Positions 1 to 64,000 of a stretch of 64,000 nucleotides of DNA are shown here, piece after piece. This DNA comes from Jannaschia sp. CCS1 (GTDB lineage Bacteria > Pseudomonadota > Alphaproteobacteria > Rhodobacterales > Rhodobacteraceae): positions 744,001 to 808,000 of the forward strand of contig NC_007802.1 of the NCBI RefSeq assembly GCF_000013565.1, in the 5' to 3' direction. The notes below the pieces were generated by a model, which did no database searches, had not been told where the DNA came from, and saw only the letters and a list, made by a program, of their open reading frames with translations. The translations under genes were made by a program, and so were the position numbers. Each line of letters opens with the position of its first letter. Position 1 is the stretch's first letter.

Positions 1-110
1 GCCTGTGGGTAAGTCGAGTCTGTTACCAAAGTGTTAAGAAAGAGCGAGACGGGCCCGGTAGAATCGGGCTAGCGATGAGGTGCGCGACAGTCACTTGAGC
101 GGGAGGGGGA

Positions 111-308
111 ATGCCCATGCCAAGCCCAGAAGAGATTCTGTCCATCGACAGAGACGAGATTGCTGCCTTTATTCGGGACCAAGCCGCTGAGAAGACCCTC
201 AGCTCCCTTGTTCATCAGCTCAACGAGGTGTTGATCGCGGGCGATGCGGCAGCGAGCCAGCTTGCCGCACGCGCCCTGCGCCACCTTGGATTTCCGGAAT
301 ACGCCTGA
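111..308 (+). CDS. small hypothetical protein, 65 aa
   Basis: I do not recognise this short, acidic, soluble protein. It has no signal peptide or membrane segment. A strong purine-rich GGAGGGGGA directly precedes the first ATG, and a second in-frame ATG six bases later (residue 3) has better spacing from that Shine-Dalgarno, so the real start may be 117. The sequence is mostly helix-forming (Glu, Ala, Leu), with the C-terminal half resembling a small helical bundle. It ends 12 bases before the convergent M20 deacylase gene. The good ribosome binding site is the main support that it is translated. Confidence 0.5.
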   Translation: MPMPSPEEILSIDRDEIAAFIRDQAAEKTLSSLVHQLNEVLIAGDAAASQLAARALRHLGFPEYA

Positions 309-319
309 TCGCCTCGATC

Positions 320-1591
320 TTATAAAAGAAGCTCCGCAAGCGTCAGCGCCATGACCTTGGCGCTGTCTTCCATATCCTGTACGCCCACCCATTCATCGGG
401 TTGGTGGGCGAGGTCAAGGATGCCCGGCCCGTAGGCGATGCAATTCTTCAACGTGCCGATCCGGTCGATGTGTTTCTGGTCGTAAGTGCCGGGGGACACG
501 ACAAATTCAGCCTGCGTTTCCAGCACCTTGGCGATGGCAGCCTCCACCGTCCTGACCACCGGCGCGTCGCGGTCCGTCATGGTGGGCGACACGCTCCATA
601 GCTCATTCAGCTCGTAATGGAACGTGGGCCGGGCGGCTTTGACCTTCTCCAGCACAGCGATAATCTCAGCCCGCACGTCGCCCTCATTTTCTTCTATAAG
701 ATAGCGGCGATCGATGGTGATCTTGCAGCGATCTGGCACGCAAGCCGCAGGCAGGCCGGTGTAATCCGCGTCCTGCACCGGCTCTCCGCCGTGGATGGCG
801 TTGATGTTCATCGTGGATTGCTTGGCTCCTTCCGGCACCACGGGCATATCGGTGCGTTTCGTGGCCAGAAGCGGGAACAGCGACGCCTCCATCTCTTCCA
901 GAACGGCCCCCATGTGGCGGACGGCGCAATCGCCGAGGAAGGGCATGGAGCCGTGGGCGATGCGGCCATGGGTCTCGATCTCCGCCCACCAGACGCCGCG
1001 ATGGCCCAGACAGATGCGATCCTTGTTGAGCGGCTCGGGGATGATGACGTGCTGCACGCGGTCCGGGCTGAAATACCCCTGCTCCGCCAGATAGGCGACG
1101 CCGCCATAGCCGCCGGATTCCTCATCTGCTGTCGCCGAAATTTCAATCACACCGTTGAAATCCGGATAGGTCTCGATAAACGCCTCCGCCGCGATGATCG
1201 ACGCCGCAAGCCCGCCTTTCATGTCACAGGCCCCGCGCCCGTAGATCTTGCCGTCGTCCAACTCTCCGCCAAACGGATCGCGGGTCCAGCCATGACCCAC
1301 GGCGACGACATCGTGGTGGCTGTTGAAATGCACGCACTCGCCGGCCCCCCGCTGCAGCCGTGCGACCATGTTCCAGCGCGGATAGGTGTCGCTGTCGGCG
1401 ACGGCCCCATGGGCGCGGATCATCTCGACCGTAAATCCCTGCGCTTTCAGGCGCGTCGCGAGATAATTGCAGATTTCCCAATACTTACGCCCCGGTGGGT
1501 TCAGGGTGGGAATGCGGATCAGATCCTGGGTCAGCGCAATCAGCGCGTCCCGGCGGGCGGCCACGGCGGCCAGAAGTTTGGTGTCAGACAT
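320..1591 (-). CDS. M20 family deacylase (ArgE/DapE-like)
   Basis: Zinc-dependent amidohydrolase of the acetylornithine deacetylase/succinyl-diaminopimelate desuccinylase family, 423 aa, cytosolic. Metal-site motifs are visible in the expected order: HHD near residues 92-94, D123 in GRGACDMKGG, the catalytic EE pair near 157-158 (ADEESGG), an EP around 187 and a C-terminal His in LAHQPDEW. The dimerisation domain lies between about 195 and 310. The reading frame extends 35 codons upstream, but homologous sequence begins at MSDTKLL, so I start there. It is divergent from the small membrane gene at 1695. The exact N-acyl substrate cannot be read from sequence. ArgE, DapE and N-acyl-amino-acid hydrolases all share this signature. 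Confidence 0.85.
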   Translation of the reverse strand: MSDTKLLAAVAARRDALIALTQDLIRIPTLNPPGRKYWEICNYLATRLKAQGFTVEMIRAHGAVADSDTYPRWNMVARLQRGAGECVHFNSHHDVVAVGHGWTRDPFGGELDDGKIYGRGACDMKGGLAASIIAAEAFIETYPDFNGVIEISATADEESGGYGGVAYLAEQGYFSPDRVQHVIIPEPLNKDRICLGHRGVWWAEIETHGRIAHGSMPFLGDCAVRHMGAVLEEMEASLFPLLATKRTDMPVVPEGAKQSTMNINAIHGGEPVQDADYTGLPAACVPDRCKITIDRRYLIEENEGDVRAEIIAVLEKVKAARPTFHYELNELWSVSPTMTDRDAPVVRTVEAAIAKVLETQAEFVVSPGTYDQKHIDRIGTLKNCIAYGPGILDLAHQPDEWVGVQDMEDSAKVMALTLAELLL

Positions 1592-1694
1592 GGCCCGCAG
1601 AGTGGCGCTGACGGCCCCTCGCCGCAAGCCCTGCCATTCGCGCGCGAGGTGACCTATATAGAGGGCGATACCACGGGATTGGAGGCGATAACGC

Positions 1695-1955
1695 ATGTTT
1701 GGAATTGGCCGGGCGGCGATTGTGATGCTGGTGGCGCTCAGCGTCGTTTACGTGTGCATGTTCTTTTATCTCCGCTCCGGCGCGCGGATGCGGCTGGAGG
1801 AAGATTGGGTGCATGAGGGGCGCCCCGGCGACCGCGACGCCTGGATTGATGAACGGATCGGGCCGAAGGTGTCTCGCATAAGGGTCTGGCTGGTGCTCGG
1901 CGTCTATGTCATGCCTTTGGCTGGCCTCATCACCTTTGTCTGGCTGAGCAACTGA
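1695..1955 (+). CDS. small two-TM membrane protein, 86 aa
   Basis: Unrecognised inner-membrane protein. An N-terminal hydrophobic helix (about residues 5-26) and a C-terminal one (about 63-84) flank a charged loop with a WIDERIG stretch, giving a hairpin topology. It lies 12 bases upstream of the DUF1523 gene on the same strand, so the two probably form a small membrane-protein operon. It is divergent from the M20 deacylase gene, and the shared region near 1592-1694 should hold both promoters. Confidence 0.6.
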   Translation: MFGIGRAAIVMLVALSVVYVCMFFYLRSGARMRLEEDWVHEGRPGDRDAWIDERIGPKVSRIRVWLVLGVYVMPLAGLITFVWLSN

Positions 1956-1967
1956 AGGAACGCCCCC

Positions 1968-2576
1968 ATGCGCTGGCCCCGGATCATCTCACTGCTCATC
2001 GTGCTGTCGATTATCGGCACGTTTGCCCATTACACGCTGCCACAACGCGATGTGGTGCGGATCGTCCGCGCGGAATCGTTGCTGACGGATGTGGAGGGGT
2101 TCAACCGCTACTTCTATTCCTCGCCCGATAGCGGGACGTCTGGCGCCTCTACTGCCCGGGACATCCGGTATATCAACACCATCCGCGCCGATGATGGCAC
2201 GGTCATGGTCTACCGAAACGAGGACACCGGCCTTCTGTGGCCACCCTATTTCAAGTTCGACAGCCAGGATTTGCAGACCGAGGCGGCGAACCTGGAATCG
2301 ACGGAAAATGACCCGATCTGGGTCGCGGTGACGCATTATGGCTGGCGCTCGAACTGGATCTCGATCTACCCCAATGCGCTCTCGATCGAGCGGGTCGAGA
2401 ACCGCGACGTGACACTGTTCCCCTGGCCTACGGTCATTGTCCTGCTGGTGTTTGCGGCCTTCATTTTCATGGCCTGGCGCATCTGGGAACGGTTCGAGGA
2501 CCGCGTGCTTGTGCCCGCCCGCGACGGCGTGTCGGTGCGATGGGCCAAGTTCAAGGACCGGCTTTCCGGGCGGTGA
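1968..2576 (+). CDS. DUF1523 family membrane protein
   Basis: 202 aa. The sequence matches the DUF1523 family as I know it from Rhodobacteraceae: an N-terminal membrane anchor (about 7-25), an exported domain with RYINTIRADDG, YRNEDTGLLWPPYFKF and HYGWRSNWISIYPNAL, then a second membrane helix (about 150-170) and a basic cytoplasmic tail. Function is unknown. It probably acts at the inner membrane with its central domain in the periplasm. The start ATG follows GAAGGAA with good spacing. It is probably cotranscribed with the small membrane gene just upstream. Confidence 0.75.
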   Translation: MRWPRIISLLIVLSIIGTFAHYTLPQRDVVRIVRAESLLTDVEGFNRYFYSSPDSGTSGASTARDIRYINTIRADDGTVMVYRNEDTGLLWPPYFKFDSQDLQTEAANLESTENDPIWVAVTHYGWRSNWISIYPNALSIERVENRDVTLFPWPTVIVLLVFAAFIFMAWRIWERFEDRVLVPARDGVSVRWAKFKDRLSGR

Positions 2577-2626
2577 CGCCAAAGCAGCCCCTGATCAATG
2601 TCTGCGCGTGGGGGGCGTGCCGGATT

Positions 2627-2649
2627 GAGTTGTATTTGCCCAGATGAAG
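2627..2649 (+). repeat. dispersed 23-bp intergenic repeat, copy 1
   Basis: The copy begins GAGTTGTATTTGCCCAGATG and continues AAG. Closely related copies lie at 18363, 19920 and 57095, all on the plus strand. This one sits between two convergent genes (DUF1523 and ALDH16). Confidence 0.7.
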
Positions 2650-2679
2650 GGGGAGCGGTGCGCAGATCCTTTGCAGGGG

Positions 2680-5019
2680 TTACTCGCCGTAGGGGATCCA
2701 GACCGTCTTCGTCTCCGTGCCGGCCTCCAGCACCGGGCGCAGGTTGGTTGACGTCCAGTCGGGGTTGCCGCCTGCGTTGGTCCAGGTCCGCTTGAGGTTG
2801 CTGGCCGATGCCTGCTCAAGGACCGATGGCCTCACGTGGGGGGAGAAGGACCAGAGCGCATCAACCTCCATATGGCCTGCCAGTGTCGGTGCGACATCCG
2901 CGTGGTTGCCGGTGACGATATTCACCACGCCCGCTGGCACGTCGGAGGTGTCGAGCACCTGATAGAGGTCGGTCACGACCAAGGGGGCGGCTTGAGACGG
3001 GGCCAGTATGAGGCGGTTGCCCATTGCCAGAGCGCCTGCGAGGAGCGTCGCAGACGCGAGGAGGGGCGCGTCGTCGGGCGCCAGCGCGCCGATGATGCCC
3101 ACAGGCTCTTTCATCGCCAGCGCCACGCCCCGCAGGGGCACGCCACGGGCCGCGCCATCGAATTTGTCGGCCCAGGCGGCGGCGGTGAAGATGCGGGTGA
3201 TCGACGTGTCGACCTCGGCCGCGGCTTTGGTGTGCGATGTCCCAAGGCTGTCGCTGATCCGGCCCGCAAATTCCTCCGCCCGGGCGGACAGGTTTTCAGC
3301 CAGGAAATACAGGATCTGCGCCCGCAGGTGACCGGTGGATTTGCCCCACTTTGCCGCGCCGCGCGCGGCCTCAACCGCGTTGCGGATGTCCTTGCGGTTG
3401 CCAAGTCCGGTATGTCCGATCAGCGCGCCTTTGCGGGTATAATGGGCCTTGCTGTAGCCCCCATCAGGCCGCGCCTGCTTGCCGCCGATATAAATCTTGG
3501 CGGTCCGGTCGAGGTCTGCGGCCACGGGCGTATCCGGCGCGTCGGGCACGGTGAGGGGTGTCGCGGCGACGGCCTTCGCGCGGGGCTTCAGATAGGCCCC
3601 CAGACCCTCCCACCCGCCTTCGCGGCCAAACCCCGATTCCCGCACGCCGCCAAAGGGCGCTGCGGCATCAAAGAGGTTCGTGGCGTTGACCCAGACGACA
3701 CCCGCCACCAGTTTGGGCGCAATATCGAGCGCGAGGTTCACGTTCTCCGTCCACAGCGTCGCGGCCAGCCCATAGCGGGTGTTGTTGGCGACCTCCACGG
3801 CCTCGCCCGGCGTGCGGAAGGTGGTGGAGACCAGCACGGGGCCGAAGATTTCCTCCTGCATCAGGGGTGATGCCGTGTGCAGTCCGGTGATCAGCGTGGG
3901 CGGGTAAAAACAGCCGCCCTCGGGCAGGTCGCCGGGGGCGTGATAGACGTCCCCGTCCGCGCCATTCACGGCTTTGGTGATGGCGGCATGTTGCGCCGGA
4001 TCCACGATCGCGCCCACATCAATGCTTTTGTCCAGCGGGTCGCCGATGCGCAAGGTCGCCATGCGGGCCTTGAGCCGCGCGTGGAAGTCATCGGCGATGT
4101 TTTCCTGCACCAGAAGCCGCGATCCGGCGCAGCAGACCTGGCCCTGGTTGAACCAGATCGCGTCCACCAGCCCTTCGATGGCGCTGTCGATATCCGCGTC
4201 GTCGAACACGATGTAGGGGGATTTGCCGCCCAACTCCAACGTCAGATGTTTGCCGGTTCCTGCCGTCTGCTCGCGGATGCGGCGGCCCACGGCGGTCGAT
4301 CCGGTGAAGGCGATCTTGTCGACATCGGCGTTCACCAGTGCCTCCCCGGTGTCGCCATCGCCGGTGATGATGTTCACGACGCCCGGTGGCACGCCCGCCT
4401 CGCCACAGATCTCGGCGAAGACCATGGCCGAGAGCGAGGTGTATTCGGCGGGTTTCAGCACCACCGTATTGCCCGCCGCAAGCGCAGGTGCGATCTTCCA
4501 GGCCAGCATCAGGAGGGGGAAGTTCCACGGGATGATCTGGCCGCAGACGCCCAGTGCCTGTTGGTCCGGGCATTCCTCGGGCAGCAATTGGGCGAGGCCC
4601 GCATGGTAGTAGAAATGCCGGATCGCCAGCGGCACATCGATGTCCCGGCTCTCCCGGATCGGTTTGCCGTTGTCCATCGTTTCCATCACGGCCAGCAGGC
4701 GCGAATGCTTCTGCATCACCCGCGCGATGGCATAGAGCACACGGGCGCGTTTTCCGGCATCCTTGGCCCAGGCCCCCTGCGCCTTGCGGGCGGCTTTCAC
4801 GGCGCTTGCAACCTCCGCCTCCGTGCCTTTGGTGACGCCCGCCAGCTTCTCGCCCGTAGCCGGGTTGTTGGAGGCGAAATCATCGCGCAGCGGCCCCCAT
4901 TTGCCGCCGATGAAATGCCCTGCGATGCCGCCGCGATCCGCCAGCCAGGCCCGCGCCTCAGCAGCGCTTTCCGGGGCGGGGCCGTAATCCATAGTCTCAA
5001 AAATCGTGGCGGTGGTCAT
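2680..5019 (-). CDS. two-domain aldehyde dehydrogenase, ALDH16 type
   Basis: 779 aa, about 1.6 times a normal aldehyde dehydrogenase. The first domain (about 30-490) is complete. It has the cofactor-site region IIPWNFPLLM, the general-base motif LELGGKSPY and the catalytic-cysteine motif FNQGQVCCAGSR. The second domain (about 515-779) resembles the coenzyme-binding half of an ALDH but has no cysteine motif, as known for bacterial ALDH16. Expected reaction: NAD-dependent oxidation of an aldehyde to an acid. It overlaps the upstream small membrane gene by 4 bases and lies at the end of a run beginning with deoC. DeoC releases acetaldehyde, so acetaldehyde is a plausible substrate (inference). 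Confidence 0.88.
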   Translation of the reverse strand: MTTATIFETMDYGPAPESAAEARAWLADRGGIAGHFIGGKWGPLRDDFASNNPATGEKLAGVTKGTEAEVASAVKAARKAQGAWAKDAGKRARVLYAIARVMQKHSRLLAVMETMDNGKPIRESRDIDVPLAIRHFYYHAGLAQLLPEECPDQQALGVCGQIIPWNFPLLMLAWKIAPALAAGNTVVLKPAEYTSLSAMVFAEICGEAGVPPGVVNIITGDGDTGEALVNADVDKIAFTGSTAVGRRIREQTAGTGKHLTLELGGKSPYIVFDDADIDSAIEGLVDAIWFNQGQVCCAGSRLLVQENIADDFHARLKARMATLRIGDPLDKSIDVGAIVDPAQHAAITKAVNGADGDVYHAPGDLPEGGCFYPPTLITGLHTASPLMQEEIFGPVLVSTTFRTPGEAVEVANNTRYGLAATLWTENVNLALDIAPKLVAGVVWVNATNLFDAAAPFGGVRESGFGREGGWEGLGAYLKPRAKAVAATPLTVPDAPDTPVAADLDRTAKIYIGGKQARPDGGYSKAHYTRKGALIGHTGLGNRKDIRNAVEAARGAAKWGKSTGHLRAQILYFLAENLSARAEEFAGRISDSLGTSHTKAAAEVDTSITRIFTAAAWADKFDGAARGVPLRGVALAMKEPVGIIGALAPDDAPLLASATLLAGALAMGNRLILAPSQAAPLVVTDLYQVLDTSDVPAGVVNIVTGNHADVAPTLAGHMEVDALWSFSPHVRPSVLEQASASNLKRTWTNAGGNPDWTSTNLRPVLEAGTETKTVWIPYGE

Positions 5020-5330
5020 GGGGTGCCTCCGATGGGCAGGCCGAGGGTGGGGCCGAGAAAAATGTAGGCGGCGAGGGCGGCAATGATGGCCACAACGCCG
5101 ATCACCCAGATCCGGCTGGCCGTGTCCGAGGCTTGGGCAAACCGGTTGTATTTAGAGGGCATGTCGTGGCGGTTGGCGCGGTTGCGGTACGTGTCGCCAA
5201 AGGTCTTGAGGTCTTCGGCAGACAGATCCCGGCGCGCACGGTCAACCCGTTTCCTGGCCGGAGCGGCGGCGAGAAACACGGCCAGGACAACAAGTGCGAT
5301 GAGGATGAAACCGGGCGTCAGGATGGTCAT
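5016..5330 (-). CDS. small membrane protein, tandem paralogue A
   Basis: 104 aa. An N-terminal membrane helix (about 5-25) is followed by a charged cytoplasmic segment with YRNRANRHDMPSKY and ASDTASR, then a second helix (about 73-95). It is clearly related to the next upstream gene (5335-5610), sharing the pattern YR..AN R.DMP ... A.ASD.A. Its stop overlaps the ALDH16 start by 4 bases, so the two are probably translationally coupled. Function is unknown. A role as a membrane partner of the dehydrogenase is possible but unproven. Confidence 0.7.
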   Translation of the reverse strand: MTILTPGFILIALVVLAVFLAAAPARKRVDRARRDLSAEDLKTFGDTYRNRANRHDMPSKYNRFAQASDTASRIWVIGVVAIIAALAAYIFLGPTLGLPIGGTP

Positions 5331-5334
5331 GGCG

Positions 5335-5610
5335 CTATCCCCCGATCAGGATGTAGGCAGCGATGGACGCGGCACTGGCCGCACAGGCCGCGATGGTCAC
5401 CGGGCGCGCGCGGTCACTGGCTTCGGCCACGGCGCGCAGTTCTTCCGGCATATCGGCGCGATTGGCCTTCTTGCGGTACTTGCGGTGGAACGTGCGGGCC
5501 TGATCGACGGTCAGCTTCATCGATTCCTCGCGCAGGGGACGGTTCATGCGCATCATCAGCCACAGGCAGACGCCCACGACAATGATCAGGAGGATGAGGT
5601 TGAAGGGCAT
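5335..5610 (-). CDS. small membrane protein, tandem paralogue B
   Basis: 91 aa with the same build as its neighbour: a membrane helix (about 3-20), a basic linker with YRKKANRADMPEEL and AEASDRAR, and a C-terminal helix (about 70-89). It is separated from paralogue A by four bases, so the two arose by tandem duplication and are cotranscribed. No enzyme motif is visible. The conserved DMP motif between two membrane helices is the feature to search with. Confidence 0.68.
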   Translation of the reverse strand: MPFNLILLIIVVGVCLWLMMRMNRPLREESMKLTVDQARTFHRKYRKKANRADMPEELRAVAEASDRARPVTIAACAASAASIAAYILIGG

Positions 5611-5754
5611 GGGGCTATCTTGCTTCTACGGGGCGCTTGGGCCGAAAGGATCGCGCCCGGTCCGAGGGTTGGTGCATCGCACGCGCCTTGAGGGGGCGGG
5701 TCGGGTGCGATCCGGGGGATACGTTTGAAGCGCCGCGCCTTTCTGTTTGATGTG

Positions 5755-5931
5755 TCATGGGACGATCAGAAACGCCGCTGCGGGGCCCAAAAGAAAAACG
5801 ATTATCGAGATGAGGCGTGTGCGATTTGCGGCCCTTTCGGACATCATCAAGAACGACAGACAAAACGCGACTGCCGCCCCGGTGGCGAAGGCCATTCCTA
5901 TCATTTGGGACGTGTGGAACATTTTGCTCAC
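5755..5931 (-). CDS. 58-aa two-TM membrane protein coupled to deoC
   Basis: A short frame starting GTG AGC AAA ATG at 5931. Its GTG overlaps the deoC stop codon as GTGA, a classic coupling arrangement. The product has two hydrophobic helices (about 11-30 and 40-57) around a basic SERAANRTR loop, which is unlikely to arise by chance in this composition. A second start (ATG) lies three codons in. No family is recognised. It sits between deoC and the tandem membrane pair on the same strand. Confidence 0.55.
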   Translation of the reverse strand: MSKMFHTSQMIGMAFATGAAVAFCLSFLMMSERAANRTRLISIIVFLLGPAAAFLIVP

Positions 5932-6926
5932 CCGATCCCATGGCGATAGCCCGCCGAATACTGGCCTGTGACGTGGTGCTCCAACTGCCGTTCGATGTCG
6001 CCCAGAAGGCTGCTGGCTCCGAACCTAAACAGGTCCGGTTGCAGCCAGCGGTGGCCCAGTTCCTCTTTCATCAGGGACAGGTAGACCAGCGAATCCTTCG
6101 CCTTCGAAATCCCGCCCGCCGGTTTGTAGCCAACCTTGAAGCCGGTCAGCGCCTCATACTGGCGGATCGCGCGGACCATCACCAGCGATACGGGCAGGGT
6201 CGCGTTCACGCTTTCCTTGCCGGTGGAGGTCTTGATGAAATCGGCGCCTGCCATCATGCAAATCAGCGACGCGCGCGCGACATTGCGCAATGTCCCCAGC
6301 TCTCCGGTGGCGAGGATTGCCTTGACGTGGGCCTCGCGACAGGCGGCGCGGAAGGCCCGCATTTCATCGTAAAGGGCCTGCCAATTGCCGGTCAGGACGT
6401 GACGACGGGAGATAACTATATCGATCTCCTTGGCCCCGGCGGCCACCGACATCTCAATCTCCTTCACCCGCAACTCGAACGGGGACAGGCCCGCTGGAAA
6501 GCCGGTGGAGACGGCGGCGACGGGGATGCCGGTGCCGTCCAGCGCCTCAACGGCCACTTCGATCATTTCGTGGTAAACGCAAACGGCCCCGGTGGTGATC
6601 GCGGGCAGGCCAAGCGCGTCCAGCAAGTCCGCACGCACCGGCTGGCGCGCCTTCGCACAGAGCCGCCGCACCCGGCCCGGCGTGTCGTCGCCCGACAGCG
6701 TCGTCAGGTCGATGCAGGTCACGGCCTTGGCCAGCCACGCGGCCTGATGGGCCTTCTTGACGCCGCGCCGTCCGGGCAGGGTCGCCGCGCGCCGTTCAAT
6801 CGCGGAGGTGTTGGCCTGGACCCGTGCGACCAGATCCATATCCAGATCCATCCCCTCATTCCGGGGAAGATGAACCTGGGGCAGCTGGTCCTTTTGCAGG
6901 GTCGTCGCGGTTGTGGTCTGGTGCAT
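5928..6926 (-). CDS. deoC: deoxyribose-phosphate aldolase
   Basis: Cleaves 2-deoxyribose-5-phosphate to glyceraldehyde-3-phosphate and acetaldehyde in deoxynucleoside catabolism; cytosolic. About 332 aa from MHQTTTATT, which is the long class known from animals and many alphaproteobacteria rather than the 220-260 aa short form. Visible motifs are TCIDLTTLSGDDT near 75, the EIDIVISRRHVLTG region, the conserved Lys in VKAILATGELG and the Schiff-base Lys in ADFIKTSTGK. Another in-frame ATG lies 27 bases upstream (6953) and neither start has a strong Shine-Dalgarno. It is divergent from rpe and followed by an overlapping 58-codon membrane gene and the ALDH16 run. A second nucleoside gene, deoD, lies at 16.7 kb. 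Confidence 0.92.
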   Translation of the reverse strand: MHQTTTATTLQKDQLPQVHLPRNEGMDLDMDLVARVQANTSAIERRAATLPGRRGVKKAHQAAWLAKAVTCIDLTTLSGDDTPGRVRRLCAKARQPVRADLLDALGLPAITTGAVCVYHEMIEVAVEALDGTGIPVAAVSTGFPAGLSPFELRVKEIEMSVAAGAKEIDIVISRRHVLTGNWQALYDEMRAFRAACREAHVKAILATGELGTLRNVARASLICMMAGADFIKTSTGKESVNATLPVSLVMVRAIRQYEALTGFKVGYKPAGGISKAKDSLVYLSLMKEELGHRWLQPDLFRFGASSLLGDIERQLEHHVTGQYSAGYRHGIG

Positions 6927-7118
6927 GGGGGAACTTTTGCGTTTGGAGGCCATCACTCGTGTCGTCCCAGCGTTCCACGAAAATGGCACAAAAGGCAAGG
7001 TTGACCAAACGGTCAAAAATGGCGCGAACGGCTTTCTGGTGCCCCGGGGCGTGACTTCGGATTTGGGGCGCGGTAACAGGCGGGCACCCGTCGGTTTTTG
7101 GCCAGGGAGGCCGCTGCC

Positions 7119-7799
7119 ATGCCATTTGATCGTTCCATCAAGATCGCTCCGTCGATCCTTGCCGCTGATTTCGCCAATTTCGGGGCAGAGGTCCGCGCGG
7201 TGGAGGATCAGGGCGCGGACTGGATCCATATCGACGTGATGGACGGGCATTTCGTGCCCAACCTGACCTTCGGCCCGCCGATGGTGAAAGCCCTGCGGCC
7301 GCACGTGAAAACAGTCATGGACGTGCATCTGATGATCTCTCCGGTGGATGCCTATATCGACGCCTACGCCGATGCGGGCGCGGACGTGCTGACCGCCCAT
7401 GTGGAGGCCGGGCCGCATATTCACCGGACGCTGCAAGCCATTCGGGGCGCGGGCATGAAGGCGGGCGTGGCGCTGAACCCCGGTACGCCTGCCAGCGCGG
7501 TGGCGGAGGTTCTGGACCTGTGCGATCTGGTCTGTGTGATGACGGTGAACCCTGGCTTCGGGGGGCAGTCGTTCATTGATATGACAGGGAAAATCGCGGA
7601 GCTGCGCACGATGATCGGCGACCGGGAGGTGCATATCGAGATCGACGGCGGCGTGGACGCAAAGACGGCTCCGCTCGTCGCCCGGGCGGGCGCAGATGTG
7701 CTGGTGGCAGGCTCGGCTGTGTTCCGGGGCGGATCAGTGGAAGATCCTGCACCTTACGGCGAGAATATCCGGACGATCCGAGCCTCCGTGGACGTATGA
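7119..7799 (+). CDS. rpe: ribulose-phosphate 3-epimerase
   Basis: Interconverts ribulose-5-phosphate and xylulose-5-phosphate in the pentose phosphate and Calvin pathways. 226 aa TIM barrel with all family signatures: KIAPSILAADF at the N terminus, HIDVMDGHFVPNLTFGP (metal ligands H, D), VHLMI, VMTVNPGFGGQSF and IDGGVDAKT near the C terminus. The start is ATG 7119 because AGGGAGG lies 8 bases upstream; the frame also opens at a TTG seven codons earlier without such a site. Together with the divergent deoC it connects deoxyribose breakdown and pentose phosphates. Confidence 0.95.
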   Translation: MPFDRSIKIAPSILAADFANFGAEVRAVEDQGADWIHIDVMDGHFVPNLTFGPPMVKALRPHVKTVMDVHLMISPVDAYIDAYADAGADVLTAHVEAGPHIHRTLQAIRGAGMKAGVALNPGTPASAVAEVLDLCDLVCVMTVNPGFGGQSFIDMTGKIAELRTMIGDREVHIEIDGGVDAKTAPLVARAGADVLVAGSAVFRGGSVEDPAPYGENIRTIRASVDV

Positions 7800-7818
7800 C
7801 CGACGGCGCGCCAAACGC

Positions 7819-8376
7819 CTAATCAAGCACTTTCGTGGCCTGCATCTTGCGCCTTACAGCGCTGAGTTTCCGGCGCAGATCCGTGGTTTCGAGGTGCCGG
7901 TATTTGCCACCGGAGAAATGCGCAAAATCAAGCGCGAGGCCCGCCTTGATCAACTCTGCCGCCAGATCACGTCCATCGTCCAGGTAGCAGGTGCCGACCA
8001 CGCGGTCATAGCTGGTTTCCCCAGTCAAATGGGCCGTAATGATTTGCCCTTTACACAGACGCACCATCGCCCACTTCGACTTTTGCCCCCAGGGTTCATC
8101 AAGCTCAGGCGCGTCTATACCGGCCAGGCGGATCTTGCTCCGATCAATGGCAATCGTATCGCCGTCTATCACCCAGGCACGCCCACGCAGCTTGCGCGAC
8201 GTGACATGTCCCGCATTGTAGGGGGCAGGGCGCGCGGAAGGGGCGGGCGGGCTCGGACGTTTGGTTTGCTTTTGCCAAGACTGATCCAGAGGTGGATTGC
8301 CTGGAGCGTCCTTGTCCCGTTTCATCATGATCCAGAAGATCACGACAACACCAATGATGATGAGAGACGCTACCAT
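7819..8376 (-). CDS. membrane-anchored thermonuclease-like protein
   Basis: 185 aa. An N-terminal helix (about 3-17) would anchor it in the inner membrane or act as an uncleaved signal. It is followed by a proline-rich linker (about 30-52) and a staphylococcal-nuclease fold. The nuclease core is seen as WVIDGDTIAI, KIRLAGIDAPEL and YDRVVGTCYL, which carry the catalytic Arg/Glu/Arg-type positions. A typical SNase C-terminal helix with DLAAELIKAGLA follows. Probable role: periplasmic or surface-associated nuclease. It is convergent with rpe, separated by only 19 bases. Confidence 0.8.
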   Translation of the reverse strand: MVASLIIIGVVVIFWIMMKRDKDAPGNPPLDQSWQKQTKRPSPPAPSARPAPYNAGHVTSRKLRGRAWVIDGDTIAIDRSKIRLAGIDAPELDEPWGQKSKWAMVRLCKGQIITAHLTGETSYDRVVGTCYLDDGRDLAAELIKAGLALDFAHFSGGKYRHLETTDLRRKLSAVRRKMQATKVLD

Positions 8377-8661
8377 TGAAATTCCAATAAAATAAACAAC
8401 TTCAATGGCCTAAGCCTATTTCTCGTTAAAGAGGCGGCGCCGCCGTTAGAGCGGAGCGGTGCGTTTCGCCGGGGTGGTTAAGCCCGACGGCCATCGGGGG
8501 ATCAGACCCCCTGAAAGCTTTATATCTGACATCCCGATCTGCACCCTTCGGTCCGGTTTTACGCCAGAGGTGGGGGTGGTCTATGGCCAGGATTGAACCG
8601 TCCATGTGCTGCAGCGGAGATGGTTATGCTGCGGCGGGGTTAAGGAAGTGTTACCACAAAG
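8377..8661. other. non-coding stretch upstream of the nuclease gene
   Basis: I see no convincing gene here. The part next to 8376 is AT-rich (AATAAAATAAAC) and is the likely promoter region of the nuclease gene. Further on are a GGCGGCGCCGCC palindrome near 8433 and a GGGG-N7-CCCC hairpin near 8497 without a T-run. Confidence 0.4.
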
Positions 8662-8688
8662 AAAAAAGGCGGGATCATGCGCCCCGCC
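8662..8688 (-). terminator. rho-independent terminator of VPLPA-CTERM gene 1
   Basis: Read on the minus strand: GGCGGG, a 9-base loop, CCCGCC, then six T residues, lying 31 bases after the stop codon of the VPLPA-CTERM gene. Confidence 0.75.
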
Positions 8689-8718
8689 ATCCCTCAGACA
8701 GACCAGTTCACGGTAGGT

Positions 8719-9276
8719 TCAGGCCGCGCGGCGGGTGCGCCGGGCCAGTCCAAATGCGCCAAGACCCGTCAGGATCAACAGAGCGCCCGCAGGCAGCGGC
8801 ACGGCGCTGATCTGTGGCGTAACCTCCAGCGTGTAGGAGCCATCGCGGAAAAACGCGGTGGAGCGTGCATCGGCGATATCAGGCGTGAAAAACGCGTTTC
8901 TGCCAGCAATACCAATCGTGTAGGTGCCGTCTGCCAGCACCGGGCCACCGGGCAGCGACAGCGTCAATGGCGCACCATGGGTGCCACCGTAATTGCCGGT
9001 GCTTTGGATCAACGTGCCGTTGGAATAGAGGCCGAGGACAGGATGAAAGTTGCTGCCAGCCACCGTCTGCGCGGTGATGGCCAGATCGGTCACGCCGAAG
9101 CCGGTATCCGTATCGATCGTGAAATCAATCCAGTCGATGGTCTGGATGTCCAGCGTATCGGCGCAGGTTGCCCCCGCTGTGGCAAAGCCCAGGTCCATCC
9201 CACAGGGGATCGCCAATCCGGGCAGCGCGGATGCGACAAAGAGGGATGCGGCGAGGCCGAGTGATTTCAGGTTCAT
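8719..9276 (-). CDS. VPLPA-CTERM sorted exported protein 1
   Basis: 185 aa. It has a Sec signal peptide (residues 1-22 of MNLKSLGL...) and a C-terminal sorting tag made of AVPLPAGALL, a hydrophobic helix and the basic end ARRTRRAA. This is the VPLPA variant of PEP-CTERM tags, processed by a dedicated exosortase (XrtD) in Rhodobacterales. The mature part is acidic, rich in Thr/Gly/Asp, and looks like a beta-sandwich surface or matrix protein (NFHPVLGLYSNGT, GTYTIGIAGRN). The start is chosen at the ATG preceded by GGAGA; the frame runs further upstream without homology. No exosortase is in the window. Binding partner or substrate unknown. Confidence 0.82.
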   Translation of the reverse strand: MNLKSLGLAASLFVASALPGLAIPCGMDLGFATAGATCADTLDIQTIDWIDFTIDTDTGFGVTDLAITAQTVAGSNFHPVLGLYSNGTLIQSTGNYGGTHGAPLTLSLPGGPVLADGTYTIGIAGRNAFFTPDIADARSTAFFRDGSYTLEVTPQISAVPLPAGALLILTGLGAFGLARRTRRAA

Positions 9277-9396
9277 TGGAGTCTCCGGCGAGCGAATCGC
9301 ATCTGATCGTATGCGTTGCCCTGTAATACACAGCGACTTTGCAGACACTTTGCCAAGAATACGGCTCAAATGTGGTGGGTCAAGCGCTGGGAGGGG

Positions 9397-9443
9397 CGTT
9401 TGCAGGCAAACGACCTCACGTCACGGGGTCATGACGCGAGGTC
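9397..9443. repeat. two adjacent inverted repeats downstream of ccr
   Basis: A perfect palindrome CGTTTGC-AG-GCAAACG (9397-9412) is followed directly by GACCTCACGTCA, an 8-base loop and TGACGCGAGGTC (9412-9443, one mismatch in 12 pairs). Either may be a ccr terminator hairpin without a T-run, or an operator for the VPLPA-CTERM gene that starts at 9276. Confidence 0.5.
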
Positions 9444-9466
9444 ACTTGAACTGCGCGTGGCCGATG

Positions 9467-10774
9467 TCAGGTTTTTGGCCCGGCCTCCAGCACATCTTCC
9501 AGCGTGCGCAGGCCGGTGCGGGGAGCCTGGACCAGCACGGACATATTGCCGGGCTTGTGTTCGTTGCGGAGCATTTTGGTGTGGGCCCCGGGCAGCTCAT
9601 CCCAGGGGAAAACCTCGGACATGCAGGGGTCGAGGCGCTGCTGCACCATCAGGTCATTGGCGGCGGACGCCTGTTTGAGGTGGGCGAAGTGGGAGCCTTG
9701 CAAGCGCTTCTGGTGCATCCACATGTAGCGCACATCGAAGGTGCAGTTGAAGCCCGTGGTGCCCGCGCAGATCACGACCATGCCACCTTTTTTGCAGACG
9801 AGGGTGGAGACGGGAAAGGTTGCCTCGCCGGGGTGTTCAAACACCATGTCGACGTTCACGCCCTTGCCGGTTATGTCCCAGATCGACTTGCCGAACTTGC
9901 GCGCTTCCTTGAACCATTCCGCATATTCCGGCGTGTTGACCGTGGGCAGCTGACCCCAACAGTTGAAGTCCTTGCGGTTGATGACGCCTTTCGCGCCGAG
10001 GGACAGGACGAAATCGCGTTTGGATTCGTCGCTGATGACGGCAATGGCATTCGCGCCCGCCGTGTTCGCCAGCTGGATCGCGTAGGAACCCAAGCCACCC
10101 GACGCGCCCCAGACGAGGACGTTCTGGCCGGGCTTCAGGTCATGGGGTTCGTGCCCGAACAGCATCCGGTAGGCGGTGGCCAGGGTGAGGGTGTAGCAGG
10201 CGGCCTCTTCCCACGTCAGGTGCTTGGGACGCGGCATAAGCTGCTGGGCCTGCACATTGGTGAACTGCGCGAAGGAGCCATCGGGCGTCTCGTAGCCCCA
10301 GATCCGCTGGGAGGTGGAGAACATCGGGTCGCCGCCGTTGCAATGTTCATCATCGCCGTCGTCCTGGTTGCAGTGGATCACGACCTCGTCGCCCACCTTC
10401 CAGCGCTTCACCGCCGAGCCCACGGCCCACACGATGCCGGACGCGTCCGAGCCCGCAATGTGGTAGTCCGCGCCGTGGCCATCGAAGGGGCTGATCGGCT
10501 GGCCGAGACCCGCCCAGACGCCGTTATAGTTCACGCCCGCTGCCATCACGAGGACGAGCACTTCGTGGCTGTCGAGGACCGGGGTATCGACGACTTCGAC
10601 CTTGAAGGCCTGGTCCGGCTCGCCATGGCGTTCGCGGCGGATGGTCCAGGCGTACATTTTGGGCGGCACGTAGCCCATGGGGGGCATTTCGCCCATCTCG
10701 TAGAGGTCTTTCATGGGCGCGTCGTAAGGGGCGGCGGTGGTGGGCGCGTCTAGGGCCATGGTGCTCTCCGTCAT
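9467..10774 (-). CDS. ccr: crotonyl-CoA carboxylase/reductase
   Basis: Key enzyme of the ethylmalonyl-CoA pathway: NADPH-dependent reductive carboxylation of crotonyl-CoA to ethylmalonyl-CoA, allowing acetyl-CoA assimilation without isocitrate lyase. 435 aa, a medium-chain dehydrogenase/reductase. Visible are the N-terminal MYAWTIRRERHGEP, GVNYNGVWAGLGQPISPF, the HCNQDDGDDEHCNGGDPMFSTSQRIWGYE-type insertion near 150-175, the nucleotide-binding VWGASGGLGSYAIQLA near 225, and FEHPGEATFPVS. The ATG at 10774 follows GGAGGA with ideal spacing. ecm, mch and mcl2 of the same pathway are elsewhere in the window. The AT-rich region 10810-10905 upstream should contain its promoter. Confidence 0.95.
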   Translation of the reverse strand: MTESTMALDAPTTAAPYDAPMKDLYEMGEMPPMGYVPPKMYAWTIRRERHGEPDQAFKVEVVDTPVLDSHEVLVLVMAAGVNYNGVWAGLGQPISPFDGHGADYHIAGSDASGIVWAVGSAVKRWKVGDEVVIHCNQDDGDDEHCNGGDPMFSTSQRIWGYETPDGSFAQFTNVQAQQLMPRPKHLTWEEAACYTLTLATAYRMLFGHEPHDLKPGQNVLVWGASGGLGSYAIQLANTAGANAIAVISDESKRDFVLSLGAKGVINRKDFNCWGQLPTVNTPEYAEWFKEARKFGKSIWDITGKGVNVDMVFEHPGEATFPVSTLVCKKGGMVVICAGTTGFNCTFDVRYMWMHQKRLQGSHFAHLKQASAANDLMVQQRLDPCMSEVFPWDELPGAHTKMLRNEHKPGNMSVLVQAPRTGLRTLEDVLEAGPKT

Positions 10775-10909
10775 GTGGTCCTCCGGGGCGTTGATGCCGC
10801 GCTGCGGAATCAAATGCTGCTGATGCGAGGGATATTGGCGGGTGAGTAATATTGCAACCCTTAAAGGCTTGTTTGGGTAATTTTATGTCGTAGAGGCTAA
10901 CGCTGAAGA

Positions 10910-11380
10910 TCAGGCCCCTGTGTTGTTAATCCAATCACGCACATGCTCATCTGCAGACCGCCCGTCGCCATACGGGGAAGGGCCGCCATTCACTTTGGCG
11001 ATGCGATCCGAGTGAAGGATCACAAGAAATCCACCCAACCGATAGTTGATCCGTTTCACGTCAGCCAATGAACACGTGAGCATCGTCTTTCGACGCAGTC
11101 TTCTGCGGACGGCAACAAAGCTGTCTGTGTCCCGATCGAGGAAGAAATGAACAGGTCCCGCAAGATCGATGGAGAATGCGGCAGCGGCGACAACGGATAG
11201 GCAGACTGCTGAAAAGATGAGGGATGTCGCATCGAGTGAAACGTTGCCCCTGAGCATTTGATGTATGAGGAGCCATAGAAAAAACGCTCCGATACAGCCC
11301 ATGAGGAGGCCCATGACCTGACTGTAACGGCTGACCCCCGAAATATGCATGTGATTGGCTGCGCTTGCGTGAACCTTCAC
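10910..11380 (-). CDS. hypothetical membrane protein, 156 aa
   Basis: Unrecognised. Two hydrophobic helices (about 22-42 and 52-72) are followed by a soluble domain of about 80 residues with basic RRRLRRKTML and a predicted beta-rich stretch, similar in layout to small bacterial PH-like membrane proteins. The GTG start overlaps the stop of the upstream acyltransferase gene by four bases (GTGA), so it is probably translationally coupled to it. A role at the membrane, perhaps tied to phospholipid synthesis, is only inferred from that coupling. Confidence 0.6.
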   Translation of the reverse strand: MKVHASAANHMHISGVSRYSQVMGLLMGCIGAFFLWLLIHQMLRGNVSLDATSLIFSAVCLSVVAAAAFSIDLAGPVHFFLDRDTDSFVAVRRRLRRKTMLTCSLADVKRINYRLGGFLVILHSDRIAKVNGGPSPYGDGRSADEHVRDWINNTGA

Positions 11381-12765
11381 TCCGCAGCGCCCTCCAGCGC
11401 CTCTGTGTCCAGCAGATGCGCCACGCTTGCGGCGTAGTAATCCACCACAGACACCCCGCGTTCGGTGACGGTGAGGGCGTCGCCGTCGCGTTCCACAAAC
11501 CCGCGTTCCATCAGGGCGCGCAGGCCGGCTTCGATGGTGTAGTCCAGATCGTCGCGGGCGAGGTGGACGCCGATGCCTTTGGCTTCGGCCAGTGCGATCC
11601 GGGACCCAACCGCCGCCTTCAGCGTGTCTGTCGTCCGTGCCCCGTCGCGCAGGGCGTGGGCGATGAGGGGGACGGGGACAACAGGTGTGACGGCGGAAAT
11701 ACGGGACATCAACGCCTCCCCCAACGCCTCGGCATTGTCGGTGTGTTTGGCGGTGAGGAAGGCCGAGAGGGAGAGCGGATCGCCAAAGGACACGGCGGCA
11801 TAGCCATAGCGATGGAACTTGCCGGTGATGCGATGCCAGATCTGGCGGCGCAGGTAGCGGTAGATGGGCAGGAGGGAAAAGCGGAAGCCGCCGGTGCCGC
11901 CCTTTTGGGCCGCGATCAGGTTCCGATCCTCCATCACGCGGTCATAGTTGAGGGCCACGGGCACGAAGGTGACATTCCGCGATGTGCCGGGCTCGAACCC
12001 ATCAAGGATGTAGGAGATAAGGCCCAGTTTCGGCTTGCCCAGACCGCCCGTGCGCGACAGCCCGCCTTCTGGAAAGACGGCTTGTGTCAGCCCCGCCTCG
12101 GTCGCCATTTGCACGTAGCGCGCGAGGACTTTGCGGTAGAGCGGGTTGTTGTGGCGCCGCCGGATGAAGTAGCCGCCCAACGCGCGCACGAGCCCGCGCA
12201 GGGGCCAGACGCGGGCCCATTCGCCGACGGCATAGGCCAGCGCGGAGCGTTCGGCGACCAGCCAGGTGACCAGCACGTAGTCCATGTTGGAGCGGTGGTT
12301 CATCACGAAAATCACGGTGTCGTCGTCTGGAATTGCCTCCAGCGCATCGTTGTTGGGATTGGTCAACCGCACGCGGTAGAGCGATTGCGACAGGATGCGA
12401 GAGGCGCGCATGGCGAAGGAGAAATAGGTGAAGGCCGAAAACCCGGGCACGATTTCGCGGGCGTAGCGTTCGGCGGTTTGGGCGGCGACATCCTCGCGCA
12501 CGCCCTTGGACCGCGCATGTTCCGAGATCGCCTGGGCGACCTGGGGGTCGTAGACAAGGCGGCGCACGGTATCCATGCGACGGGCCAGCTTGAACGGCTG
12601 GATCGGGGTTTTCAGGCGCTTGTTCAGGCGCGCCACGGCGGTTTCCAGACGGCGGCGCAGGAACCAGCGCACAGAGGGAAACAGGAAGTGCGACGCGAAG
12701 GTGACCGCGGCGAAGACGAGAATCAGCAGAAAGAGCCAGAGGGGGAGCGTGATGGGGGCGGTCAT
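11377..12765 (-). CDS. PlsB-type glycerol-3-phosphate/acyl-glycerol-phosphate acyltransferase
   Basis: 462 aa membrane-bound acyltransferase of phospholipid synthesis. An N-terminal membrane helix (about 6-27) precedes the LPLAT domain. Block I is NHRSNMDY (HX4D, about residue 177) and block III is FPEGGLSRTG (about 247), with the glycerol-phosphate-binding region between them (YFIRRRHNNPLYRKVL). The length and the large C-terminal region (about 310-460) fit a PlsB-like enzyme better than a 240-aa PlsC. The frame opens 33 codons earlier; I start at MTAPITLPL because homology and the membrane anchor begin there. It is followed by an overlapping membrane gene. Acyl donor and exact acceptor are not determinable. 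Confidence 0.78.
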   Translation of the reverse strand: MTAPITLPLWLFLLILVFAAVTFASHFLFPSVRWFLRRRLETAVARLNKRLKTPIQPFKLARRMDTVRRLVYDPQVAQAISEHARSKGVREDVAAQTAERYAREIVPGFSAFTYFSFAMRASRILSQSLYRVRLTNPNNDALEAIPDDDTVIFVMNHRSNMDYVLVTWLVAERSALAYAVGEWARVWPLRGLVRALGGYFIRRRHNNPLYRKVLARYVQMATEAGLTQAVFPEGGLSRTGGLGKPKLGLISYILDGFEPGTSRNVTFVPVALNYDRVMEDRNLIAAQKGGTGGFRFSLLPIYRYLRRQIWHRITGKFHRYGYAAVSFGDPLSLSAFLTAKHTDNAEALGEALMSRISAVTPVVPVPLIAHALRDGARTTDTLKAAVGSRIALAEAKGIGVHLARDDLDYTIEAGLRALMERGFVERDGDALTVTERGVSVVDYYAASVAHLLDTEALEGAAE

Positions 12766-13050
12766 GGGGCAGCAGGGTGGCAGGGATTGGGGGGCGTGGC
12801 AATCGGGCGGGTCGGGGGTGACGCTGGCCCGCGTTTTCTGACGAAAATGCGAGCATCGCCCCACCCGCCGTCCCGCAGGGCGTGTTTAGCGGCTCATGAA
12901 ACAGCGAAGGTGCCGTCGCCCCATTCTGCACGGACTGGAAACAATAAAAATTTACACTTCTGAATGTGCGGAAGGGATGGCATAAGAGTCTCGCCCGAAC
13001 GGAGAGGTCGGGACCAAATCGAAAGACAGTTAACCCAAGGGGAATGTGAA

Positions 13051-13755
13051 GTGTTTAAGAAAATTGTAGCTGCAAGTATTGCGGCGGTTGTTTTCGCCGG
13101 CGCGGCCCAAGCCGTACCGCTCAGCGGTGTGTTTGATGTCGTCGCAATTAACGTAACCAATGCGTCACGCGCGCAATCGCAGGCGACGTTCGGGAACTAT
13201 GTCGATGCGATCAATGGCGTCGATACATCGCCCAATACGACGTCGACGTTCGAGACGCATATCTTCAACTACGACGGCATTCTCGATTTTGACACGCGCG
13301 GTGAGCCGTTTTCGCCCCTGACCACGATCAGCCAGTTCCTCTCTACCGGGACCGGGACGCTTATCGGGATGGACAACACGTTTGGATCGCTGCGCAACAG
13401 CCAGGGCAATATCGACGACGCCACGGCGACGACCACGTTCTACTTTTTCTCGTTGAAGACCGCGACACCCTACGACCTGACCATTACCCATGACGATGGT
13501 GTGGCCGTCTTCAACAACGGAGACTTGCTCGGCGGATTGGTCGGACCGAATGCCGTTCAACCGGAGCCCACGCTGGTGAACGGCTCTGTCGCGGGCGACC
13601 TGAGCTTCCTTTACGTGTCCACCAACAGCGACCCGTCGGTCTTTATCGTGGACGCCGCCGAAGTGGCTCCGGTGCCGCTGCCTGCGGGCGCGGTGCTGCT
13701 GCTGGGTGCTTTGGGCGGCCTGGCCGTGGTGCGCCATCGCAAGCGCCCCGCCTGA
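13051..13755 (+). CDS. VPLPA-CTERM sorted exported protein 2
   Basis: 234 aa, starting with GTG after AAGGGGAA. The signal peptide (VFKKIVAASIAAVVFAGAAQA) is followed by an acidic mature domain with NYDGILDFDTRGEPFSPLTT, GIDNTFG-like turns and YDLTITHDDGVAVFNNGD, which suggests a lectin-like or PA14-like beta-sandwich. The C terminus carries APVPLPAGAVLLLGALGGLAVVRHRKRPA-type tripartite sorting architecture: tag, helix, basic tail. Expected fate: export, exosortase cleavage at the tag and attachment to or release from the envelope. It stands alone between the acyltransferase and ecm and is closed by a strong terminator. Confidence 0.82.
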   Translation: MFKKIVAASIAAVVFAGAAQAVPLSGVFDVVAINVTNASRAQSQATFGNYVDAINGVDTSPNTTSTFETHIFNYDGILDFDTRGEPFSPLTTISQFLSTGTGTLIGMDNTFGSLRNSQGNIDDATATTTFYFFSLKTATPYDLTITHDDGVAVFNNGDLLGGLVGPNAVQPEPTLVNGSVAGDLSFLYVSTNSDPSVFIVDAAEVAPVPLPAGAVLLLGALGGLAVVRHRKRPA

Positions 13756-13778
13756 GCGAGGGCTGTGCAGGAGTGGAG

Positions 13779-13805
13779 GGCCGTCCCATTGGGGGCGGCC
13801 TTTTT
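13779..13805 (+). terminator. rho-independent terminator of VPLPA-CTERM gene 2
   Basis: GGCCGTCCC, loop ATTG, GGGGCGGCC (nine pairs, one G-T) followed by TTTTT, starting 24 bases after the stop codon. Confidence 0.9.
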
Positions 13806-14265
13806 GCGTGCGGTGATGAGCTGACGGCGTCTGCGTGATATGCCCGGATGAAACGTGCGGGGTCTCGGATGCCTTTGCGCTGATCTGCGTGGCACTGGTC
13901 CGGGGCCTGGCCTGTGCCGGGTCTGGCCCCTGCGGGTGCTGGTCGCGGTCATGGTTCTGTGGGCGTTTGTCTGGATGTCTCCGCAGGGCTACTATGCCGA
14001 TTACCGCGTTGTCTTTGACGACCTGCCGCCACGCTGGGTGATGCCCGAGGCGCCGAGCTGGCGCGACATGTGGGGGCTCTGACATTCACCGGGCGGGCTA
14101 CGCTGTCGTCGCACGTCAAGGGCCTGCTGGGTTGGGGGCTGTTGGCCGTGACGCTGCTGTGGGGCGGGCAGACATGCCGCGATGCAGCGAATTGACAGGG
14201 TATTATTATTCCGAATAGATGCGGCTTGACGAAATGATATTGCTGTAGACGAGTCGGAGTGGCCC
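13806..14265 (+). other. intergenic region before ecm with doubtful small membrane ORFs
   Basis: No gene is certain here. A GTG-initiated frame (13855-14082) contains a hydrophobic LRVLVAVMVLWAFVWM segment and ends in WRDMWGL. A 41-codon frame (14070-14195, GTG start) overlaps its end and encodes another hydrophobic stretch (GLLGWGLLAVTLLWGG). Together they look like either two tiny coupled membrane proteins or the decayed remains of one membrane gene. Neither has a clear Shine-Dalgarno. The AT-rich stretch 14196-14250 is the probable ecm promoter region. Confidence 0.35.
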
Positions 14266-16230
14266 ATGACGCAAGCCCAGAAAGATCGCCCCTGGTTGAT
14301 CCGCACCTATGCCGGGCACTCGACGGCGGAGGCGTCCAACGCGCTTTACCGGGGCAATCTGGCAAAGGGGCAGACGGGTCTTTCAGTGGCCTTCGATCTG
14401 CCGACCCAGACGGGCTATGACAGTGATCACGTTCTGGCGCGGGGCGAGGTTGGCAAGGTGGGCGTGCCGGTCAGTCATCTGGGCGATATGCGCACGCTGT
14501 TCAAGGATATCCCGCTGGAGCAGATGAATACGTCGATGACGATCAATGCCACCGCGCCGTGGCTGCTATCGCTGTATATCGCTGTGGCCGAGGAGCAGGG
14601 GGCCGATGTCGCCAAGCTGCAAGGCACGGTCCAGAACGATCTGATGAAGGAATACCTGTCGCGGGGCACCTATATCTGCCCGCCGAAACCCTCCATGGCG
14701 ATGATCGCGGATGTGGCCGAATATTGCTACAAAGAGGTTCCGAAATGGAACCCGATGAACGTGTGCTCGTACCATTTGCAGGAAGCGGGTGCGACGCCGG
14801 AGCAGGAATTGGCTTTCGCGCTGGCCACCGCCATTTCGGTTCTGGACGAATTGCGCCCCCGCGTGCCGGAGGCGGATTTCCCGGTGCTGGTCGGCCGCAT
14901 TTCCTTCTTCGTGAATGCGGGTATTCGGTTCGTGACCGAGATGTGCAAAATGCGTGCGTTTGTGGATCTGTGGGACGAGATTTGCGAAACCCGCTATGGC
15001 GTGTCTGACCCAAAAATGCGGCGGTTCCGCTATGGCGTGCAGGTCAATTCCCTGGGCCTGACCGAGCAGCAGCCGGAAAACAACGTCTACCGCATTCTGA
15101 TTGAAATGCTGGCCGTGACGCTGTCAAAAAAGGCCCGCGCCCGCGCCGTGCAATTGCCCGCCTGGAATGAGGCGCTGGGCCTGCCGCGCCCCTGGGATCA
15201 GCAATGGTCGATGCGGATGCAGCAGATCATGGCGTTCGAGACCGATCTGTTGGAATACGGCGATTTGTTTGACGGTAATCCCGTGGTGGATGGCAAGGTT
15301 GCTGAATTGAAAGAGGGCGCGCGGGCGGAATTGGCCAATCTGGAGGGCATGGGCGGCGCCATTTCAGCGATTGATTACATGAAGGGCCGTTTGGTGGAAA
15401 GCAACGCGGACCGGGTGAACCGGATTGAGCGCGGCGAAACGGTGGTTGTGGGGGTGAACAAATATACGGCGTCCGAGCCGTCTCCGCTATTGGGGGAGGA
15501 TGGCGGGATCATGGTCGTCGATCCGGCGGTGGAGCAGGACCAGATCGCGCGGCTGGAGGCGTGGCGGGGCAGCCGTGATGCGGACGCGGTGCGCGCGACG
15601 TTGGACGCCTTGGCCGACGCGGCGCGCGATGGGCGCAATGTCATGCCGGCCTCCATCCAGGCCGCGAAAGCGGGGGTTACGACGGGCGAATGGGCGGGCG
15701 TGATGCGCGGCGTCCACGGGGAATATCGGGGGCCAACCGGTGTCTCGGGCGCTGTGTCGAACAAAACCGAAGGATTGGATGAGATCCGAGATGCGGTTGA
15801 TCTGGTCAGCGACAAATTGGGTCGCCGCCTGAAATTCCTGGTCGGCAAACCGGGCCTTGACGGCCATTCCAACGGGGCCGAACAAATCGCATTCCGCGCG
15901 CGCGATTGCGGCATGGATATCAGCTATGAAGGGATCCGGCTGACGCCGTCTGAAATTGTCGCCGCGGCGAAGGCGGAAGAGGCCCATGTGATTGGCCTGT
16001 CCATTCTATCCGGCAGCCATGTTCCGCTGATCAAGGAGGTGATGGAATTGATCCGGGCCGAGGGTCTTTCCATTCCCGTGATGGTTGGCGGTATCATTCC
16101 CGACGACGACCGCTCCACGCTTTTGGGATACGGTGTGGCCCGGGTTTATACGCCCAAGGATTTCGAATTAAACCGGATCATGATGGATATCGTGACGCTG
16201 GTTGACCCTACGGAAATTGCTGCTGAATAA
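14266..16230 (+). CDS. ecm: ethylmalonyl-CoA mutase (MeaA type)
   Basis: Coenzyme B12-dependent mutase converting (2R)-ethylmalonyl-CoA to (2S)-methylsuccinyl-CoA, the step after Ccr in the ethylmalonyl-CoA pathway. 654 aa, a single-chain enzyme with an N-terminal acyl-CoA TIM barrel (RTYAGHSTAEASNALYR, LSVAFDLPTQTGYDSDH, SMTINATAPWLL) and a C-terminal cobalamin domain with the DxHxxG motif in KPGLDGHSNGAEQI near residue 528, then GLSILSGSH and VMVGGIIPDDD. Length and the N-terminal start MTQAQKDRPWL distinguish it from the larger methylmalonyl-CoA mutase. It appears monocistronic here, with ccr 3.5 kb away on the opposite strand. Confidence 0.93.
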   Translation: MTQAQKDRPWLIRTYAGHSTAEASNALYRGNLAKGQTGLSVAFDLPTQTGYDSDHVLARGEVGKVGVPVSHLGDMRTLFKDIPLEQMNTSMTINATAPWLLSLYIAVAEEQGADVAKLQGTVQNDLMKEYLSRGTYICPPKPSMAMIADVAEYCYKEVPKWNPMNVCSYHLQEAGATPEQELAFALATAISVLDELRPRVPEADFPVLVGRISFFVNAGIRFVTEMCKMRAFVDLWDEICETRYGVSDPKMRRFRYGVQVNSLGLTEQQPENNVYRILIEMLAVTLSKKARARAVQLPAWNEALGLPRPWDQQWSMRMQQIMAFETDLLEYGDLFDGNPVVDGKVAELKEGARAELANLEGMGGAISAIDYMKGRLVESNADRVNRIERGETVVVGVNKYTASEPSPLLGEDGGIMVVDPAVEQDQIARLEAWRGSRDADAVRATLDALADAARDGRNVMPASIQAAKAGVTTGEWAGVMRGVHGEYRGPTGVSGAVSNKTEGLDEIRDAVDLVSDKLGRRLKFLVGKPGLDGHSNGAEQIAFRARDCGMDISYEGIRLTPSEIVAAAKAEEAHVIGLSILSGSHVPLIKEVMELIRAEGLSIPVMVGGIIPDDDRSTLLGYGVARVYTPKDFELNRIMMDIVTLVDPTEIAAE

Positions 16231-16342
16231 GTGTCAGCCCTTTCGCGCTCAAAAAAGAACATGTCTAAAAGTTTGCTTGCCATTGGTAGGTCTTTTCTGC
16301 ATGTGCCTGTTTATTAGCAGCCATTACGAAGGGGAATTCACT

Positions 16343-16660
16343 ATGGCAAAGGCACTGGAAAAAATGAGCCTGGAAGAGCTCCAAGCCCATCAACGGGATG
16401 TGGAGGCAACGATCAAAGGTTATGAAAAGAAGCGCAGGGCAGATTGCCTGGCCGAGCTGAAAGCCGTCGCAAAGAAGCACGGATTTTCACTGGATGAGTT
16501 TACCGGCGGTAAATCCGGCTCGAAATCCGGGCCCAAGGGTGTTGCGAAATACGCCAACCCCGCGGACAAATCGCAGACATGGACGGGCCGTGGCCGTCAG
16601 CCCAATTGGGTGAAAGAGGCTTTGTCCTCCGGTAAATCGCTGGATGAGTTCGCGATCTGA
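16343..16660 (+). CDS. H-NS family nucleoid protein (HvrA/Spb-like)
   Basis: 105 aa DNA-binding protein. An N-terminal coiled-coil oligomerisation helix (about 6-48, [30 protein letters not shown]) is joined by a flexible Gly/Ser/Lys linker to the H-NS C-terminal domain with [25 protein letters not shown] (about 70-95), whose GRGR-P core inserts in the AT-rich minor groove. Known relatives in Rhodobacter (HvrA, Spb) regulate photosynthesis and nitrogen genes. The ATG follows GAAGGGGAA. Its stop overlaps the deoD start (TGATG), so nucleoid protein and nucleoside phosphorylase are translationally coupled, an odd pairing. Confidence 0.88.
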
Positions 16661-17364
16661 TGACGGTTCATATCGGAGCAGCCCCCGGCGATATCGCGGA
16701 AACGGTATTGATGCCGGGCGATCCACTTCGGGCCAAATGGGCGGCAGAGCGGTTTCTGGAAAATCCGGTTTGCGTCAATGAGGTCCGGGGGATGCTTGGA
16801 TTTACGGGGATGTGGCGCGGCAATCGCGTCACCATCCACGGATCCGGTATGGGCATGCCGAGCCTGTCGATCTACGCCAACGAATTGCTCCGCGATTACG
16901 GAGCCAAGACGTTGATCCGGATCGGTTCGTGCGGGGCGATGCAGGCGGATGTGAAGTTGCGGGACGTGATCCTGGCGATGACCGCCTCGACCCTGTCGAC
17001 GCCGTCGTCGGGCATTTTCCGGGAGCTGAATTATGCGCCCTGTGCCGATTATGGCTTGCTTCAGGCAGCTTATAAGGCGGCCGAAGGGAAGGGCTCCCCG
17101 ATCCATGTGGGCGGGATTTATTCGTCTGATGTGTTCTATGACGAGCGCCCGGACCTGAACGAGCAGATGGTGCGCCATGGCGTCTTGGCCGTGGAGATGG
17201 AAGCGGCAGAACTCTACACGCTGGCGGCCCGCCACAAGGCGCGCGCGCTGGCGGTGTTGACCGTGTCCGACCATTTGCTGACGGAGGAGGCGTTGCCTTC
17301 GGAAGAGCGTCAGTCGAGCTTCTCGGACATGGTGGAGATCGCGCTGGAAGCGGCGTTTTCGTGA
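16660..17364 (+). CDS. deoD: purine-nucleoside phosphorylase, DeoD type
   Basis: Phosphorolysis of purine (deoxy)ribonucleosides to base and (deoxy)ribose-1-phosphate; cytosolic hexamer. 234 aa, family length. Motifs: [24 protein letters not shown] at the N terminus, phosphate-site [13 protein letters not shown] near 65, RIGSCGA near 88, and the substrate-binding VEMEAAELY near 180, with the SDH of VLTVSDHLL near 205. It overlaps the H-NS gene by one base and the next gene by four. Deoxyribose-1-phosphate from this enzyme could, after isomerisation, feed DeoC at 5.9 kb; no phosphopentomutase gene is in the window. Confidence 0.94.
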
Positions 17365-18332
17365 GGCCGCTGGCGGGACATGCGGTGGGGCCGATTGGCC
17401 TGGGCTGCATGAGCTTCGGTGGCATTTACGGGGCCACGAATGAAGAAGAGAGTTTCGCCTGCATGCAGGCGGCGCTCGACCTTGGCATCACCCATTGGGA
17501 TGTCGCCGAGATCTATGGTGAGGGCGTCTGTGAAACCGTTCTTGGCCGGTTCCTGGCGCAAAGCGGCGCGGATGTGACCCTGGCCACCAAAGCCGGAATC
17601 TACCGGGAGCCGACCCGTCATTTCAGCAATGCCAGCGACCGCCTGCGCGCGTCCCTTGAAGGATCGCTGGAGCGGCTGGGGCGATCGTCGGTGGAGCTGT
17701 TCTACATCCACCGGCGCGACCATTCGATTGAGATCGAAGCGGTCATGGAAACGATGGTGGGCTTCATGGACGAGGGTCTGATCGGCGGCATCGGGTTGTC
17801 GGAGATTGCGCCCGCGACGTTGCGGCGGGCCGTGGCGGTCGGCCCCGTGGCGGCGGTGCAATCGGAATATTCGCTGTGGACCCGCCAGCCGGAGTTGGGG
17901 ATGCTGCAAGCCACGGCGGAGGTGGGCGCGGCGTTTGTGGCGTTCTCACCGCTGGGGCGTGGGATATTGTCCGATCATTTCGCCGGGCGAGAGAGCTTCC
18001 CAAAGGGAGATTTCCGCGCCGGGCAACCGAGGTTTCAGGACCCGAATTACCGCTACAACTTGGGCGCGGTGGAGGGCTTCAAGGCGTTCTGCGCCACCCG
18101 TGGTTGGTCCACGGCGGCCTGCGCATTGGCCTGGGTTCTGGCGCAGGGGGAACATGTGATTGCCATCCCCGGCACGCGAACGGCGGCGCATCTAGGTGAG
18201 TTGGCTTTGGGTGCGGAGATCGGTTTGAGCACCGAGGATCTGGCGGAGATCGAACGGGTTTTGCCTGCAGGGTTCGCCCATGGGGCCCGCTACAGTGATG
18301 CGCAATGGCCCGCGGTGGAGAGCTACGGGTAG
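17361..18332 (+). CDS. aldo/keto reductase
   Basis: 323 aa NADPH-dependent oxidoreductase of the AKR superfamily. The catalytic tetrad is visible: Asp and Tyr in [12 protein letters not shown], Lys in LATKAGIY and His in FYIHRRDH. The cofactor-binding end includes [13 protein letters not shown] and [13 protein letters not shown]. It starts at GTG overlapping the deoD stop (GTGA), making it the third gene of the H-NS/deoD operon. The substrate is unknown; a link with sugar aldehydes from nucleoside breakdown is only suggested by position. It ends facing the ornithine decarboxylase gene, with copy 2 of the intergenic repeat between them. Confidence 0.87.
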
Positions 18333-18362
18333 CCCTGCGCGTTCGGTCTATCGACGCGCTAT

Positions 18363-18384
18363 GAGTTGTATTTGCCCAGATGAA
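18363..18384 (+). repeat. dispersed 23-bp intergenic repeat, copy 2
   Basis: Identical to copy 1 over its first 22 bases, starting GAGTTGTATTTGCCCAGATG. A GGGAGCGG stretch follows in both copies, as after copy 1. It lies between two convergent genes. Confidence 0.7.
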
Positions 18385-18452
18385 ACAGGGAGCGGCGTGC
18401 CCGCAGGCCCGGTGGCGCGTTAACCTTAATGGGAGGCTAACGCGCTTGCTTG

Positions 18453-19622
18453 TCAGAGGACCACGACATCCAGCGGTGGGAAGCCGTTGAAGCCGATGGA
18501 AGCGTAAGTAGTGGTGTAGGCGCCACAATTGCGGATCCAGATGCGGTCGCCGGATTTCAGGCCCAGGGGCAGGGCGATGGGGCGTTTTTCGTAGAGGACA
18601 TCGGCGCTGTCACAGGAGGGGCCGGCGAGGATGCAGGGGCCCATCGCCTCATGATCGCGGTCGGTGGCGAATTGGTAGCGGATCGCCTCATCAATCGTTT
18701 CCGCGAGGCCTGAGAATTTGCCGATATCCAGATACACCCAGCGGTGTAGGTCATCGGGGGATTTGCGGGCGACCAGCAGGACCTCGGCGGCGATCATGCC
18801 CGCCTCCGCCACCAGACCGCGACCGGGTTCGGCCATGATCCGGGGCACGTCGCCGAAGCGGGTGTGGACCTGCGCCATGACGTTGGCCGCATAGGCGGTG
18901 GGGTGCGGGATGTCGTCGCCGTAGAACGCGGGGAAGCCGCCGCCGATGTTCAGGAGGTCCAGCGGGAAGCCGAGTGTCTTGGCCGTGGTCCAGACGTCCG
19001 CGATACCATCGAGGACCGGGCCCCACATGGCAGGATCGCGGGTTTGGGAGCCGACGTGGAATGACAGGCCCACCGGGCGCAGACCCAGAGCACGGGCGTG
19101 GGCCATGAGGTCCAGCGCGTTGGCTTTGGTGGTGCCGAATTTGCGGGTGAGCGGCCAATCCGCGCCCGACGCCTCCACCAACAGGCGGATGTAGACCTGC
19201 GCGCCGGGGGCGTGGGTGGCGATCTTGTCCAGTTCCTCAGACGCATCGGCGGCGAAGACGTCCACGCCGACGGAATGCGCATAGGCGATGTCTGACGGTT
19301 TCTTGACGGTGTTCCCGAACGAGATGTGCGAGGGGGCAGCGCCTGCATCGAGGCACATCTGGATCTCCACCTTTGATGCCGCATCGAAGCCCGAGCCCAT
19401 AGTGACAAGGCGCGCGAGGATTTCAGGCGCGGGGTTGGCTTTGACGGCGTAGTGGATATGCGCCTGACCCAGACCGGCGGAGAGTGCGTCGTAGTGCTGC
19501 GCCACACGGTCGACGTCGAGGATCAGCGTGGGGCGGTCGAACGTATGGGTGCGGGCATAGACCTCCGCGCGGGAGGAAGATACGGGAGCTGCGCCCGAAA
19601 GGGCGATAAAGGGAGCGGTCAT
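18453..19622 (-). CDS. ornithine decarboxylase, eukaryotic-type fold
   Basis: PLP enzyme decarboxylating ornithine to putrescine (fold type III, alanine-racemase-like), 389 aa. PLP-binding Lys is in YAVKANPAPEI (about 60), HVGSQ and GGGFPAFYGDD bind phosphate, EPGRGLVAEAG is present, and the C-terminal active-site motif GPSCDSADVL supplies the Cys and Asp contributed across the dimer. Adjacent ATG codons occur at 19625 and 19622; GGAGA fits the second better. The about 300-base leader upstream contains a sequence complementary to this Shine-Dalgarno. Lysine/ornithine dual specificity cannot be excluded. Confidence 0.9.
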   Translation of the reverse strand: MTAPFIALSGAAPVSSSRAEVYARTHTFDRPTLILDVDRVAQHYDALSAGLGQAHIHYAVKANPAPEILARLVTMGSGFDAASKVEIQMCLDAGAAPSHISFGNTVKKPSDIAYAHSVGVDVFAADASEELDKIATHAPGAQVYIRLLVEASGADWPLTRKFGTTKANALDLMAHARALGLRPVGLSFHVGSQTRDPAMWGPVLDGIADVWTTAKTLGFPLDLLNIGGGFPAFYGDDIPHPTAYAANVMAQVHTRFGDVPRIMAEPGRGLVAEAGMIAAEVLLVARKSPDDLHRWVYLDIGKFSGLAETIDEAIRYQFATDRDHEAMGPCILAGPSCDSADVLYEKRPIALPLGLKSGDRIWIRNCGAYTTTYASIGFNGFPPLDVVVL

Positions 19623-19919
19623 CATGGTCTCCAAGTGGACGGATGCCCCATGGGGGGGGTTCGATCAAAGAGGAGACGTTACCGTCGCTACGTAACTGCG
19701 ATGGGTATCCCGGAGCGCTCCAATCAATTGAAGCAGGCCCGACTTACCACCCGTGACAGAGGCGCGTGCGTTGGCGTCTGAGCGCGCTTTAGAGCCAAGG
19801 GGGGATTCGGATCAAGGAGTATTTTCGAGGGAAAGGAATTTTCCGGGCGCGGGGTGATCTGGCCACAAACGACGTGGAGAGATCGCTGACGTTTCCGCGG
19901 GCGGCCAGTGGCGGACTTT
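19623..19919 (-). promoter_or_regulatory. long leader of the ornithine decarboxylase gene
   Basis: No gene is seen in this stretch. On the minus strand the Shine-Dalgarno segment GGAGAC (19632-19627) is perfectly complementary to GTCTCC at 19677-19672, so the mRNA could hide its own ribosome binding site. A GTTAC-N9-GTAAC inverted repeat overlaps the upstream arm. Alphaproteobacterial ODC genes are known to carry a conserved leader RNA (speF motif); whether this is one needs a covariance-model search. Confidence 0.4.
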
Positions 19920-19942
19920 GAGTTGTAATTGCCAAGATGAAG
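19920..19942 (+). repeat. dispersed 23-bp intergenic repeat, copy 3
   Basis: GAGTTGTAATTGCCAAGATG then AAG: two substitutions relative to copy 1. Unlike the others it lies between two minus-strand genes, just after the DUF1989 stop codon. Confidence 0.65.
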
Positions 19943-19981
19943 GAGGAACCGGGGCGCGGGCGGCGCACCCCTTTTGGCTGT

Positions 19982-20848
19982 TCAGGTCGTGGGTTTGCGG
20001 CCGTGGGTGCGGTCGTAAGGGTTGGGGCCTGCGGGAGTATGGGCGGCGGTCTGGGCGGTGTCGAAGACCTCGATCCGCAGCGGATAGCAGGGGGTTGTGT
20101 CGCTGGAATGCTCCGCCCCGCAATCGCCACCGGGGCAGGCGGAAAGCGCGCCGAGAAGGTCGATTTCAGCGCGGAATTCGAGTGTGTCGCCGGGCCGCAC
20201 GGGGGAGGCCTTCATGAAATATTGCCCGGTGTCGCGGGTGAAGCCGGTGCACATGAAGACGTTGAGGACATCGTGGACGTGGGTTTCCGCTTCATGGAGC
20301 GGGATCTGGGCGGCGTCAGACAAGGCGCGGGTCAGGTTTGAATGACAGCAATGGTGATACTGATCGCCCGCGTGCAGGAGCGCGTTGGTGTAGGGGTCGC
20401 AGCGGGTGCCGATGACGTCGTGGACCGCGCCGCCGTAGGCGTCGATGCCGTACCAGTCGAGGCTGTCATGGGTGACGGTCGCCATCGCGCGCATGTGGGG
20501 CAGATTGGACCAGAGCGTATCACCGGTGGTGACATGGGTGCCGTGGAGCGCGCGGGTCTTGCCGGAGAAGAACCTCTCCGTCAGGTCATGGGCGTTCCAG
20601 AGGTTGAGATCGCCCACTTGGGGGCCATCGACGCTGGTTATGCGGATGGTCTGACCGGCCTTTGCGTGGAAGGCGGCGGCCTCTCGCGGCGCGGCGATGT
20701 AGGTGGTGATTGGCCCGGTCGGCGTGGCGGGGCCAAGGTTTGGCGGTTCGGGCAGGGTCCCGGGCGGATAGCAGACGACGGGTCTGACCGCGCGGCGGGC
20801 GTCGGCGTCGTGGGGCGGTGGGGAAGCTTTGGGGCGGCGGTTGGGCAT
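19982..20848 (-). CDS. DUF1989 / urea carboxylase-associated family protein
   Basis: 288 aa soluble protein of the DUF1989 family, which accompanies urea carboxylase and aminomethyltransferase genes in some bacteria. Family stretches visible: AKAGQTIRITSVDGPQVGDLNLWNAHD (about 62-88), FSGKTRALHG, HDSLDWYGIDAYGG, GTRCDPYTN, and a Cys/His-rich HHCCHSNLTRAL (about 165) that could bind a metal. The N-terminal 40 residues are proline-rich and poorly conserved, so the true start may be later. It is divergent from the DUF1868 gene. No urea carboxylase is in the window, so its partner here is unknown. Confidence 0.75.
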   Translation of the reverse strand: MPNRRPKASPPPHDADARRAVRPVVCYPPGTLPEPPNLGPATPTGPITTYIAAPREAAAFHAKAGQTIRITSVDGPQVGDLNLWNAHDLTERFFSGKTRALHGTHVTTGDTLWSNLPHMRAMATVTHDSLDWYGIDAYGGAVHDVIGTRCDPYTNALLHAGDQYHHCCHSNLTRALSDAAQIPLHEAETHVHDVLNVFMCTGFTRDTGQYFMKASPVRPGDTLEFRAEIDLLGALSACPGGDCGAEHSSDTTPCYPLRIEVFDTAQTAAHTPAGPNPYDRTHGRKPTT

Positions 20849-20903
20849 GGGCGTCTCCGATCATTGCGGCTACGATACGCGGGCAGCAAAGGGGTGCAAG
20901 GCG

Positions 20904-21593
20904 ATGAAGGTGACGGACTGGGCCGAGAGTGCAAATGACGGGCCGCCGATGCGGTTGGCGCAACGCTATGATGCGGAGCGGTTCCTGCCCGATCCCGGCA
21001 ACACGGTGGTGTGCCATCTGGACCTGGACAGCCCCGGTGGCGCGGCGGTGCTGCGGGCGCGGGCGGCGATGAAGGCCTTGCCGGGGGCCGATCGGCTGTT
21101 GTTCACACCCGAGGACAGCCTGCATATGACCGTGTTTGAGGGGGTCCTGGACGCGCGACGCAGGCCGAACGCCTGGCCGTCATTCGTGGATGTTGCCGCG
21201 CCGGTGGCGCATGTGACAGAGGCGATGCGTGTGCGTTTGGACGGGTTTGAGGGGCCGGGCGCGTTTGAGGTGGCGGTGGCTGCGGTGCGACCCGGTGGGA
21301 TGGAGCTGCGCGGCGCCACTGACGGCGATGTGGCGGCCCTCCTGACTTGGCGCGAGGCGTTGAGTGGCGCGTTTGGTTACCGTCAGACAGAGCATGACGC
21401 CTACCGGCACCACATGACCTTTGCCTATCCGCTGGACTGGCTGCCCGATGATCTGGTGCCGATGTGGCAGCAGGGGCTGGCGGAGATCGAGGCAGACCTG
21501 ATGTCGGCCGCGCCGTTGCTGCCGCTTCGGGCCCCTGCGTTTTGTCAGTTCGCGGATATGACGCACTTTGAGGAATTGGTCGCGCTGGGATAA
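20904..21593 (+). CDS. DUF1868-type 2H phosphoesterase-like protein
   Basis: 229 aa. It carries two HxT motifs, SLHMTVFEG (about residue 72) and YRHHMTFAYPL (about 168), the signature of the 2H phosphoesterase fold seen in 2'-5' RNA ligases and cyclic phosphodiesterases. The N-terminal FLPDPGNTVVCHLD resembles DUF1868 proteins. Probable activity: hydrolysis of a cyclic or 2'-5' phosphate ester; the substrate is unknown. I start at MKVTDWAES, preceded by AAGG; the frame extends upstream into the divergent promoter region shared with the DUF1989 gene. Confidence 0.72.
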   Translation: MKVTDWAESANDGPPMRLAQRYDAERFLPDPGNTVVCHLDLDSPGGAAVLRARAAMKALPGADRLLFTPEDSLHMTVFEGVLDARRRPNAWPSFVDVAAPVAHVTEAMRVRLDGFEGPGAFEVAVAAVRPGGMELRGATDGDVAALLTWREALSGAFGYRQTEHDAYRHHMTFAYPLDWLPDDLVPMWQQGLAEIEADLMSAAPLLPLRAPAFCQFADMTHFEELVALG

Positions 21594-21686
21594 GCGCCGG
21601 GATGTCGTCGGCACGACGTCACCGGCCAATGGGTTGCGGGCGAATTCGCCCATGAGGGGAATGGTCTTCGGCCACGCTCATGAAAG

Positions 21687-21715
21687 GCCGAGACGATTCA
21701 AAGCCTCGGCTAGTT
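21687..21715 (+). terminator. weak terminator after the DUF1868 gene
   Basis: GCCGAG, a 12-base loop, CTCGGC, then TAGTTTT. The loop is long and the T-run short, so confidence is limited. Confidence 0.45.
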
Positions 21716-21720
21716 TTACC

Positions 21721-21744
21721 GTGTCTTCGAAGGCTTGAAGACAC
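21721..21744. other. perfect 8-bp hairpin between DUF1868 gene and sdhB
   Basis: GTGTCTTC, 8-base loop, GAAGACAC, 11 bases beyond the sdhB stop codon. It may form the 3' end of the sdhB transcript. No T-run on the minus strand. Confidence 0.4.
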
Positions 21745-21755
21745 CATTGCAGAGG

Positions 21756-22550
21756 TCAGTGCGTCCGTTCGACCATCATTTTCTTGATCGACGAGATCGC
21801 CTTGGCTGGGTTCAGGCCTTTGGGGCAGGTCTTCGTGCAATTCATGATCGTGTGGCAGCGGTAGAGCTTGAAGGGGTCTTCCAACTCGTCCAGGCGCTCG
21901 CCCGTATTCTCGTCACGGCTGTCGATGATCCAGCGGTAGGCATGCAGCAGGGCGGCGGGCCCAAGATAGCGGTCGCCGTTCCACCAGTAGGACGGGCAGG
22001 AGGTCGAGCAGCAGGCACACATGACGCATTCGTAGAGGCCGTCGAGCTTTTCGCGATCTTCCACCGACTGACGCCATTCCTTTTCAGGGCGACGGGTCTT
22101 GGTTTCCAGCCACGGCATGATGGAGGCATGTTGCGCGTAGAAATGGGTCAGGTCCGGGATCAGGTCCTTGACGACGGGCATGTGGGGCAGGGGGTAAATC
22201 GCGATGTCGCCCTGCACTTCGTCCATGCCGTAGATGCAGGCCAGTGTGTTCGTGCCCTTGGATTTCACGCCGCCGATATTCATCGCGCAGGACCCGCAGA
22301 TGCCTTCGCGGCAGGAGCGGCGGAAGGTGAGGGTGGGATCAATCTCGTTCTTGATCTTGATCAGCGCGTCCAGAACCATCGGCCCGCAGGTGTCCATGTC
22401 GACCCAATAGGTGTCCAGCGATGGGTTTTTGCCGTCGTCGGGGTTCCAGCGGTAGATCTGGAACTTGCGCAGGTTGGTGGCCCCGTCGGGCTTGGGCCAG
22501 GTCTTGCCGCGCGTGATGCGGGAGTTCTTGGGGAGGGCGAGTTCAACCAT
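21756..22550 (-). CDS. sdhB: succinate dehydrogenase iron-sulfur subunit
   Basis: Electron-transfer subunit of respiratory complex II, 264 aa, on the cytoplasmic side of the inner membrane. The N-terminal ferredoxin domain holds the [2Fe-2S] ligands in CREGICGSC (about 80) plus a later Cys in NTLACI. The C-terminal domain holds the [4Fe-4S]/[3Fe-4S] ligands in [16 protein letters not shown] (about 170) and [17 protein letters not shown] (about 230). Unusually it is not next to sdhA: a VPLPA-CTERM gene, its terminator and four small exported-protein genes lie between them. sdhB therefore probably has its own promoter in 22551-22656. Confidence 0.96.
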
Positions 22551-22656
22551 GGGAAAATCCGTTCATTCCGTCCAGTTGAACCTATGGCCTGTGACCCGCG
22601 ACGGGAAGCCTTCGCGCGCGCGCGGATGGTCGCAGGACGGCCGCGCGAATCCGAAC

Positions 22657-22686
22657 AAAAAAAGGGCGCCCCAGAGGACGCCCTTT
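22657..22686 (-). terminator. rho-independent terminator of VPLPA-CTERM gene 3
   Basis: On the minus strand AAAGGGCGTCC, loop TCT, GGGGCGCCCTTT, running into seven T residues. Eleven pairs; it should separate sdhB from upstream transcription. Confidence 0.9.
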
Positions 22687-22709
22687 CGAATTGAATGGCA
22701 GGCCTGCGC

Positions 22710-23417
22710 TCAGGCGGCTGCGGCGCGGCGACGGCGCATGACGGCCAGAGCACCAAGGCCACCCAAAAGCAGCACGGCACCGGCGGGCAGCGGAACGGGA
22801 GCGACCGTGGCAGCGGCACCGTCGATCGTGAACCCGTCATTGGTGCGGTTGTTGAACATCGACACAGTCGCGCTGGAGACCATCCCACCGAGGTCGATCA
22901 CTACCAACTGCTCATTGCCGTTTGCCTGGCCGGACAGCGTGGCGGACGAGCCGTCGTCGGTCAGCACGGTAAAGATGGTGTTGTTCAGGTCTGCTGCATC
23001 GTTCACGGCAAAGACGATCCGGTTGAACATCGCGTTGCCAGCGAGAAACACGTCCCAGAAGATGCCGTTGGTGTCATTGGACGACAGAGCGTTTCCAGCA
23101 CCGGCCGGAACAAGGTTGCCCTGCCCGCTGAGGGTTGTGTCATTGATGAACAGGTCGGTGCAATTGCCGCCGCTCTGGGTGTTGCATACCGAGCCGGAGC
23201 CCGTTCCCGTGTTGGCCGCGAAGGTGCCAACGCTGGTCACTGTGGAAGAATTCCAGCCCGTGCCACCAGCAAAGCCTTCGAAGTCTTCAACGGTGCCACC
23301 GTTTACCGCGGTGTTGAATTCGCCAATGTTGAATGTGTTGAACGTGATCGTCGCTGCGTTGACAGTCCCGGCCGCCAAGGCCAGCGCAACGGCGCCGATA
23401 AGTGTCTTAAACGTCAT
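22710..23417 (-). CDS. VPLPA-CTERM sorted exported protein 3
   Basis: 235 aa. Signal peptide MTFKTLIGAVALALAAGTVNA is followed by an acidic, Asn/Thr-rich mature domain. Two Cys occur in CNTQSGGNCTDLF, and the phrases FEGFAGGTGWNSSTVTSVG and FAVNDAADLNNTIFTVL suggest a beta-rich fold. The C-terminal sorting tag is APVPLPAGAVLLLGGLGALAV followed by RRRRAAAA. The start ATG has AGAGGGGAA upstream. Other start codons further up lack it. It is flanked by its own terminator and sits inside the sdh region between sdhB and the sdhA-linked small genes. Function beyond surface sorting is unknown. Confidence 0.85.
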   Translation of the reverse strand: MTFKTLIGAVALALAAGTVNAATITFNTFNIGEFNTAVNGGTVEDFEGFAGGTGWNSSTVTSVGTFAANTGTGSGSVCNTQSGGNCTDLFINDTTLSGQGNLVPAGAGNALSSNDTNGIFWDVFLAGNAMFNRIVFAVNDAADLNNTIFTVLTDDGSSATLSGQANGNEQLVVIDLGGMVSSATVSMFNNRTNDGFTIDGAAATVAPVPLPAGAVLLLGGLGALAVMRRRRAAAA

Positions 23418-23695
23418 AATTTTTCCCCTCTTTAAGCTGTTCGCAGGCGGAAACCCGCGCACTCGTTACGATATTGATGTCCGCTTAGCTGACATGTCCG
23501 TCCGATGAAAGGCTCTGATGCTGTCGATGTGTTCTGGGTTTCACCCTGTGGCCCGGTGTGCACACCGCCAATTCTTCAAGCGATTTCAGCGGCCTATTCG
23601 ATTTGAGGCGTAGTTGGATGGGCTCGACTGGAGACAAACCGTTTCCAAGACCGGCATGACGTCACGTCATTCACAGCCAGGCGCTGGCTTTGCGA

Positions 23696-24031
23696 TCAGG
23701 GTGTGCCCCGCAAAGATAGACCCACCGTCAGGCCACCGCCCGATGGGTTGGGTTGCCCGCCCATGCGCCGCGCAACGCAAGCGTGTAGGGCGTCTTCCTC
23801 TGACCTTGGGTTGAGGATATTGGAATTGATCGAGATGTCACTGCGGGCGAATGGCCCGTTGCTGCCACCGCCGATGCCGACGGACCCGGATATGCCGTCT
23901 GCCTCGCGCGCCTCTTGCTGGCACAACCGCTCTGCCGTCGCCCGGGTGGGCGGTTGAGACAGGCCGCAGGCCGAGACAGATACCACTGCGAGGAGCGCTG
24001 GGATCAGCGCGAGGAGGGGTGGGCGCGGCAT
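23696..24031 (-). CDS. small lipoprotein, last of the sdhA-linked string
   Basis: 111 aa. Lipoprotein signal with lipobox VSAC at about residue 22, then a Gly/Ser-rich domain with GISGSVGIGGGSNGPFARSDISIN and two further Cys (ERLCQQ, LHACVARRMG). Probably anchored in the outer membrane facing the periplasm. Its ATG overlaps the preceding stop codon (TGATG). It is the fifth of five overlapping minus-strand genes beginning with sdhA. I do not recognise a family. The dense overlaps argue for a real, co-translated product. Confidence 0.6.
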   Translation of the reverse strand: MPRPPLLALIPALLAVVSVSACGLSQPPTRATAERLCQQEAREADGISGSVGIGGGSNGPFARSDISINSNILNPRSEEDALHACVARRMGGQPNPSGGGLTVGLSLRGTP

Positions 24032-24363
24032 CAGCCAAGCCCCCGGAACAGACCGTCCAGATAATTGCCCGCCGTACATTGCAGCGTTGCGGGCCGTTGC
24101 AGAATATCACTGACGGTTGTGGAGGCGGTGTCTGAATTGCCAAGGGCGATCCCGCCTGCAATGGTCACGATTTCCTGGGCAGACGCGTTGTCGATCACAC
24201 AATTGGTGATCGGCGTGGCATCCAGGCCGGGGAACCGCCGTTCCACTTCGGCATTCACAAAGGTCCGGGCCTGCTGGCGCGCCAACTGGTCGGCCACGTC
24301 CTGAAAGCCCACGCAGGCCGTCAGCGGCAACGCCGCCATCAGTGCCAGCGCCCTTGCCTTCAC
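24031..24363 (-). CDS. small lipoprotein in the sdhA-linked string
   Basis: 110 aa. GTG start overlapping the previous stop (GTGA). Signal peptide MKARALALMAALPLTAC ends in a lipobox. The mature part has a helical QLARQQARTFVNAEVERRFPG and then ITNCVIDNASAQEIVTIAGG with a second Cys in TLQCTAGNYL. The ITNCVIDNAS motif resembles IADCYVSRMS in the gene two upstream and TIECAATAVV in the small exported protein after sucD, suggesting a paralogous family. Function unknown. Confidence 0.62.
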   Translation of the reverse strand: MKARALALMAALPLTACVGFQDVADQLARQQARTFVNAEVERRFPGLDATPITNCVIDNASAQEIVTIAGGIALGNSDTASTTVSDILQRPATLQCTAGNYLDGLFRGLG

Positions 24364-24533
24364 CCGGTGTATCCCACGCAGATTTCAGTGCCGGACTGGA
24401 TCGGGCCGAAGCCATCGACGCAGCCCGCCCCTTGCTGGACGCCACGTTCGTGCAAAGGCACGCTGGTGTCGCGCAATGCGTTGCAGCCCGTCACGGCCAG
24501 GCAGGCGATAAGACAAAGAAGGGATCGGGTCAT
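24360..24533 (-). CDS. 57-aa lipoprotein in the sdhA-linked string
   Basis: Very short gene. MTRSLLCLIACLAVTGCNAL is a textbook lipoprotein signal with lipobox VTGC at residues 14-17, leaving a mature peptide of about 40 residues with two Cys (GAGCVDGF, TEICVGYTG) that could form a disulfide. It overlaps both neighbours by four bases (ATGA and GTGA). Such short coupled lipoproteins are easily missed by gene finders. Function unknown. Confidence 0.6.
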   Translation of the reverse strand: MTRSLLCLIACLAVTGCNALRDTSVPLHERGVQQGAGCVDGFGPIQSGTEICVGYTG

Positions 24534-24820
24534 TGGATTACTCCGGCTGTGTTCAATACTCTGATTTCGCAATCGATGGCGGCGTCCGGCGCGTCGATCA
24601 GAACCCTGTTCAGGTCGATGTGATTGGAGGCCTCCAGCAGATCTTGCAGGCCACCCGGAGACATCCGACTGACGTAGCAATCCGCGATCGCGGCGTTGTC
24701 CTCCGCACTCAGATCGGGATCCGTGCTGTGACGCAAGAAGCTCTCCAACGCGGCCTGTTGCAGGGGCTGCGCTGCCACGGGTGTGGTACAGATCAACGCA
24801 AGGACCCCCATGGCGCGCAT
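24530..24820 (-). CDS. small exported protein directly coupled to sdhA
   Basis: 96 aa with a Sec signal peptide ([18 protein letters not shown]). The mature domain of about 78 residues contains an acidic DNAAIADCYVSRMSPGGLQDLLEA and a second Cys in AAIDCEIRVL, which may pair in the periplasm. Its ATG overlaps the sdhA stop codon (TGATG), so it should be translated with sdhA. No known family. Possible complex II assembly role is pure inference from coupling. Confidence 0.62.
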   Translation of the reverse strand: MRAMGVLALICTTPVAAQPLQQAALESFLRHSTDPDLSAEDNAAIADCYVSRMSPGGLQDLLEASNHIDLNRVLIDAPDAAIDCEIRVLNTAGVIQ

Positions 24821-26640
24821 CAATAGACCCGCGCCTTGGGCTTGATCTTGTCCATGTCGATCCCGCCCTCATTATGGCCGATCAGTGGGGACAGGCCAAC
24901 GTCACGGTAGCTGAGGTCGACCTTGTTGCCATCGACCATCGCCAGCGAATGCTTGCGCCAGTCTACGTCGTCACGGTCTGGATAATCCTCATGGGCATGG
25001 GCACCCCGGCTTTCCTTGCGCGCCTCTGCACCTGCAATCGTGGCCAGAGCGTTGGGCATCAGGTTGGTCAGCTCCAGCGTCTCCATCAGGTCGGAGTTCC
25101 AGATCATCGACCGGTCGGTGACGGCCACATCGTCCATCTTGCCCGCCACACCGGTCATCTTTTCCAGCCCCTCGGCGAGTGTCTTGTCGGTGCGGAAGAC
25201 GGCAGCATCGGCCTGCATGGTCTTCTGCATCTCCAACCGCAATTCCGCCGTGGGTGTGCCGCCATCGGCATGGCGCACGTCGTCAAACCGCGCCAGCGCC
25301 TTGTCGATCTGGTGCTGGGGCACGTCGGGATTCTTGGCGTTGGGATCGACGATTTCACCCGCCTTGATCGCGGCGGCGCGGCCAAAGACGACTAGGTCGA
25401 TCAGCGAGTTGGAGCCCAGACGGTTCGCCCCATGAACGCTTGCGCAGCCCGCCTCGCCCACAGCCATCAGGCCGGGGACGGTCTTCATCGGATCATCGGC
25501 GGTGGGGTTCAGCACCTCCCCCAGATAATTCGTGGGGATACCGCCCATGTTGTAGTGGACCGTCGGCAGAACCGGGATCGGTTCCTTCGTCAGGTCGACC
25601 CCCGCAAATATCCGCGCGGACTCAGAGATCCCCGGCAGGCGCAGGTCCAGCGTTTCCTTCGGCAGGTGGTTGAGGTGCAGGTGGATGTGATCCCCATTCT
25701 CGCCAACGCCGCGGCCGTCGCGGATCTCCATCGTCATGCAACGCGACACCACATCGCGCGACGCGAGGTCCTTGTAGGTGGGCGCATAGCGTTCCATGAA
25801 TCGCTCGCCCTCGGAGTTCGTCAGATAGCCGCCTTCGCCCCGCGCGCCCTCGGTGATCAGGCAGCCGGCGCCGTAGATGCCGGTGGGGTGAAATTGTACG
25901 AATTCCATGTCTTGGAGCGGCAGACCCGCCCGAGCGACCATGCCGCCGCCGTCGCCGGTGCAGGTATGGGCGCTTGTGGCGCTGAAGTAAGCACGACCAT
26001 AACCGCCCGTCGCCAGAACGGTCATCTTGGAGTGGAAGACGTGCATGGTGCCGTCGTCCAGTTTCCAGGCCACGACGCCGACGCATTGGCCTTCATCATC
26101 CATCAACAGATCAGTGGCGAAATATTCGATGAAGAATTCCGCGTCGTTCTTCAGGGATTGGCCATAGAGCGTGTGCAGGATTGCGTGCCCCGTCCGGTCG
26201 GCGGCGGCACAGGTGCGCTGCACGGGGGGGCCTTCGCCGAATTCGGTGGTGTGGCCGCCGAAGGGGCGCTGGTAGATCTTGCCTTCTTCGGTGCGGGAAA
26301 ACGGCACGCCGTAATGCTCCAGCTCATAAACCGCCTTGGGGGCTTCGCGCGCGAGGTATTCCATCGCGTCCGTGTCACCCAACCAGTCCGAGCCCTTCAC
26401 GGTGTCGTACATGTGCCAGTGCCAATGGTCCGGACCCATGTTGCCAAGGCTCGCCGCGATGCCGCCTTGCGCGGCCACGGTGTGGGAGCGGGTCGGGAAC
26501 ACCTTGGAGATACAGGCCGTCTTCAGGCCTTGTTCCGCCATGCCAAGCGTTGCCCGCAAGCCAGAGCCACCGGCACCCACGACCACTACGTCATAGGTGT
26601 GGTGGGTCAGGGCGTAGGCGGGGGAAGTGGTATCTTTCAT
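24820..26640 (-). CDS. sdhA: succinate dehydrogenase flavoprotein subunit
   Basis: Catalytic subunit of complex II, oxidising succinate to fumarate with covalently bound FAD. 606 aa, normal length. Visible: FAD-binding [21 protein letters not shown] near 20, the flavinylated His in [16 protein letters not shown] (about 53), the substrate-site region [25 protein letters not shown] (about 245), HLHLNHLP, and the C-terminal [22 protein letters not shown]. Starts 10 bases after sdhD and its stop overlaps the small exported-protein gene. The order sdhC-sdhD-sdhA is conventional; sdhB has been displaced. Confidence 0.97.
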
Positions 26641-26650
26641 CGTCAGCTCC

Positions 26651-27022
26651 TCAAAGCGCGATTTGCATCAGGGCCACAAGGCCGCCAGCGGCCAGCCCGT
26701 AGCTGAGTATGGTGGTCACGATGATCGAGACCTTTTTGGTCAGCCCGTGGGTGTAATCTTCCAGCAGGGTCTGCATCCCATAACGTAGGTGGTGCATGCC
26801 CACGACAAGGTAGGCCGCGACGATCAGCGCAGGCACGGGCTTGCCGAGCGTGGCGATGACGTCGGCGTGGTCGCTGCCAAGGGCGCTGCCGATGATGGCC
26901 AGAAAGAACGGCGTGAGGATCAGAAGCGCCACGGAGGTGACGGTCATCGTCCAGTGCTGCGCGGTGCCCCCCTTGGCGGAGCCGAGGCCGGAAACGCGTT
27001 TGCGGTCGGTTACATATGCCAT
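26651..27022 (-). CDS. sdhD: succinate dehydrogenase membrane anchor subunit
   Basis: 123 aa, three transmembrane helices (about 28-48, 60-78, 98-118). With SdhC it binds heme b and ubiquinone. The motif [18 protein letters not shown] contains the conserved H...G....EDY of SdhD, including the likely heme-ligand His. It lies 12 bases downstream of sdhC and 10 upstream of sdhA in the sdhCDA transcript. Confidence 0.92.
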
Positions 27023-27034
27023 GATGTGAGCTCC

Positions 27035-27418
27035 TTAAATCGCGATGAGCGTCAGGACGGTGAGCACAACGGAGCCGATCAGCATGCCCCAGCCCATCTT
27101 GTCGGACGTGTCGGCATCAAGGCCATAGCCCGCGTCCCAGATCAGGTGCCGCAGTCCGCCAAGAGCGTGGTACCAAAGGCCAAGGACGGAGAGGCTCATG
27201 ACAATATCGCCAAGGACGCTGGTGACCCATCCATCGACGGTCGCAAAATACTCTGGCCCCGAGGCCGCGGCCATCAGCCACCAGACCACAAGCACCGCAG
27301 AGACCAGCATGGCGTTGCCGGTGATGCGCACAAGGATCGAGGTGATGGAATTCAGCTGTGGTTTGTAAATCGTCAGGTGAGGTGAAAGCGGGCGATTGCC
27401 GCGGTTGACGTCGGCCAT
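27035..27418 (-). CDS. sdhC: succinate dehydrogenase cytochrome b556 subunit
   Basis: 127 aa, three transmembrane helices. The family signature RPLSPHLTIYKPQLNSI near the N terminus (quinone-site Ser/Arg region) and LWYHALGGLRHLIWD (about 75-90, heme-ligand His) are both clear. The start is the ATG at 27418 preceded by AAGGGGGA; the frame runs 58 codons further up through the operator region without homology. First gene of sdhCDA. Two TGTGATCACA palindromes lie about 145-175 bases upstream. Confidence 0.94.
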   Translation of the reverse strand: MADVNRGNRPLSPHLTIYKPQLNSITSILVRITGNAMLVSAVLVVWWLMAAASGPEYFATVDGWVTSVLGDIVMSLSVLGLWYHALGGLRHLIWDAGYGLDADTSDKMGWGMLIGSVVLTVLTLIAI

Positions 27419-27560
27419 GGCTAGAGTCCCCCTTGATGTGCCGTCAGGTCTGGCTTGTTCCGGTCGCTGCGAACAGGAGTAGTGGGGATTTCCGGCGTAG
27501 TCACGCATTTGGGGCATAAAATTATCGGGAAGTGTGGGGCTTAACGCCGCAGAATGACCG

Positions 27561-27595
27561 CCTGTGATCACAGATTTGGAGAGTGTGATCACAGG
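27561..27595. promoter_or_regulatory. tandem TGTGATCACA operator upstream of sdhC
   Basis: Two perfect 10-bp palindromes TGTGATCACA at 27563-27572 and 27584-27593, 21 bp apart start to start (two helical turns). Flanking bases extend the pair into a 12-bp inverted repeat (CCTGTGATCACA ... TGTGATCACAGG). The same arrangement and spacing occur before sucC. Confidence 0.75.
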
Positions 27596-27603
27596 GCGGG
27601 AGG

Positions 27604-28128
27604 CTACGGGCAGGCGAGTTGGAAAAGTGCTGCGGGTGGATCATCCCGGGTAGGGCCGATGTAGGACACGCTGCAATCGCCCGTTCCCACGTCCACCTGC
27701 CATCCGGGTCTTGCGGGATAGCTATCGCCAGCAAAGCCAATATTCGCGTTGGGCGGAAAGCTGTTCCAACTTACCAGCGTCGCCCGGATTAAGCCCCCAT
27801 CCGGCAGGCGCAGTTCCACGGTTTCGCCGGGGCGGGCTTCGGCAATTCCACCAAGCGCGCTGATCTCTTCCGACGACAGCGCATTGAGGTTGCGCGCCAG
27901 GAGCCCGGCCACCGGTTGCGCGGCCCCGGCCACGCGGGCCTGGACTTCGGGCGCGCTGAGGTCCACCCGGCCCCCGTCGATCGCGTCCCGAATGCCGTTC
28001 AAGGCGGCAACGACGTCATCGGCATTGTCGATGGGGCTGGGTTGCATCAATTGCCAGACGGCCACGGCGGCAGCGACCGCGCCGCTTGCTCCGCCAAGCA
28101 ATGTTCCTGCGTTTACCAATCGCGACAT
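27604..28128 (-). CDS. hypothetical membrane-anchored protein, 174 aa
   Basis: Unrecognised. An N-terminal hydrophobic segment (about 5-27, GTLLGGASGAVAAAVAVWQLM) probably anchors it, with the rest exported. A helical middle (NADDVVAALNGIRDAIDGG, APEVQARVAGAAQPVAGLL) precedes a beta-rich C-terminal domain with two Cys (GTGDCSVSYIG, LFQLACP). It lies between the sdhC operator and mch on the same strand; its stop is only about 10 bases from the nearer TGTGATCACA site. Confidence 0.6.
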   Translation of the reverse strand: MSRLVNAGTLLGGASGAVAAAVAVWQLMQPSPIDNADDVVAALNGIRDAIDGGRVDLSAPEVQARVAGAAQPVAGLLARNLNALSSEEISALGGIAEARPGETVELRLPDGGLIRATLVSWNSFPPNANIGFAGDSYPARPGWQVDVGTGDCSVSYIGPTRDDPPAALFQLACP

Positions 28129-28188
28129 GCGCTGCCTCCCGGTTCTGAGGCAACGCTAGAAAAGCCGGCATGTGTTGGCAAGCGTGCG

Positions 28189-29220
28189 CTAGCGCGGGAT
28201 CAGCGCCCAGTAATCCAGATCCAGCAGCACATCGGACAGGTATTTGCCATCCTCACCGCGCAGCGCGCCTGCCGCGCCTTTCGTTGCAACAAGGCGCAGG
28301 CGCAGGGCCCCGACATGGGGATTGGTGGTTTCGGCCGTATCCAGAACCTCGGACCAGGCGCGGATGGTGTCACCGGCCATGGCGGGGTTGGCGTGGGCGC
28401 CCGCATTGATCGCCGCGAGAAGTTGCGCGTTGGCGAGGCCATTGAAGGACAGGGCCCGCGCGAGGCTGATGATGTGGCCGCCATAGATCAGCCGCTTGCC
28501 GTCAGGCCGCGCGGTCACGTCAAAGTGGACCTTCGCGGTGTTCTGCCAGAGGCGCGTGGCCATCATGTGCTCGGGGTCTGTCAGGGTGACACCATCGACG
28601 TGGTCGATGATTTCGCCCACCGCATAATCGCCATAGCGGTGCGGCTCTCCGGCGGCGGCAAAGTCGTAGTTGGACCAATCAAGGTCATCGGGAATGTGCA
28701 GGGCGTCGGCGGACACCACCTTGGCCAGATCGGGCACCACCGCCTCGGGCGCAGGCGCGGCGGTGTCGCGTTTGCGCACCATAACCCAGCGGACATATTC
28801 CAGCACGGGCACGTCGACGTTGGAAAACCCGCGCGTGCGGACCCAGACGATGCCGGTTTTGCCGTTAGAATTCTGTTTCAGACCAATGATCTCGGACCGG
28901 GCGTGGATGGTATCGCCGGATTCAACGCGGGCCAGAAACCGCCCCTCGGCGTAGCCAAGATTGGCCACGGCATTCAGGGAAATATCGGGGACCGTTTTGC
29001 CGAACACGGTGTGGAACGTGATCAGATCGTCCATCACCGGGTTGCGCAGCGACGAGCCGGGAGACGCAAAATCCCACGAGCTTTGAAGCGCGAAACGGGG
29101 GCCGTAGAGGGCCTGATACATCGCCACATCACCATCATGGAGCGTGCGCGAGGTCGCATGATGCAGGCTCTGGCCGACGTGGTAATCCTCGAAGAAATAG
29201 CCCTGATTGGTCTTCGACAT
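28189..29220 (-). CDS. mch: mesaconyl-CoA hydratase
   Basis: Hydrates mesaconyl-C1-CoA to beta-methylmalyl-CoA in the ethylmalonyl-CoA pathway. 343 aa with two hot-dog (MaoC-like) halves: YFFEDYHVGQSLHHATSRTLHDGDVAMYQALYG at the N terminus and the second half with YAVGEIIDHVDGVTLTDPEHMMATRLWQNTAKVHFD and IYGGHIISLARALSFNG. The double MaoC layout and the close match to Rhodobacter-type Mch distinguish it from simple R-hydratases. Its start overlaps the DUF1737 stop (TAATG). The operon order mcl2-nnrU-DUF1737-mch places two consecutive pathway enzymes together, as I recall for R. sphaeroides. Confidence 0.93.
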   Translation of the reverse strand: MSKTNQGYFFEDYHVGQSLHHATSRTLHDGDVAMYQALYGPRFALQSSWDFASPGSSLRNPVMDDLITFHTVFGKTVPDISLNAVANLGYAEGRFLARVESGDTIHARSEIIGLKQNSNGKTGIVWVRTRGFSNVDVPVLEYVRWVMVRKRDTAAPAPEAVVPDLAKVVSADALHIPDDLDWSNYDFAAAGEPHRYGDYAVGEIIDHVDGVTLTDPEHMMATRLWQNTAKVHFDVTARPDGKRLIYGGHIISLARALSFNGLANAQLLAAINAGAHANPAMAGDTIRAWSEVLDTAETTNPHVGALRLRLVATKGAAGALRGEDGKYLSDVLLDLDYWALIPR

Positions 29221-29426
29221 TACTGCTGTCCCAGTTTCATATCCGGCGCATAGGGTGCGTCGATATCCTTGGTGACGGCCTGCCCACAGCGCATCACGCC
29301 GCGGGACGCATCAAAGGACATCGTCGGATCGCCGTACAGAACCCAGCCTTTGGCCAGCGCGTCCGAGACCTTGTGGCAGAAGGCGGATGTGTCATCCTCG
29401 GTGAGCAGGCGGTAGATCATCGGCAT
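29220..29426 (-). CDS. DUF1737 small protein
   Basis: 68 aa, soluble. The pattern YRLLTEDDTSAFCHKVSDALAKGWVLYGDPTMSFD ... CGQAVTKD matches the short DUF1737 family (conserved GW.LYG.P and C.QA). Function unknown; such proteins are widespread as small orphan ORFs. Two in-frame ATG codons (29426 and 29420) are possible; the first follows GGGGAT. It overlaps mch by one base and follows nnrU by four. Confidence 0.75.
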   Translation of the reverse strand: MPMIYRLLTEDDTSAFCHKVSDALAKGWVLYGDPTMSFDASRGVMRCGQAVTKDIDAPYAPDMKLGQQ

Positions 29427-29430
29427 CGGT

Positions 29431-29994
29431 CTATCCCCAGGGTTGAACGCCAAGCGCCCAGTGGATCAGCATGACAACGACGACGATGACCACGGTGGCA
29501 ATGACATAGGTCAGCTCTTTGCGCTTCGGCGCGCGGTTCGGCGGCGTCCACGGTCCCTCCGCCGCGTTGATCGCAACCACGGAGCCGAGCGCCCAGACCA
29601 GAAGGCCGCCGAACAATACGAAGGACGGCGTGTCGCCGTTGACCAGAAGGTGCGCGATCGCCCAGAGGCTGTACCCGGTGAGCTGCGGGTGGCGCAGCTT
29701 GGTGCCGAGCCAGACACGGTCCCCCTTCGGCCCGCCCACTGCGTAGATGTAGAATGCCAACACCATCAGGATGTTGTTGATGCCGACCAATGCCGGTGAG
29801 CGGCCCCAGTAGAACGCACCTTCAGCACCCCGGTACCCGATCACCATCAGAATGACCGAAAGAACGACAAGGCCTGCAACGATACCTTTGCCCTTGTCCC
29901 CGAAGCTGGCCCGATGCGCGGGCGCGACTCGTTTCCAGGCGTGCGCTGCGACCCACAGGGCGAGCCCCGCGATAAGTAGGATCCAGGATATCAT
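29431..29994 (-). CDS. NnrU family membrane protein
   Basis: 187 aa with about five to six transmembrane helices. NnrU features are visible: an N-terminal helix with WVAAHAWKRVAP, then KLRHPQLTGYSLWAIAHLLVNGD in the middle, the most conserved stretch of the family, and a C-terminal helix. NnrU was named from denitrification clusters, and its relatives include isoprenylcysteine methyltransferase-like proteins. No nitric-oxide genes are nearby; instead it sits between mcl2 and mch with 4-base spacing or overlap, so a denitrification role is doubtful here. Confidence 0.83.
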   Translation of the reverse strand: MISWILLIAGLALWVAAHAWKRVAPAHRASFGDKGKGIVAGLVVLSVILMVIGYRGAEGAFYWGRSPALVGINNILMVLAFYIYAVGGPKGDRVWLGTKLRHPQLTGYSLWAIAHLLVNGDTPSFVLFGGLLVWALGSVVAINAAEGPWTPPNRAPKRKELTYVIATVVIVVVVMLIHWALGVQPWG

Positions 29995-30848
29995 GCGGTC
30001 TCCAATGCGGCGATGGCCTCTGATTTCGCCAGGGTGGCGCGGGCGGTTTCAACGTGCAGGTTCTCGACAATCTTACCATCCACAACGGCGACGCCTTCGC
30101 CTTTGGTCAGCGCGGCCTCATAGGCCTCAATCTGGCGGCGGGCCAGTGCGATATCCTGCTCTGTCGGGCCGAAGGTGGCGTTGGCGATGGCAATCTGCGC
30201 CGGGTGGATCAGCGTTTTGCCGTCAAAGCCAAAGTCACGTCCCTGCTGGCATTCGGCCCGCAGACCATCGTCGTCCTTGAAGGCATTATAGACACCGTCA
30301 ACGCAGAGAATGCCATGGGCGCGGGCCGCCAGAACGCAGAGTTGCAGGGAGGTCTGCATCGCATCGCGGGTGCGCGCGGTCAGATCCTTGGCGAGGTCAT
30401 TGGTGCCCATCACAAAGCCAGCCATGCGGGGCGCGCACGCGATTTCGGCGGCGTTCAGGATGCCCAGAGGCGTTTCCATCATCGCCCAGATCCGGGTGTC
30501 TTTTGCCTGCGGGTGGGCGTCTAGCAGGACCGCGAGCGCCTCAATGTCGCTGGCGCCGTCGACCTTGGGCAGAAGAACGGCCTGGGGCGCGGCCCGCGCG
30601 ATGGCGTTCAGGTCGTCGGCCCCCCATTGGGTGTCAAAGCCGTTGATGCGGATGATCTGTTGGCGCGGGCCGAAGTCGCCATCGTTCAGGGTGCCGATCA
30701 GGGTGTCGCGCGCGGCGACCTTTTCGTCGGCGACGACGGCATCTTCCAGGTCGAAGATTATCGCGTCGACCGGCAGCGTCCTGGCCTTCTCCATCGCGCG
30801 GGCGCGGGAGGCGGGGATATAGAGGACGGATCGGCAGGGCTGAGACAT
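29991..30848 (-). CDS. mcl2: (3S)-malyl-CoA thioesterase
   Basis: 285 aa, CitE/HpcH-type TIM barrel. The N-terminal CRSVLYIPASRARAMEKARTLP and the DAIIFDLEDAV, RINGFDTQWG, ILLPKVDGASDIEAL-type strands, MMETPLGILNAAEIA, GTNDLAKDL and GFDGKTLIHPAQI all fit the Mcl2 branch that hydrolyses (3S)-malyl-CoA to malate and CoA, rather than the 318-aa malyl-CoA lyase Mcl1, whose N terminus differs. It completes the ethylmalonyl-CoA pathway by making malate for mdh, which is divergent nearby. Two close ATG codons (30848 and 30854) exist, neither with a clear Shine-Dalgarno. Confidence 0.88.
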   Translation of the reverse strand: MSQPCRSVLYIPASRARAMEKARTLPVDAIIFDLEDAVVADEKVAARDTLIGTLNDGDFGPRQQIIRINGFDTQWGADDLNAIARAAPQAVLLPKVDGASDIEALAVLLDAHPQAKDTRIWAMMETPLGILNAAEIACAPRMAGFVMGTNDLAKDLTARTRDAMQTSLQLCVLAARAHGILCVDGVYNAFKDDDGLRAECQQGRDFGFDGKTLIHPAQIAIANATFGPTEQDIALARRQIEAYEAALTKGEGVAVVDGKIVENLHVETARATLAKSEAIAALETA

Positions 30849-31032
30849 GGGCATTTGGCCTGTGGCTATGTTCAACCCTTTTGGGACCACATGATCGCCG
30901 CCAGCGCAAGGGTCTTGCTGCAGCGCAGAATGACGCGCAACAAAAGTTCGCGGGAGTTTCACCAAATTTTAACTCTGTCAGGGCAGGCTGAGCGTGCAGG
31001 CACCCGGCAGAGGGGCCGCGCGATTGGAGAGA

Positions 31033-31046
31033 GGTCCACTTGGACC
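31033..31046. promoter_or_regulatory. GGTCCA-CT-TGGACC palindrome upstream of the mdh region
   Basis: Perfect 6+6 inverted repeat 55 bases before the small exported-protein gene at 31101. It could be an operator for the 31101-mdh transcript or for divergent mcl2. No regulator is assigned. Confidence 0.35.
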
Positions 31047-31100
31047 GGGTCGCTCCTCCGCTATGTCTGGCGCGTCCCATTAGCGAAAGGGACGAACGCT

Positions 31101-31415
31101 ATGAACAGATTCGCACATTGCGCCTGGGTGGCCCTGGCCATTCTGGCGGCCTTTCCCGCCCACGCACAAACCCGCGGCCTCAACATGTTATGCGCAGATC
31201 GCAACGTGATCGTGGGCACACTGACCGATCGGTTCGGCGAACAGGTCCAAAGCATGGGGCTGGCCAATCAAAACCGCATCGTGGAGGTTTATGTTTCAGC
31301 AGAAACAGGGTCTTGGACGATCACGGTGACGTCGGCGGATGGCACCACATGCCTGATGGCGGCGGGCCAGCACTTCGCCCAGATGCCACCCGCAGTGCCC
31401 GGCGAGGACCTCTGA
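31101..31415 (+). CDS. small exported protein upstream of mdh
   Basis: 104 aa with a Sec signal peptide (MNRFAHCAWVALAILAAFPAHA). The mature domain has LNMLCADRNVIVGTLTDRFGEQ, ETGSWTITVTSADGTTCLMAAG, with two Cys that probably form a disulfide. I recall similar short proteins across Rhodobacterales but no named domain. ATG 31101 is preceded by AAAGGGAC. It reads toward mdh, 128 bases upstream. Confidence 0.7.
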   Translation: MNRFAHCAWVALAILAAFPAHAQTRGLNMLCADRNVIVGTLTDRFGEQVQSMGLANQNRIVEVYVSAETGSWTITVTSADGTTCLMAAGQHFAQMPPAVPGEDL

Positions 31416-31468
31416 TCTCACCCCTCGGTTGCGCCCGTGTCGGGGCGTTGGGGCTATCGGCCGCGCAT

Positions 31469-31485
31469 CAGGTGACTTGCACCTG
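31469..31485. promoter_or_regulatory. CAGGTG-N5-CACCTG palindrome upstream of mdh
   Basis: Perfect 6-bp inverted repeat with a 5-base spacer, 58 bases before the mdh start: possible operator or an mRNA hairpin. Confidence 0.4.
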
Positions 31486-31540
31486 TGGCGTGCGGCGGCT
31501 ACCCCTCCGCGCGACATAACTCAAAATCCGAGGACATTGA

Positions 31541-32506
<966 letters not shown>

Positions 32507-32527
32507 GCGTCGTTTGAGAGTGTGAAG

Positions 32528-32559
32528 GGGGTCGGGTGTTCGCATCCGGCCCCTTTTTT
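32528..32559 (+). terminator. strong terminator after mdh
   Basis: GGGGTCGGGTG, stable UUCG-type tetraloop TTCG, CATCCGGCCCC, then TTTTTT. Eleven pairs including two G-T. Confidence 0.93.
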
Positions 32560-32640
32560 GTGCGCGGCGCGGGGCGAGATAATCCTTGCGGGGGCGGGCG
32601 CAAGTTGATTCAATCCCGCCAACAACGGGCGAGGCAGATC

Positions 32641-33099
32641 TTGGGCAAACGGATCATCACCTATGGGACGTTTGATCTGTTCCACATCGGGCATGTGCGC
32701 CTGCTCAAACGACTGGCCGATCTGGGCGATCACCTGACGGTTTGCGTGTCCACCGACGAGTTCAATGCGGTCAAAGGAAAGAAAACCGTTGTTCCCTATG
32801 ATCAGCGGGCCGAGATCGTGGCCGCCTGCCAGTATGTGGACGCCGTGTTGCCCGAGGAAGATTGGGAGCAGAAGCGCGACGACATCGTGCGAGAGAAGAT
32901 CGACATCTTCGCGATGGGCGACGATTGGAGCGGCACGTTCAACGACCTCAGCGACATTTGCGAAGTGTTCTATTTGCCGCGCACGGAAGATGTTTCCTCG
33001 ACCTCTCTCAAATCCTTCATGGAGGCGTTGCGGGACGAGCAGCTGAAAGAGGTCAAGCATCTGATCGAGACGTTGAATGCCAAGGCGTCCGGTTTGTGA
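32641..33099 (+). CDS. glycerol-3-phosphate cytidylyltransferase family protein
   Basis: 152 aa. Small cytidylyltransferase of the TagD/GCT type, making CDP-glycerol or a related CDP-alcohol. The nucleotide-binding HIGH is in GTFDLFHIGHVRLLKRLADLGD (about 8-28), and the second signature RTEDVSSTSLK (about 115-125) corresponds to RTxGISTT. KGKKTVVPYDQR matches the family linker. The start is a TTG at 32641 with GAGG upstream, where homology begins. The frame opens further upstream inside the mdh terminator, which cannot be coding. Paired with the LicD-type gene 15 bases on. Confidence 0.85.
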   Translation: MGKRIITYGTFDLFHIGHVRLLKRLADLGDHLTVCVSTDEFNAVKGKKTVVPYDQRAEIVAACQYVDAVLPEEDWEQKRDDIVREKIDIFAMGDDWSGTFNDLSDICEVFYLPRTEDVSSTSLKSFMEALRDEQLKEVKHLIETLNAKASGL

Positions 33100-33126
33100 G
33101 CGCGCGGATGGAAGGTGGAGCCAACG

Positions 33127-34002
33127 ATGGTGAGTGAGCAGGTCCGAGAGCGCGCGAAAGCGGGGCCGATCCCCAAGGCGGATTATCAGGCGCTGTTCGA
33201 TGCCCTTGAGGCCGAGCGCAGTCCACGGGACCCCGAATGGGTGCAGGCCTGGATCATCCTGCACTGCGCCACTCGCCAGCGGGCGTTCGCCTGTCAGCGG
33301 CTGTTGTCGCGCTACAATCGCCAATGTGTGAAGCGCGGAACGATGGGCGAGTACTCAGAATTCCTGCGCCACGTCCAGGACGATTTGGGGTTCTACCTGC
33401 CCAACGGCAACGCCTACACCGAGAATTTTCGCGGCGTTGATGTGGGCGAGATCATGGCCCAGTGCGGAGAGCTTGCCGCGCGATTTGCGGAGCTGGAGCT
33501 GGAGGTGTTCGCCAATTCCGGCACGCTTCTGGGCATCGTGCGCGAAGGCACGCTGCTGGAGCACGACAACGACATCGATCTGGGTGTGTTGCTGACGGCG
33601 CGGACGTTCGAGGGCGCGGCGCAGGAGTGGATCGCCTTGACCGACAAGTTGATCGCCGATGGCGTCGGCGTCAGTCGCAGCACGTGGAGCAAGGTGACGC
33701 TGAAGTTGCAGAAAATCGGCGCGTTTGGGGTGGATCTTTTCCCGGCGTGGATCGACGCGGACGACAAAGTTTACGTCTACCCCCACACTTTTGGCGCGCT
33801 GCGTCGCGATCAACTGCTGCCCTATGATCTGCACGGGCCCACGGGCCTGCATCTGCCTGCCGATGCGGAGGCCATGTTGGAATGCAATTATGGCGAGGGC
33901 TGGCGCGTGCCGAACGTGGGCTGGGGCTTTGACTGGAAGACCGCCAACGCCCAGTTTGAGGCGTTCCTGACGGCGGTCGAGGCGGCGGCTGCGCCAGACT
34001 GA
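33127..34002 (+). CDS. LicD/fukutin-type phosphotransferase
   Basis: 291 aa soluble protein. The C-terminal two thirds match the LicD (fukutin-related) fold: FANSGTLLGIVREGTLLEHDNDIDLGVLL (about 135-163) with the DxD-type metal-binding HDNDIDLG, later FGVDLFPAWID and YPHTFGALRRDQLLP. LicD enzymes transfer phosphocholine or another phospho-alcohol from a CDP donor onto cell-surface glycans. The neighbouring cytidylyltransferase could make that donor. The N-terminal 110 residues are helical and not recognised. The ATG at 33127 fits GGTGGAG; the upstream GTG at 33115 is less likely. Confidence 0.82.
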   Translation: MVSEQVRERAKAGPIPKADYQALFDALEAERSPRDPEWVQAWIILHCATRQRAFACQRLLSRYNRQCVKRGTMGEYSEFLRHVQDDLGFYLPNGNAYTENFRGVDVGEIMAQCGELAARFAELELEVFANSGTLLGIVREGTLLEHDNDIDLGVLLTARTFEGAAQEWIALTDKLIADGVGVSRSTWSKVTLKLQKIGAFGVDLFPAWIDADDKVYVYPHTFGALRRDQLLPYDLHGPTGLHLPADAEAMLECNYGEGWRVPNVGWGFDWKTANAQFEAFLTAVEAAAAPD

Positions 34003-34073
34003 CGATGGCCTGCAGTCGCGTCCCGCCGCTTTGCAACTGCGCACGGGTGAGTCGGCTGCGTCATCTGCAAACG

Positions 34074-34116
34074 GACATTTGTGATCACACAAATTTTCCC
34101 CGTGATCACAAATGTC
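34074..34116. promoter_or_regulatory. tandem TGTGATCACA operator upstream of sucC
   Basis: Sites TGTGATCACA (34080-34089) and CGTGATCACA (34101-34110), again 21 bp apart. Together they form a 15-bp inverted repeat: GACATTTGTGATCAC, 13-base spacer, GTGATCACAAATGTC. About 105 bases before the sucC start. Confidence 0.8.
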
Positions 34117-34220
34117 GGATTTTGCGGCTAATCCTATGAAATATGGCGAATTGCCGTTCCATTGCGCGCAGAGGTTGTGTTTACCTGAGCAGAACTTGAC
34201 CCAACGAACGGACCTTTTTC

Positions 34221-35414
34221 ATGAACATTCATGAGTATCAGGCGAAAGCCCTTCTCGCGCAATACGGCGCTCCGGTGTCTGACGGACGCGTTGTCACGAA
34301 GGCGGAAGACGCCAAGACCGCCGCCGGAGAGATGGACGGGCCGCTTTGGGTCGTGAAAGCGCAGATCCACGCGGGCGGCCGCGGCAAGGGCAAGTTCAAG
34401 GAAGCTGACGCTGGAGAGGCGGGCGGTGTGCGCCTTGCGAAATCCGCGCAGGAGGCAGCGGACGAGGCCAAGAAGATGTTGGGCCGCACGCTTGTGACGC
34501 ACCAGACCGGCCCCGTAGGCAAGCAGGTTAACCGGATCTACATCGAAGACGGCTCGGGCATCGAGACCGAGATGTATCTGGCGCTTCTGGTGGATCGCCA
34601 GTCCAGCCGCATCAGCTTTGTCTGCTCCACCGAAGGTGGCATGGACATCGAAGAGGTCGCCGCGTCGACGCCTGAAAAAATCCTCAGCTTCTCCGTCGAT
34701 CCGGCCACGGGCTACCAGCCTTACCATGGTCGCCGCGTGGCGTTTTCGCTGGGGCTTGAGGGGCAACAGGTCAAGCAATGCGTCAAGCTGATGGGTCAGC
34801 TCTTCACCGCCTTCCAGGAGAAGGACATGGAGATGCTGGAGATCAACCCGCTGATCGTGACGGATGAAGGCAACCTCAAAGTGCTCGATGCGAAGGTCAG
34901 TTTTGACGGCAACGCTGTCTACCGCCACGCCGATGTGGCGTCCTTGCGGGACGAGACGGAAGAGGACCCCAAGGAACTGGCCGCGTCCAAGTTCGACCTC
35001 AACTACATCGCGCTCGACGGTGAAATCGGCTGCATGGTCAACGGCGCGGGCCTGGCCATGGCGACGATGGATATCATCAAGCTTTATGGCGCGGAGCCTG
35101 CAAACTTCCTCGACGTGGGCGGCGGCGCGACCAAGGAGAAGGTGACGGAGGCGTTCAAAATCATCACTTCTGACCCGCAGGTGAAGGGCATTTTCGTTAA
35201 CATCTTCGGCGGCATCATGCGCTGCGATATCATCGCGGAAGGCGTGATCGCAGCGGTGAAAGAGGTCGGCCTGCAAATGCCGCTGGTGGTGCGTCTGGAA
35301 GGCACGAACGTGGAGAAGGGCAAGGAGATCATCAACAATTCCGGCCTCGACGTGATCGCCGCCGACGACCTGAAAGACGGCGCGCAGAAGATCGTGAAGG
35401 CTGTGAAGGGATAG
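34221..35414 (+). CDS. sucC: succinyl-CoA synthetase beta subunit
   Basis: ADP/GDP-forming succinate-CoA ligase beta chain, 397 aa. ATP-grasp domain at the N terminus ([35 protein letters not shown]), then [11 protein letters not shown] near 205 and the C-terminal CoA-ligase domain with [15 protein letters not shown] and [11 protein letters not shown]. First gene of a long plus-strand run (34.2-49.8 kb) that includes sucD, sucA, sucB and lpd. sucD does not follow directly: five genes lie between, which is unusual because the two subunits are normally adjacent. The operator pair upstream suggests regulation shared with sdhC. Confidence 0.97.
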
Positions 35415-35420
35415 AGCAAC

Positions 35421-35978
35421 ATGCCGCTCGCTCGCCTTCTGACTGCCGTCCTCTGCCTTGCGTTGATCGGGTGCGGGATACCGCCGCTGAACACTGCAAC
35501 TGTCAGTCAAACTCCGGCAGGTGCGGCGCAATTTGCTTTGGCGCAAAGGGCCGTTCAGGCCTGTGGGCGCCTGCCAGACACGGATGCAGCGCGGTCTGCA
35601 TTGGGGCGGGTTGGCTTATCGGGCGATGGTACGATCATGACGTCATCCGATCAGGCTGTCATCGTTTTAATGCAGGGCGGTCGCTGCGCGGTCGGCCTGC
35701 GGAGCATGACGCCCGAACAGTCTCATCAATTGGCGCAATCCTGGGTTCGCACTTACGACGCAATCTCGAATGCGGAGGCAGGCGACGGGCTGTCGCCTCT
35801 CGTGATCGGGGCCTGGCGCTCATTCACGCCTAACCGCAGGGTGTTCATCGCAGCGCATCGGACATGGCCCAACGAGTATTCTCAATTTCCGGATGTTGCT
35901 GGCGCGGCCGTGACCTTGAGCTACACAATCTTGGGCCCCCGATCGGGTACGCCTGCTTACACATATACGCTTCGTTGA
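35421..35978 (+). CDS. small lipoprotein after sucC
   Basis: 185 aa. Lipoprotein signal [18 protein letters not shown], lipobox LIGC at residues 15-18. The mature domain has [25 protein letters not shown] and QGGRCAVGL (Cys 48 and Cys 89), then [18 protein letters not shown]. The Cys-AL...G...Cys arrangement recurs in the exported proteins at 36092, 37401 and 40435, so I treat these as a paralogous family. It begins six bases after sucC. Function unknown. Confidence 0.65.
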
Positions 35979-36091
35979 CCGGCATGTGCACAGCCATTGG
36001 ACACCAAACTTCGGGGGCTGGACACAGCTTCCATAGAAGAAATCAAGACGCGGCGATGATCGCCAAGACCCGCGAACGACAAAGGCTAAAC

Positions 36092-36574
36092 ATGATGGGT
36101 GGACGCGACACCACCACCAACTGGCTCGCAAGATTGATCCGTTCGGCGCCCTGCCGGCGCGGGATTGGCGCAGCGATGTTTGTCGCACATGCAATTGCTA
36201 CACCGGTAACGGCACAGGCCCCATCGGTGGGCAATGTTGTTGCGGACCCGGCCGTATTGGGCCGCATGTTTGCGAACGTCTGCGTGGCCTCCAATGACGC
36301 AATCCGAGTTGAGGCTGCGCTGCGGGAGGTCGGCATGGTCGACAACCCGGAAACGGGGACGTTCTTCCACCAGTTGTTCGACATGTCCGTCAACGCCACG
36401 GGGGGCGGATGCTCCATGGTGTTTGTCACGGATCTGGAGGACGACGCAGCCATGGCGGCGTTCCAGACATCGATGGTACAGACCCACGGCGGCGGCGTGC
36501 CGACGTTTTCGATGAATGTGCGCGAAAGTGGCGGCGAACGCTACGTCCGCGCCCGGATCGAGGTGCCGTGGTGA
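36092..36574 (+). CDS. small exported protein (suc two-Cys family)
   Basis: About 160 aa from MMGGRDTTTN. The hydrophobic segment IGAAMFVAHAIATPVTAQA is the likely signal peptide after an unusually long basic N region. Mature part: FANVCVASNDAIRVEAALREVG (Cys 64) and NATGGGCSMVFVTD (Cys 107), matching the family pattern of the preceding gene. The frame is open further upstream, where it overlaps the end of the lipoprotein gene, but only from here does a signal peptide fit. Its stop overlaps the glycosyltransferase ATG. Confidence 0.55.
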   Translation: MMGGRDTTTNWLARLIRSAPCRRGIGAAMFVAHAIATPVTAQAPSVGNVVADPAVLGRMFANVCVASNDAIRVEAALREVGMVDNPETGTFFHQLFDMSVNATGGGCSMVFVTDLEDDAAMAAFQTSMVQTHGGGVPTFSMNVRESGGERYVRARIEVPW

Positions 36575-37404
36575 TGGAAACGCGCCCGTCCATGGCCGGT
36601 CCCCAAGTCATTCCGGCCTTCGTCATCAACCTCAAACGGGCCGCTGCCCGGCAAGTGATCATGCGGGAGACCTGTTCTGCGGCGGGTGTGCAGGTGCATT
36701 TCGTCGACGCGGTGGATTCGCAAACCGATGAAGGCCGCGCAGCCGTGGATCGCCTGCCGGATTTCGGCCCCTGGGGGGTGTTTCATGGCCATGACCGGGC
36801 CTGCACGCTGAGCCATTACAAAGCACTGGTGGCGTTTCTGGAAACGCCTGCGACCCACGGATTGATCCTGGAGGATGACGTTTTCCTCGCCTCCGATCTG
36901 GGGGAGTGGATGGAGGATGCCCTCTGGTGGCCAGCGAATGCCGATGTGGTGAAGTTTGAGCGCTGGCGGGACGACAAGCTGCTGGTGGCGTTGGAGAAGC
37001 GCACAACATCGGTCGGGGACCGTATGCTGCGGGTTCTGCAATCTCGCCATTCCGGCGGCGCGGGCTATGCCGTTACCCGTGCTGCGGCGGAACGTATCCT
37101 GGCGGTCGCAAAGCCGGACGTGCCGATTGACCATCTGCTGTTCAATCCAAACGTGTCGCGTCTGGCCCGGGGTCTGACGACCTATCAGGTGATGCCTGCC
37201 ATGATCGTTCAGGGAAATGAGCCGCCGCCCGAGCCCGCTGCGCCGCGTCAGGACCGGGGGCAGCTGCCTGAAAGCAAGCTGCGCAAGGATCTGTTGCGCG
37301 GCTGGCAGGAGATCAAGGTGATCCCACGTCTTTTGGCGCTGCTGCTGACCCGGCGCATCTCCCTCGAAAAGGTCCATTGGGCCGATGGAGGGAGGGCGCG
37401 ATGA
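36574..37404 (+). CDS. family 25 glycosyltransferase
   Basis: 276 aa. GT25-type enzyme, usually adding galactose or glucose to lipopolysaccharide or lipooligosaccharide in the cytoplasm. Motifs: IPAFVINLKRAAARQVIMRE at the N terminus, FVDAVDSQT, SHYKALVAFLETP and the metal-binding LILEDDVFL near 98, followed by the HSGGAGYAVTRAAAERIL acceptor-side segment. The ATG overlaps the previous stop (TGATG) and its own stop overlaps the next start (ATGA). An envelope-glycan gene embedded between sucC and sucD. Confidence 0.8.
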   Translation: METRPSMAGPQVIPAFVINLKRAAARQVIMRETCSAAGVQVHFVDAVDSQTDEGRAAVDRLPDFGPWGVFHGHDRACTLSHYKALVAFLETPATHGLILEDDVFLASDLGEWMEDALWWPANADVVKFERWRDDKLLVALEKRTTSVGDRMLRVLQSRHSGGAGYAVTRAAAERILAVAKPDVPIDHLLFNPNVSRLARGLTTYQVMPAMIVQGNEPPPEPAAPRQDRGQLPESKLRKDLLRGWQEIKVIPRLLALLLTRRISLEKVHWADGGRAR

Positions 37405-37961
37405 CGGTGCAATCAAGGACTTTGCCAATCGTCCGATCTGCGGCCTGCGGTTTTTTGGCGATCCTCTGTATCGGCGGGATCACCAGTCAGGGCCGCGCGC
37501 AAACGGGTGATGGTGCCATAGCGCAAGCTGCGAGTGAGGCCTTCGCCGCCCATTGCTTCAGCCCCTTCATGACCGCCGGGCGCGCGCAGGAGGTTTTGGC
37601 CGCCACCGGCGCGCGGGTGGATTTCTACGACCTCGATCCGTTCTCCAATGCCGCGCCATCGCCCGTCACGGGCCGCGCGGCGACCCAGGGCACGGACCGC
37701 CGCTGTGAGGTGGCCTTCGATGGCGACCACGCGGAGCTTGCGGTCAGTGCAGCCGTGGCCGGATTGCAGATGGAGGGGATCGATACTGTGGCCCCGGTGC
37801 CGGACCGCTACCGACCCACCGACGGCACGGCCCTTTTGGGGGCACTGTTCCTGAATCCGCGCCGGATCGCTGTGGTTCACGTGGGCACACGTCCGGGCCC
37901 CCGAGGGGTCGAGACCTTCATGTTCGTGGAGCGGATGACCCCGCTGGAGCCAGTGGAATGA
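37401..37961 (+). CDS. small exported protein (suc two-Cys family)
   Basis: 186 aa. Signal peptide in VRSAACGFLAILCIGGITSQGRAQ (about 11-34). The mature domain has EAFAAHCFSPFMTAGRAQEVLAATG (Cys 52) and GTDRRCEVAFDGD (Cys 102), the same layout as 35421 and 36092, followed by LNPRRIAVVHVG and VETFMFVERM. ATG overlaps the glycosyltransferase stop and has GGAGGG upstream. Periplasmic, function unknown. Confidence 0.65.
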   Translation: MTVQSRTLPIVRSAACGFLAILCIGGITSQGRAQTGDGAIAQAASEAFAAHCFSPFMTAGRAQEVLAATGARVDFYDLDPFSNAAPSPVTGRAATQGTDRRCEVAFDGDHAELAVSAAVAGLQMEGIDTVAPVPDRYRPTDGTALLGALFLNPRRIAVVHVGTRPGPRGVETFMFVERMTPLEPVE

Positions 37962-37976
37962 GGGGGCGGGCCGCAT

Positions 37977-38522
37977 ATGACCCAGGTGGATACCAGCCAA
38001 CGGCTGACGATTTTCCCAAGGGCGATTGGCTGGAAAATGTTGCTGGGATGTGCGGCCATTGTGGCGGGCAGCTTGGCGATTGTGCCCTTTGCGTGGGTCG
38101 ATCAGGCGTGGCCGATTGTCTGGCTCAGCGCGGGGTTTGGCACATTCATGCTGGTTCTCCTTGTGCTGTTGATCCGCAAGCGGGCGCGGGGCACTCCGGA
38201 CCCGGCTTTGATGCTTACGCCCGAGGGGTTGCACTTTCTGACCGGCACGGTCGGCGTCGTGCCATGGCGCGACGTGCGCAGTCTTGGATCGTTTGCCGTG
38301 AAGGGCAACCAGGCGTTGGTGATCAACGTCGAGAAGGCGGCCATCGCCAGGCTGGACCAGGGCAAGTTCTTCAAGACCAGTCGCAAGCTGGACGCCGCAA
38401 TCGGCATCCACGGTCTGACATTCTTCCAACAACAGCTGGAGCTTCCGATCCCCGAGGTCGCGCGCCTGCTGCACCAATATTCTCTCGCCCATGGCGGGCC
38501 TGCATTGCAGCCCGATCCCTGA
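37977..38522 (+). CDS. STM3941-like membrane protein
   Basis: 181 aa. Two transmembrane helices (about 20-40 and 45-66), a basic RKRARG turn, then a PH-like cytoplasmic domain beginning LMLTPEGLHFLTGTVGVVPWRDVRSLGSF, which resembles the STM3941/YdfK-type pattern (short membrane hairpin plus ... G.v.W.dI). It lies 15 bases after the exported-protein gene and 48 before sucD. Function unknown. The acyltransferase-coupled protein at 10910 has a similar overall layout. Confidence 0.65.
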   Translation: MTQVDTSQRLTIFPRAIGWKMLLGCAAIVAGSLAIVPFAWVDQAWPIVWLSAGFGTFMLVLLVLLIRKRARGTPDPALMLTPEGLHFLTGTVGVVPWRDVRSLGSFAVKGNQALVINVEKAAIARLDQGKFFKTSRKLDAAIGIHGLTFFQQQLELPIPEVARLLHQYSLAHGGPALQPDP

Positions 38523-38570
38523 TCAAGGCCATGACCCAACCCATATCCCAAACGACCACAGGAGGCCCCG

Positions 38571-39452
38571 ATGGCCGTACTCGTTGATGAAAATACCAAG
38601 GTGATTTGCCAAGGCTTCACCGGATCCCAAGGCACGTTCCATTCGGAACAAGCCATTGAATACGGGACCCAAATGGTCGGTGGCGTCACACCCGGAAAAG
38701 GCGGCATGACGCATCTGGACCTGCCGGTGTTCAATTCGGTCCACGAGGCACGCCACGTGACGGACGCCAACGCATCAGTCATCTATGTGCCCCCGCCCTT
38801 TGCTGCGGACTCTATCCTTGAGGCGATTGATGCGGAGATGGAGTTGATCATCTGCATCACCGAGGGCATCCCGGTTTTGGACATGATGCGCGTGAAGAGG
38901 GCGTTGGAGGGCTCGTCCTCCATCCTCGTGGGGCCGAACTGCCCCGGGGTGATCACGCCGGACGCCTGCAAGATCGGCATCATGCCCGGCCATATCCACA
39001 AGCGTGGCTCCTGTGGCGTCGTCTCCCGCTCTGGCACGCTGACCTACGAGGCCGTGAAGCAGACGACGGATGTGGGTCTGGGCCAATCCACCTGCGTCGG
39101 CATCGGCGGCGACCCGATCAAGGGCACCGAGCATATCGACGTGCTGGAATGGTTCCTGGCCGATGATGAGACCGAGAGCATCATCATGATCGGTGAAATT
39201 GGAGGGTCCGCCGAAGAAGAAGCCGCGCAATTCCTGGCCGATGAGAAGAAGAAGGGCCGTTGGAAGCCCACGGCAGGATTCATCGCCGGTCGCACAGCCC
39301 CTCCGGGCCGTCGCATGGGCCACGCGGGCGCTATTGTCGCCGGTGGCAAAGGCGGCGCCGAGGACAAGATTGAGGCGATGAAATCCGCTGGCATCGTCGT
39401 GGCCGATAGCCCTGCGACCTTGGGCGAAGCCGTGCTGCAGGCGATTGGCTAA
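38571..39452 (+). CDS. sucD: succinyl-CoA synthetase alpha subunit
   Basis: 293 aa, usual length. CoA-binding Rossmann domain at the N terminus ([24 protein letters not shown]), [14 protein letters not shown], then [10 protein letters not shown] and the phosphorylated active-site His in [14 protein letters not shown] (about 247). Partner of SucC in succinyl-CoA to succinate conversion with substrate-level phosphorylation. ATG follows AGGAGG. The separation from sucC by 3.1 kb of envelope-type genes is the odd point. Confidence 0.97.
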
Positions 39453-39455
39453 GTG

Positions 39456-39857
39456 ATGCGGCGGGCTGCCTCCCTCATTCTGGTTGGCCTCTTGGCGCTC
39501 GCGGGTCCCGCGCGCGCCGAGTTGTCCGACGGGGAGAGGCAGACCATCGAATGCGCGGCGACGGCGGTTGTCGTGAACGCGTCCGTTGAACGCCTTGTGA
39601 ACCTTGGCGCTGACCTGAGTGAGCAATTCCAGGTCACGGTCGCGACGGCGGCTGAAGATCTGTTCTTTGACGCAGACCCTCTCATTGATCCCGGTTCTGA
39701 AGGGGCCGCCGAGCTGGCGCGTTTGTTCGAGGCCTTGGTGACCGCCCGCGATGCCGCGGAAGATGATGGGACGTTTGCCACGTGGTTTCCGCAGATCGTG
39801 GAGGTTGTGCAAACCTGCCATTTGGCGTTCCTGAACCGTCCGGAGGCGGGGCAATGA
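39456..39857 (+). CDS. small exported protein after sucD
   Basis: 133 aa with signal peptide MRRAASLILVGLLALAGPARA. Mature part is acidic and helical: TIECAATAVVVNASVERLVNLGADLSEQF, an acidic DAEDDGTF loop and VVQTCHLAFL, with two Cys. The IxC-hhhxxxS motif resembles the two small genes after sdhA (24031 and 24530). A GTG at 39453 directly after the sucD stop is an alternative start. Overlaps the DUF805 gene by four bases. Confidence 0.62.
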   Translation: MRRAASLILVGLLALAGPARAELSDGERQTIECAATAVVVNASVERLVNLGADLSEQFQVTVATAAEDLFFDADPLIDPGSEGAAELARLFEALVTARDAAEDDGTFATWFPQIVEVVQTCHLAFLNRPEAGQ

Positions 39858-40438
39858 CCTTCACCCAAGCCATCCGCAGCAACATCGTCGAGTGCCTGAA
39901 CTTCCAGGACAGGTCCCCGCGCTCGGCCTATTGGTGGTATGTGCTGTTCATCACGCTCGGCTCCTTGGTGACGTTCCTGCTCGACTTCCTGATCTTCTGG
40001 CCGTCGATGGACGATGTGCTGCCATTCCTTGCGGAAAACTTTGGCTCCATCAGTGATTTCTACATCAACGTGATGCCGATCACGACGTTCTGGTATCTGC
40101 TCAACTACCTGCCAATCCTGGCTGTGGGCGTGCGCCGGATGCACGATTGTGACCGCCCGGGATGGTGGTACATCGTCACCGTGATTTTCGTCACAGTGAT
40201 GTCATTTGTGGTTTTTCAGATAACGGCCCCACAATCGGCCGAGATGATGACCGTCGCATTCAACCCCAATGTCACGATGGCGGAGTTGGATGCCATGTTG
40301 GTGCGTATGAATGAGTTGAACGCAACTTCCTCGATTCTGTCCGGCATCCAGATGCTGCCAAGCCTGCTGGTTATCATCTGGATGGCCAGCAAAGGCACCG
40401 ACGGCCCAAACCGATATGGGGAGGATCCCTTGGCATGA
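39854..40438 (+). CDS. DUF805 membrane protein
   Basis: 194 aa, four predicted transmembrane helices. DUF805 features: an N-terminal amphipathic FTQAIRSNIVECLNFQDRSPRSAYWWYVLF, in which the RxxYWW stretch leads into the first helix, then VGVRRMHDCDRPGWWYIV, the most conserved motif of the family (RR.HD..R.GWW). The C-terminal end KGTDGPNRYGEDP also matches. Function unknown. ATG overlaps the previous stop (ATGA) and the next gene overlaps by four bases. Confidence 0.85.
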   Translation: MTFTQAIRSNIVECLNFQDRSPRSAYWWYVLFITLGSLVTFLLDFLIFWPSMDDVLPFLAENFGSISDFYINVMPITTFWYLLNYLPILAVGVRRMHDCDRPGWWYIVTVIFVTVMSFVVFQITAPQSAEMMTVAFNPNVTMAELDAMLVRMNELNATSSILSGIQMLPSLLVIIWMASKGTDGPNRYGEDPLA

Positions 40439-41058
40439 GACCTATCGTGTTTGCCCTAGCCATTTGCACAATTGCCGCCCCGGCATGCGCCCAGGACGAG
40501 CCGATCTACGCACCCTGCGTAACCCGGTTTCCGGCGCCGGAGGAGTTCGGGACAGGTGGCGCGTTCACCGCTGCGCTTGAGGCGCAGGGTTGGGTGATGC
40601 AGACCTCTGACGCCGCGCGGCTGGCTGCGGCGGCACCGCTGGCGGACATCGAGGCTCTGGTGTTTGCGCCCGATGCGTTTGCGGACGCTGCGGACGCTCT
40701 CGACTATGCCAGTCGAGCGATGACCCGATACGAACCTCAAATGGTGTTCATCGAGATCTTCACGCGCGCCGGTCTCTCGGCCTCGCTCTCTGCTGTCGAG
40801 TTGGACCCCGGATATGTCACGGTAAGGTGCACATTTGCCGGGCCAGAGGTTCCGTCCGTCAAGGATTTTCTGGACACGGATCGGGTGCTTGCCGACGGCT
40901 CCGCCGCGCGGGTCCGTCTGATCCCGCAGGACACGCCTGATGGTGTTGTCACCTACAGCATCGTCGCCTTCCAGTTCGATGGCGACGATACGACCCTTGC
41001 CCCCATTACCGGGCGGGAGGGGCTTCAAACGAGTTTCATCTATCGGGTGCCGGAATGA
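40435..41058 (+). CDS. small exported protein before sucA
   Basis: 207 aa. Signal peptide MRPIVFALAICTIAAPACA. Mature domain begins QDEPIYAPCVTRFPAPEEFGTGGAFTAALEAQGW, with a later Cys in GYVTVRCTFAG and a C-terminal beta-rich region ending in TSFIYRVPE. The early Cys followed by AL...G places it near the 35421/36092/37401 group, though its second Cys is much further away. It ends 55 bases before sucA. Function unknown. Confidence 0.65.
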   Translation: MRPIVFALAICTIAAPACAQDEPIYAPCVTRFPAPEEFGTGGAFTAALEAQGWVMQTSDAARLAAAAPLADIEALVFAPDAFADAADALDYASRAMTRYEPQMVFIEIFTRAGLSASLSAVELDPGYVTVRCTFAGPEVPSVKDFLDTDRVLADGSAARVRLIPQDTPDGVVTYSIVAFQFDGDDTTLAPITGREGLQTSFIYRVPE

Positions 41059-41113
41059 CTCAGACCCCGCCCCGCCCAAGTGCAATATCCCCCCTCAACC
41101 GAGGATTTAAGCC

Positions 41114-44071
41114 ATGAATGACCAATCTCCCAACGATACCTTCCATGCCTCCAGCTTCATGCAGGGGCACAATGCGGAATATCTGGAACAGCTTTACGCG
41201 CAATATGCCAAGGACCCGGCGGCGGTGGATGCCGCCTGGGCGGATTTCTTTGCGCAATTGGGCGATGCCGAGGATGCGATGGCCCCGGCCGAAGGGCCAT
41301 CCTGGGCGCGCACTGATTGGCCGCCAATGCCGGGCGATGATCTGACGGCGGCCCTGACCGGGGACTATCCGCTACCCGCAGAAGCCAAGGAGGCCGGCAA
41401 AAAGATCAAGGCCAAGGCCGAAGAGACGGGCGTTGAGCTGAGCGATGATCAGATCCAACGCGCCGTCCTCGACAGTATCCGCGCGCTCATGATCATTCGC
41501 GCCTACCGCATCCGGGGCCATCTGGTCGCCGATCTGGACCCCCTGGGCATGCGCGACCAGACCCCGCACCCGGAACTGGACCCGGCGTCCTACGGGTTTG
41601 AAGACGCGGACATGGATCGCCCGATCTTCATCGACAACGTGCTTGGGCTGGAAATGGCCACCATGCGCCAGATCGTGGAGATCGTGCGGCGGACCTATTG
41701 CGGCACCTTCGCGCTGCAATACATGCACATCTCCAACCCCGTGGAAGCGTCTTGGCTGAAGGAACGGATCGAGGGTTACGGCAAGGAGATTGCATTCACC
41801 AAGAACGGGCGCAAAGCGATCCTGAACAAGATGGTGGAGGCGGAAGGGTTCGAAAAGTTCCTCCACGTCAAGTACATGGGCACAAAGCGGTTTGGTCTGG
41901 ACGGCGGCGAAAGCCTGATCCCCGCGATGGAGCAGATCATCAAGCGGGGCGGCGCGTTGGGGGTGGAAGAGATCATCATCGGCATGCCCCACCGGGGGCG
42001 TCTGTCGGTTCTGGCCAATGTCATGCAAAAGCCCTATCGCGCGATTTTCAACGAATTTCAGGGCGGGTCGTTCAAGCCGGAGGACGTCGATGGCTCGGGC
42101 GATGTGAAGTACCATTTGGGCGCCTCATCCGACCGGGAGTTTGACGGCAACACCGTTCACCTGTCGCTGACGGCCAACCCGTCGCACCTGGAGGCCGTGA
42201 ACCCGGTTGTCCTCGGCAAGGTCCGTGCCAAGCAGGATCAGAAGAAAGACAAGGAGCGCACGAAGGTTATGGGCGTGTTGCTGCACGGTGACGCGGCCTT
42301 TGCCGGTCAGGGCGTGGTGGCAGAAGGCTTTGGCCTGTCCGGCCTGCGCGGGCACCGGACCGGGGGCACGATCCACATCGTCGTGAACAACCAGATCGGA
42401 TTCACGACTGCGCCGCATTTCAGCCGCTCCAGCCCTTATCCGACGGACATCGCGCTGATGGTTGAAGCGCCAATATTCCACGTGAACGGAGATGATCCAG
42501 AGGCTGTCGTCCATGCCGCCCGCGTGGCGACGGAGTTTCGGCAGAAATTCCACAAGGACGTGGTCCTCGACATTTTCTGTTACCGCCGGTTTGGCCATAA
42601 CGAGGGTGATGAGCCCATGTTCACCAACCCGATCATGTATAAGAAGATCAAGACGCAGAAGACGACGCTGGCGATTTACACCGAACGCCTTGTCAAAGAC
42701 GGGCTGATCCCCGAGGGCGAGATCGAGGATATGAAAGCCTCATTCCAGGCCTACCTGAGTGAGGAGTTCGAGGCCGGGAAAGACTACAAGCCCAACAAGG
42801 CCGATTGGCTCGACGGGCGGTGGTCGCATCTGGATCGCAAGGATCAGGATGACTACCAGCGCGGGCAAACCGCGATCGCGCCGGAGACGTTTGACGAGAT
42901 CGGCAAAGCCCTGTCGACCGCACCAGAGGGTGTCAGCCTGCACAAGACGGTCGGGCGATTGCTGGACACGAAAGCCAAGATGTTCGAGACGGGCAAAGGG
43001 TTTGACTGGGCCACTGGTGAGGCGCTGGCGTTTGGGTCTTTGCTGACCGAAGGCTATCCGGTGCGGCTCTCGGGCCAGGACAGCACCCGCGGGACATTCT
43101 CGCAGCGGCATTCCGGCCTTGTCGATCAGGAAACGGAAGAGCGGTACTACCCGCTGAACCATGTGCGCGAGGGGCAGGCACATTACGAGGTGATCGACTC
43201 GATGCTCTCGGAATACGCCGTGTTGGGGTTTGAGTACGGCTACACGCTGGCCGAGCCCAACGCGCTGACGCTTTGGGAAGCGCAGTTCGGTGATTTCGCC
43301 AATGGGGCACAGATCATGTTTGATCAGTTCATCTCATCGGGTGAAAGCAAATGGCTGCGGATGTCCGGCTTGGTGATGCTGTTGCCCCACGGGTATGAGG
43401 GGCAGGGGCCGGAGCATTCCAGCGCGCGATTGGAGCGGTTCTTGCAGATGTGCGGCGGCGACAACTGGATCGTCGCGAACTGCACGACACCAGCGAACTA
43501 CTTCCACATTCTGCGCCGTCAGATCCACCGGGATTTCCGCAAGCCGCTGGTTTTGATGACGCCGAAGTCGCTGCTGCGTCACAAGCTGGCGGTGTCGGAA
43601 ACGGAGGATTTCACCACCGGGTCCAGCTTCCATCGCTGCCTTTGGGATGATGCCCAAAAGGGGAACTCGGACACGGAACTGGTGGCCGACGACAAGATCA
43701 AGCAGGTCGTCATCTGCTCGGGCAAAGTCTATTTCGACCTGCTGGAAGAGCGTGACGAACGCGGCATTGATGATGTCTACCTGCTGCGGCTGGAACAATT
43801 CTACCCATTCCCGGCGCTGTCGCTGACCAAGGAATTGGAGCGCTTCAAGCAGGCCAAGATCGTCTGGTGCCAGGAAGAGCCCAAGAACCAGGGCGCATGG
43901 TCGTTTATCGAGCCCAATCTGGAGTGGGTTTTGACCCGCATCGGTGCTGACACCCAACGCCCGCGCTACGCGGGACGCACAGCCTCGGCCTCGCCCGCGA
44001 CGGGCCTGGCCTCCGCCCACAAATCCCAACAAGCCGCACTCGTTGACAGTGCACTGACCATCGAAGGGTAA
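41114..44071 (+). CDS. sucA: 2-oxoglutarate dehydrogenase E1 component
   Basis: 985 aa ThDP-dependent decarboxylase of the 2-oxoglutarate dehydrogenase complex. N-terminal docking helix (FMQGHNAEYLEQLYAQYAKDP), then RAYRIRGHLVADLDPLG, EGFEKFLHVKYMGTKRFGLDGGESL, MPHRGRLSVLANVMQKP, the ThDP fold GDAAFAGQGVVAEGF and NNQIGFTT, and the C-terminal RLSGQDSTRGTFSQRHSGL and QEEPKNQGAWSFIEP. ATG follows GAGGAT. It precedes sucB by six bases; lpd for the E3 component is 2.8 kb further on in the same direction. Confidence 0.97.
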   Translation: MNDQSPNDTFHASSFMQGHNAEYLEQLYAQYAKDPAAVDAAWADFFAQLGDAEDAMAPAEGPSWARTDWPPMPGDDLTAALTGDYPLPAEAKEAGKKIKAKAEETGVELSDDQIQRAVLDSIRALMIIRAYRIRGHLVADLDPLGMRDQTPHPELDPASYGFEDADMDRPIFIDNVLGLEMATMRQIVEIVRRTYCGTFALQYMHISNPVEASWLKERIEGYGKEIAFTKNGRKAILNKMVEAEGFEKFLHVKYMGTKRFGLDGGESLIPAMEQIIKRGGALGVEEIIIGMPHRGRLSVLANVMQKPYRAIFNEFQGGSFKPEDVDGSGDVKYHLGASSDREFDGNTVHLSLTANPSHLEAVNPVVLGKVRAKQDQKKDKERTKVMGVLLHGDAAFAGQGVVAEGFGLSGLRGHRTGGTIHIVVNNQIGFTTAPHFSRSSPYPTDIALMVEAPIFHVNGDDPEAVVHAARVATEFRQKFHKDVVLDIFCYRRFGHNEGDEPMFTNPIMYKKIKTQKTTLAIYTERLVKDGLIPEGEIEDMKASFQAYLSEEFEAGKDYKPNKADWLDGRWSHLDRKDQDDYQRGQTAIAPETFDEIGKALSTAPEGVSLHKTVGRLLDTKAKMFETGKGFDWATGEALAFGSLLTEGYPVRLSGQDSTRGTFSQRHSGLVDQETEERYYPLNHVREGQAHYEVIDSMLSEYAVLGFEYGYTLAEPNALTLWEAQFGDFANGAQIMFDQFISSGESKWLRMSGLVMLLPHGYEGQGPEHSSARLERFLQMCGGDNWIVANCTTPANYFHILRRQIHRDFRKPLVLMTPKSLLRHKLAVSETEDFTTGSSFHRCLWDDAQKGNSDTELVADDKIKQVVICSGKVYFDLLEERDERGIDDVYLLRLEQFYPFPALSLTKELERFKQAKIVWCQEEPKNQGAWSFIEPNLEWVLTRIGADTQRPRYAGRTASASPATGLASAHKSQQAALVDSALTIEG

Positions 44072-44077
44072 GAGAAA

Positions 44078-45601
44078 ATGTCTGTAGAAGTTCGAGTGCC
44101 CACCCTGGGTGAATCCGTGACCGAGGCGACCGTGGCGACGTGGTTCAAGAAGCCTGGCGATGCCGTGGCCGTCGACGAGATGCTGTGCGAGTTGGAGACT
44201 GACAAGGTGACGGTGGAAGTGCCGTCGCCCGCCGCAGGCACCTTGGGCGAGATCGTCGCGGCAGAGGGCGAGACGGTTGGCGTGGATGCGTTGCTGGCCA
44301 CGCTGAGCGAGGGCGATGCGGGGTCGGACGCGGCCCCCAAGGCCAAGGACGCTGCGGATGAGGGGACGTCCGGTGCGCCGCGCGAAGAGGCGAGCGGCGA
44401 TGCGGTGGACGTCATGGTGCCGACATTGGGCGAGTCCGTGACCGAAGCGACGGTGTCGACCTGGTTCAAGAAGGTGGGCGATACCGTCGCGCAGGATGAG
44501 ATGTTGTGTGAGTTGGAGACGGACAAGGTCTCCGTCGAAGTGCCCGCACCTGCGGCGGGGGTGTTGAGCGAGATCCTGGCAGAGGAAGGGTCCACCGTGG
44601 AGGCGTCGGCCAAGTTGGCGGTGATCGGGGGGGCTGTCGCCTCCGGCTCCGATGGTGGCTCCTCGGGAGCTGCCACTCCCTCCTCGCAGGGGTCCGGGGA
44701 CAAGGATGTGTCCAACGCGCCGTCGGCGGAGAAGTTGATGGCGGACAAGGGGCTGTCGGCGGATCAGGTGACCGGGACGGGTCGTGACGGGCGGATCATG
44801 AAGGAAGATGTGATGAAGGCGGCAGCGGCCCCGGCGCCTGCGGCGACCGCGCCCGCCCCGCCTGCCCAAACGCCCCGCGCACCAGTGGCCGCGAATGACG
44901 AGGCGCGGGAGGAGCGGGTGAAGATGACCCGCCTGCGCCAGACCATCGCGCGACGGCTGAAGGATGCCCAGAACAACGCGGCGATCCTGACGACGTATAA
45001 TGAGGTCGACATGACCGAGGTCATGGCCTTGCGGACCGAATACAAGGACCTGTTCCTGAAGAAGCATGGCGTGAAGCTCGGCTTCATGTCTTTCTTCACC
45101 AAGGCCTGCGTGCATGCCCTGCGCGAGGTGCCGGAAGTCAACGCGGAGATCGATGGCACGGATATCGTCTACAAGAACTTCGTCCACATGGGCATTGCAG
45201 CAGGAACACCCCAGGGCCTTGTGGTGCCGGTCATCCGTGACGTGGATCAGATGGGCTTTGCCGATATCGAGAAGGCGATTGGTGAGAAGGGCGCGAAGGC
45301 CCGCGACGGCAAGCTGTCGATGGCCGAGATGCAGGGGGGCACGTTCACGATCTCCAACGGCGGGGTCTATGGCTCGCTGATGTCCTCGCCCATTCTGAAC
45401 CCGCCGCAATCGGGCATTCTGGGGATGCACAAGATCCAGGACCGTCCGATGGCAATCGGCGGAGAGGTCGTGATCCGCCCGATGATGTATCTGGCCCTGT
45501 CTTATGATCACCGGATCGTGGACGGCAAAGGGGCGGTGACGTTTCTGGTCCGCGTGAAAGAGGCGTTGGAGGATCCCCGACGTTTGCTGATGGACCTGTA
45601 A
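44078..45601 (+). CDS. sucB: dihydrolipoyl succinyltransferase (E2) with two lipoyl domains
   Basis: 507 aa E2 core. Two tandem lipoyl domains are present (about 1-77 and 108-184), each with the lipoylated Lys in CELETDKV; most SucB proteins have one, though two are known in Rhodobacterales. A Ser/Ala-rich linker leads to the E3-binding domain ([27 protein letters not shown], about 213-245). Another Ala/Pro linker precedes the catalytic domain, ending in [17 protein letters not shown] with the active-site His near 476. Linker codons are strongly repetitive and GC-rich. Confidence 0.96.
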
Positions 45602-46162
45602 TTGGGCGCCGCCGCCATCGCCTACGCAGAGGCGATTGCGCGGCGGCGGGCGTTCCGGCTTCCGGGCTATACGACGCTGGCGGAATGCGGGTTTGATGGG
45701 GACTACGTGTCCCCGATCCAGCTCTCGTCCGGCGCGTTGCGGGGGCCGATGCTGATCAGTAAGGACTGGCTGGACGCACCTTCTGCGCGCGCTAATCGGC
45801 AGGCTTTGTCGTCGATTGGCTATCTGCCCGAGATGCCGTTCAACCGCGTTCTTGACCGGGCGTTGGAGATCGCGGGTTTGACCCGGGCCAGCATCTACAT
45901 CGCGCCCGTGTTCTGCCTGCTGCCCCCCCGCCGGTCGTTCGCATTGCCCCTCAGCGCGGCCAAGGCATCTTTTGAAGCCGTCGTGGCCCACGAGATCATG
46001 GGCCGGGTCCCAGTCGCCGCAGGTCAGGACGCGGCGCGGGTGTTGCGGGCCTGCGGCGTTGCGCATGTTGAAACGATCCATCCCTCCGCCCGCGGCCATA
46101 CCTTTGAACACCGGGCCCAATTGATCGCGGCAGCGCTGCGCGGCGTTCAAGAACAGCGTTAG
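45602..46162 (+). CDS. unknown soluble protein adjoining sucB
   Basis: 186 aa from a TTG immediately after the sucB stop, so it is probably translated by re-initiation. No named family. Stretches that look conserved are LPGYTTLAECGFDGDYVSPIQLSSGALRGPMLI, LSSIGYLPEMPFNRVLDRALEIAGLTRASIYIAPVFCLLP and a terminal VETIHPSARGHTFEHRAQ. The GxDGDYVSP, GP.LI and HPSAR elements recall the layout of uracil-DNA glycosylase-fold proteins (weak inference). No signal peptide or membrane helix. Confidence 0.58.
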   Translation: MGAAAIAYAEAIARRRAFRLPGYTTLAECGFDGDYVSPIQLSSGALRGPMLISKDWLDAPSARANRQALSSIGYLPEMPFNRVLDRALEIAGLTRASIYIAPVFCLLPPRRSFALPLSAAKASFEAVVAHEIMGRVPVAAGQDAARVLRACGVAHVETIHPSARGHTFEHRAQLIAAALRGVQEQR

Positions 46163-46260
46163 CCTGAAACACACCTCACATCCCCGTTCCCTCCCGTCCT
46201 CGTGTTTTCCCAGTGATCGCATGGCTGTGGCACGGTCTTTGCAGGACAAGGAGAACGGGA

Positions 46261-46803
46261 ATGACACATCTTTCAAGACATACGACCAGCCGGCGGGCCT
46301 TCCTGGGTACGGCCGCGGCCACGGCCATCGCCGCGCCGCTCAGTACCTCTGCCCACACGCCCGCGCCGGGCAGCGAGGACATGACCTATGAGGTCACGCG
46401 CACAGATGCGGAGTGGCGCGAGATGCTGAGCGAGGATGAATATCGCATCTTGCGAGAGCATGGGACGGAGCAACGCTTCACCTCCCCTTTGTGGGAAGAG
46501 GAGGCCGCAGGCCATTATCACTGCAAGGGCTGCGATCTGACGATTTACGATGCCGATCAGAAGACGATCCGGTTCATCGGCTGGGTCTTCTATTTCCACG
46601 CCCGGCCCGACAGCGTGCTTCTGGGGATCGATGAGTGGCCCGCGCAGATGTCGGCATCCGAAGAAATGGGGCAGCCGCGCCAAGTGACGGAAGTGCATTG
46701 TCGCCGGTGTGGCAGCCATTTGGGCCACTTATTGCAGGTTCAGGGAGATATGCTGCATTGCATCAACGGCACCGCATTGTCGTTTTCGCCGGACGTCGCC
46801 TGA
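46261..46803 (+). CDS. Tat-exported MsrB-like methionine sulfoxide reductase
   Basis: 180 aa. A twin-arginine signal (TTSRRAFLGTAAATAIAAP) is fused to an MsrB domain. Zinc-site Cys pairs are in YHCKGCDL and HCRRCGSHLGHLL, and the catalytic Cys is in MLHCINGTALSF near the C terminus. The usual GTGWPSF active-site segment is replaced by FIGWVFYFHARP and the RYCIN by LHCIN, so substrate handling may differ. Export by Tat suggests repair of oxidised methionines in periplasmic proteins. The frame continues 16 codons upstream of the chosen ATG, which follows GGAGAACGGGA. Confidence 0.78.
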   Translation: MTHLSRHTTSRRAFLGTAAATAIAAPLSTSAHTPAPGSEDMTYEVTRTDAEWREMLSEDEYRILREHGTEQRFTSPLWEEEAAGHYHCKGCDLTIYDADQKTIRFIGWVFYFHARPDSVLLGIDEWPAQMSASEEMGQPRQVTEVHCRRCGSHLGHLLQVQGDMLHCINGTALSFSPDVA

Positions 46804-46872
46804 TCCGCTTGCCCCGGCGCGGCCCTGTACCCATACTCCGCATCGACATCCCTTGCCGATGCGGACACACTC

Positions 46873-47283
46873 ATGACGCCTGAACTCACCGTCCTTGCCC
46901 TCGCGGCCTTGTTGCAGGCGGTGCAATTCGCATTGATGGCCGTGCCCGCCAACCTGGAGGTGGGCACCGGCAAGACTCTGTCACCCCGGGACAGGGCGCG
47001 GCTTGGCGGGTCGTTGGAGGAGCAGCTGAGCCCCCGCACCGCACGCCTCAACCGCGCAATGGCCAACCATTTTGAGGCGTTGATCCTCTTTACCATCGCT
47101 GTTGTCGTGGTCACGCTCTCAGATCAATCGACGCCGTTCACGGCGACCTGTGCCTGGGTCTATCTGGGCGCGCGAGTGCTGTACGTTCCGGCCTATGCGT
47201 TTGGCTGGGTGCCGTGGCGCAGCGTGATCTGGGCCGTGGGGTTCCTGGCGACGGTTGCGATTGTTGCATCTTCGCTACTCTGA
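46873..47283 (+). CDS. MAPEG family membrane protein
   Basis: 136 aa, four transmembrane helices. MAPEG pattern: RLNRAMANHFEALILFTIAVVVV in the second helix region with the conserved N..E, and YLGARVLYVPAYAFGWVPWRSVIWAVG near the end (AR..Y...Y). The family includes glutathione S-transferases and leukotriene-type enzymes of membranes; most bacterial members are uncharacterised. ATG 46873. It lies between the MsrB-like gene and the GT2 gene, both on the same strand; a redox link with MsrB is possible but unproven. Confidence 0.82.
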   Translation: MTPELTVLALAALLQAVQFALMAVPANLEVGTGKTLSPRDRARLGGSLEEQLSPRTARLNRAMANHFEALILFTIAVVVVTLSDQSTPFTATCAWVYLGARVLYVPAYAFGWVPWRSVIWAVGFLATVAIVASSLL

Positions 47284-47370
47284 CCTCACCCCCCGAGCCG
47301 TTTGGTGGACGCAAACCAGCCTGCCCACTAGCGTATCACCTGAACCGGATCCGATCAGGGCGTGCGAGTC

Positions 47371-48333
47371 ATGGCGCAAAAGGCAGTTGTCGCGTGCATG
47401 CGGAACGAGGCGATCTTCCTTCTGGAATGGATCGCTTACCAACTGGTGATCGGCTTCGACCTTGTGGCTGTTGTGACGAACGATTGCACGGATGGGACCG
47501 ACCGAATTCTGGACCGCCTGGCGGAGTTCGACGACCGGATAATCCATATCCGAAACGAGATCGGTGAGGGTGAGAGCCCACAATTGGCAGGCATGCGGCA
47601 CGCGCTGAACCACCCGCGCATCGCCGAGGCGGAGTATCTGCTGCATTGCGATGCGGACGAGTTTCTCCACGTCTCCCGGGGGGCTGGACGGGTGGATGAT
47701 CTGTTGGCCCACACCAAGGGCGCAGATTGCATTGCGTTGTCCTGGCGGCCCTTTGGCGATGCGGGGATTGAGAAATGGCCCGGCGGGTCGGTGATCGCGC
47801 AATGCACCATGGCGGATGCGAAGCTGCGCCTTCACACGGCCCTGCACAAGTGCATGTTCCGACCAGATCGGTTTGGCTATGCCATTGATCATATGCCGAA
47901 AGATCCGGTGGCCGACGATATTACGATGGTGAACGCCCGGGGCGACGCGATCCCGGCGCACGATCTGTTTCGCGCCTCATCCTCCCGGTTTCGCAACATC
48001 GACCCGGGGCTTTATTCCTGGGATGTGGCCTGCATTCATCACTACGCGATCCGGGCCAAAGATGTGTTTCTGATGAAGAATGTCCGGGGCGATGGAATGG
48101 CGATGCCGTCTGAGAAATACTTCGTCAATTCGTCTTTCTGGCGGCGTTACAACCGCAATCAGGTGGAGGTGCCCGAGGCGCAGCAGCACCTCTGGGCCGT
48201 GACCCGTATCACGCAGGAGTTGCGCGCGCTGTCCAATCGGATCAAGCGGGTCGAGCGGGATGCCCTGGCCGCCTATTTTGAGGCGCGCGATACCATTCTG
48301 GATGCAGAGCAGGTGGCGAAGTGGACGGCCTAG
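47371..48333 (+). CDS. family 2-type glycosyltransferase
   Basis: 320 aa. GT-A fold enzyme of the PF13704 type (Glyco_tranf_2_4): VVACMRNEAIFLLEWIAYQLVIGFDLVAVVTNDCTDGTDRIL at the N terminus and the DxD-like metal site HCDADEFLHV near 92. A C-terminal third with basic RYNRNQVEV and KRVERDAL follows. Expected to add a sugar to a surface polysaccharide or LPS. ATG 47371 is preceded by an in-frame GTG at 47362; either is possible. Second glycosyltransferase in the TCA island. Confidence 0.8.
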   Translation: MAQKAVVACMRNEAIFLLEWIAYQLVIGFDLVAVVTNDCTDGTDRILDRLAEFDDRIIHIRNEIGEGESPQLAGMRHALNHPRIAEAEYLLHCDADEFLHVSRGAGRVDDLLAHTKGADCIALSWRPFGDAGIEKWPGGSVIAQCTMADAKLRLHTALHKCMFRPDRFGYAIDHMPKDPVADDITMVNARGDAIPAHDLFRASSSRFRNIDPGLYSWDVACIHHYAIRAKDVFLMKNVRGDGMAMPSEKYFVNSSFWRRYNRNQVEVPEAQQHLWAVTRITQELRALSNRIKRVERDALAAYFEARDTILDAEQVAKWTA

Positions 48334-48338
48334 GCCGG

Positions 48339-48354
48339 GCCGCGTGATCGCGGC
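48339..48354. other. GCCGCG-TGAT-CGCGGC hairpin before lpd
   Basis: Perfect 6-bp stem with a four-base loop just after the glycosyltransferase stop. No T-run follows, so it may be a weak terminator or processing hairpin separating lpd from upstream genes. Confidence 0.35.
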
Positions 48355-48434
48355 AAAGCAGTGCAGGCTGTGGTTGTCTGCCCGGGGCGGCGGGCGTAAC
48401 GTGCGCTTAACCGAATGACCCCGATGGAGTTCCC

Positions 48435-49823
48435 ATGTCCAGCTATGACGTTATCGTAATCGGCTCCGGCCCCGGCGGCTATGTCTGCGCCATCCGCTGC
48501 GCGCAACTGGGCCTGAAAACGGCCTGTGTGGAGGGGCGCGAGACCCTTGGCGGGACCTGCCTCAACATCGGCTGCATTCCGTCCAAGGCGCTGCTCCATG
48601 CCTCGCATATGTTGCACGAGGCCGAACACAATTTTGCGACGATGGGCCTGAAGGGGAAATCCCCCTCTGTCGATTGGCCGCAGATGCAGACCTACAAGAC
48701 CGACGTGATTGGCCAGAACACCAAGGGCATCGAGTTTCTGTTCAAGAAAAACAAGATTGATTGGCTCAAAGGCTGGGGCAGCATCCCGGAGGCGGGCAAG
48801 GTCAAGGTGGGCGATGACGTTCACGAGGCCAAAACCATCATCATCGCCTCCGGGTCTGAGCCGTCCAGCCTGCCGGGGATCGAGATCGACCAGAAGGTTG
48901 TCGTGGACAGCGAAGGCGCGCTGAGCCTGCCGAAAGTGCCCAAGAAGATGATCGTGATCGGTGCGGGCGTGATCGGGTTGGAACTGGGATCCGTCTATGC
49001 GCGGCTTGGGTCCGAGGTCGAGGTGATCGAATTCCTCGATCACATCACCCCGGGGATGGATGCGGAAGTGTCAAAGGTGTTCCAGCGGACCCTGAAAAAG
49101 CAGGGGATCGGGTTCACGTTGGGGGCCGCCGTGCAGAGCGTCGCGGCCACAAAGACGAAAGCCAAGGTCACCTACAAGCTGCGCAAGGACGACAGCGAAG
49201 TGACGGTTGACGCCGATGTCGTGTTGGTTGCCGCGGGACGGAAGCCGTATACCGATGGTCTGGGGCTCGACGCGCTTGGCGTGAAAATGTCTGATCGCGG
49301 CCAGATCGAAGTGGATGTGCAATATCGGACCAACGTGCCCGGTATCATGGCCATTGGTGACGCCATTGCGGGCCCCATGCTGGCCCATAAGGCTGAGGAT
49401 GAAGGGATGGCCGCGGCAGAGGTCGCGGCGGGCAAGCATGGCCACGTGAACTACGGCGTGATCCCCGGTGTAATCTACACGCACCCGGAAGTCGCCAATG
49501 TCGGCGCATCCGAGGAGGATCTGAAAGAGGCGGGCCGCGCCTACAAAGTCGGCAAGTTTTCGTTCATGGGCAATGGCCGCGCGAAGGCGAACTTTGCGGG
49601 GGAAGGCTTCGTGAAAATCCTCGCGGATGCAGAGACGGACAGGATCCTTGGCGCGCATATCATCGGGCCGATGGCGGGGGATCTGATCCATGAGGTCTGC
49701 GTGGCGATGGAGTTTGGCGCGTCCGCCCAGGATCTGGCGATGACGTGCCACGCCCACCCAACGTATTCGGAGGCCGTGCGCGAAGCAGCACTTGCCTGCG
49801 GCGACGGCGCGATCCACGCCTGA
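48435..49823 (+). CDS. lpd: dihydrolipoyl dehydrogenase (E3)
   Basis: 462 aa FAD flavoprotein reoxidising lipoamide on E2 enzymes. FAD loop [19 protein letters not shown], redox-active disulfide in [13 protein letters not shown] (about 42-47), NAD loop [19 protein letters not shown] near 180, [17 protein letters not shown] near 310, and the C-terminal catalytic His-Glu in [17 protein letters not shown] follows GGAGTTCCC. Placed after sucAB, so probably the E3 of the 2-oxoglutarate dehydrogenase complex, though E3 is shared with other complexes in many bacteria. Confidence 0.96.
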
Positions 49824-49840
49824 CGGCGCGCGGCGCAATC

Positions 49841-50494
49841 CTAGTTCGCCAAAAGTCGCAGGCCCTGTGTGACGTCAGCCCGCAGGGCCAGCCGCAGTCC
49901 CGGCTCATCTCCCGCGCGCAGCGCCGCGAGGATCAGCCGGTGATGCGGCGGCGATTCGGTGCGTTTCAACCGACCGTAGAGGGCGCGCATGGTGGGGCCC
50001 ATTTGCAGCCAGACCGTCTCTGCCAGCGCCAGCATCGCCGGGGCCTGGGCGCGCAGATACAGCGTCCTGTGGAATTCCAGATTTGACTTGATGTAGGCCA
50101 CCGCATCCCGCTTCGCGATGACCTGCGCGATTTGTGCGTTGATCGCCTCCATCCGTTCAATCAGCGCGGGATGCGCACGGGGCAGGGCGCGGGAGGCCAA
50201 TTCCGGCTCCAGCAAGGCACGCAGGGACGCCAGCTCTTCAATCCGCTCGTTCGACAGTTCCGGCGTCGAGACCCGGCCCGACGCTGACAGGAACAGCGCA
50301 CCCTCGCTGACCAGGCGGCGCACCGCCTCCCGCGCAGGCGTCATCGACACGCCAAACTCGCGCCCCACGCCGCGCAACGTCATTGCCTGACCCGGATCAA
50401 CCTCGCCGTACATGATGCGAGAGCGCAATGCGCGGTAGACCCGGTCATGGGCCACGGCGGCGCCGGTTTCCGTGGGGCGGGGGTTCATCAGCAT
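49841..50494 (-). CDS. GntR family transcription regulator with FCD domain
   Basis: 217 aa. N-terminal winged helix (about 16-80, with LRSRIMYGEVDPGQAMTLRGVGREFGVSMTPAREAVRRLVSEGAL) and an all-helical FCD effector domain (about 90-215) with SNLEFHRTLYLRAQAP and HHRLILAALRAGD supplying metal-ligand-type His/Asp. FadR-subfamily regulators commonly sense organic acids or fatty acyl-CoA. It is convergent with lpd at the end of the TCA island. The palindromes TGTGATCACA before sdhC and sucC have the GT...AC core typical of GntR operators, so it is a candidate for their regulator (inference). Start chosen at ATG 50494, with AGGAG upstream. Confidence 0.86.
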   Translation of the reverse strand: MLMNPRPTETGAAVAHDRVYRALRSRIMYGEVDPGQAMTLRGVGREFGVSMTPAREAVRRLVSEGALFLSASGRVSTPELSNERIEELASLRALLEPELASRALPRAHPALIERMEAINAQIAQVIAKRDAVAYIKSNLEFHRTLYLRAQAPAMLALAETVWLQMGPTMRALYGRLKRTESPPHHRLILAALRAGDEPGLRLALRADVTQGLRLLAN

Positions 50495-50498
50495 GGCA

Positions 50499-51212
50499 TC
50501 ACTCCTGCGCCTCAAACCGCCAGGCCAGAAGCTCCGCCCCGTGGGCGCGCATCCAGCGGCGGTGCTGGTCTGTGGTCGGGCACAATTGTTTGCACAAAGC
50601 CCAGAACCGCGCCGAATGGTTCATCTCCACCAAATGCGCAACCTCATGGGCCGCGACGTAGTCCAGTACGGCGGGTGGGGCCATGATCAGCCGCCACGAA
50701 AACATCAGATCGCCCTTCGACGAACAACTGCCCCAGCGGGACCGGGGATCGCGCAGGGTCATGCGCCCGTATCTTTTCCCAATGGCAGCAGCGTGGATTG
50801 CGACGGCCTCCGACAACCGCTCCCGCGCCATGGCCGACAGCAGCGCTTTGAGACGGGGTCCCTCCCTCGGGCCTTCGGGCACCTGCAACGCGCCGTCGAC
50901 AAACCGCGCAGCGCGGCCGGTCCCTGCCACTACGGCGCGCGGGATGCCGCAGACGGGGATTTCCGCCCCGATCTGCGCGCGTAGAACGCCCGGTGAGCGG
51001 CCAAGATGCTCCCGCACCCAATCCTCTCTCTCCCGCAGGAATGCCAGTGCTTCAGATTCAGGCGCCCAGGTTGGCAGGGAGAGTGACACCCGCCCGTCTG
51101 ACCGGCTGACCCGCAGGGAAAACCGTTTGGCCCGCGCATTTCGGCGCAACATCACCTCCACCGGCGGGTCGCCGGGCAGGACATGGGTTGAAACGGATGG
51201 ATGAGCGGCCAA
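50499..51212 (-). CDS. YgjP-type M48 zinc metallopeptidase
   Basis: 237 aa. The YgjP/DUF45 family signature is clear: RSRWGSCSSKGDLMFSWRLIMAPPAVLDYVAAHEVAHLVEMNHSARFWAL, with the zinc-binding HEVAH near 182 and the third ligand in the NHSARFW. The N-terminal half includes VEVMLRRNARAKRFSLRVSRSDGRVSLSLP, also conserved in this family. Probably a cytosolic peptidase of unknown substrate. It ends four bases before the GntR gene and is probably cotranscribed with it. Confidence 0.87.
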   Translation of the reverse strand: MAAHPSVSTHVLPGDPPVEVMLRRNARAKRFSLRVSRSDGRVSLSLPTWAPESEALAFLREREDWVREHLGRSPGVLRAQIGAEIPVCGIPRAVVAGTGRAARFVDGALQVPEGPREGPRLKALLSAMARERLSEAVAIHAAAIGKRYGRMTLRDPRSRWGSCSSKGDLMFSWRLIMAPPAVLDYVAAHEVAHLVEMNHSARFWALCKQLCPTTDQHRRWMRAHGAELLAWRFEAQE

Positions 51213-51308
51213 ATAAGAAGCTCCAAACTGTGGGACAGCGCCTGCGCCGTGAAAGGCTTTGACAGTCCCCAGCCACTATGGCAGAGCGCGGGTTCTCGCG
51301 AAACCGGC

Positions 51309-51342
51309 GATTGAAGCCGATGATTGAAGCCAGTGATTGAAG
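51309..51342 (+). repeat. 13-bp tandem repeat, three units, running into a Shine-Dalgarno
   Basis: GATTGAAG occurs at 51309, 51322 and 51335, exactly 13 bases apart, with CC and a variable triplet between. The third unit merges into the Shine-Dalgarno AAGGGGA of the TIGR02300 gene. Confidence 0.65.
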
Positions 51343-51350
51343 GGGATGTC

Positions 51351-51689
51351 ATGCCCAAAGAGGAATGGGGCGTTAAACGCGTCTGTCCCACAACCGGAAA
51401 ACGCTTTTACGATCTGGGCGCAAGCCCCATCGTCAGCCCCTACACGGGCGAAGTCGTTGTGCTTGAAACCGGCAAGGGCGGCGCGCAAAGCCTGGTGGCC
51501 GACAAGGCCGCGACAAAAGCAAAAGAGGCCGAGAGCGAAGACGAAGATCTGGTCCTCGACGACGATATCGACATCGAAGACGACGATGATGCCGATCTGC
51601 CAGATGACGATGTGCTCGACGATGATGACGAGGATACGGTCGCATTGGACGATATCGCGGACGTTGCCTCGGATGATAACGACGACTGA
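51351..51689 (+). CDS. TIGR02300 family (FYDLN acid) protein
   Basis: 112 aa. N-terminal zinc-ribbon-like half MPKEEWGVKRVCPTTGKRFYDLGASPIVSPYTGE, typical of TIGR02300 in alphaproteobacteria, followed by a very acidic C-terminal half (about 63-112, runs of Asp and Glu). Function unknown; the family is nearly universal in alphaproteobacteria. ATG 51351 has AAGGGGA five bases upstream, so the nine extra upstream codons in frame are not used. Confidence 0.88.
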   Translation: MPKEEWGVKRVCPTTGKRFYDLGASPIVSPYTGEVVVLETGKGGAQSLVADKAATKAKEAESEDEDLVLDDDIDIEDDDDADLPDDDVLDDDDEDTVALDDIADVASDDNDD

Positions 51690-51770
51690 CGGTCTGGCCG
51701 GGATTCTCTGACCGGCGAGCGGATTTTTCGCTTGCACGGGTCGGGCCCCGGCCTTACACCGCCCGCCAAT

Positions 51771-51846
51771 GGGGCCTTAGCTCAGCTGGGAGAGCGCCTG
51801 CATGGCATGCAGGAGGTCAGCGGTTCGATCCCGCTAGGCTCCACCA
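51771..51846 (+). tRNA. tRNA-Ala (anticodon GGC)
   Basis: 76 nt with encoded CCA. Acceptor GGGGCCT pairs with AGGCTCC; the D arm GCTCAGCTGGGAGAGC, anticodon arm CCTGC-ATGGCAT-GCAGG with GGC at the centre, and T arm GCGGTTCGATCCCGC are all canonical. It ends ACCA directly. Confidence 0.98.
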
Positions 51847-51927
51847 TTTTTCTTCAGTCTCGCAGTATGTTTGAGCCCCGCGTGCGGCTTGGCGCATGAC
51901 CCTTACGGTTTTTGCGAAACGCGTTGG

Positions 51928-51959
51928 GGTCAGCGGTTCGATCCCGCTAGGCTTCACCA
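51928..51959 (+). repeat. duplicated 3' end of tRNA-Ala
   Basis: A 32-base segment matches the tRNA-Ala 3' end (51815-51846) with one difference (C to T in the acceptor end). It covers the T arm and CCA end only. Such partial copies are typical of integration of phages or islands at tRNA genes (att site). Confidence 0.8.
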
Positions 51960-52098
51960 AGCGCTTTTTGCATAGTGAAAAGGCGCGCGGCCCGACAGGG
52001 TGTTTGCTGCAAGAGAATGTCGCGAGGGGGCGAATGCGTTCGGCTCCGCCCCCCCCGATGTGCGACGTGACGCAAAGATCTGACGCCACCCAGCATAG

Positions 52099-54159
52099 TC
52101 ACTCTCCCGACAGGCTTTGCGCCAACCGCATCAGTTGGACGGCTTCCGTCCGGTAGCCGAACTCGTCCATGCCCCGGTTGGCATTGGCGAGCGCGATGGC
52201 GTCAGCGTAGTCCCAGTCAGCAACGAAGTCCGACCCGCGCAACAGCTGCCCGAAGCCCGCAATGGCGGCGGCAAATTGCGCCTCTGTGCCGGGATCAGCC
52301 ACGGCGTTGGCGATGGGGAAGTCGATCAGCTGGCTCTCATCGGCACCCGGTTCTTTCCAGCGCAGTGAGATGAATCCCAACTCGTCGCCGAAGGCCGCCT
52401 CGGGCGCGCCCTCGTCCGCCGTGTACCGCAGGGGCGCGACCAGTACGGCGGGGGAACCCACGGGCGTGACCTCATAAATCGCGGTCACGGAATGGCCCGC
52501 GCCGATGTCGCCTGCATCCACGGCGTCATTGGCGAAATCCTCGCGGGCCAATGCGCGCGTCTCATACCCAATCAGGCGATACTCGGCGATGACGTCGGGG
52601 TTGAACTCCACCTGCACTTTCAGGTCATCGGCGATGGGATACAGCGCGCCTGCCAGTTGATCGACCAGCACCCGCTGTGCCTCATGCAGCGTGTCGATGT
52701 ATGAGGCCGTGCCGTTGCCGTTCTGGGCCAGCGCCTGCATCGTGTCGTCTTGCAGATTGCCGCGCCCGAAGCCCAGAACGGACAGGTAAATGCCCGTGTC
52801 GCGCTGCTCTGCGATGTAATCCTCCAGTGCGCCCGCGTCGCTGAGGCCGACGTTGAAATCGCCGTCGGTCGCCAGCAACACGCGAGACACCTCGCCGTCG
52901 ACCATCATCTCACCCGCCAGCCTGTAGGCCTCCTCAAGACCACCCACGCCATTCGTGCTACCACCGGCCTGTAGCGTCGTCAGCGCCGCGTTGATTGTGG
53001 CCGTGTCGCTGGCTGCCGTGGGCTCTAGCGCCACGCCCGCGCTACCTGCATAGGTCACGATGGCGACCTCATCTTCGGGCGACAGGCGGTTCAACATCAG
53101 CCGGAAGGACTGGATCAGAAGCGGCAATTTGGCCGGATCATTCATGGAGCCCGACGTGTCGATCAGGAACACCAGATTCAGGGGCGGGCGGTCTTCGACG
53201 ACAGGCAAATCCCCCTGAATGCCGATGTGAACCAGCTGCGTGTCGGGATTCCAAGGGGTCTCGAACACCTGCACATTCGGGCGGAACGGGCTGATGTCAT
53301 CGGCGGTGGGGGCGGGATAGTCGTAGGGGAAGTAATTCACCATCTCCTCGATCCGCACAGCGTCCGGCGCGGGCAATGCACCGCGATTGAGGGTGGAGCG
53401 CAGCAGCGCATAAGACGCCGTGTCCACGTCGATGGAGAAAGTGGAGACCGGATCATCGGCCACGACGCGCAAGGGATTGTCGTCGGCGTTGGCGAAGTCC
53501 TCGGGCAGGGGGGCGAGGGCCAGATCGCCGGTTCCAATGTGGTTCTGGGGGCCGCCGTCGGAGTAAAGCGTCAAACCCTGGATTGGGCGGCGGATCTGGG
53601 CGACGCCGTCTCCCGCATGATCGAGATCCGCAAGACCCCCAAGGGCTTCACGCACCATGGGGGCAGGTGCGGGCAGCACCATCGGCGCGAGGCTCGGTGC
53701 CTCTGCATCAGCTACGACGTCAGCTTCTGGGGCGGGTTCAATGAGGACGCGCTCAATGGTGGGAGCCTGCGACCGAAGGGCAGGGCTCCCATTATCTCCT
53801 TGGTCGGCCCCGACAACCTGCGCTTCCTCAACAGGCACCTGCACCAGAGGGCCGGGGGGGCCTTGCAGCATCTGCTGCCCTTGCGGGCTGAGAAACAGAA
53901 AGCCCACGGCGACGAGGGCGGTTGTGGCGGTGAGGGCACCGGTTGTGCGGGTCATCAGCATATCAAAAGCTCCTTTCAAAAAGCCCCGTGGTTTCGGGGT
54001 TTCAGAGCTTTGACGGGCCGTGACTTGCGTTTCTTGGGCCGCCTCAAAGATTTCCAATGAGCGCGCCATGGCCTCGGCCTTGTGCGCGGCATTGGGTGTG
54101 GGCGTGGCATTTGCCATCGCACGCTTGAGGTCGTCCAGATTGGTATCCTTGGAGGTCAT
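52099..54159 (-). CDS. membrane VWA-domain protein, possible anti-sigma partner
   Basis: 686 aa, YfbK-like. A cytoplasmic N-terminal segment (about 1-70, helical, LKRAMANATPTPNAAHKAEAMARSLEIFEA) precedes one membrane helix (about 73-91). It is followed by a long exported part with the conserved DVDTASYALLRSTLNRGALPAPDAVRIEEMVNYFPYDYP, a VWA domain (about 325-500) with the MIDAS motif DTSGSM, and a C-terminal DUF3520-like domain (LRWKEPGADE, FAAAIAGFGQLLRGS). Its start overlaps the sigma-factor stop by four bases. The layout, a short cytoplasmic region, a single helix and a periplasmic sensor, is that of membrane anti-sigma factors (inference). Confidence 0.82.
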   Translation of the reverse strand: MTSKDTNLDDLKRAMANATPTPNAAHKAEAMARSLEIFEAAQETQVTARQSSETPKPRGFLKGAFDMLMTRTTGALTATTALVAVGFLFLSPQGQQMLQGPPGPLVQVPVEEAQVVGADQGDNGSPALRSQAPTIERVLIEPAPEADVVADAEAPSLAPMVLPAPAPMVREALGGLADLDHAGDGVAQIRRPIQGLTLYSDGGPQNHIGTGDLALAPLPEDFANADDNPLRVVADDPVSTFSIDVDTASYALLRSTLNRGALPAPDAVRIEEMVNYFPYDYPAPTADDISPFRPNVQVFETPWNPDTQLVHIGIQGDLPVVEDRPPLNLVFLIDTSGSMNDPAKLPLLIQSFRLMLNRLSPEDEVAIVTYAGSAGVALEPTAASDTATINAALTTLQAGGSTNGVGGLEEAYRLAGEMMVDGEVSRVLLATDGDFNVGLSDAGALEDYIAEQRDTGIYLSVLGFGRGNLQDDTMQALAQNGNGTASYIDTLHEAQRVLVDQLAGALYPIADDLKVQVEFNPDVIAEYRLIGYETRALAREDFANDAVDAGDIGAGHSVTAIYEVTPVGSPAVLVAPLRYTADEGAPEAAFGDELGFISLRWKEPGADESQLIDFPIANAVADPGTEAQFAAAIAGFGQLLRGSDFVADWDYADAIALANANRGMDEFGYRTEAVQLMRLAQSLSGE

Positions 54160-54695
54160 GCGTCCTCCCTCTCTTTGATTTCGCGCAACTTTTTCTTCGC
54201 TTCCGCGACGCGCCAACTGATTGTGCCTTCCGACACGCCAAGGATCTCGGCGGCCTCTGCGTGGGTGACATCATCAAGCACCAACGCCAGCGTGTCGTGC
54301 AGATGGGTGGGCAGCAAAGCCATCGTCCGGTAGAGCCACCGAGCCCCCGCCGTCGCTTCCTGCGCCGTCTGGACGCGGTCCACCTCCCACGCGCCCCAGC
54401 CCTGCGTGGCGCGGGTGTAGCTGGCTTTCCGCCTGCGCCGATCCGTCGCCGCATTCACCGCCACCCGGTAAAGCCATGTCGTCACCTTCGCCTGCGCGCG
54501 GTAACCCGAGAGCTTGCCGGGCAGCGCAAGGCAGATGTCCTGGGTCAGGTCTTCCGCCTCGGTCCGGCTTCCGGTCAGCCGAAAGCACAGGCCGAACAGG
54601 CGGTCGTAGACCCGCGTCAGCAACAGCTGATACGCGGCCCCGTCGCCCCCTGCCGCCGCCAGGGCCAGGTCCTCATCACTCACATTCATGCGCAT
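54156..54695 (-). CDS. ECF-type RNA polymerase sigma factor
   Basis: 179 aa. Region 2 is RVYDRLFGLCFRLTGSRTEAEDLTQDICLALPGKLSGYR...TWLYRVAVNAATDRRRR (about 25-90), and region 4 is the helix-turn-helix EAAEILGVSEGTISWRVAEAKKKLREIK near the C terminus. The start is the ATG at 54695, which has AAGG seven bases upstream. The frame continues further up without homology. It should direct a small regulon, probably including itself, and its activity may be controlled by the overlapping VWA membrane protein. Confidence 0.9.
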   Translation of the reverse strand: MRMNVSDEDLALAAAGGDGAAYQLLLTRVYDRLFGLCFRLTGSRTEAEDLTQDICLALPGKLSGYRAQAKVTTWLYRVAVNAATDRRRRKASYTRATQGWGAWEVDRVQTAQEATAGARWLYRTMALLPTHLHDTLALVLDDVTHAEAAEILGVSEGTISWRVAEAKKKLREIKEREDA

Positions 54696-54779
54696 GTCAT
54701 ACCTTAGGACGGGGGTGATCCGGCAATCCTTGGGTGGGCTCACGAAATATTTCTGCATTTGATCCGGATGTAGAGGAAA

Positions 54780-54798
54780 TTGAGACCCACAATCTCAA
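54780..54798. promoter_or_regulatory. TTGAGA-N7-TCTCAA inverted repeat
   Basis: Perfect 6-bp arms in the AT-rich divergent region between the sigma factor and the TauE gene. It may be an operator for either gene; no regulator is known. Confidence 0.35.
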
Positions 54799-54937
54799 AA
54801 ACTCCTTGACCTGGGGGTGCCCGAGGCTCAAAGCGAAGGCCTTACGGCGTTCAGGCCGTTCGCCGCATCCGACGCACTGGCGTTGAGGGCGAAAGGCAGG
54901 TTACACGCAACCACTGCGACTCAGAGGCCCGTCAGAC

Positions 54938-55861
54938 ATGCAAATCTACCTACCCATTGCCGAGGTGAGCGTGAATGCGTTCCTTCTGCTGGGATTGGGC
55001 GGGCTTGTGGGCGTTCTGTCGGGCATGTTCGGCGTCGGTGGCGGCTTTCTGATGACGCCGCTGTTGTTCTTCATCGGCATCCCGCCGGCGGTGGCCGTGG
55101 CGACGGAGGCCAATCAGATCGTGGCCTCGTCCTTCTCGGGCGTGTTGGCACATTTGAAGAGAAAGACTGTCGATCTGAAGATGGGCCTTGTGCTGCTGAT
55201 CGGCGGTCTCATCGGGGCGGCCATCGGTGTGCAAGTCTTTGCAGCGCTGACGGCCATTGGCCAGGTCGACCTGCTGGTAAGGCTTTGCTACGTTGTTTTC
55301 CTGGGGATTATCGGCGGGTTGATGTTCATTGAGAGCCTCAACGCGATCCGCAAATCGCGCAGGGCAGGCGGTGTGGTCCCGCCCAAGCGCCGCCATCGCG
55401 GCTGGATCCACGCGCTGCCCTTCAAGATGCGGTTTCGGACCTCGGGCCTTTATATCTCGGTGATCCCGCCCCTGATCGTGGGCCTGTTCGTGGGCGTTCT
55501 GGCCGCCATCATGGGGGTGGGCGGCGGTTTCATCATGGTGCCCGCGATGATCTATCTTCTGGGGATGCCCACGAAGGTCGTGGTCGGCACGTCGCTGTTC
55601 CAGATCATTTTCGTGACCGGCTTTGCCACGCTGATGCATGCCACGACGAACTATACCGTCGACATGGTTCTGGCCGTTCTGCTGTTGGTGGGCGGGGTGA
55701 TTGGCGCGCAGATTGGGGCGCGGATCGGCACGAAGATGAAGGCCGAGCAATTGCGGATCCTGCTGGCGATCATGGTGCTGGCTGTCTGTGGCAAGCTGGC
55801 GTTTGATCTGCTGGTGATGCCGTCGGAGCTGTATTCCATTGGGACGGGGGCGGGGCATTGA
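54938..55861 (+). CDS. TauE/SafE family anion exporter
   Basis: 307 aa, about eight transmembrane helices. The family repeat is visible twice: GLGGLVGVLSGMFGVGGGFLMTPLLFFIGIPPAVAVATEANQIV (about 18-60) and LFVGVLAAIMGVGGGFIMVPAMIYLLGMPTKVVVGTSLFQIIF (about 185-227). TauE-type proteins export sulfite or sulfonates (or import other organic anions). The TIGR02186 protein overlaps its end by four bases, a pair I recall from other alphaproteobacteria. Confidence 0.88.
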   Translation: MQIYLPIAEVSVNAFLLLGLGGLVGVLSGMFGVGGGFLMTPLLFFIGIPPAVAVATEANQIVASSFSGVLAHLKRKTVDLKMGLVLLIGGLIGAAIGVQVFAALTAIGQVDLLVRLCYVVFLGIIGGLMFIESLNAIRKSRRAGGVVPPKRRHRGWIHALPFKMRFRTSGLYISVIPPLIVGLFVGVLAAIMGVGGGFIMVPAMIYLLGMPTKVVVGTSLFQIIFVTGFATLMHATTNYTVDMVLAVLLLVGGVIGAQIGARIGTKMKAEQLRILLAIMVLAVCGKLAFDLLVMPSELYSIGTGAGH

Positions 55862-56613
55862 GACGGCTCGCACTCCTCCTCGCGACGCTCCTCGCAGGTG
55901 TCACTGGGGCTGACGCCGAAGAGGTCGTGGCGGGCCTGTCCCAGGATGCGATCAACATCACCGCGAATTTTGAAGGCTCCGAGATCCTGATTTTCGGCGC
56001 GGTAAGCCGGATTGCGCCTGCACCGGAAGGCGATCTGGAGGTGATCATCACAGTTGAAGGGCCCTCGCTGCCCGTGGCCGTGCGCCGCAAGGACCGCCGG
56101 TTCGGGATCTGGGTGAACACCGACGCGATCGAAGTCGATGCCGCCCCGTCTTTCTATGCGGTGGCCACAACGTCACCGTTCCGGGATGTGATCTCAGCCA
56201 CGGAAGACCTGCGCCACAGGGTCTCCATCCCGCGGGCGATCCGGGCCGTCGGGGTCGGGGTCGCCGATGGGGCCGCCTTCACGCGGGCCCTGATCCGGAT
56301 CCGCGAATCCGAGGATTTGTACCAGTTGAATGAGGGCGCGGTGACCCTTCGTAACGAAACCTTGTTCGATACATCCATCCAATTGCCCGCAAACCTGGTT
56401 GAAGGTGACTACCGGACACGCATAATCTTGACACGTGGGGGCGCGGTCCTCGACGTCTATGAACAAGATATTGCGGTGCGGAAAGTCGGTTTGGAACGGT
56501 TCATCTATAATCTCGCCCACGAGCGGCCTCTGGTATACGGCATCTTGTCGTTGACCATTGCCATTCTGGCCGGGTGGATGGCCTCTGCCGTGTTCCGCTA
56601 CATTCGCGCGTGA
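55858..56613 (+). CDS. TIGR02186 family membrane protein
   Basis: 251 aa. The TTG start overlaps the TauE stop (TTGA). Signal peptide RRLALLLATLLAGVTGADAEE, an exported beta-rich domain with VVAGLSQDAINITANFEGSEILIFGAVSR (family signature) and TRGGAVLDVYEQDIAVRKVGLERFIYNLAH, then a C-terminal membrane helix (about 222-243) and a short basic tail. Family function is unknown; the linkage to TauE suggests a helper role in anion transport. Confidence 0.85.
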   Translation: MRRLALLLATLLAGVTGADAEEVVAGLSQDAINITANFEGSEILIFGAVSRIAPAPEGDLEVIITVEGPSLPVAVRRKDRRFGIWVNTDAIEVDAAPSFYAVATTSPFRDVISATEDLRHRVSIPRAIRAVGVGVADGAAFTRALIRIRESEDLYQLNEGAVTLRNETLFDTSIQLPANLVEGDYRTRIILTRGGAVLDVYEQDIAVRKVGLERFIYNLAHERPLVYGILSLTIAILAGWMASAVFRYIRA

Positions 56614-56638
56614 GCGTCGCGATCCCAGGAGATCGCGC

Positions 56639-57025
56639 GTGAGCCGTGCCGCCCAACGGGTTGTCCGCGGGTTCTGGCGCACCATGGCCACCAATGATTT
56701 TCACGCGGCAAGCCGGTGCCTGACCGAGGATTTCCGCCTTCAATGGCCCCAATCTGACGAAATGATCGAGGGCCGGGAAAATTTTGCAGCCGTGAATACA
56801 GCCTATCCGGCGAACGGCCTTTGGACGTTTGATTTGCGCCGCATCGTGGGGGAAGGCGATCAGATCGTGACCGAGGTCGGCGTCAGCGACGGCGTGGAGC
56901 GGGCCACGGCGTTGACATTCCACACGGTGCGCGGCGATCTGATTGCCCTTCAGCGAGAGTTCTGGCCTGACCCGTTCGAGGCGCCGATCTGGCGGGCAAA
57001 ATGGGTCCGGCGACCGGGGCCATAG
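56639..57025 (+). CDS. SnoaL/NTF2-like small protein
   Basis: 128 aa from GTG 56639, preceded by AGGAG with good spacing. NTF2-like fold pattern: VVRGFWRTMATNDFHAASRCLTEDFRLQWPQSDEMIEGRENFAAVNTAYP, then TEVGVSDGVERATALTFHTVRGDLIALQREFWPDP. Such proteins bind or process small molecules; no catalytic residues can be assigned with certainty. The frame is open upstream into the TIGR02186 gene, so only the GTG fits. Confidence 0.72.
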   Translation: MSRAAQRVVRGFWRTMATNDFHAASRCLTEDFRLQWPQSDEMIEGRENFAAVNTAYPANGLWTFDLRRIVGEGDQIVTEVGVSDGVERATALTFHTVRGDLIALQREFWPDPFEAPIWRAKWVRRPGP

Positions 57026-57094
57026 AGGCTGATGTGGCACGGGGGCCGCCCCCCTCACGCCGCTTTTTCGGGGAAAAAGACGCGTACCCCCGAG

Positions 57095-57117
57095 GAGTTG
57101 TAATGGCCCAGATGGAA
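57095..57117 (+). repeat. dispersed 23-bp intergenic repeat, copy 4
   Basis: GAGTTGTAATGGCCCAGATG then GAA; diverged in four or five positions. Located between convergent genes (SnoaL-like and SDR). A CTTTTTC-GGG-GAAAAAG hairpin lies just before it (57063-57079). Confidence 0.55.
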
Positions 57118-57134
57118 CTGCGGGACGCCCTCGG

Positions 57135-57878
57135 TCAACCGCGCCCGACATAGGGCATGTTGGTGGCCAGGACGGTCTGGAAGAGGACGTTGGCCGACGG
57201 CGGCATGTTGGCCATATGCAGGACCGATTGCGCCGCGTCTGCGACATTCATCATATCCATCAGGGGCTTGCCGTCCTTGATGCGGCGCTCGTTCAAGGCG
57301 TCGACGAGGTCCGTGCGGGCATTTCCGATGTCAATCTGGCCCGCCGCGATGCCAAACGGGCGGCCATCGAGGCTGAGGGTTTTCGTCAGGCCGGTGATGC
57401 CGTGTTTGGTGGTCGTGTAGCAAATGGAGCCTTCGCGCGGGGAATGCGCCGAGAGCGAGCCATTGTTGATGATCCGTCCGCCTTGAGGGTCTTGCGCACG
57501 CATCTGGGCGAAGGCCACGCGGGCGGTGTTGAACATGCCGGTGAGGTTGACCGAGAGACTTTGATGCCAATCCGCGACGTCGATTTCGTCGATGGTGCCC
57601 TGGGGCGTGAAGATGCCCGCGTTGTTGAAGACGGCGTCCAGGCGGCCCCATTTGGCAACGATGGCCGCGATAGCAGCCTCGACATCCGCCAATTGGGTCA
57701 CGTCACCCGGCAGGGCGAGGGCGTTGTCGTGGCCGGAGGCCACCTCTGCGAGGAGCGCGCGGCGGCGCGCGAGGAGGGCCACGTTCCAGCCGGAGGCGAG
57801 AAACACCTCCGCCGTGGCCCGGCCAATGCCAGAGCTTGCGCCGGTGATCAGAATGGTTTTCACGGGATTTTGCGTCAT
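57135..57878 (-). CDS. short-chain dehydrogenase/reductase
   Basis: 247 aa classical SDR. Cofactor loop ILITGASSGIGRATAEVF (about 9-26), NNAGIF near 88, the catalytic Ser in IINNGSLSAHSP near 135 and the YTTTK pair (Tyr and Lys) near 155. NAD(P)-dependent oxidoreductase, substrate unknown; NALALPGDVTQ suggests the usual adenine-ring binding. It is convergent with the SnoaL-like gene. Confidence 0.86.
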   Translation of the reverse strand: MTQNPVKTILITGASSGIGRATAEVFLASGWNVALLARRRALLAEVASGHDNALALPGDVTQLADVEAAIAAIVAKWGRLDAVFNNAGIFTPQGTIDEIDVADWHQSLSVNLTGMFNTARVAFAQMRAQDPQGGRIINNGSLSAHSPREGSICYTTTKHGITGLTKTLSLDGRPFGIAAGQIDIGNARTDLVDALNERRIKDGKPLMDMMNVADAAQSVLHMANMPPSANVLFQTVLATNMPYVGRG

Positions 57879-57913
57879 AATGAATGCGTAACTTTCCTGT
57901 AGTTATTCTGTAA

Positions 57914-59461
57914 CTACATCGTAGAGGTGTCCGCGTCTTCTTCCGCCTCCAACTCCAGCGGTGCGGCTTTGACGGTCAGGTCGTCTGTGCTGAGGTCGTG
58001 CACGGGACGGGACAGCATGTAGCGCGTGACCCAGAACAGGCGCTCCTCTGCGCGGGTGATGGCAACATAGGCCAGCCGTTTCCACAGGGCCTGTCCCGCC
58101 TCCATCCGGCCCGCGCGGGAGGCGGCGTAGAGGTCGGGGGAGAAGACCTGCACCTCGGGCCATTGCGACCCCTGCGCCTTGTGCATTGTCACCGCGGCAC
58201 CATGCAAAAACGCGGCCCCCATGCGGGCGGCGTAGGGCAGGAACGGCTCCTCCTCCCCCGGCTTTTCGATCTTCACAATCGAGGCTGCTGAAAAGCGCGG
58301 CGTCTCTGCCCCCATCACATGCAGCCGCGAAAATCCCGGTTTGTTGCCGGGTCCGAGGTAGACAACCGGCGCGCCCTTGATCAGCCCGCGCGCCTCCAGA
58401 TCGATGCGTTTCTTGCGGTGCTTGAGGGGCAATTCAATGCCGTCACAGATCAGCGGCTCTCCGGGCAGGATTTCGTCGTCGCCCGCCCCGAAGGCCGCGC
58501 GGAACGCGGCGATCAGGCGGATGCGGGTGGCATTGCGCCAGACCAGCACCGGGCTGCGCGCCATCATGTCGGAATTCGCGCGGGGGCTGACGACCACGCG
58601 GTCGTCGCGGGCGGCGGCATCTTCGATCATCTGCTCAAAATCGCGAAACTCAAGCTGCGGGTCGCCCAAGGCATGGGCCAGATCCAGAATGGGGTTATCC
58701 GCGTCCTGGCGGTGGACGCGACCCAGATGCAGCAGGTTATCGCCCTTGAACCGATCAAAAATCATCTCGCCCGATTGTCCCACGGGTGCAAGCTGCGCGG
58801 GGTCCCCGAACAGCACCAGCGTTGGGAAAATCTCTTTCAGGTCCTGGAATTGCTTGTCGTCGAGCATGGAGGATTCGTCCACCAGCCCGATATCCAGCCC
58901 ATCCTCGCGGCGTTTCCAGCCGGTGATGAAGTCCGACCCGCGCAGGCCCGCGGAAGCCAGGGCAGCGGGCACCGATTTCGTGGTTTCATAGACTTCTTTC
59001 GCGCGGTCCATGGCGGCGTCGGTCAGGGCCTCAATCGACGGGCGCTCGCCTTGACCGGCCAGCCATTCCGCGACCTTCTCAAATTCCGGGTCGTACATCG
59101 GCGTATAGAGGATGCGGTGGATCGTCGTGGCGGGCACGCCCCGGTTGCGCAGCACGGAGGCCGCCTTGTTGGTGGGCGCGAGCACGGCCACGGTGCGGCG
59201 ATCCTTGCGGCGTTTGCCCTCCCAATCGCCGGAGACGATCTCAACGCCTGTGCGCTCCAGCGCCTTCACCAGTTCGGCCAAAAGCAGCGTCTTGCCAGAG
59301 CCCGCCTTGCCGGTCACGGCGAGAACCGCGCTTTTGGTGTCCTTGGCCGGCACCAAGGTGTCATCGTCGATATCGACGCCCATGTCGCGCAGAACCTCGG
59401 CAATGCGGTCATGGGCCTGGGCCTGATCATCCGAGAAGGTGGGAAGGGGCGTGGTGGTCAT
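57914..59461 (-). CDS. RecD-like ATP-dependent helicase
   Basis: 515 aa. Superfamily 1B helicase: Walker A AVTGKAGSGKTLLLAEL near 56, the ATP-using VAVLAPTNKAASVLRNRG, Walker B VDESSMLD near 215, motif with FGDPAQLAPVGQSG, and C-terminal MHKAQGSQWPEV and YVAITRAEERLFWVTRY. Similar to the exodeoxyribonuclease V alpha-like helicases of alphaproteobacteria, shorter than RecD of RecBCD. Probable role in DNA repair or recombination; its RecB/RecC partners are not in the window. Confidence 0.88.
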   Translation of the reverse strand: MTTTPLPTFSDDQAQAHDRIAEVLRDMGVDIDDDTLVPAKDTKSAVLAVTGKAGSGKTLLLAELVKALERTGVEIVSGDWEGKRRKDRRTVAVLAPTNKAASVLRNRGVPATTIHRILYTPMYDPEFEKVAEWLAGQGERPSIEALTDAAMDRAKEVYETTKSVPAALASAGLRGSDFITGWKRREDGLDIGLVDESSMLDDKQFQDLKEIFPTLVLFGDPAQLAPVGQSGEMIFDRFKGDNLLHLGRVHRQDADNPILDLAHALGDPQLEFRDFEQMIEDAAARDDRVVVSPRANSDMMARSPVLVWRNATRIRLIAAFRAAFGAGDDEILPGEPLICDGIELPLKHRKKRIDLEARGLIKGAPVVYLGPGNKPGFSRLHVMGAETPRFSAASIVKIEKPGEEEPFLPYAARMGAAFLHGAAVTMHKAQGSQWPEVQVFSPDLYAASRAGRMEAGQALWKRLAYVAITRAEERLFWVTRYMLSRPVHDLSTDDLTVKAAPLELEAEEDADTSTM

Positions 59462-59522
59462 GGGCGGACCCTACAAGGGCCACCAGGCAAGGGGTAGGGG
59501 GCGTGGGCGGATTGCAGGCGAC

Positions 59523-59825
59523 CTACAACAGAAGATCGCCCAGTCTGATCTGCACCTCGTCCCGGGTGTGGGACAGGTCATCGGCGGCCTCGGCCAGGGT
59601 TAACGCGAGCGCGCGGGCCAGTTGCGCGTCAATCCGGCTGGAGGCATGGCCATTGAAGGTTTCGACAATCACGCGGTCAGCGGCCAGCAGCGCGCGGATC
59701 ACGGCCATCGCCGTTGCGTCAGGGACGGAATTGCGCAGGGTGGTCGCCAGGGTGAGGGCATCGTTTTCCGGGGCCATGACGGCCGCCAGAACGGTTTCAA
59801 GCAGGAGTTCAGTGTCTTTTCGCAT
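59523..59825 (-). CDS. hypothetical protein, 100 aa
   Basis: Short soluble, helix-rich protein with no recognised domain: ETVLAAVMAPENDALTLATTLRNSVPDATAMAVIRALLAADRVIVETFNGH, then a Leu/Ala-rich C-terminal half. It lies 62 bases upstream of the helicase start on the same strand and could be cotranscribed. Regular helical periodicity and normal codon use support it as real, but nothing else can be said. Confidence 0.5.
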   Translation of the reverse strand: MRKDTELLLETVLAAVMAPENDALTLATTLRNSVPDATAMAVIRALLAADRVIVETFNGHASSRIDAQLARALALTLAEAADDLSHTRDEVQIRLGDLLL

Positions 59826-59996
59826 CGCGTGTCGGTCCGGGCCGTCCTTTTGAGAAGAGAAGGATGACCGGGTTCTCCCGCGATCTGGCCGGTTTCATCG
59901 GCGTCTGCCTTGGGGGCATGAGGGAGATATCCACGCAACACCGCCGCAACAAGCGGCCGATTGGAAACAGACAATTTTACAGATCTGGTTAACGCC

Positions 59997-60989
59997 CTAG
60001 GCGGGCAGGGGCCCACCATCGGTGCCGATGACAAACGCGCAATCGCCCGGTTTGATCAGGCCGGGCACGTGGCGCGCCGCAAGACGCCCCGCGCGTTGGG
60101 CGTAAATGGTTTTGCGGACCGTTTCGAGATCAGAGGTATTATAGATATGGGCGAGCGGTTGACCCGGCTCAATTGTATCGCCGAGGGCCACGAGAGGATG
60201 CACGAGACCCCCATGCGTCGCAACGTGGAAGCCGCCGGGGTCCGACAGATCCAGCGCGCGGGAGGGGGCGGGTGCCGCCGGCCAATCATAGGTCATATGG
60301 TGGGCGAGCACACGGCGCAGGCCCGCGATGGCAATCTCGGCGCTTTGGGGCGTCGCCGTGCCCGCGCCGCCGATTTCGGTCGTGACAAAAGTCTTGCTCG
60401 CCCGCTCTGCCGCGCCGTCCAGCATACCGGCATCGTCAATTTCGCGCAGGCGGGCGGTCCAGGGCGCGCCGAAGGACCGGGCGGCGGCGGCGCAGCGGGC
60501 GTCCTGTTCGGCATCGTCAAGGATGTGGCTGATCGCCATGGGCAGGAAGTCGAGGGTTTTGCCGCCCGAGTGGATGTCGATGACCAAATCGGACAGCGGA
60601 ATGAGGTGGTCGTTTACGACGGCCGCGATCTTTTCCGTGACAGTGCCGGAGGGATTGCCCGGAAAGGCCCGGTTGAGATTCACGGCGTCGATGGGCGACG
60701 TCCGCGTGGCGGCGTGAAAGGCGGGGGTGTTGAGGTAGGGGATGGCAATGAGGCGCCCCAGGATCGCCTCGGGTGTGGCGGCATCGATCAGATGGCGGAT
60801 GGCGAGGGGACCTTCGTATTCGTCCCCATGGGTGCCACCAATCACCAGCGCGGTGGGGCCCGGACGGGTGCCGTTGATCACGACAATGGGGATCATGACA
60901 TGGCCCCAGGCGCTGTCGTCAGCGGAATGGGGGATGCGGACATGGCCGTAGGTCTTGCCCGGCGTGTCGATATCGAAGCTGAGGGTCAT
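59997..60989 (-). CDS. doeB: N2-acetyl-diaminobutyrate deacetylase (ectoine degradation)
   Basis: 330 aa, zinc-dependent M14 succinylglutamate desuccinylase/aspartoacylase family. Metal ligands are seen in GGTHGDEYEGP (His, Glu, about 53) and DIHSGGKTLDF (about 142, second His). The pathway step is hydrolysis of N-acetyl-diaminobutyrate to 2,4-diaminobutyrate and acetate. Also known as EutE. It follows doeA by 61 bases with the same direction, and doeA+doeB together form the ectoine-opening pair. Assignment rests on this neighbourhood and the DoeB-like N terminus (SFDIDTPGKTYGHVRIP). Confidence 0.88.
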   Translation of the reverse strand: MTLSFDIDTPGKTYGHVRIPHSADDSAWGHVMIPIVVINGTRPGPTALVIGGTHGDEYEGPLAIRHLIDAATPEAILGRLIAIPYLNTPAFHAATRTSPIDAVNLNRAFPGNPSGTVTEKIAAVVNDHLIPLSDLVIDIHSGGKTLDFLPMAISHILDDAEQDARCAAAARSFGAPWTARLREIDDAGMLDGAAERASKTFVTTEIGGAGTATPQSAEIAIAGLRRVLAHHMTYDWPAAPAPSRALDLSDPGGFHVATHGGLVHPLVALGDTIEPGQPLAHIYNTSDLETVRKTIYAQRAGRLAARHVPGLIKPGDCAFVIGTDGGPLPA

Positions 60990-61050
60990 GGGGTGGGTCC
61001 TTGCGGGCTGTCAGCGCCTCCTCGGGGCCTCCGGCTCCTCCTCGCAGCTG

Positions 61051-62229
61051 TCATTTGACGAAGACTTCGCGGGGCAGGGACGACAGGCACTCGGCGCCTG
61101 TTTCAGTGATCAGGATCGGTTCGGTGATCTCGATCCCGCCGTCCTCCAGCCAGAGGGCGGGCATGAAGTGAAAGGTCATGCCGGGTTTCAGAACGGTGGT
61201 GTCGTCCGCGCGGAAGGACATGGTCCGCTCACCCCAATCGGGCGGATAGCTGAGGCCGATGGCATAGCCGCAGCGGCTGTCCTTCTCGTACCCAAGACGG
61301 TTGAGGGTGGTGTTGAACGCGTCGGCGACCTCACCGCAGGTAGTGCCGGGCCGCGCGGTGGACAGGGCCTTGGCGCTGGCCTCCAGCACCGCCTGTTCGG
61401 CGCGCCTGTAGGCATCGGGCATGGAGCCTAGGAAGAGCGTGCGGGATTGCGGGCAATGGTAGCGGCGGTAGACGCCCGCAATCTCAAAAAACGTCGCCTC
61501 CCCGGTTTGCATCGGCCTGTCATCCCAAGTCAGATGCGGTGCGGTGGCGTCCATGCCCGAGGGGGTGAGCGGCACGATGGCGGGATAATCGCCCCAGGCG
61601 TCGTCTGTGCCCTTCACGGACGTCGCGAGGATCTCGGCCACCAGGTGGTGCTTGGGCAGGCCGGGTTCGGCGACCTCCAGGATGCGGCGGTGCATCGCCT
61701 CCACAATACCAGCGGCTTTGCGCATGCGGGCGACTTCCGCCGGGGATTTCACGGCCCGTTGCCAGTTCACCAGGCCGGTGGCATCCACGAGGCGCGCGTT
61801 GGGCAGATGCGCCAGAAGGGCCGCGTGGGCGGCAGCGGAATAATAGTAATTGTCCAGTTCCACCCCGATGCGGGCTTTGGCGGCCCCGCGGGTTGTCAGC
61901 AGCGCGGCTAGCGTTTCATGGGGATGTTTTGCGGGGTTTTGCACGTAGGTATCATCGTAACCCACGACGTGATCATCGGGCATGTAGACAGTGCGCAGCG
62001 CGCCGAGGCTGTCCATCGCCCGACCCCACCAGAGGGGCATGCCCGTGGGGCCGACAACCACCGCCTGATGGACGTAGAACGACCAGCCGTCGTAGCCCGT
62101 GAGCCAGGCCATATTCGACGGGTCGGTCACGATCAGCCAGTCCAGGTCGGCGGCCCCCATGGCCGTGCGGATCTTGGCCAGACGGGTGTCGTATTCGGAA
62201 CGATCGAAGTTTGGAATGCGGTCTGGCAT
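61051..62229 (-). CDS. doeA: ectoine hydrolase, M24 family
   Basis: 392 aa. Aminopeptidase P/creatinase-like fold that opens ectoine (and hydroxyectoine) to N-acetyl-diaminobutyrate. N terminus FDRSEYDTRLAKIRTAMGAADLDWLIVTDPSNMAWLTGYDGWSFYVHQ, then the C-terminal catalytic domain with EVARMRKAAGIVEAMHRRILE, ATFFEIAGVYRRYHCPQSRT and GLSYPPDWGERTMS. DoeA/EutD is known to work without metal, which fits the lack of a full M24 metal set. Divergent from doeD, with a 231-bp shared promoter region. Confidence 0.92.
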   Translation of the reverse strand: MPDRIPNFDRSEYDTRLAKIRTAMGAADLDWLIVTDPSNMAWLTGYDGWSFYVHQAVVVGPTGMPLWWGRAMDSLGALRTVYMPDDHVVGYDDTYVQNPAKHPHETLAALLTTRGAAKARIGVELDNYYYSAAAHAALLAHLPNARLVDATGLVNWQRAVKSPAEVARMRKAAGIVEAMHRRILEVAEPGLPKHHLVAEILATSVKGTDDAWGDYPAIVPLTPSGMDATAPHLTWDDRPMQTGEATFFEIAGVYRRYHCPQSRTLFLGSMPDAYRRAEQAVLEASAKALSTARPGTTCGEVADAFNTTLNRLGYEKDSRCGYAIGLSYPPDWGERTMSFRADDTTVLKPGMTFHFMPALWLEDGGIEITEPILITETGAECLSSLPREVFVK

Positions 62230-62385
62230 GGCGGCTCCTTGGGATCGCGGACAGGTTCACTGGGATGTCCGGCGCGGTCCAGCCTGTTTGCGACATAAGT
62301 GCTTTGCGTGATGGGGCTTCGGGCCTGTCGCGGTGTGGCCCGTGATGCAGATCGGGGAGCTTGAGTGAATTCTGTGAAAGCTCAT

Positions 62386-62400
62386 ATCACGGGATGTGAT
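62386..62400. promoter_or_regulatory. ATCAC-N5-GTGAT palindrome upstream of doeD
   Basis: Inverted repeat 61 bases before the doeD start in the divergent doeA/doeD region. Ectoine genes are commonly controlled by an Lrp/AsnC or MocR-type regulator, neither of which is in the window. Confidence 0.35.
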
Positions 62401-62460
62401 TTGCAAACGCATCGCCGTTGGCTTGAGGATGACGGCATCTCTTATGTCGGAGGACCTCAG

Positions 62461-63843
62461 ATGCTGACGAACGACCAATTGAGCCAGTGGGATCAGGACC
62501 ACTTTTTCCACCCCTCTACCGCCCTGGGGGCCCATGCGCGGGGGGAAGCGCCGGGGATGGTCGTGCAGACGGCGGAGGGATGCCACATCACCGACCGAAA
62601 CGGCAACCGGATGCTGGATGCCTTCGCGGGCCTCTATTGCGTCAACATCGGCTATGGCCGGCAGGAGGTGGCGGAGGCCATCGCCGCCCAGGCCCGCGAG
62701 CTGGCCTATTACCATTCGTATATGGGCAACGGGACGGAGGCGTCGATCACGCTAGCCAAGATGGTGACGGAGCGCGCGCCGGAGGGCATGAACCGCGTCT
62801 ATTTCGGCCAGGGCGGATCAGACGCGAATGAGACCAACATCAAGCTGGTCTGGTATTATAACAACATTCTGGGACGGCCCGAGAAGAAGAAAATCGTCTC
62901 TCGCTGGCGGGGATATCACGGCTCTGGCCTGATGAGCGGGTCGCTGACGGGCCTCTCGCTTTTCCACAGGAAGTTTGATCTGCCCTTGGACAAAGTCCTC
63001 CATACGACGGCACCATACTACTTCCAGCGCGAGAACGTTGCACAAAGCGAACAAGAGTTCACAGCACAATGTGTGGCGGATCTGGAGGAGTTGATCGCGC
63101 GGGAGGGGGCCGACACCATTGCCGCGTTCATTGCAGAACCGGTCATTGGCACCGGCGGCATTGTTCCGCCGCCCGAAGGGTATTGGAACGCGATCCAGCC
63201 TGTCCTGAAGCGCCACGATATCCTGCTGATCGCCGATGAGGTCATCACTGGCTTTGGACGGTTGGGCGCGATGTTCGGCTCTCCACTCTATGGGATCGAG
63301 CCCGATATCATGACCATCGCCAAGGGCCTGACCAGCGCCTATGCGCCGCTGTCGGGATCGATTGTGCACGACCGCGTCTGGGATGTTCTGGCCCGGGGGA
63401 CGGATGAGAATGGGCCGTTGGGCCACGGCTGGACCTACTCTGCCCACCCAATCGGGGCGGCGGCTGGCGTGGCGAACCTGACGCTGCTCGACACTCTTGG
63501 GCTGGTGGACAATGCCGCTGACGTGGGGCCGTATCTGACCGCCCAGATGCGCGCGGCGATGCAGGATCATGCCCATGTCGGCGATATCCGGGGCGTGGGC
63601 ATGTTGACAGCGGTGGAACTGGTTGCGGACCGTGACAAGGGCTCGGGCGTCGGGGCCGGGTTCGACCCGGCGGCCAAGATCGTGCCGCAGATCTCTGCCG
63701 CGATGGCGAAGCGCGGGGTGATCGCGCGCGCCATGCCGCAGGCCGATATCGTGGGCTTCTCCCCGCCGCTATGCCTGACCCGGGCGGAGGCGGACACGAT
63801 TGTGTCTGTCACGGCCGAGGCCGTGGCGGAGGTTTTGGGCTGA
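62461..63843 (+). CDS. doeD: diaminobutyrate transaminase (ectoine degradation)
   Basis: 460 aa class III PLP aminotransferase. Signature features: TDRNGNRMLDAFAGLYCVNIGYG near 45, YFGQGGSDANETNIKLV near 110, PLP-contacting Asp in LLIADEVITGFGRLG (about 255) and the Schiff-base Lys in IMTIAKGLTSAYAP (about 288). In this context it most likely converts 2,4-diaminobutyrate to aspartate semialdehyde after DoeA and DoeB. ATG 62461 follows GGAGGA. Other omega-transaminase functions are possible; the divergent doeAB genes support the call. doeC (aspartate semialdehyde dehydrogenase) is not in the window. Confidence 0.88.
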   Translation: MLTNDQLSQWDQDHFFHPSTALGAHARGEAPGMVVQTAEGCHITDRNGNRMLDAFAGLYCVNIGYGRQEVAEAIAAQARELAYYHSYMGNGTEASITLAKMVTERAPEGMNRVYFGQGGSDANETNIKLVWYYNNILGRPEKKKIVSRWRGYHGSGLMSGSLTGLSLFHRKFDLPLDKVLHTTAPYYFQRENVAQSEQEFTAQCVADLEELIAREGADTIAAFIAEPVIGTGGIVPPPEGYWNAIQPVLKRHDILLIADEVITGFGRLGAMFGSPLYGIEPDIMTIAKGLTSAYAPLSGSIVHDRVWDVLARGTDENGPLGHGWTYSAHPIGAAAGVANLTLLDTLGLVDNAADVGPYLTAQMRAAMQDHAHVGDIRGVGMLTAVELVADRDKGSGVGAGFDPAAKIVPQISAAMAKRGVIARAMPQADIVGFSPPLCLTRAEADTIVSVTAEAVAEVLG

Positions 63844-63971
63844 TCCCTCTGACTGCATCCGTGCGGTGTCAATGATCCAGAACAAGGCCCTGTGGCGTCC
63901 TGACCCCCTATAGGTCGGCAGGGGCCTGGTCGCGGTCGTGCGGCCCGGTCCCCTGGGACAGGAGGCCGACA

Positions 63972-64000
63972 TGAAGGTTCTGATCCTCTATGCAAGCGTC
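63972..64000 (+). CDS. start of a flavodoxin-like protein, truncated by window end
   Basis: Only ten residues (MKVLILYASV) are visible, after a strong AGGAGG. They resemble the first strand of flavodoxin-fold proteins such as HemG-type protoporphyrinogen oxidase, but so few residues cannot prove it. Confidence 0.4.

Follow-up and report, generated by a model that had tools for sequence, protein, structure and literature searches.

The closest described system is the AkgR regulon of Rhodobacter sphaeroides, which was reportedly set out by Imam et al. in 2015 and whose regulator, AkgR, we take to be RSP_0981. RSP_0981 is a GntR-family protein with predicted control of the sdh, sucCD and alpha-ketoglutarate dehydrogenase genes (PMC4344238), and AkgR is described as a transcriptional activator with GTGATCAC among its sites (PMC6365646). 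The passages on AkgR in these papers make no mention of a paired, two-fold symmetric layout, and among literature titles for TGTGATCACA there was none on AkgR or TCA regulation. Two other published regulators are relevant: CceR (RSP_1663), a LacI-family regulator of central carbon metabolism for which sdh and mdh are likewise predicted targets (PMC4344238), and the PS417_07240 type of GntR regulator, from a deoxyribonate oxidation cluster in Pseudomonas, for which the same GTGATCAC palindrome has been proposed (PMC6365646, Price et al. 2019). The latter is described with one conserved palindrome and belongs to another pathway.

The Jannaschia locus studied here resembles the R. sphaeroides regulon in its likely counterpart regulator, its GTGATCAC sites and its candidate targets, sdh, sucCD and alpha-ketoglutarate dehydrogenase. 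For comparison we used genome G051, presumably R. sphaeroides, as judged from 281 aligned aa that are 100% identical to the reaction-centre L chain of that species. Unlike in G051, where the regulator lies beyond sdhB, akgR is convergent to lpd here, and the genus is a different one.

Paired palindromes before sdhC and sucC

The window (the whole stretch of DNA that was analysed, 64,000 bp) contains the following features:

21756–27022, minus strand: sdhD (26651–27022), sdhA (24820–26640) and, after an insert, sdhB (21756–22550); from ORFs and G051 homologs
27035–27418, minus strand: sdhC, first gene of the sdh operon; Pfam Sdh_cyt on ORF 27035–27592, start by homology
27476–27504, minus strand: candidate sigma-70 promoter of sdhC (GTGACT, 17 bp, TACTCC); predicted only
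27563–27572, no strand: TGTGATCACA, site 2 of the sdhC pair, nearer sdhC
27584–27593, no strand: TGTGATCACA, site 1 of the sdhC pair, farther from sdhC, 21 bp from site 2
34080–34089, no strand: TGTGATCACA, site 1 of the sucC pair, farther from sucC
34101–34110, no strand: CGTGATCACA, site 2 of the sucC pair, nearer sucC, one change relative to TGTGATCACA, 21 bp from site 1
34221–35414, plus strand: sucC; from its ORF and homologs
38571–49823, plus strand: sucD (38571–39452), sucA (41114–44071), sucB (44078–45601) and lpd (48435–49823); from ORFs, G051 homologs (sucD, sucA and sucB) and named loci
49841–50494, minus strand: akgR, GntR-FCD regulator and likely RSP_0981 counterpart; Pfam FCD 5.6e-21, GntR 2e-12
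50499–51212, minus strand: ygjP-like metallopeptidase gene, upstream neighbour of akgR; Pfam YgjP-like 1.1e-46

Downstream of sucC, the genes sucD, sucA, sucB and lpd follow on the same strand, with other ORFs between some of them. An earlier note on this DNA had reported two TGTGATCACA-type sites before each of sdhC and sucC, 21 bp apart in both pairs, and both the positions and the distance were confirmed. The 15-bp inverted repeat that it described at sucC is exact when read directly (GACATTTGTGATCAC / GTGATCACAAATGTC) and includes the pair. In the window the pair occurs only at the two TCA operons; one further single site (TGTGATCTCA, one mismatch) lies at 56187. Single sites in the window are unremarkable in number (5 matches against 1.88 expected, with at least 5 in 3 of 100 shuffles); what is remarkable is the 21-bp pair.

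We searched the 4.40-Mb genome for the pair pattern GTGATCAC-N13-GTGATCAC and found it with at most one mismatch in two places, before sdhC and before sucC, and nowhere else, so the claim that the paired motif marks just two TCA operons extends to the whole genome at this threshold. The next best pairs carry two mismatches (6 places). There are eight exact 10-mers in the genome, of which the five outside the window lie inside long ORFs, none of them 21 bp apart. Within three mismatches there were 87 pairs, their places listed in part, against 1 for the backwards pattern, a contrast that overstates the excess because GTGATCAC is frequent inside coding sequence. The earlier note had named random occurrence across the genome as evidence against its reading; the genome-wide distribution is of a different kind.

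Two other regulator types were considered as binders and rejected. An FNR-type motif has the form TTGAT-N4-ATCAA, which direct reading finds in neither pair. CceR, a second candidate carried over from the earlier note and a member of another protein family, dropped out likewise, as its published motif (GTT N6-8 AAC, in full [AGT]GTT N6-8 AAC[ACT]) is absent from both.

Conservation of the pair in the family

Taking the family as Rhodobacteraceae, we found that 261 of its 295 genomes searched carry the pair with no more than one mismatch (at least two pairs in 216, one in 45), counted genome-wide, with a minority located one by one; the backwards-pattern control gave 0 in every family genome row. 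Outside the family the pair was present in 43/380 class genomes, a background level, and controls were non-zero in 2/385 rows. Where upstream regions were examined, the pair stood 136–220 bp before sdhC in 34/35 (the exception being L146, with no pair there) and 126–179 bp before sucC in 35/35, counts that show position and not frequency because presence of a pair was the criterion by which the loci were selected. A further set of 80 named loci (the best 80 of 568 relatives) was picked by the regulator alone, and all 13 of its readable sdhC or sucC upstream regions have a 21-bp pair in a search open to any spacing between 8 and 38. G051 combines a close regulator counterpart with 21-bp pairs at both sucC and sdhC. 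Elsewhere the pair heads sucA (G177) and a fumC-like gene (G042). Conservation before sdhC and sucC, which the earlier note had proposed as a check and whose absence it would have counted against itself, is what the search of relatives returned. As a separate observation, G051 carries a third pair with at most one mismatch.

Chance repeats, or a coding bias for GTGATCAC (Val-Ile-Thr), could be suspected given that single sites occur in ORFs and that pairs with two or three mismatches are frequent. The pairs at issue, in contrast, are intergenic, hold a fixed spacing and are conserved at the same two operons in relatives; on the genome-wide pair count, the family conservation and the loci picked by regulator, we rejected this explanation as having practically no chance of being right.

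The probable regulator and its co-occurrence with the pair

The akgR product has a Pfam GntR domain at residues 24–75 followed by an FCD domain at 94–213. Its GntR and FCD domains align over most of their length with the GntR-FCD structures McbR 4p9f and 3fms/3sxy, although it is only a distant relative of these proteins (best E 8.2e-22). In FCD proteins a metal-binding Asp is usual four residues before a conserved His; in 9/9 aligned AkgR orthologs the His is kept and Asn occupies that place. The product is 75% identical to the G051 GntR gene located between sdhB and ygjP (next best there, 28%), and the position of that gene beside sdhB fits the RSP numbers in print. The window gene is thus likely the counterpart of AkgR (RSP_0981), as judged by homology. 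Among the named loci, the top 80 of 568 relatives, the ygjP-like gene lies within 1.5 kb of akgR in 74, and lpd falls within the stretch examined around akgR in 36, as in the window. A second GntR-FCD gene beyond sdhB, expected from the R. sphaeroides order, was not found, the sole FCD match in the window being 49841–50494, and no GntR gene lacking FCD was seen by eye among ORFs of at least 150 aa at 10000–21800. Outside the family, none of 380 class genomes gave an AkgR match with E below 1e-50, the best reaching 6.2e-46 at 38% identity. The GntR-FCD gene that had been put forward as the regulator candidate is supported by AkgR orthology and by GTGATCAC among the published AkgR sites, and comparison with published AkgR brings agreement in site type, targets and regulator counterpart.

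Pair and regulator occur together across the family. Of the 264 genomes that hold a close copy of the regulator (E of 1e-80 or lower, a cut-off set post hoc), 262 have a pair at 20–22 bp, as opposed to 10 of the 31 that lack such a copy (Fisher p 1.5e-22, kinship ignored); G004 and G102 were counted as pair-bearing on one unlocated, inexact pair (at most one mismatch) each. Of the 34 genomes without a 21-bp pair, 29 were taken and five left out (G008, G021, G122, G157 and G207). Thirteen of the 29 have a close copy, 10 with a readable sucC upstream region (G061, G147 and G201 being unreadable), and 16 have none, 15 of them readable (G172 has no SucC match). A 20-bp sucC pair was present in 10/10 of the readable genomes with the regulator and 0/15 without, where 0/15 means only that a 20–22 bp pair is missing too, because absence of a 21-bp pair was how these genomes had been selected; G109 and G017, among these 15, have one single one-mismatch site. 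Eight of the 10 genomes with a 20-bp sucC pair have no second exact pair at 19–22 bp. No exact pair was seen in two genomes with a distant regulator copy: G122, whose copy is 52% identical and whose assembly is 76% complete, and G281, where the best match has E 7.4e-62. Joint losses of pair and regulator map to 2 branches with good support, or to 7 when the best SucC tree is taken as it stands, too small a number for a sign test.

These counts also bear on whether another regulator uses the pair, with AkgR orthologs merely common in the same family. Six genomes (G019, G096, G114, G256, G264 and G273) have exact sdhC and/or sucC pairs and no close regulator that we found, which fits that idea; five of them are estimated to be 73–93% complete and G114 100%. 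PS417_07240 of Pseudomonas, 32% identical to AkgR, is a proposed user of GTGATCAC as well (PMC6365646). Set against this, the two co-occurrence contrasts, the inclusion of GTGATCAC in the published AkgR motif (PMC6365646), the proximity of lpd to akgR in 36 of the named loci and the absence of the CceR motif leave such a regulator very improbable.

Promoter position, spacing and the proposed operator

Collectively, we consider it very probable that AkgR uses each pair as a double operator, at which two dimers on one DNA face would activate both operons. The pair, its position and spacing, the orthology and the co-occurrence come from comparison, and the motif and activation from print; we infer dimer contact, promoter geometry and the effector. 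Each GTGATCAC palindrome would be bound by one AkgR dimer; ahead of the sdhC and sucC promoters, the two dimers, separated by two helical turns, would then lie on the same DNA face and probably be in contact. AkgR would then switch on the succinate dehydrogenase and the succinyl-CoA synthetase/2-oxoglutarate dehydrogenase operons together, and its signal may be a TCA-related metabolite.

The opposite sign of control deserves consideration, as the GntR-FCD class holds many repressors and many FCD regulators let go of DNA with ligand: AkgR might keep both operons off as long as there is no need for TCA flux, and its ligand might release it. The sdhC and sucC promoters are predicted only, which leaves room for this. 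In 22/34 sdhC regions, versus 2/34 in one shuffle, the best -35-like box lies 65–68 bp from site 2, measured at its left edge, and the best boxes lie at 54–56 in 10/45 sucC regions versus 3/45 shuffled, so that the sucC promoter is weakly defined. In the window, the predicted sdhC -35 box starts ~63 bp away from the nearer site, measured to its centre, which would put the pair near -100, upstream of the predicted promoter and not over it. This geometry, and the description of AkgR as a transcriptional activator (PMC6365646), make repression improbable.

The spacing within pairs is 21 or 20 bp, about two helical turns (22 once, in G061, at a place without gene assignment), and stays near constant although start codons lie at distances that differ by tens of bases. 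G055 and G133 have 20 bp instead of 21 at both promoters, as if matched to the protein. Beyond the 10-mer, flank bases 2–3 show conserved T/A, but on the outer sides only: base 2 at sucC is conserved in 35 and 39 of 45 outside versus 3 and 4 of 45 inside, and more weakly at sdhC (16 and 21 of 34 outside versus 6 and 5 inside). The two palindromes might instead be bound independently, with no dimer contact behind the fixed spacing, and the third sites at some promoters (G197 sucC, G177 sdhC, L246 sucC and L256 sucC), together with a 26-bp spacing that is also present at L246 and L256 sucC, fit such an arrangement. Spacing held at 20–22 bp against a variable start-codon distance, and flanks conserved outside and not inside, speak against it, and we consider it rather unlikely. 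More tentatively, the whole operator may form a single unit of two-fold symmetry that receives a dimer of AkgR dimers, with outer half-sites TTTGTGAT and a two-turn spacing held across the family in both operons. AkgR could then turn the TCA steps from 2-oxoglutarate to fumarate on and off cooperatively, through an operator that follows the genes for these steps, as at sucA in G177 and at the fumC-like gene in G042.

The AkgR reading is supported and largely published already; new here are the family-wide pair count, the co-occurrence of regulator and pair, and the outer-only flank conservation. Through a simple searchable signature, sdh and suc operons in most of the family's sampled genera are tied to one regulator, and the layout of this signature, with two sites two turns apart and symmetry in the outer flanks, predicts cooperative binding. 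The regulon predicted for AkgR in R. sphaeroides thus appears to be ancient within the family and not peculiar to that species.

Paired sites upstream of sdhC and sucC

An earlier note had placed two short palindromic sites, 21 bp apart, upstream of each of sdhC and sucC, and its coordinates were confirmed by sequence match; the spacing is 21 bp in both pairs.

Sites and gene starts in the window
27563, TGTGATCACA site upstream of sdhC (sequence match)
27584, TGTGATCACA site upstream of sdhC (sequence match)
34080, TGTGATCACA site upstream of sucC (sequence match)
34101, TGTGATCACA site with one change, upstream of sucC (sequence match)
27418, minus strand, start of sdhC
34221, start of sucC

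Single sites are mildly frequent in the window (5 against 1.88 expected, with as many in 3 of 100 shuffles). The exact TGTGATCACA 10-mer occurs eight times in the whole genome, and the five copies outside the window all lie within long ORFs, none of them 21 bp apart. The pair itself, searched as GTGATCAC-N13-GTGATCAC with up to one mismatch, occurs at only two places in the 4.40-Mb genome, the sdh and suc operons, so the proposal that it marks just these two TCA operons holds genome-wide.

Several ORFs are interspersed with the TCA genes, between sdhA and sdhB (22710-24445), between sucB and lpd (45602-48333) and between sucC and sucD (35421-38522, including a glycosyltransferase-like ORF at 36409, identified by eye), whereas sucC and sucD are adjacent in G051, a genome that we take to be C. 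sphaeroides from its 100% match to the reaction-centre L chain. The sdh-suc block presumably is inverted relative to R. sphaeroides gene numbering. Two ORFs (12964-13755 and 22710-23462), one of them between sdhA and sdhB, encode C-terminal VPLPAGAVLLLG...-type tails followed by arginines, which we take to resemble PEP-CTERM/VPLPA surface-protein anchors. Near the TCA block lie genes for a crotonyl-CoA carboxylase/reductase (NCBIfam TIGR01751; 9467-10813) and a methylmalonyl-CoA-mutase-like protein (14266-16230), which perhaps belong to the ethylmalonyl-CoA pathway. Elsewhere in the window's genome lies a gene for the L subunit of a photosynthetic reaction centre (G000:C2:166691-167509, 71% to the R. 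sphaeroides query), and matches to this protein at E ≤1e-60 were found in 121 of 295 family genomes.

Conservation and spacing of the pair

The family, taken as Rhodobacteraceae as judged by named loci, was sampled with one genome per genus (295 genomes, including the window's own). The 21-bp pair (≤1 mismatch) was present in 261 of these, most pairs being counted without individual placement, and by row count 216 genomes had at least two pairs and 45 had one. Outside the family, pairs were counted without individual inspection in 43 of 380 class genomes, and many of the strings resemble coding sequence. A backwards-pattern control gave zero in every family row (295 genomes) and, outside the family, gave hits in 2 of 385 rows.

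In fetched regions chosen for having the pair, it lies 136-220 bp before the start of sdhC in 34/35 and 126-179 bp before that of sucC in 35/35. A pair at 21 bp was also found in all 13 readable upstream regions (5 sdhC, 8 sucC) of 80 named loci, the best 80 of 568 by regulator match and thus selected independently of pair presence, when spacings of 8-38 were searched with one mismatch allowed; 11 more sucC genes from this set were left out because their upstream sequence was too short.

The 21-bp pair is absent from 34 family genomes, 13 of which carry a close copy of the window's regulator (E ≤1e-80). Two exact sites 20 bp apart precede sucC in 10/10 readable genomes of this kind and in 0/15 readable genomes that have neither a close copy nor a 21-bp pair. 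The sdhC pair is likewise at 20 bp in G055 and G133, and in the other eight of the ten (G009, G066, G087, G151, G158, G198, G224 and G286) the 20-bp sucC pair was the only exact pair with 19-22 bp spacing found genome-wide. One genome, G061, has a single pair at 22 bp whose gene context is not assignable. Spacings of 21, 20 or, once, 22 bp therefore amount to about two helical turns. At least three sites occur at L110 (sucC of G197), L127 (sdhC of G177) and the sucC loci L246 and L256, where one more GTGATCAC-like site follows upstream after a further 21 bp; L246 and L256 have an additional site at 26 bp spacing.

The flanks of 45 sucC and 34 sdhC pairs were also compared. The base adjoining each palindrome, part of the 10-mer, favours T on the left and A on the right on all sides. 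At bases 2-3 conservation is confined to the outer sides, with T to the left of site 1 and A to the right of site 2: at base 2, outer sides scored 35/45 and 39/45 versus 3/45 and 4/45 for inner sides at sucC, and 16/34 and 21/34 versus 6/34 and 5/34 at sdhC. With only its outer flanks conserved, the whole pair thus has two-fold symmetry. Its spacer is rich in A and T (0.64 versus 0.49 at sucC; 0.56 versus 0.46 at sdhC). In 22/34 sdhC regions (2/34 in one shuffle) the best -35-like box is 65-68 bp away, measured from the left edge of site 2, and 10/45 sucC regions (3/45 shuffled) have a weaker one at 54-56. If these predicted boxes are promoters, the centre of the nearer site would lie ~80-100 bp upstream of the transcription start, a position that would suit an activator.

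The regulator and its co-occurrence with the pair

The gene at 49841-50494, a likely akgR, encodes both GntR and FCD domains, in agreement with the earlier reading of a GntR-FCD regulator. G051 has a single close counterpart (75%; next best, 28%), located between sdhB and a ygjP-like gene and preceded by sucA-sucD-sucC-mdh-mcl2-nnrU-mch-sdhCDAB; from matching targets, we take the R. sphaeroides GntR regulator RSP_0981 to be AkgR. RSP_0981 is predicted to act on sdh, suc and 2-oxoglutarate dehydrogenase genes (PMC4344238), and AkgR is described as a transcriptional activator, with the palindrome reported as one of its sites (PMC6365646). Among the best 80 of 568 loci, a ygjP-like gene lies ≤1.5 kb from akgR in 74 and lpd falls inside the fetched stretch around it in 36. 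No regulator match at E <1e-50 was found in the 380 class genomes outside the family.

With the close-copy cut-off of E ≤1e-80, which was fixed after regulator-search results were known, a pair at 20-22 bp was present in 262 of 264 family genomes with a close copy and in 10 of 31 without (Fisher p 1.5e-22, ignoring descent). In the two close-copy genomes without a pair, G147 and G201, the sequence upstream of sucC is unreadable. Among pair-bearing genomes without a close copy, G248 and G033 have regulator copies 59% and 46% identical, and G004 and G102 have one non-exact pair each, counted without placement. In six more (G019, G096, G114, G256, G264 and G273; loci L298-L305), exact pairs precede sdhC and/or sucC, and a close akgR was not found in the assembly; that of G114 is estimated to be 100% complete. 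A SucC tree with 61 rows requires seven label changes, two of them forced by well-supported branches, and an independent-pairs test gave the expected direction in 2/2 cases, too few to reach significance.

Possible further targets

In G177 (L127, pair at 2501), no sucC was found in the mdh-sucA interval, and a pair stands directly before sucA. G042 (L143, at 2494) has a third exact 21-bp pair, ~153 bp before an ORF that we read as fumC-like, which is likely an extra AkgR target. No description of a conserved double layout of AkgR sites was found in the literature passages on AkgR. Judged from sequence, the pair follows operon heads, sucA in G177 and the fumC-like ORF in G042, and the pairs are a known kind of operator, the putative AkgR operator, now in another genome.
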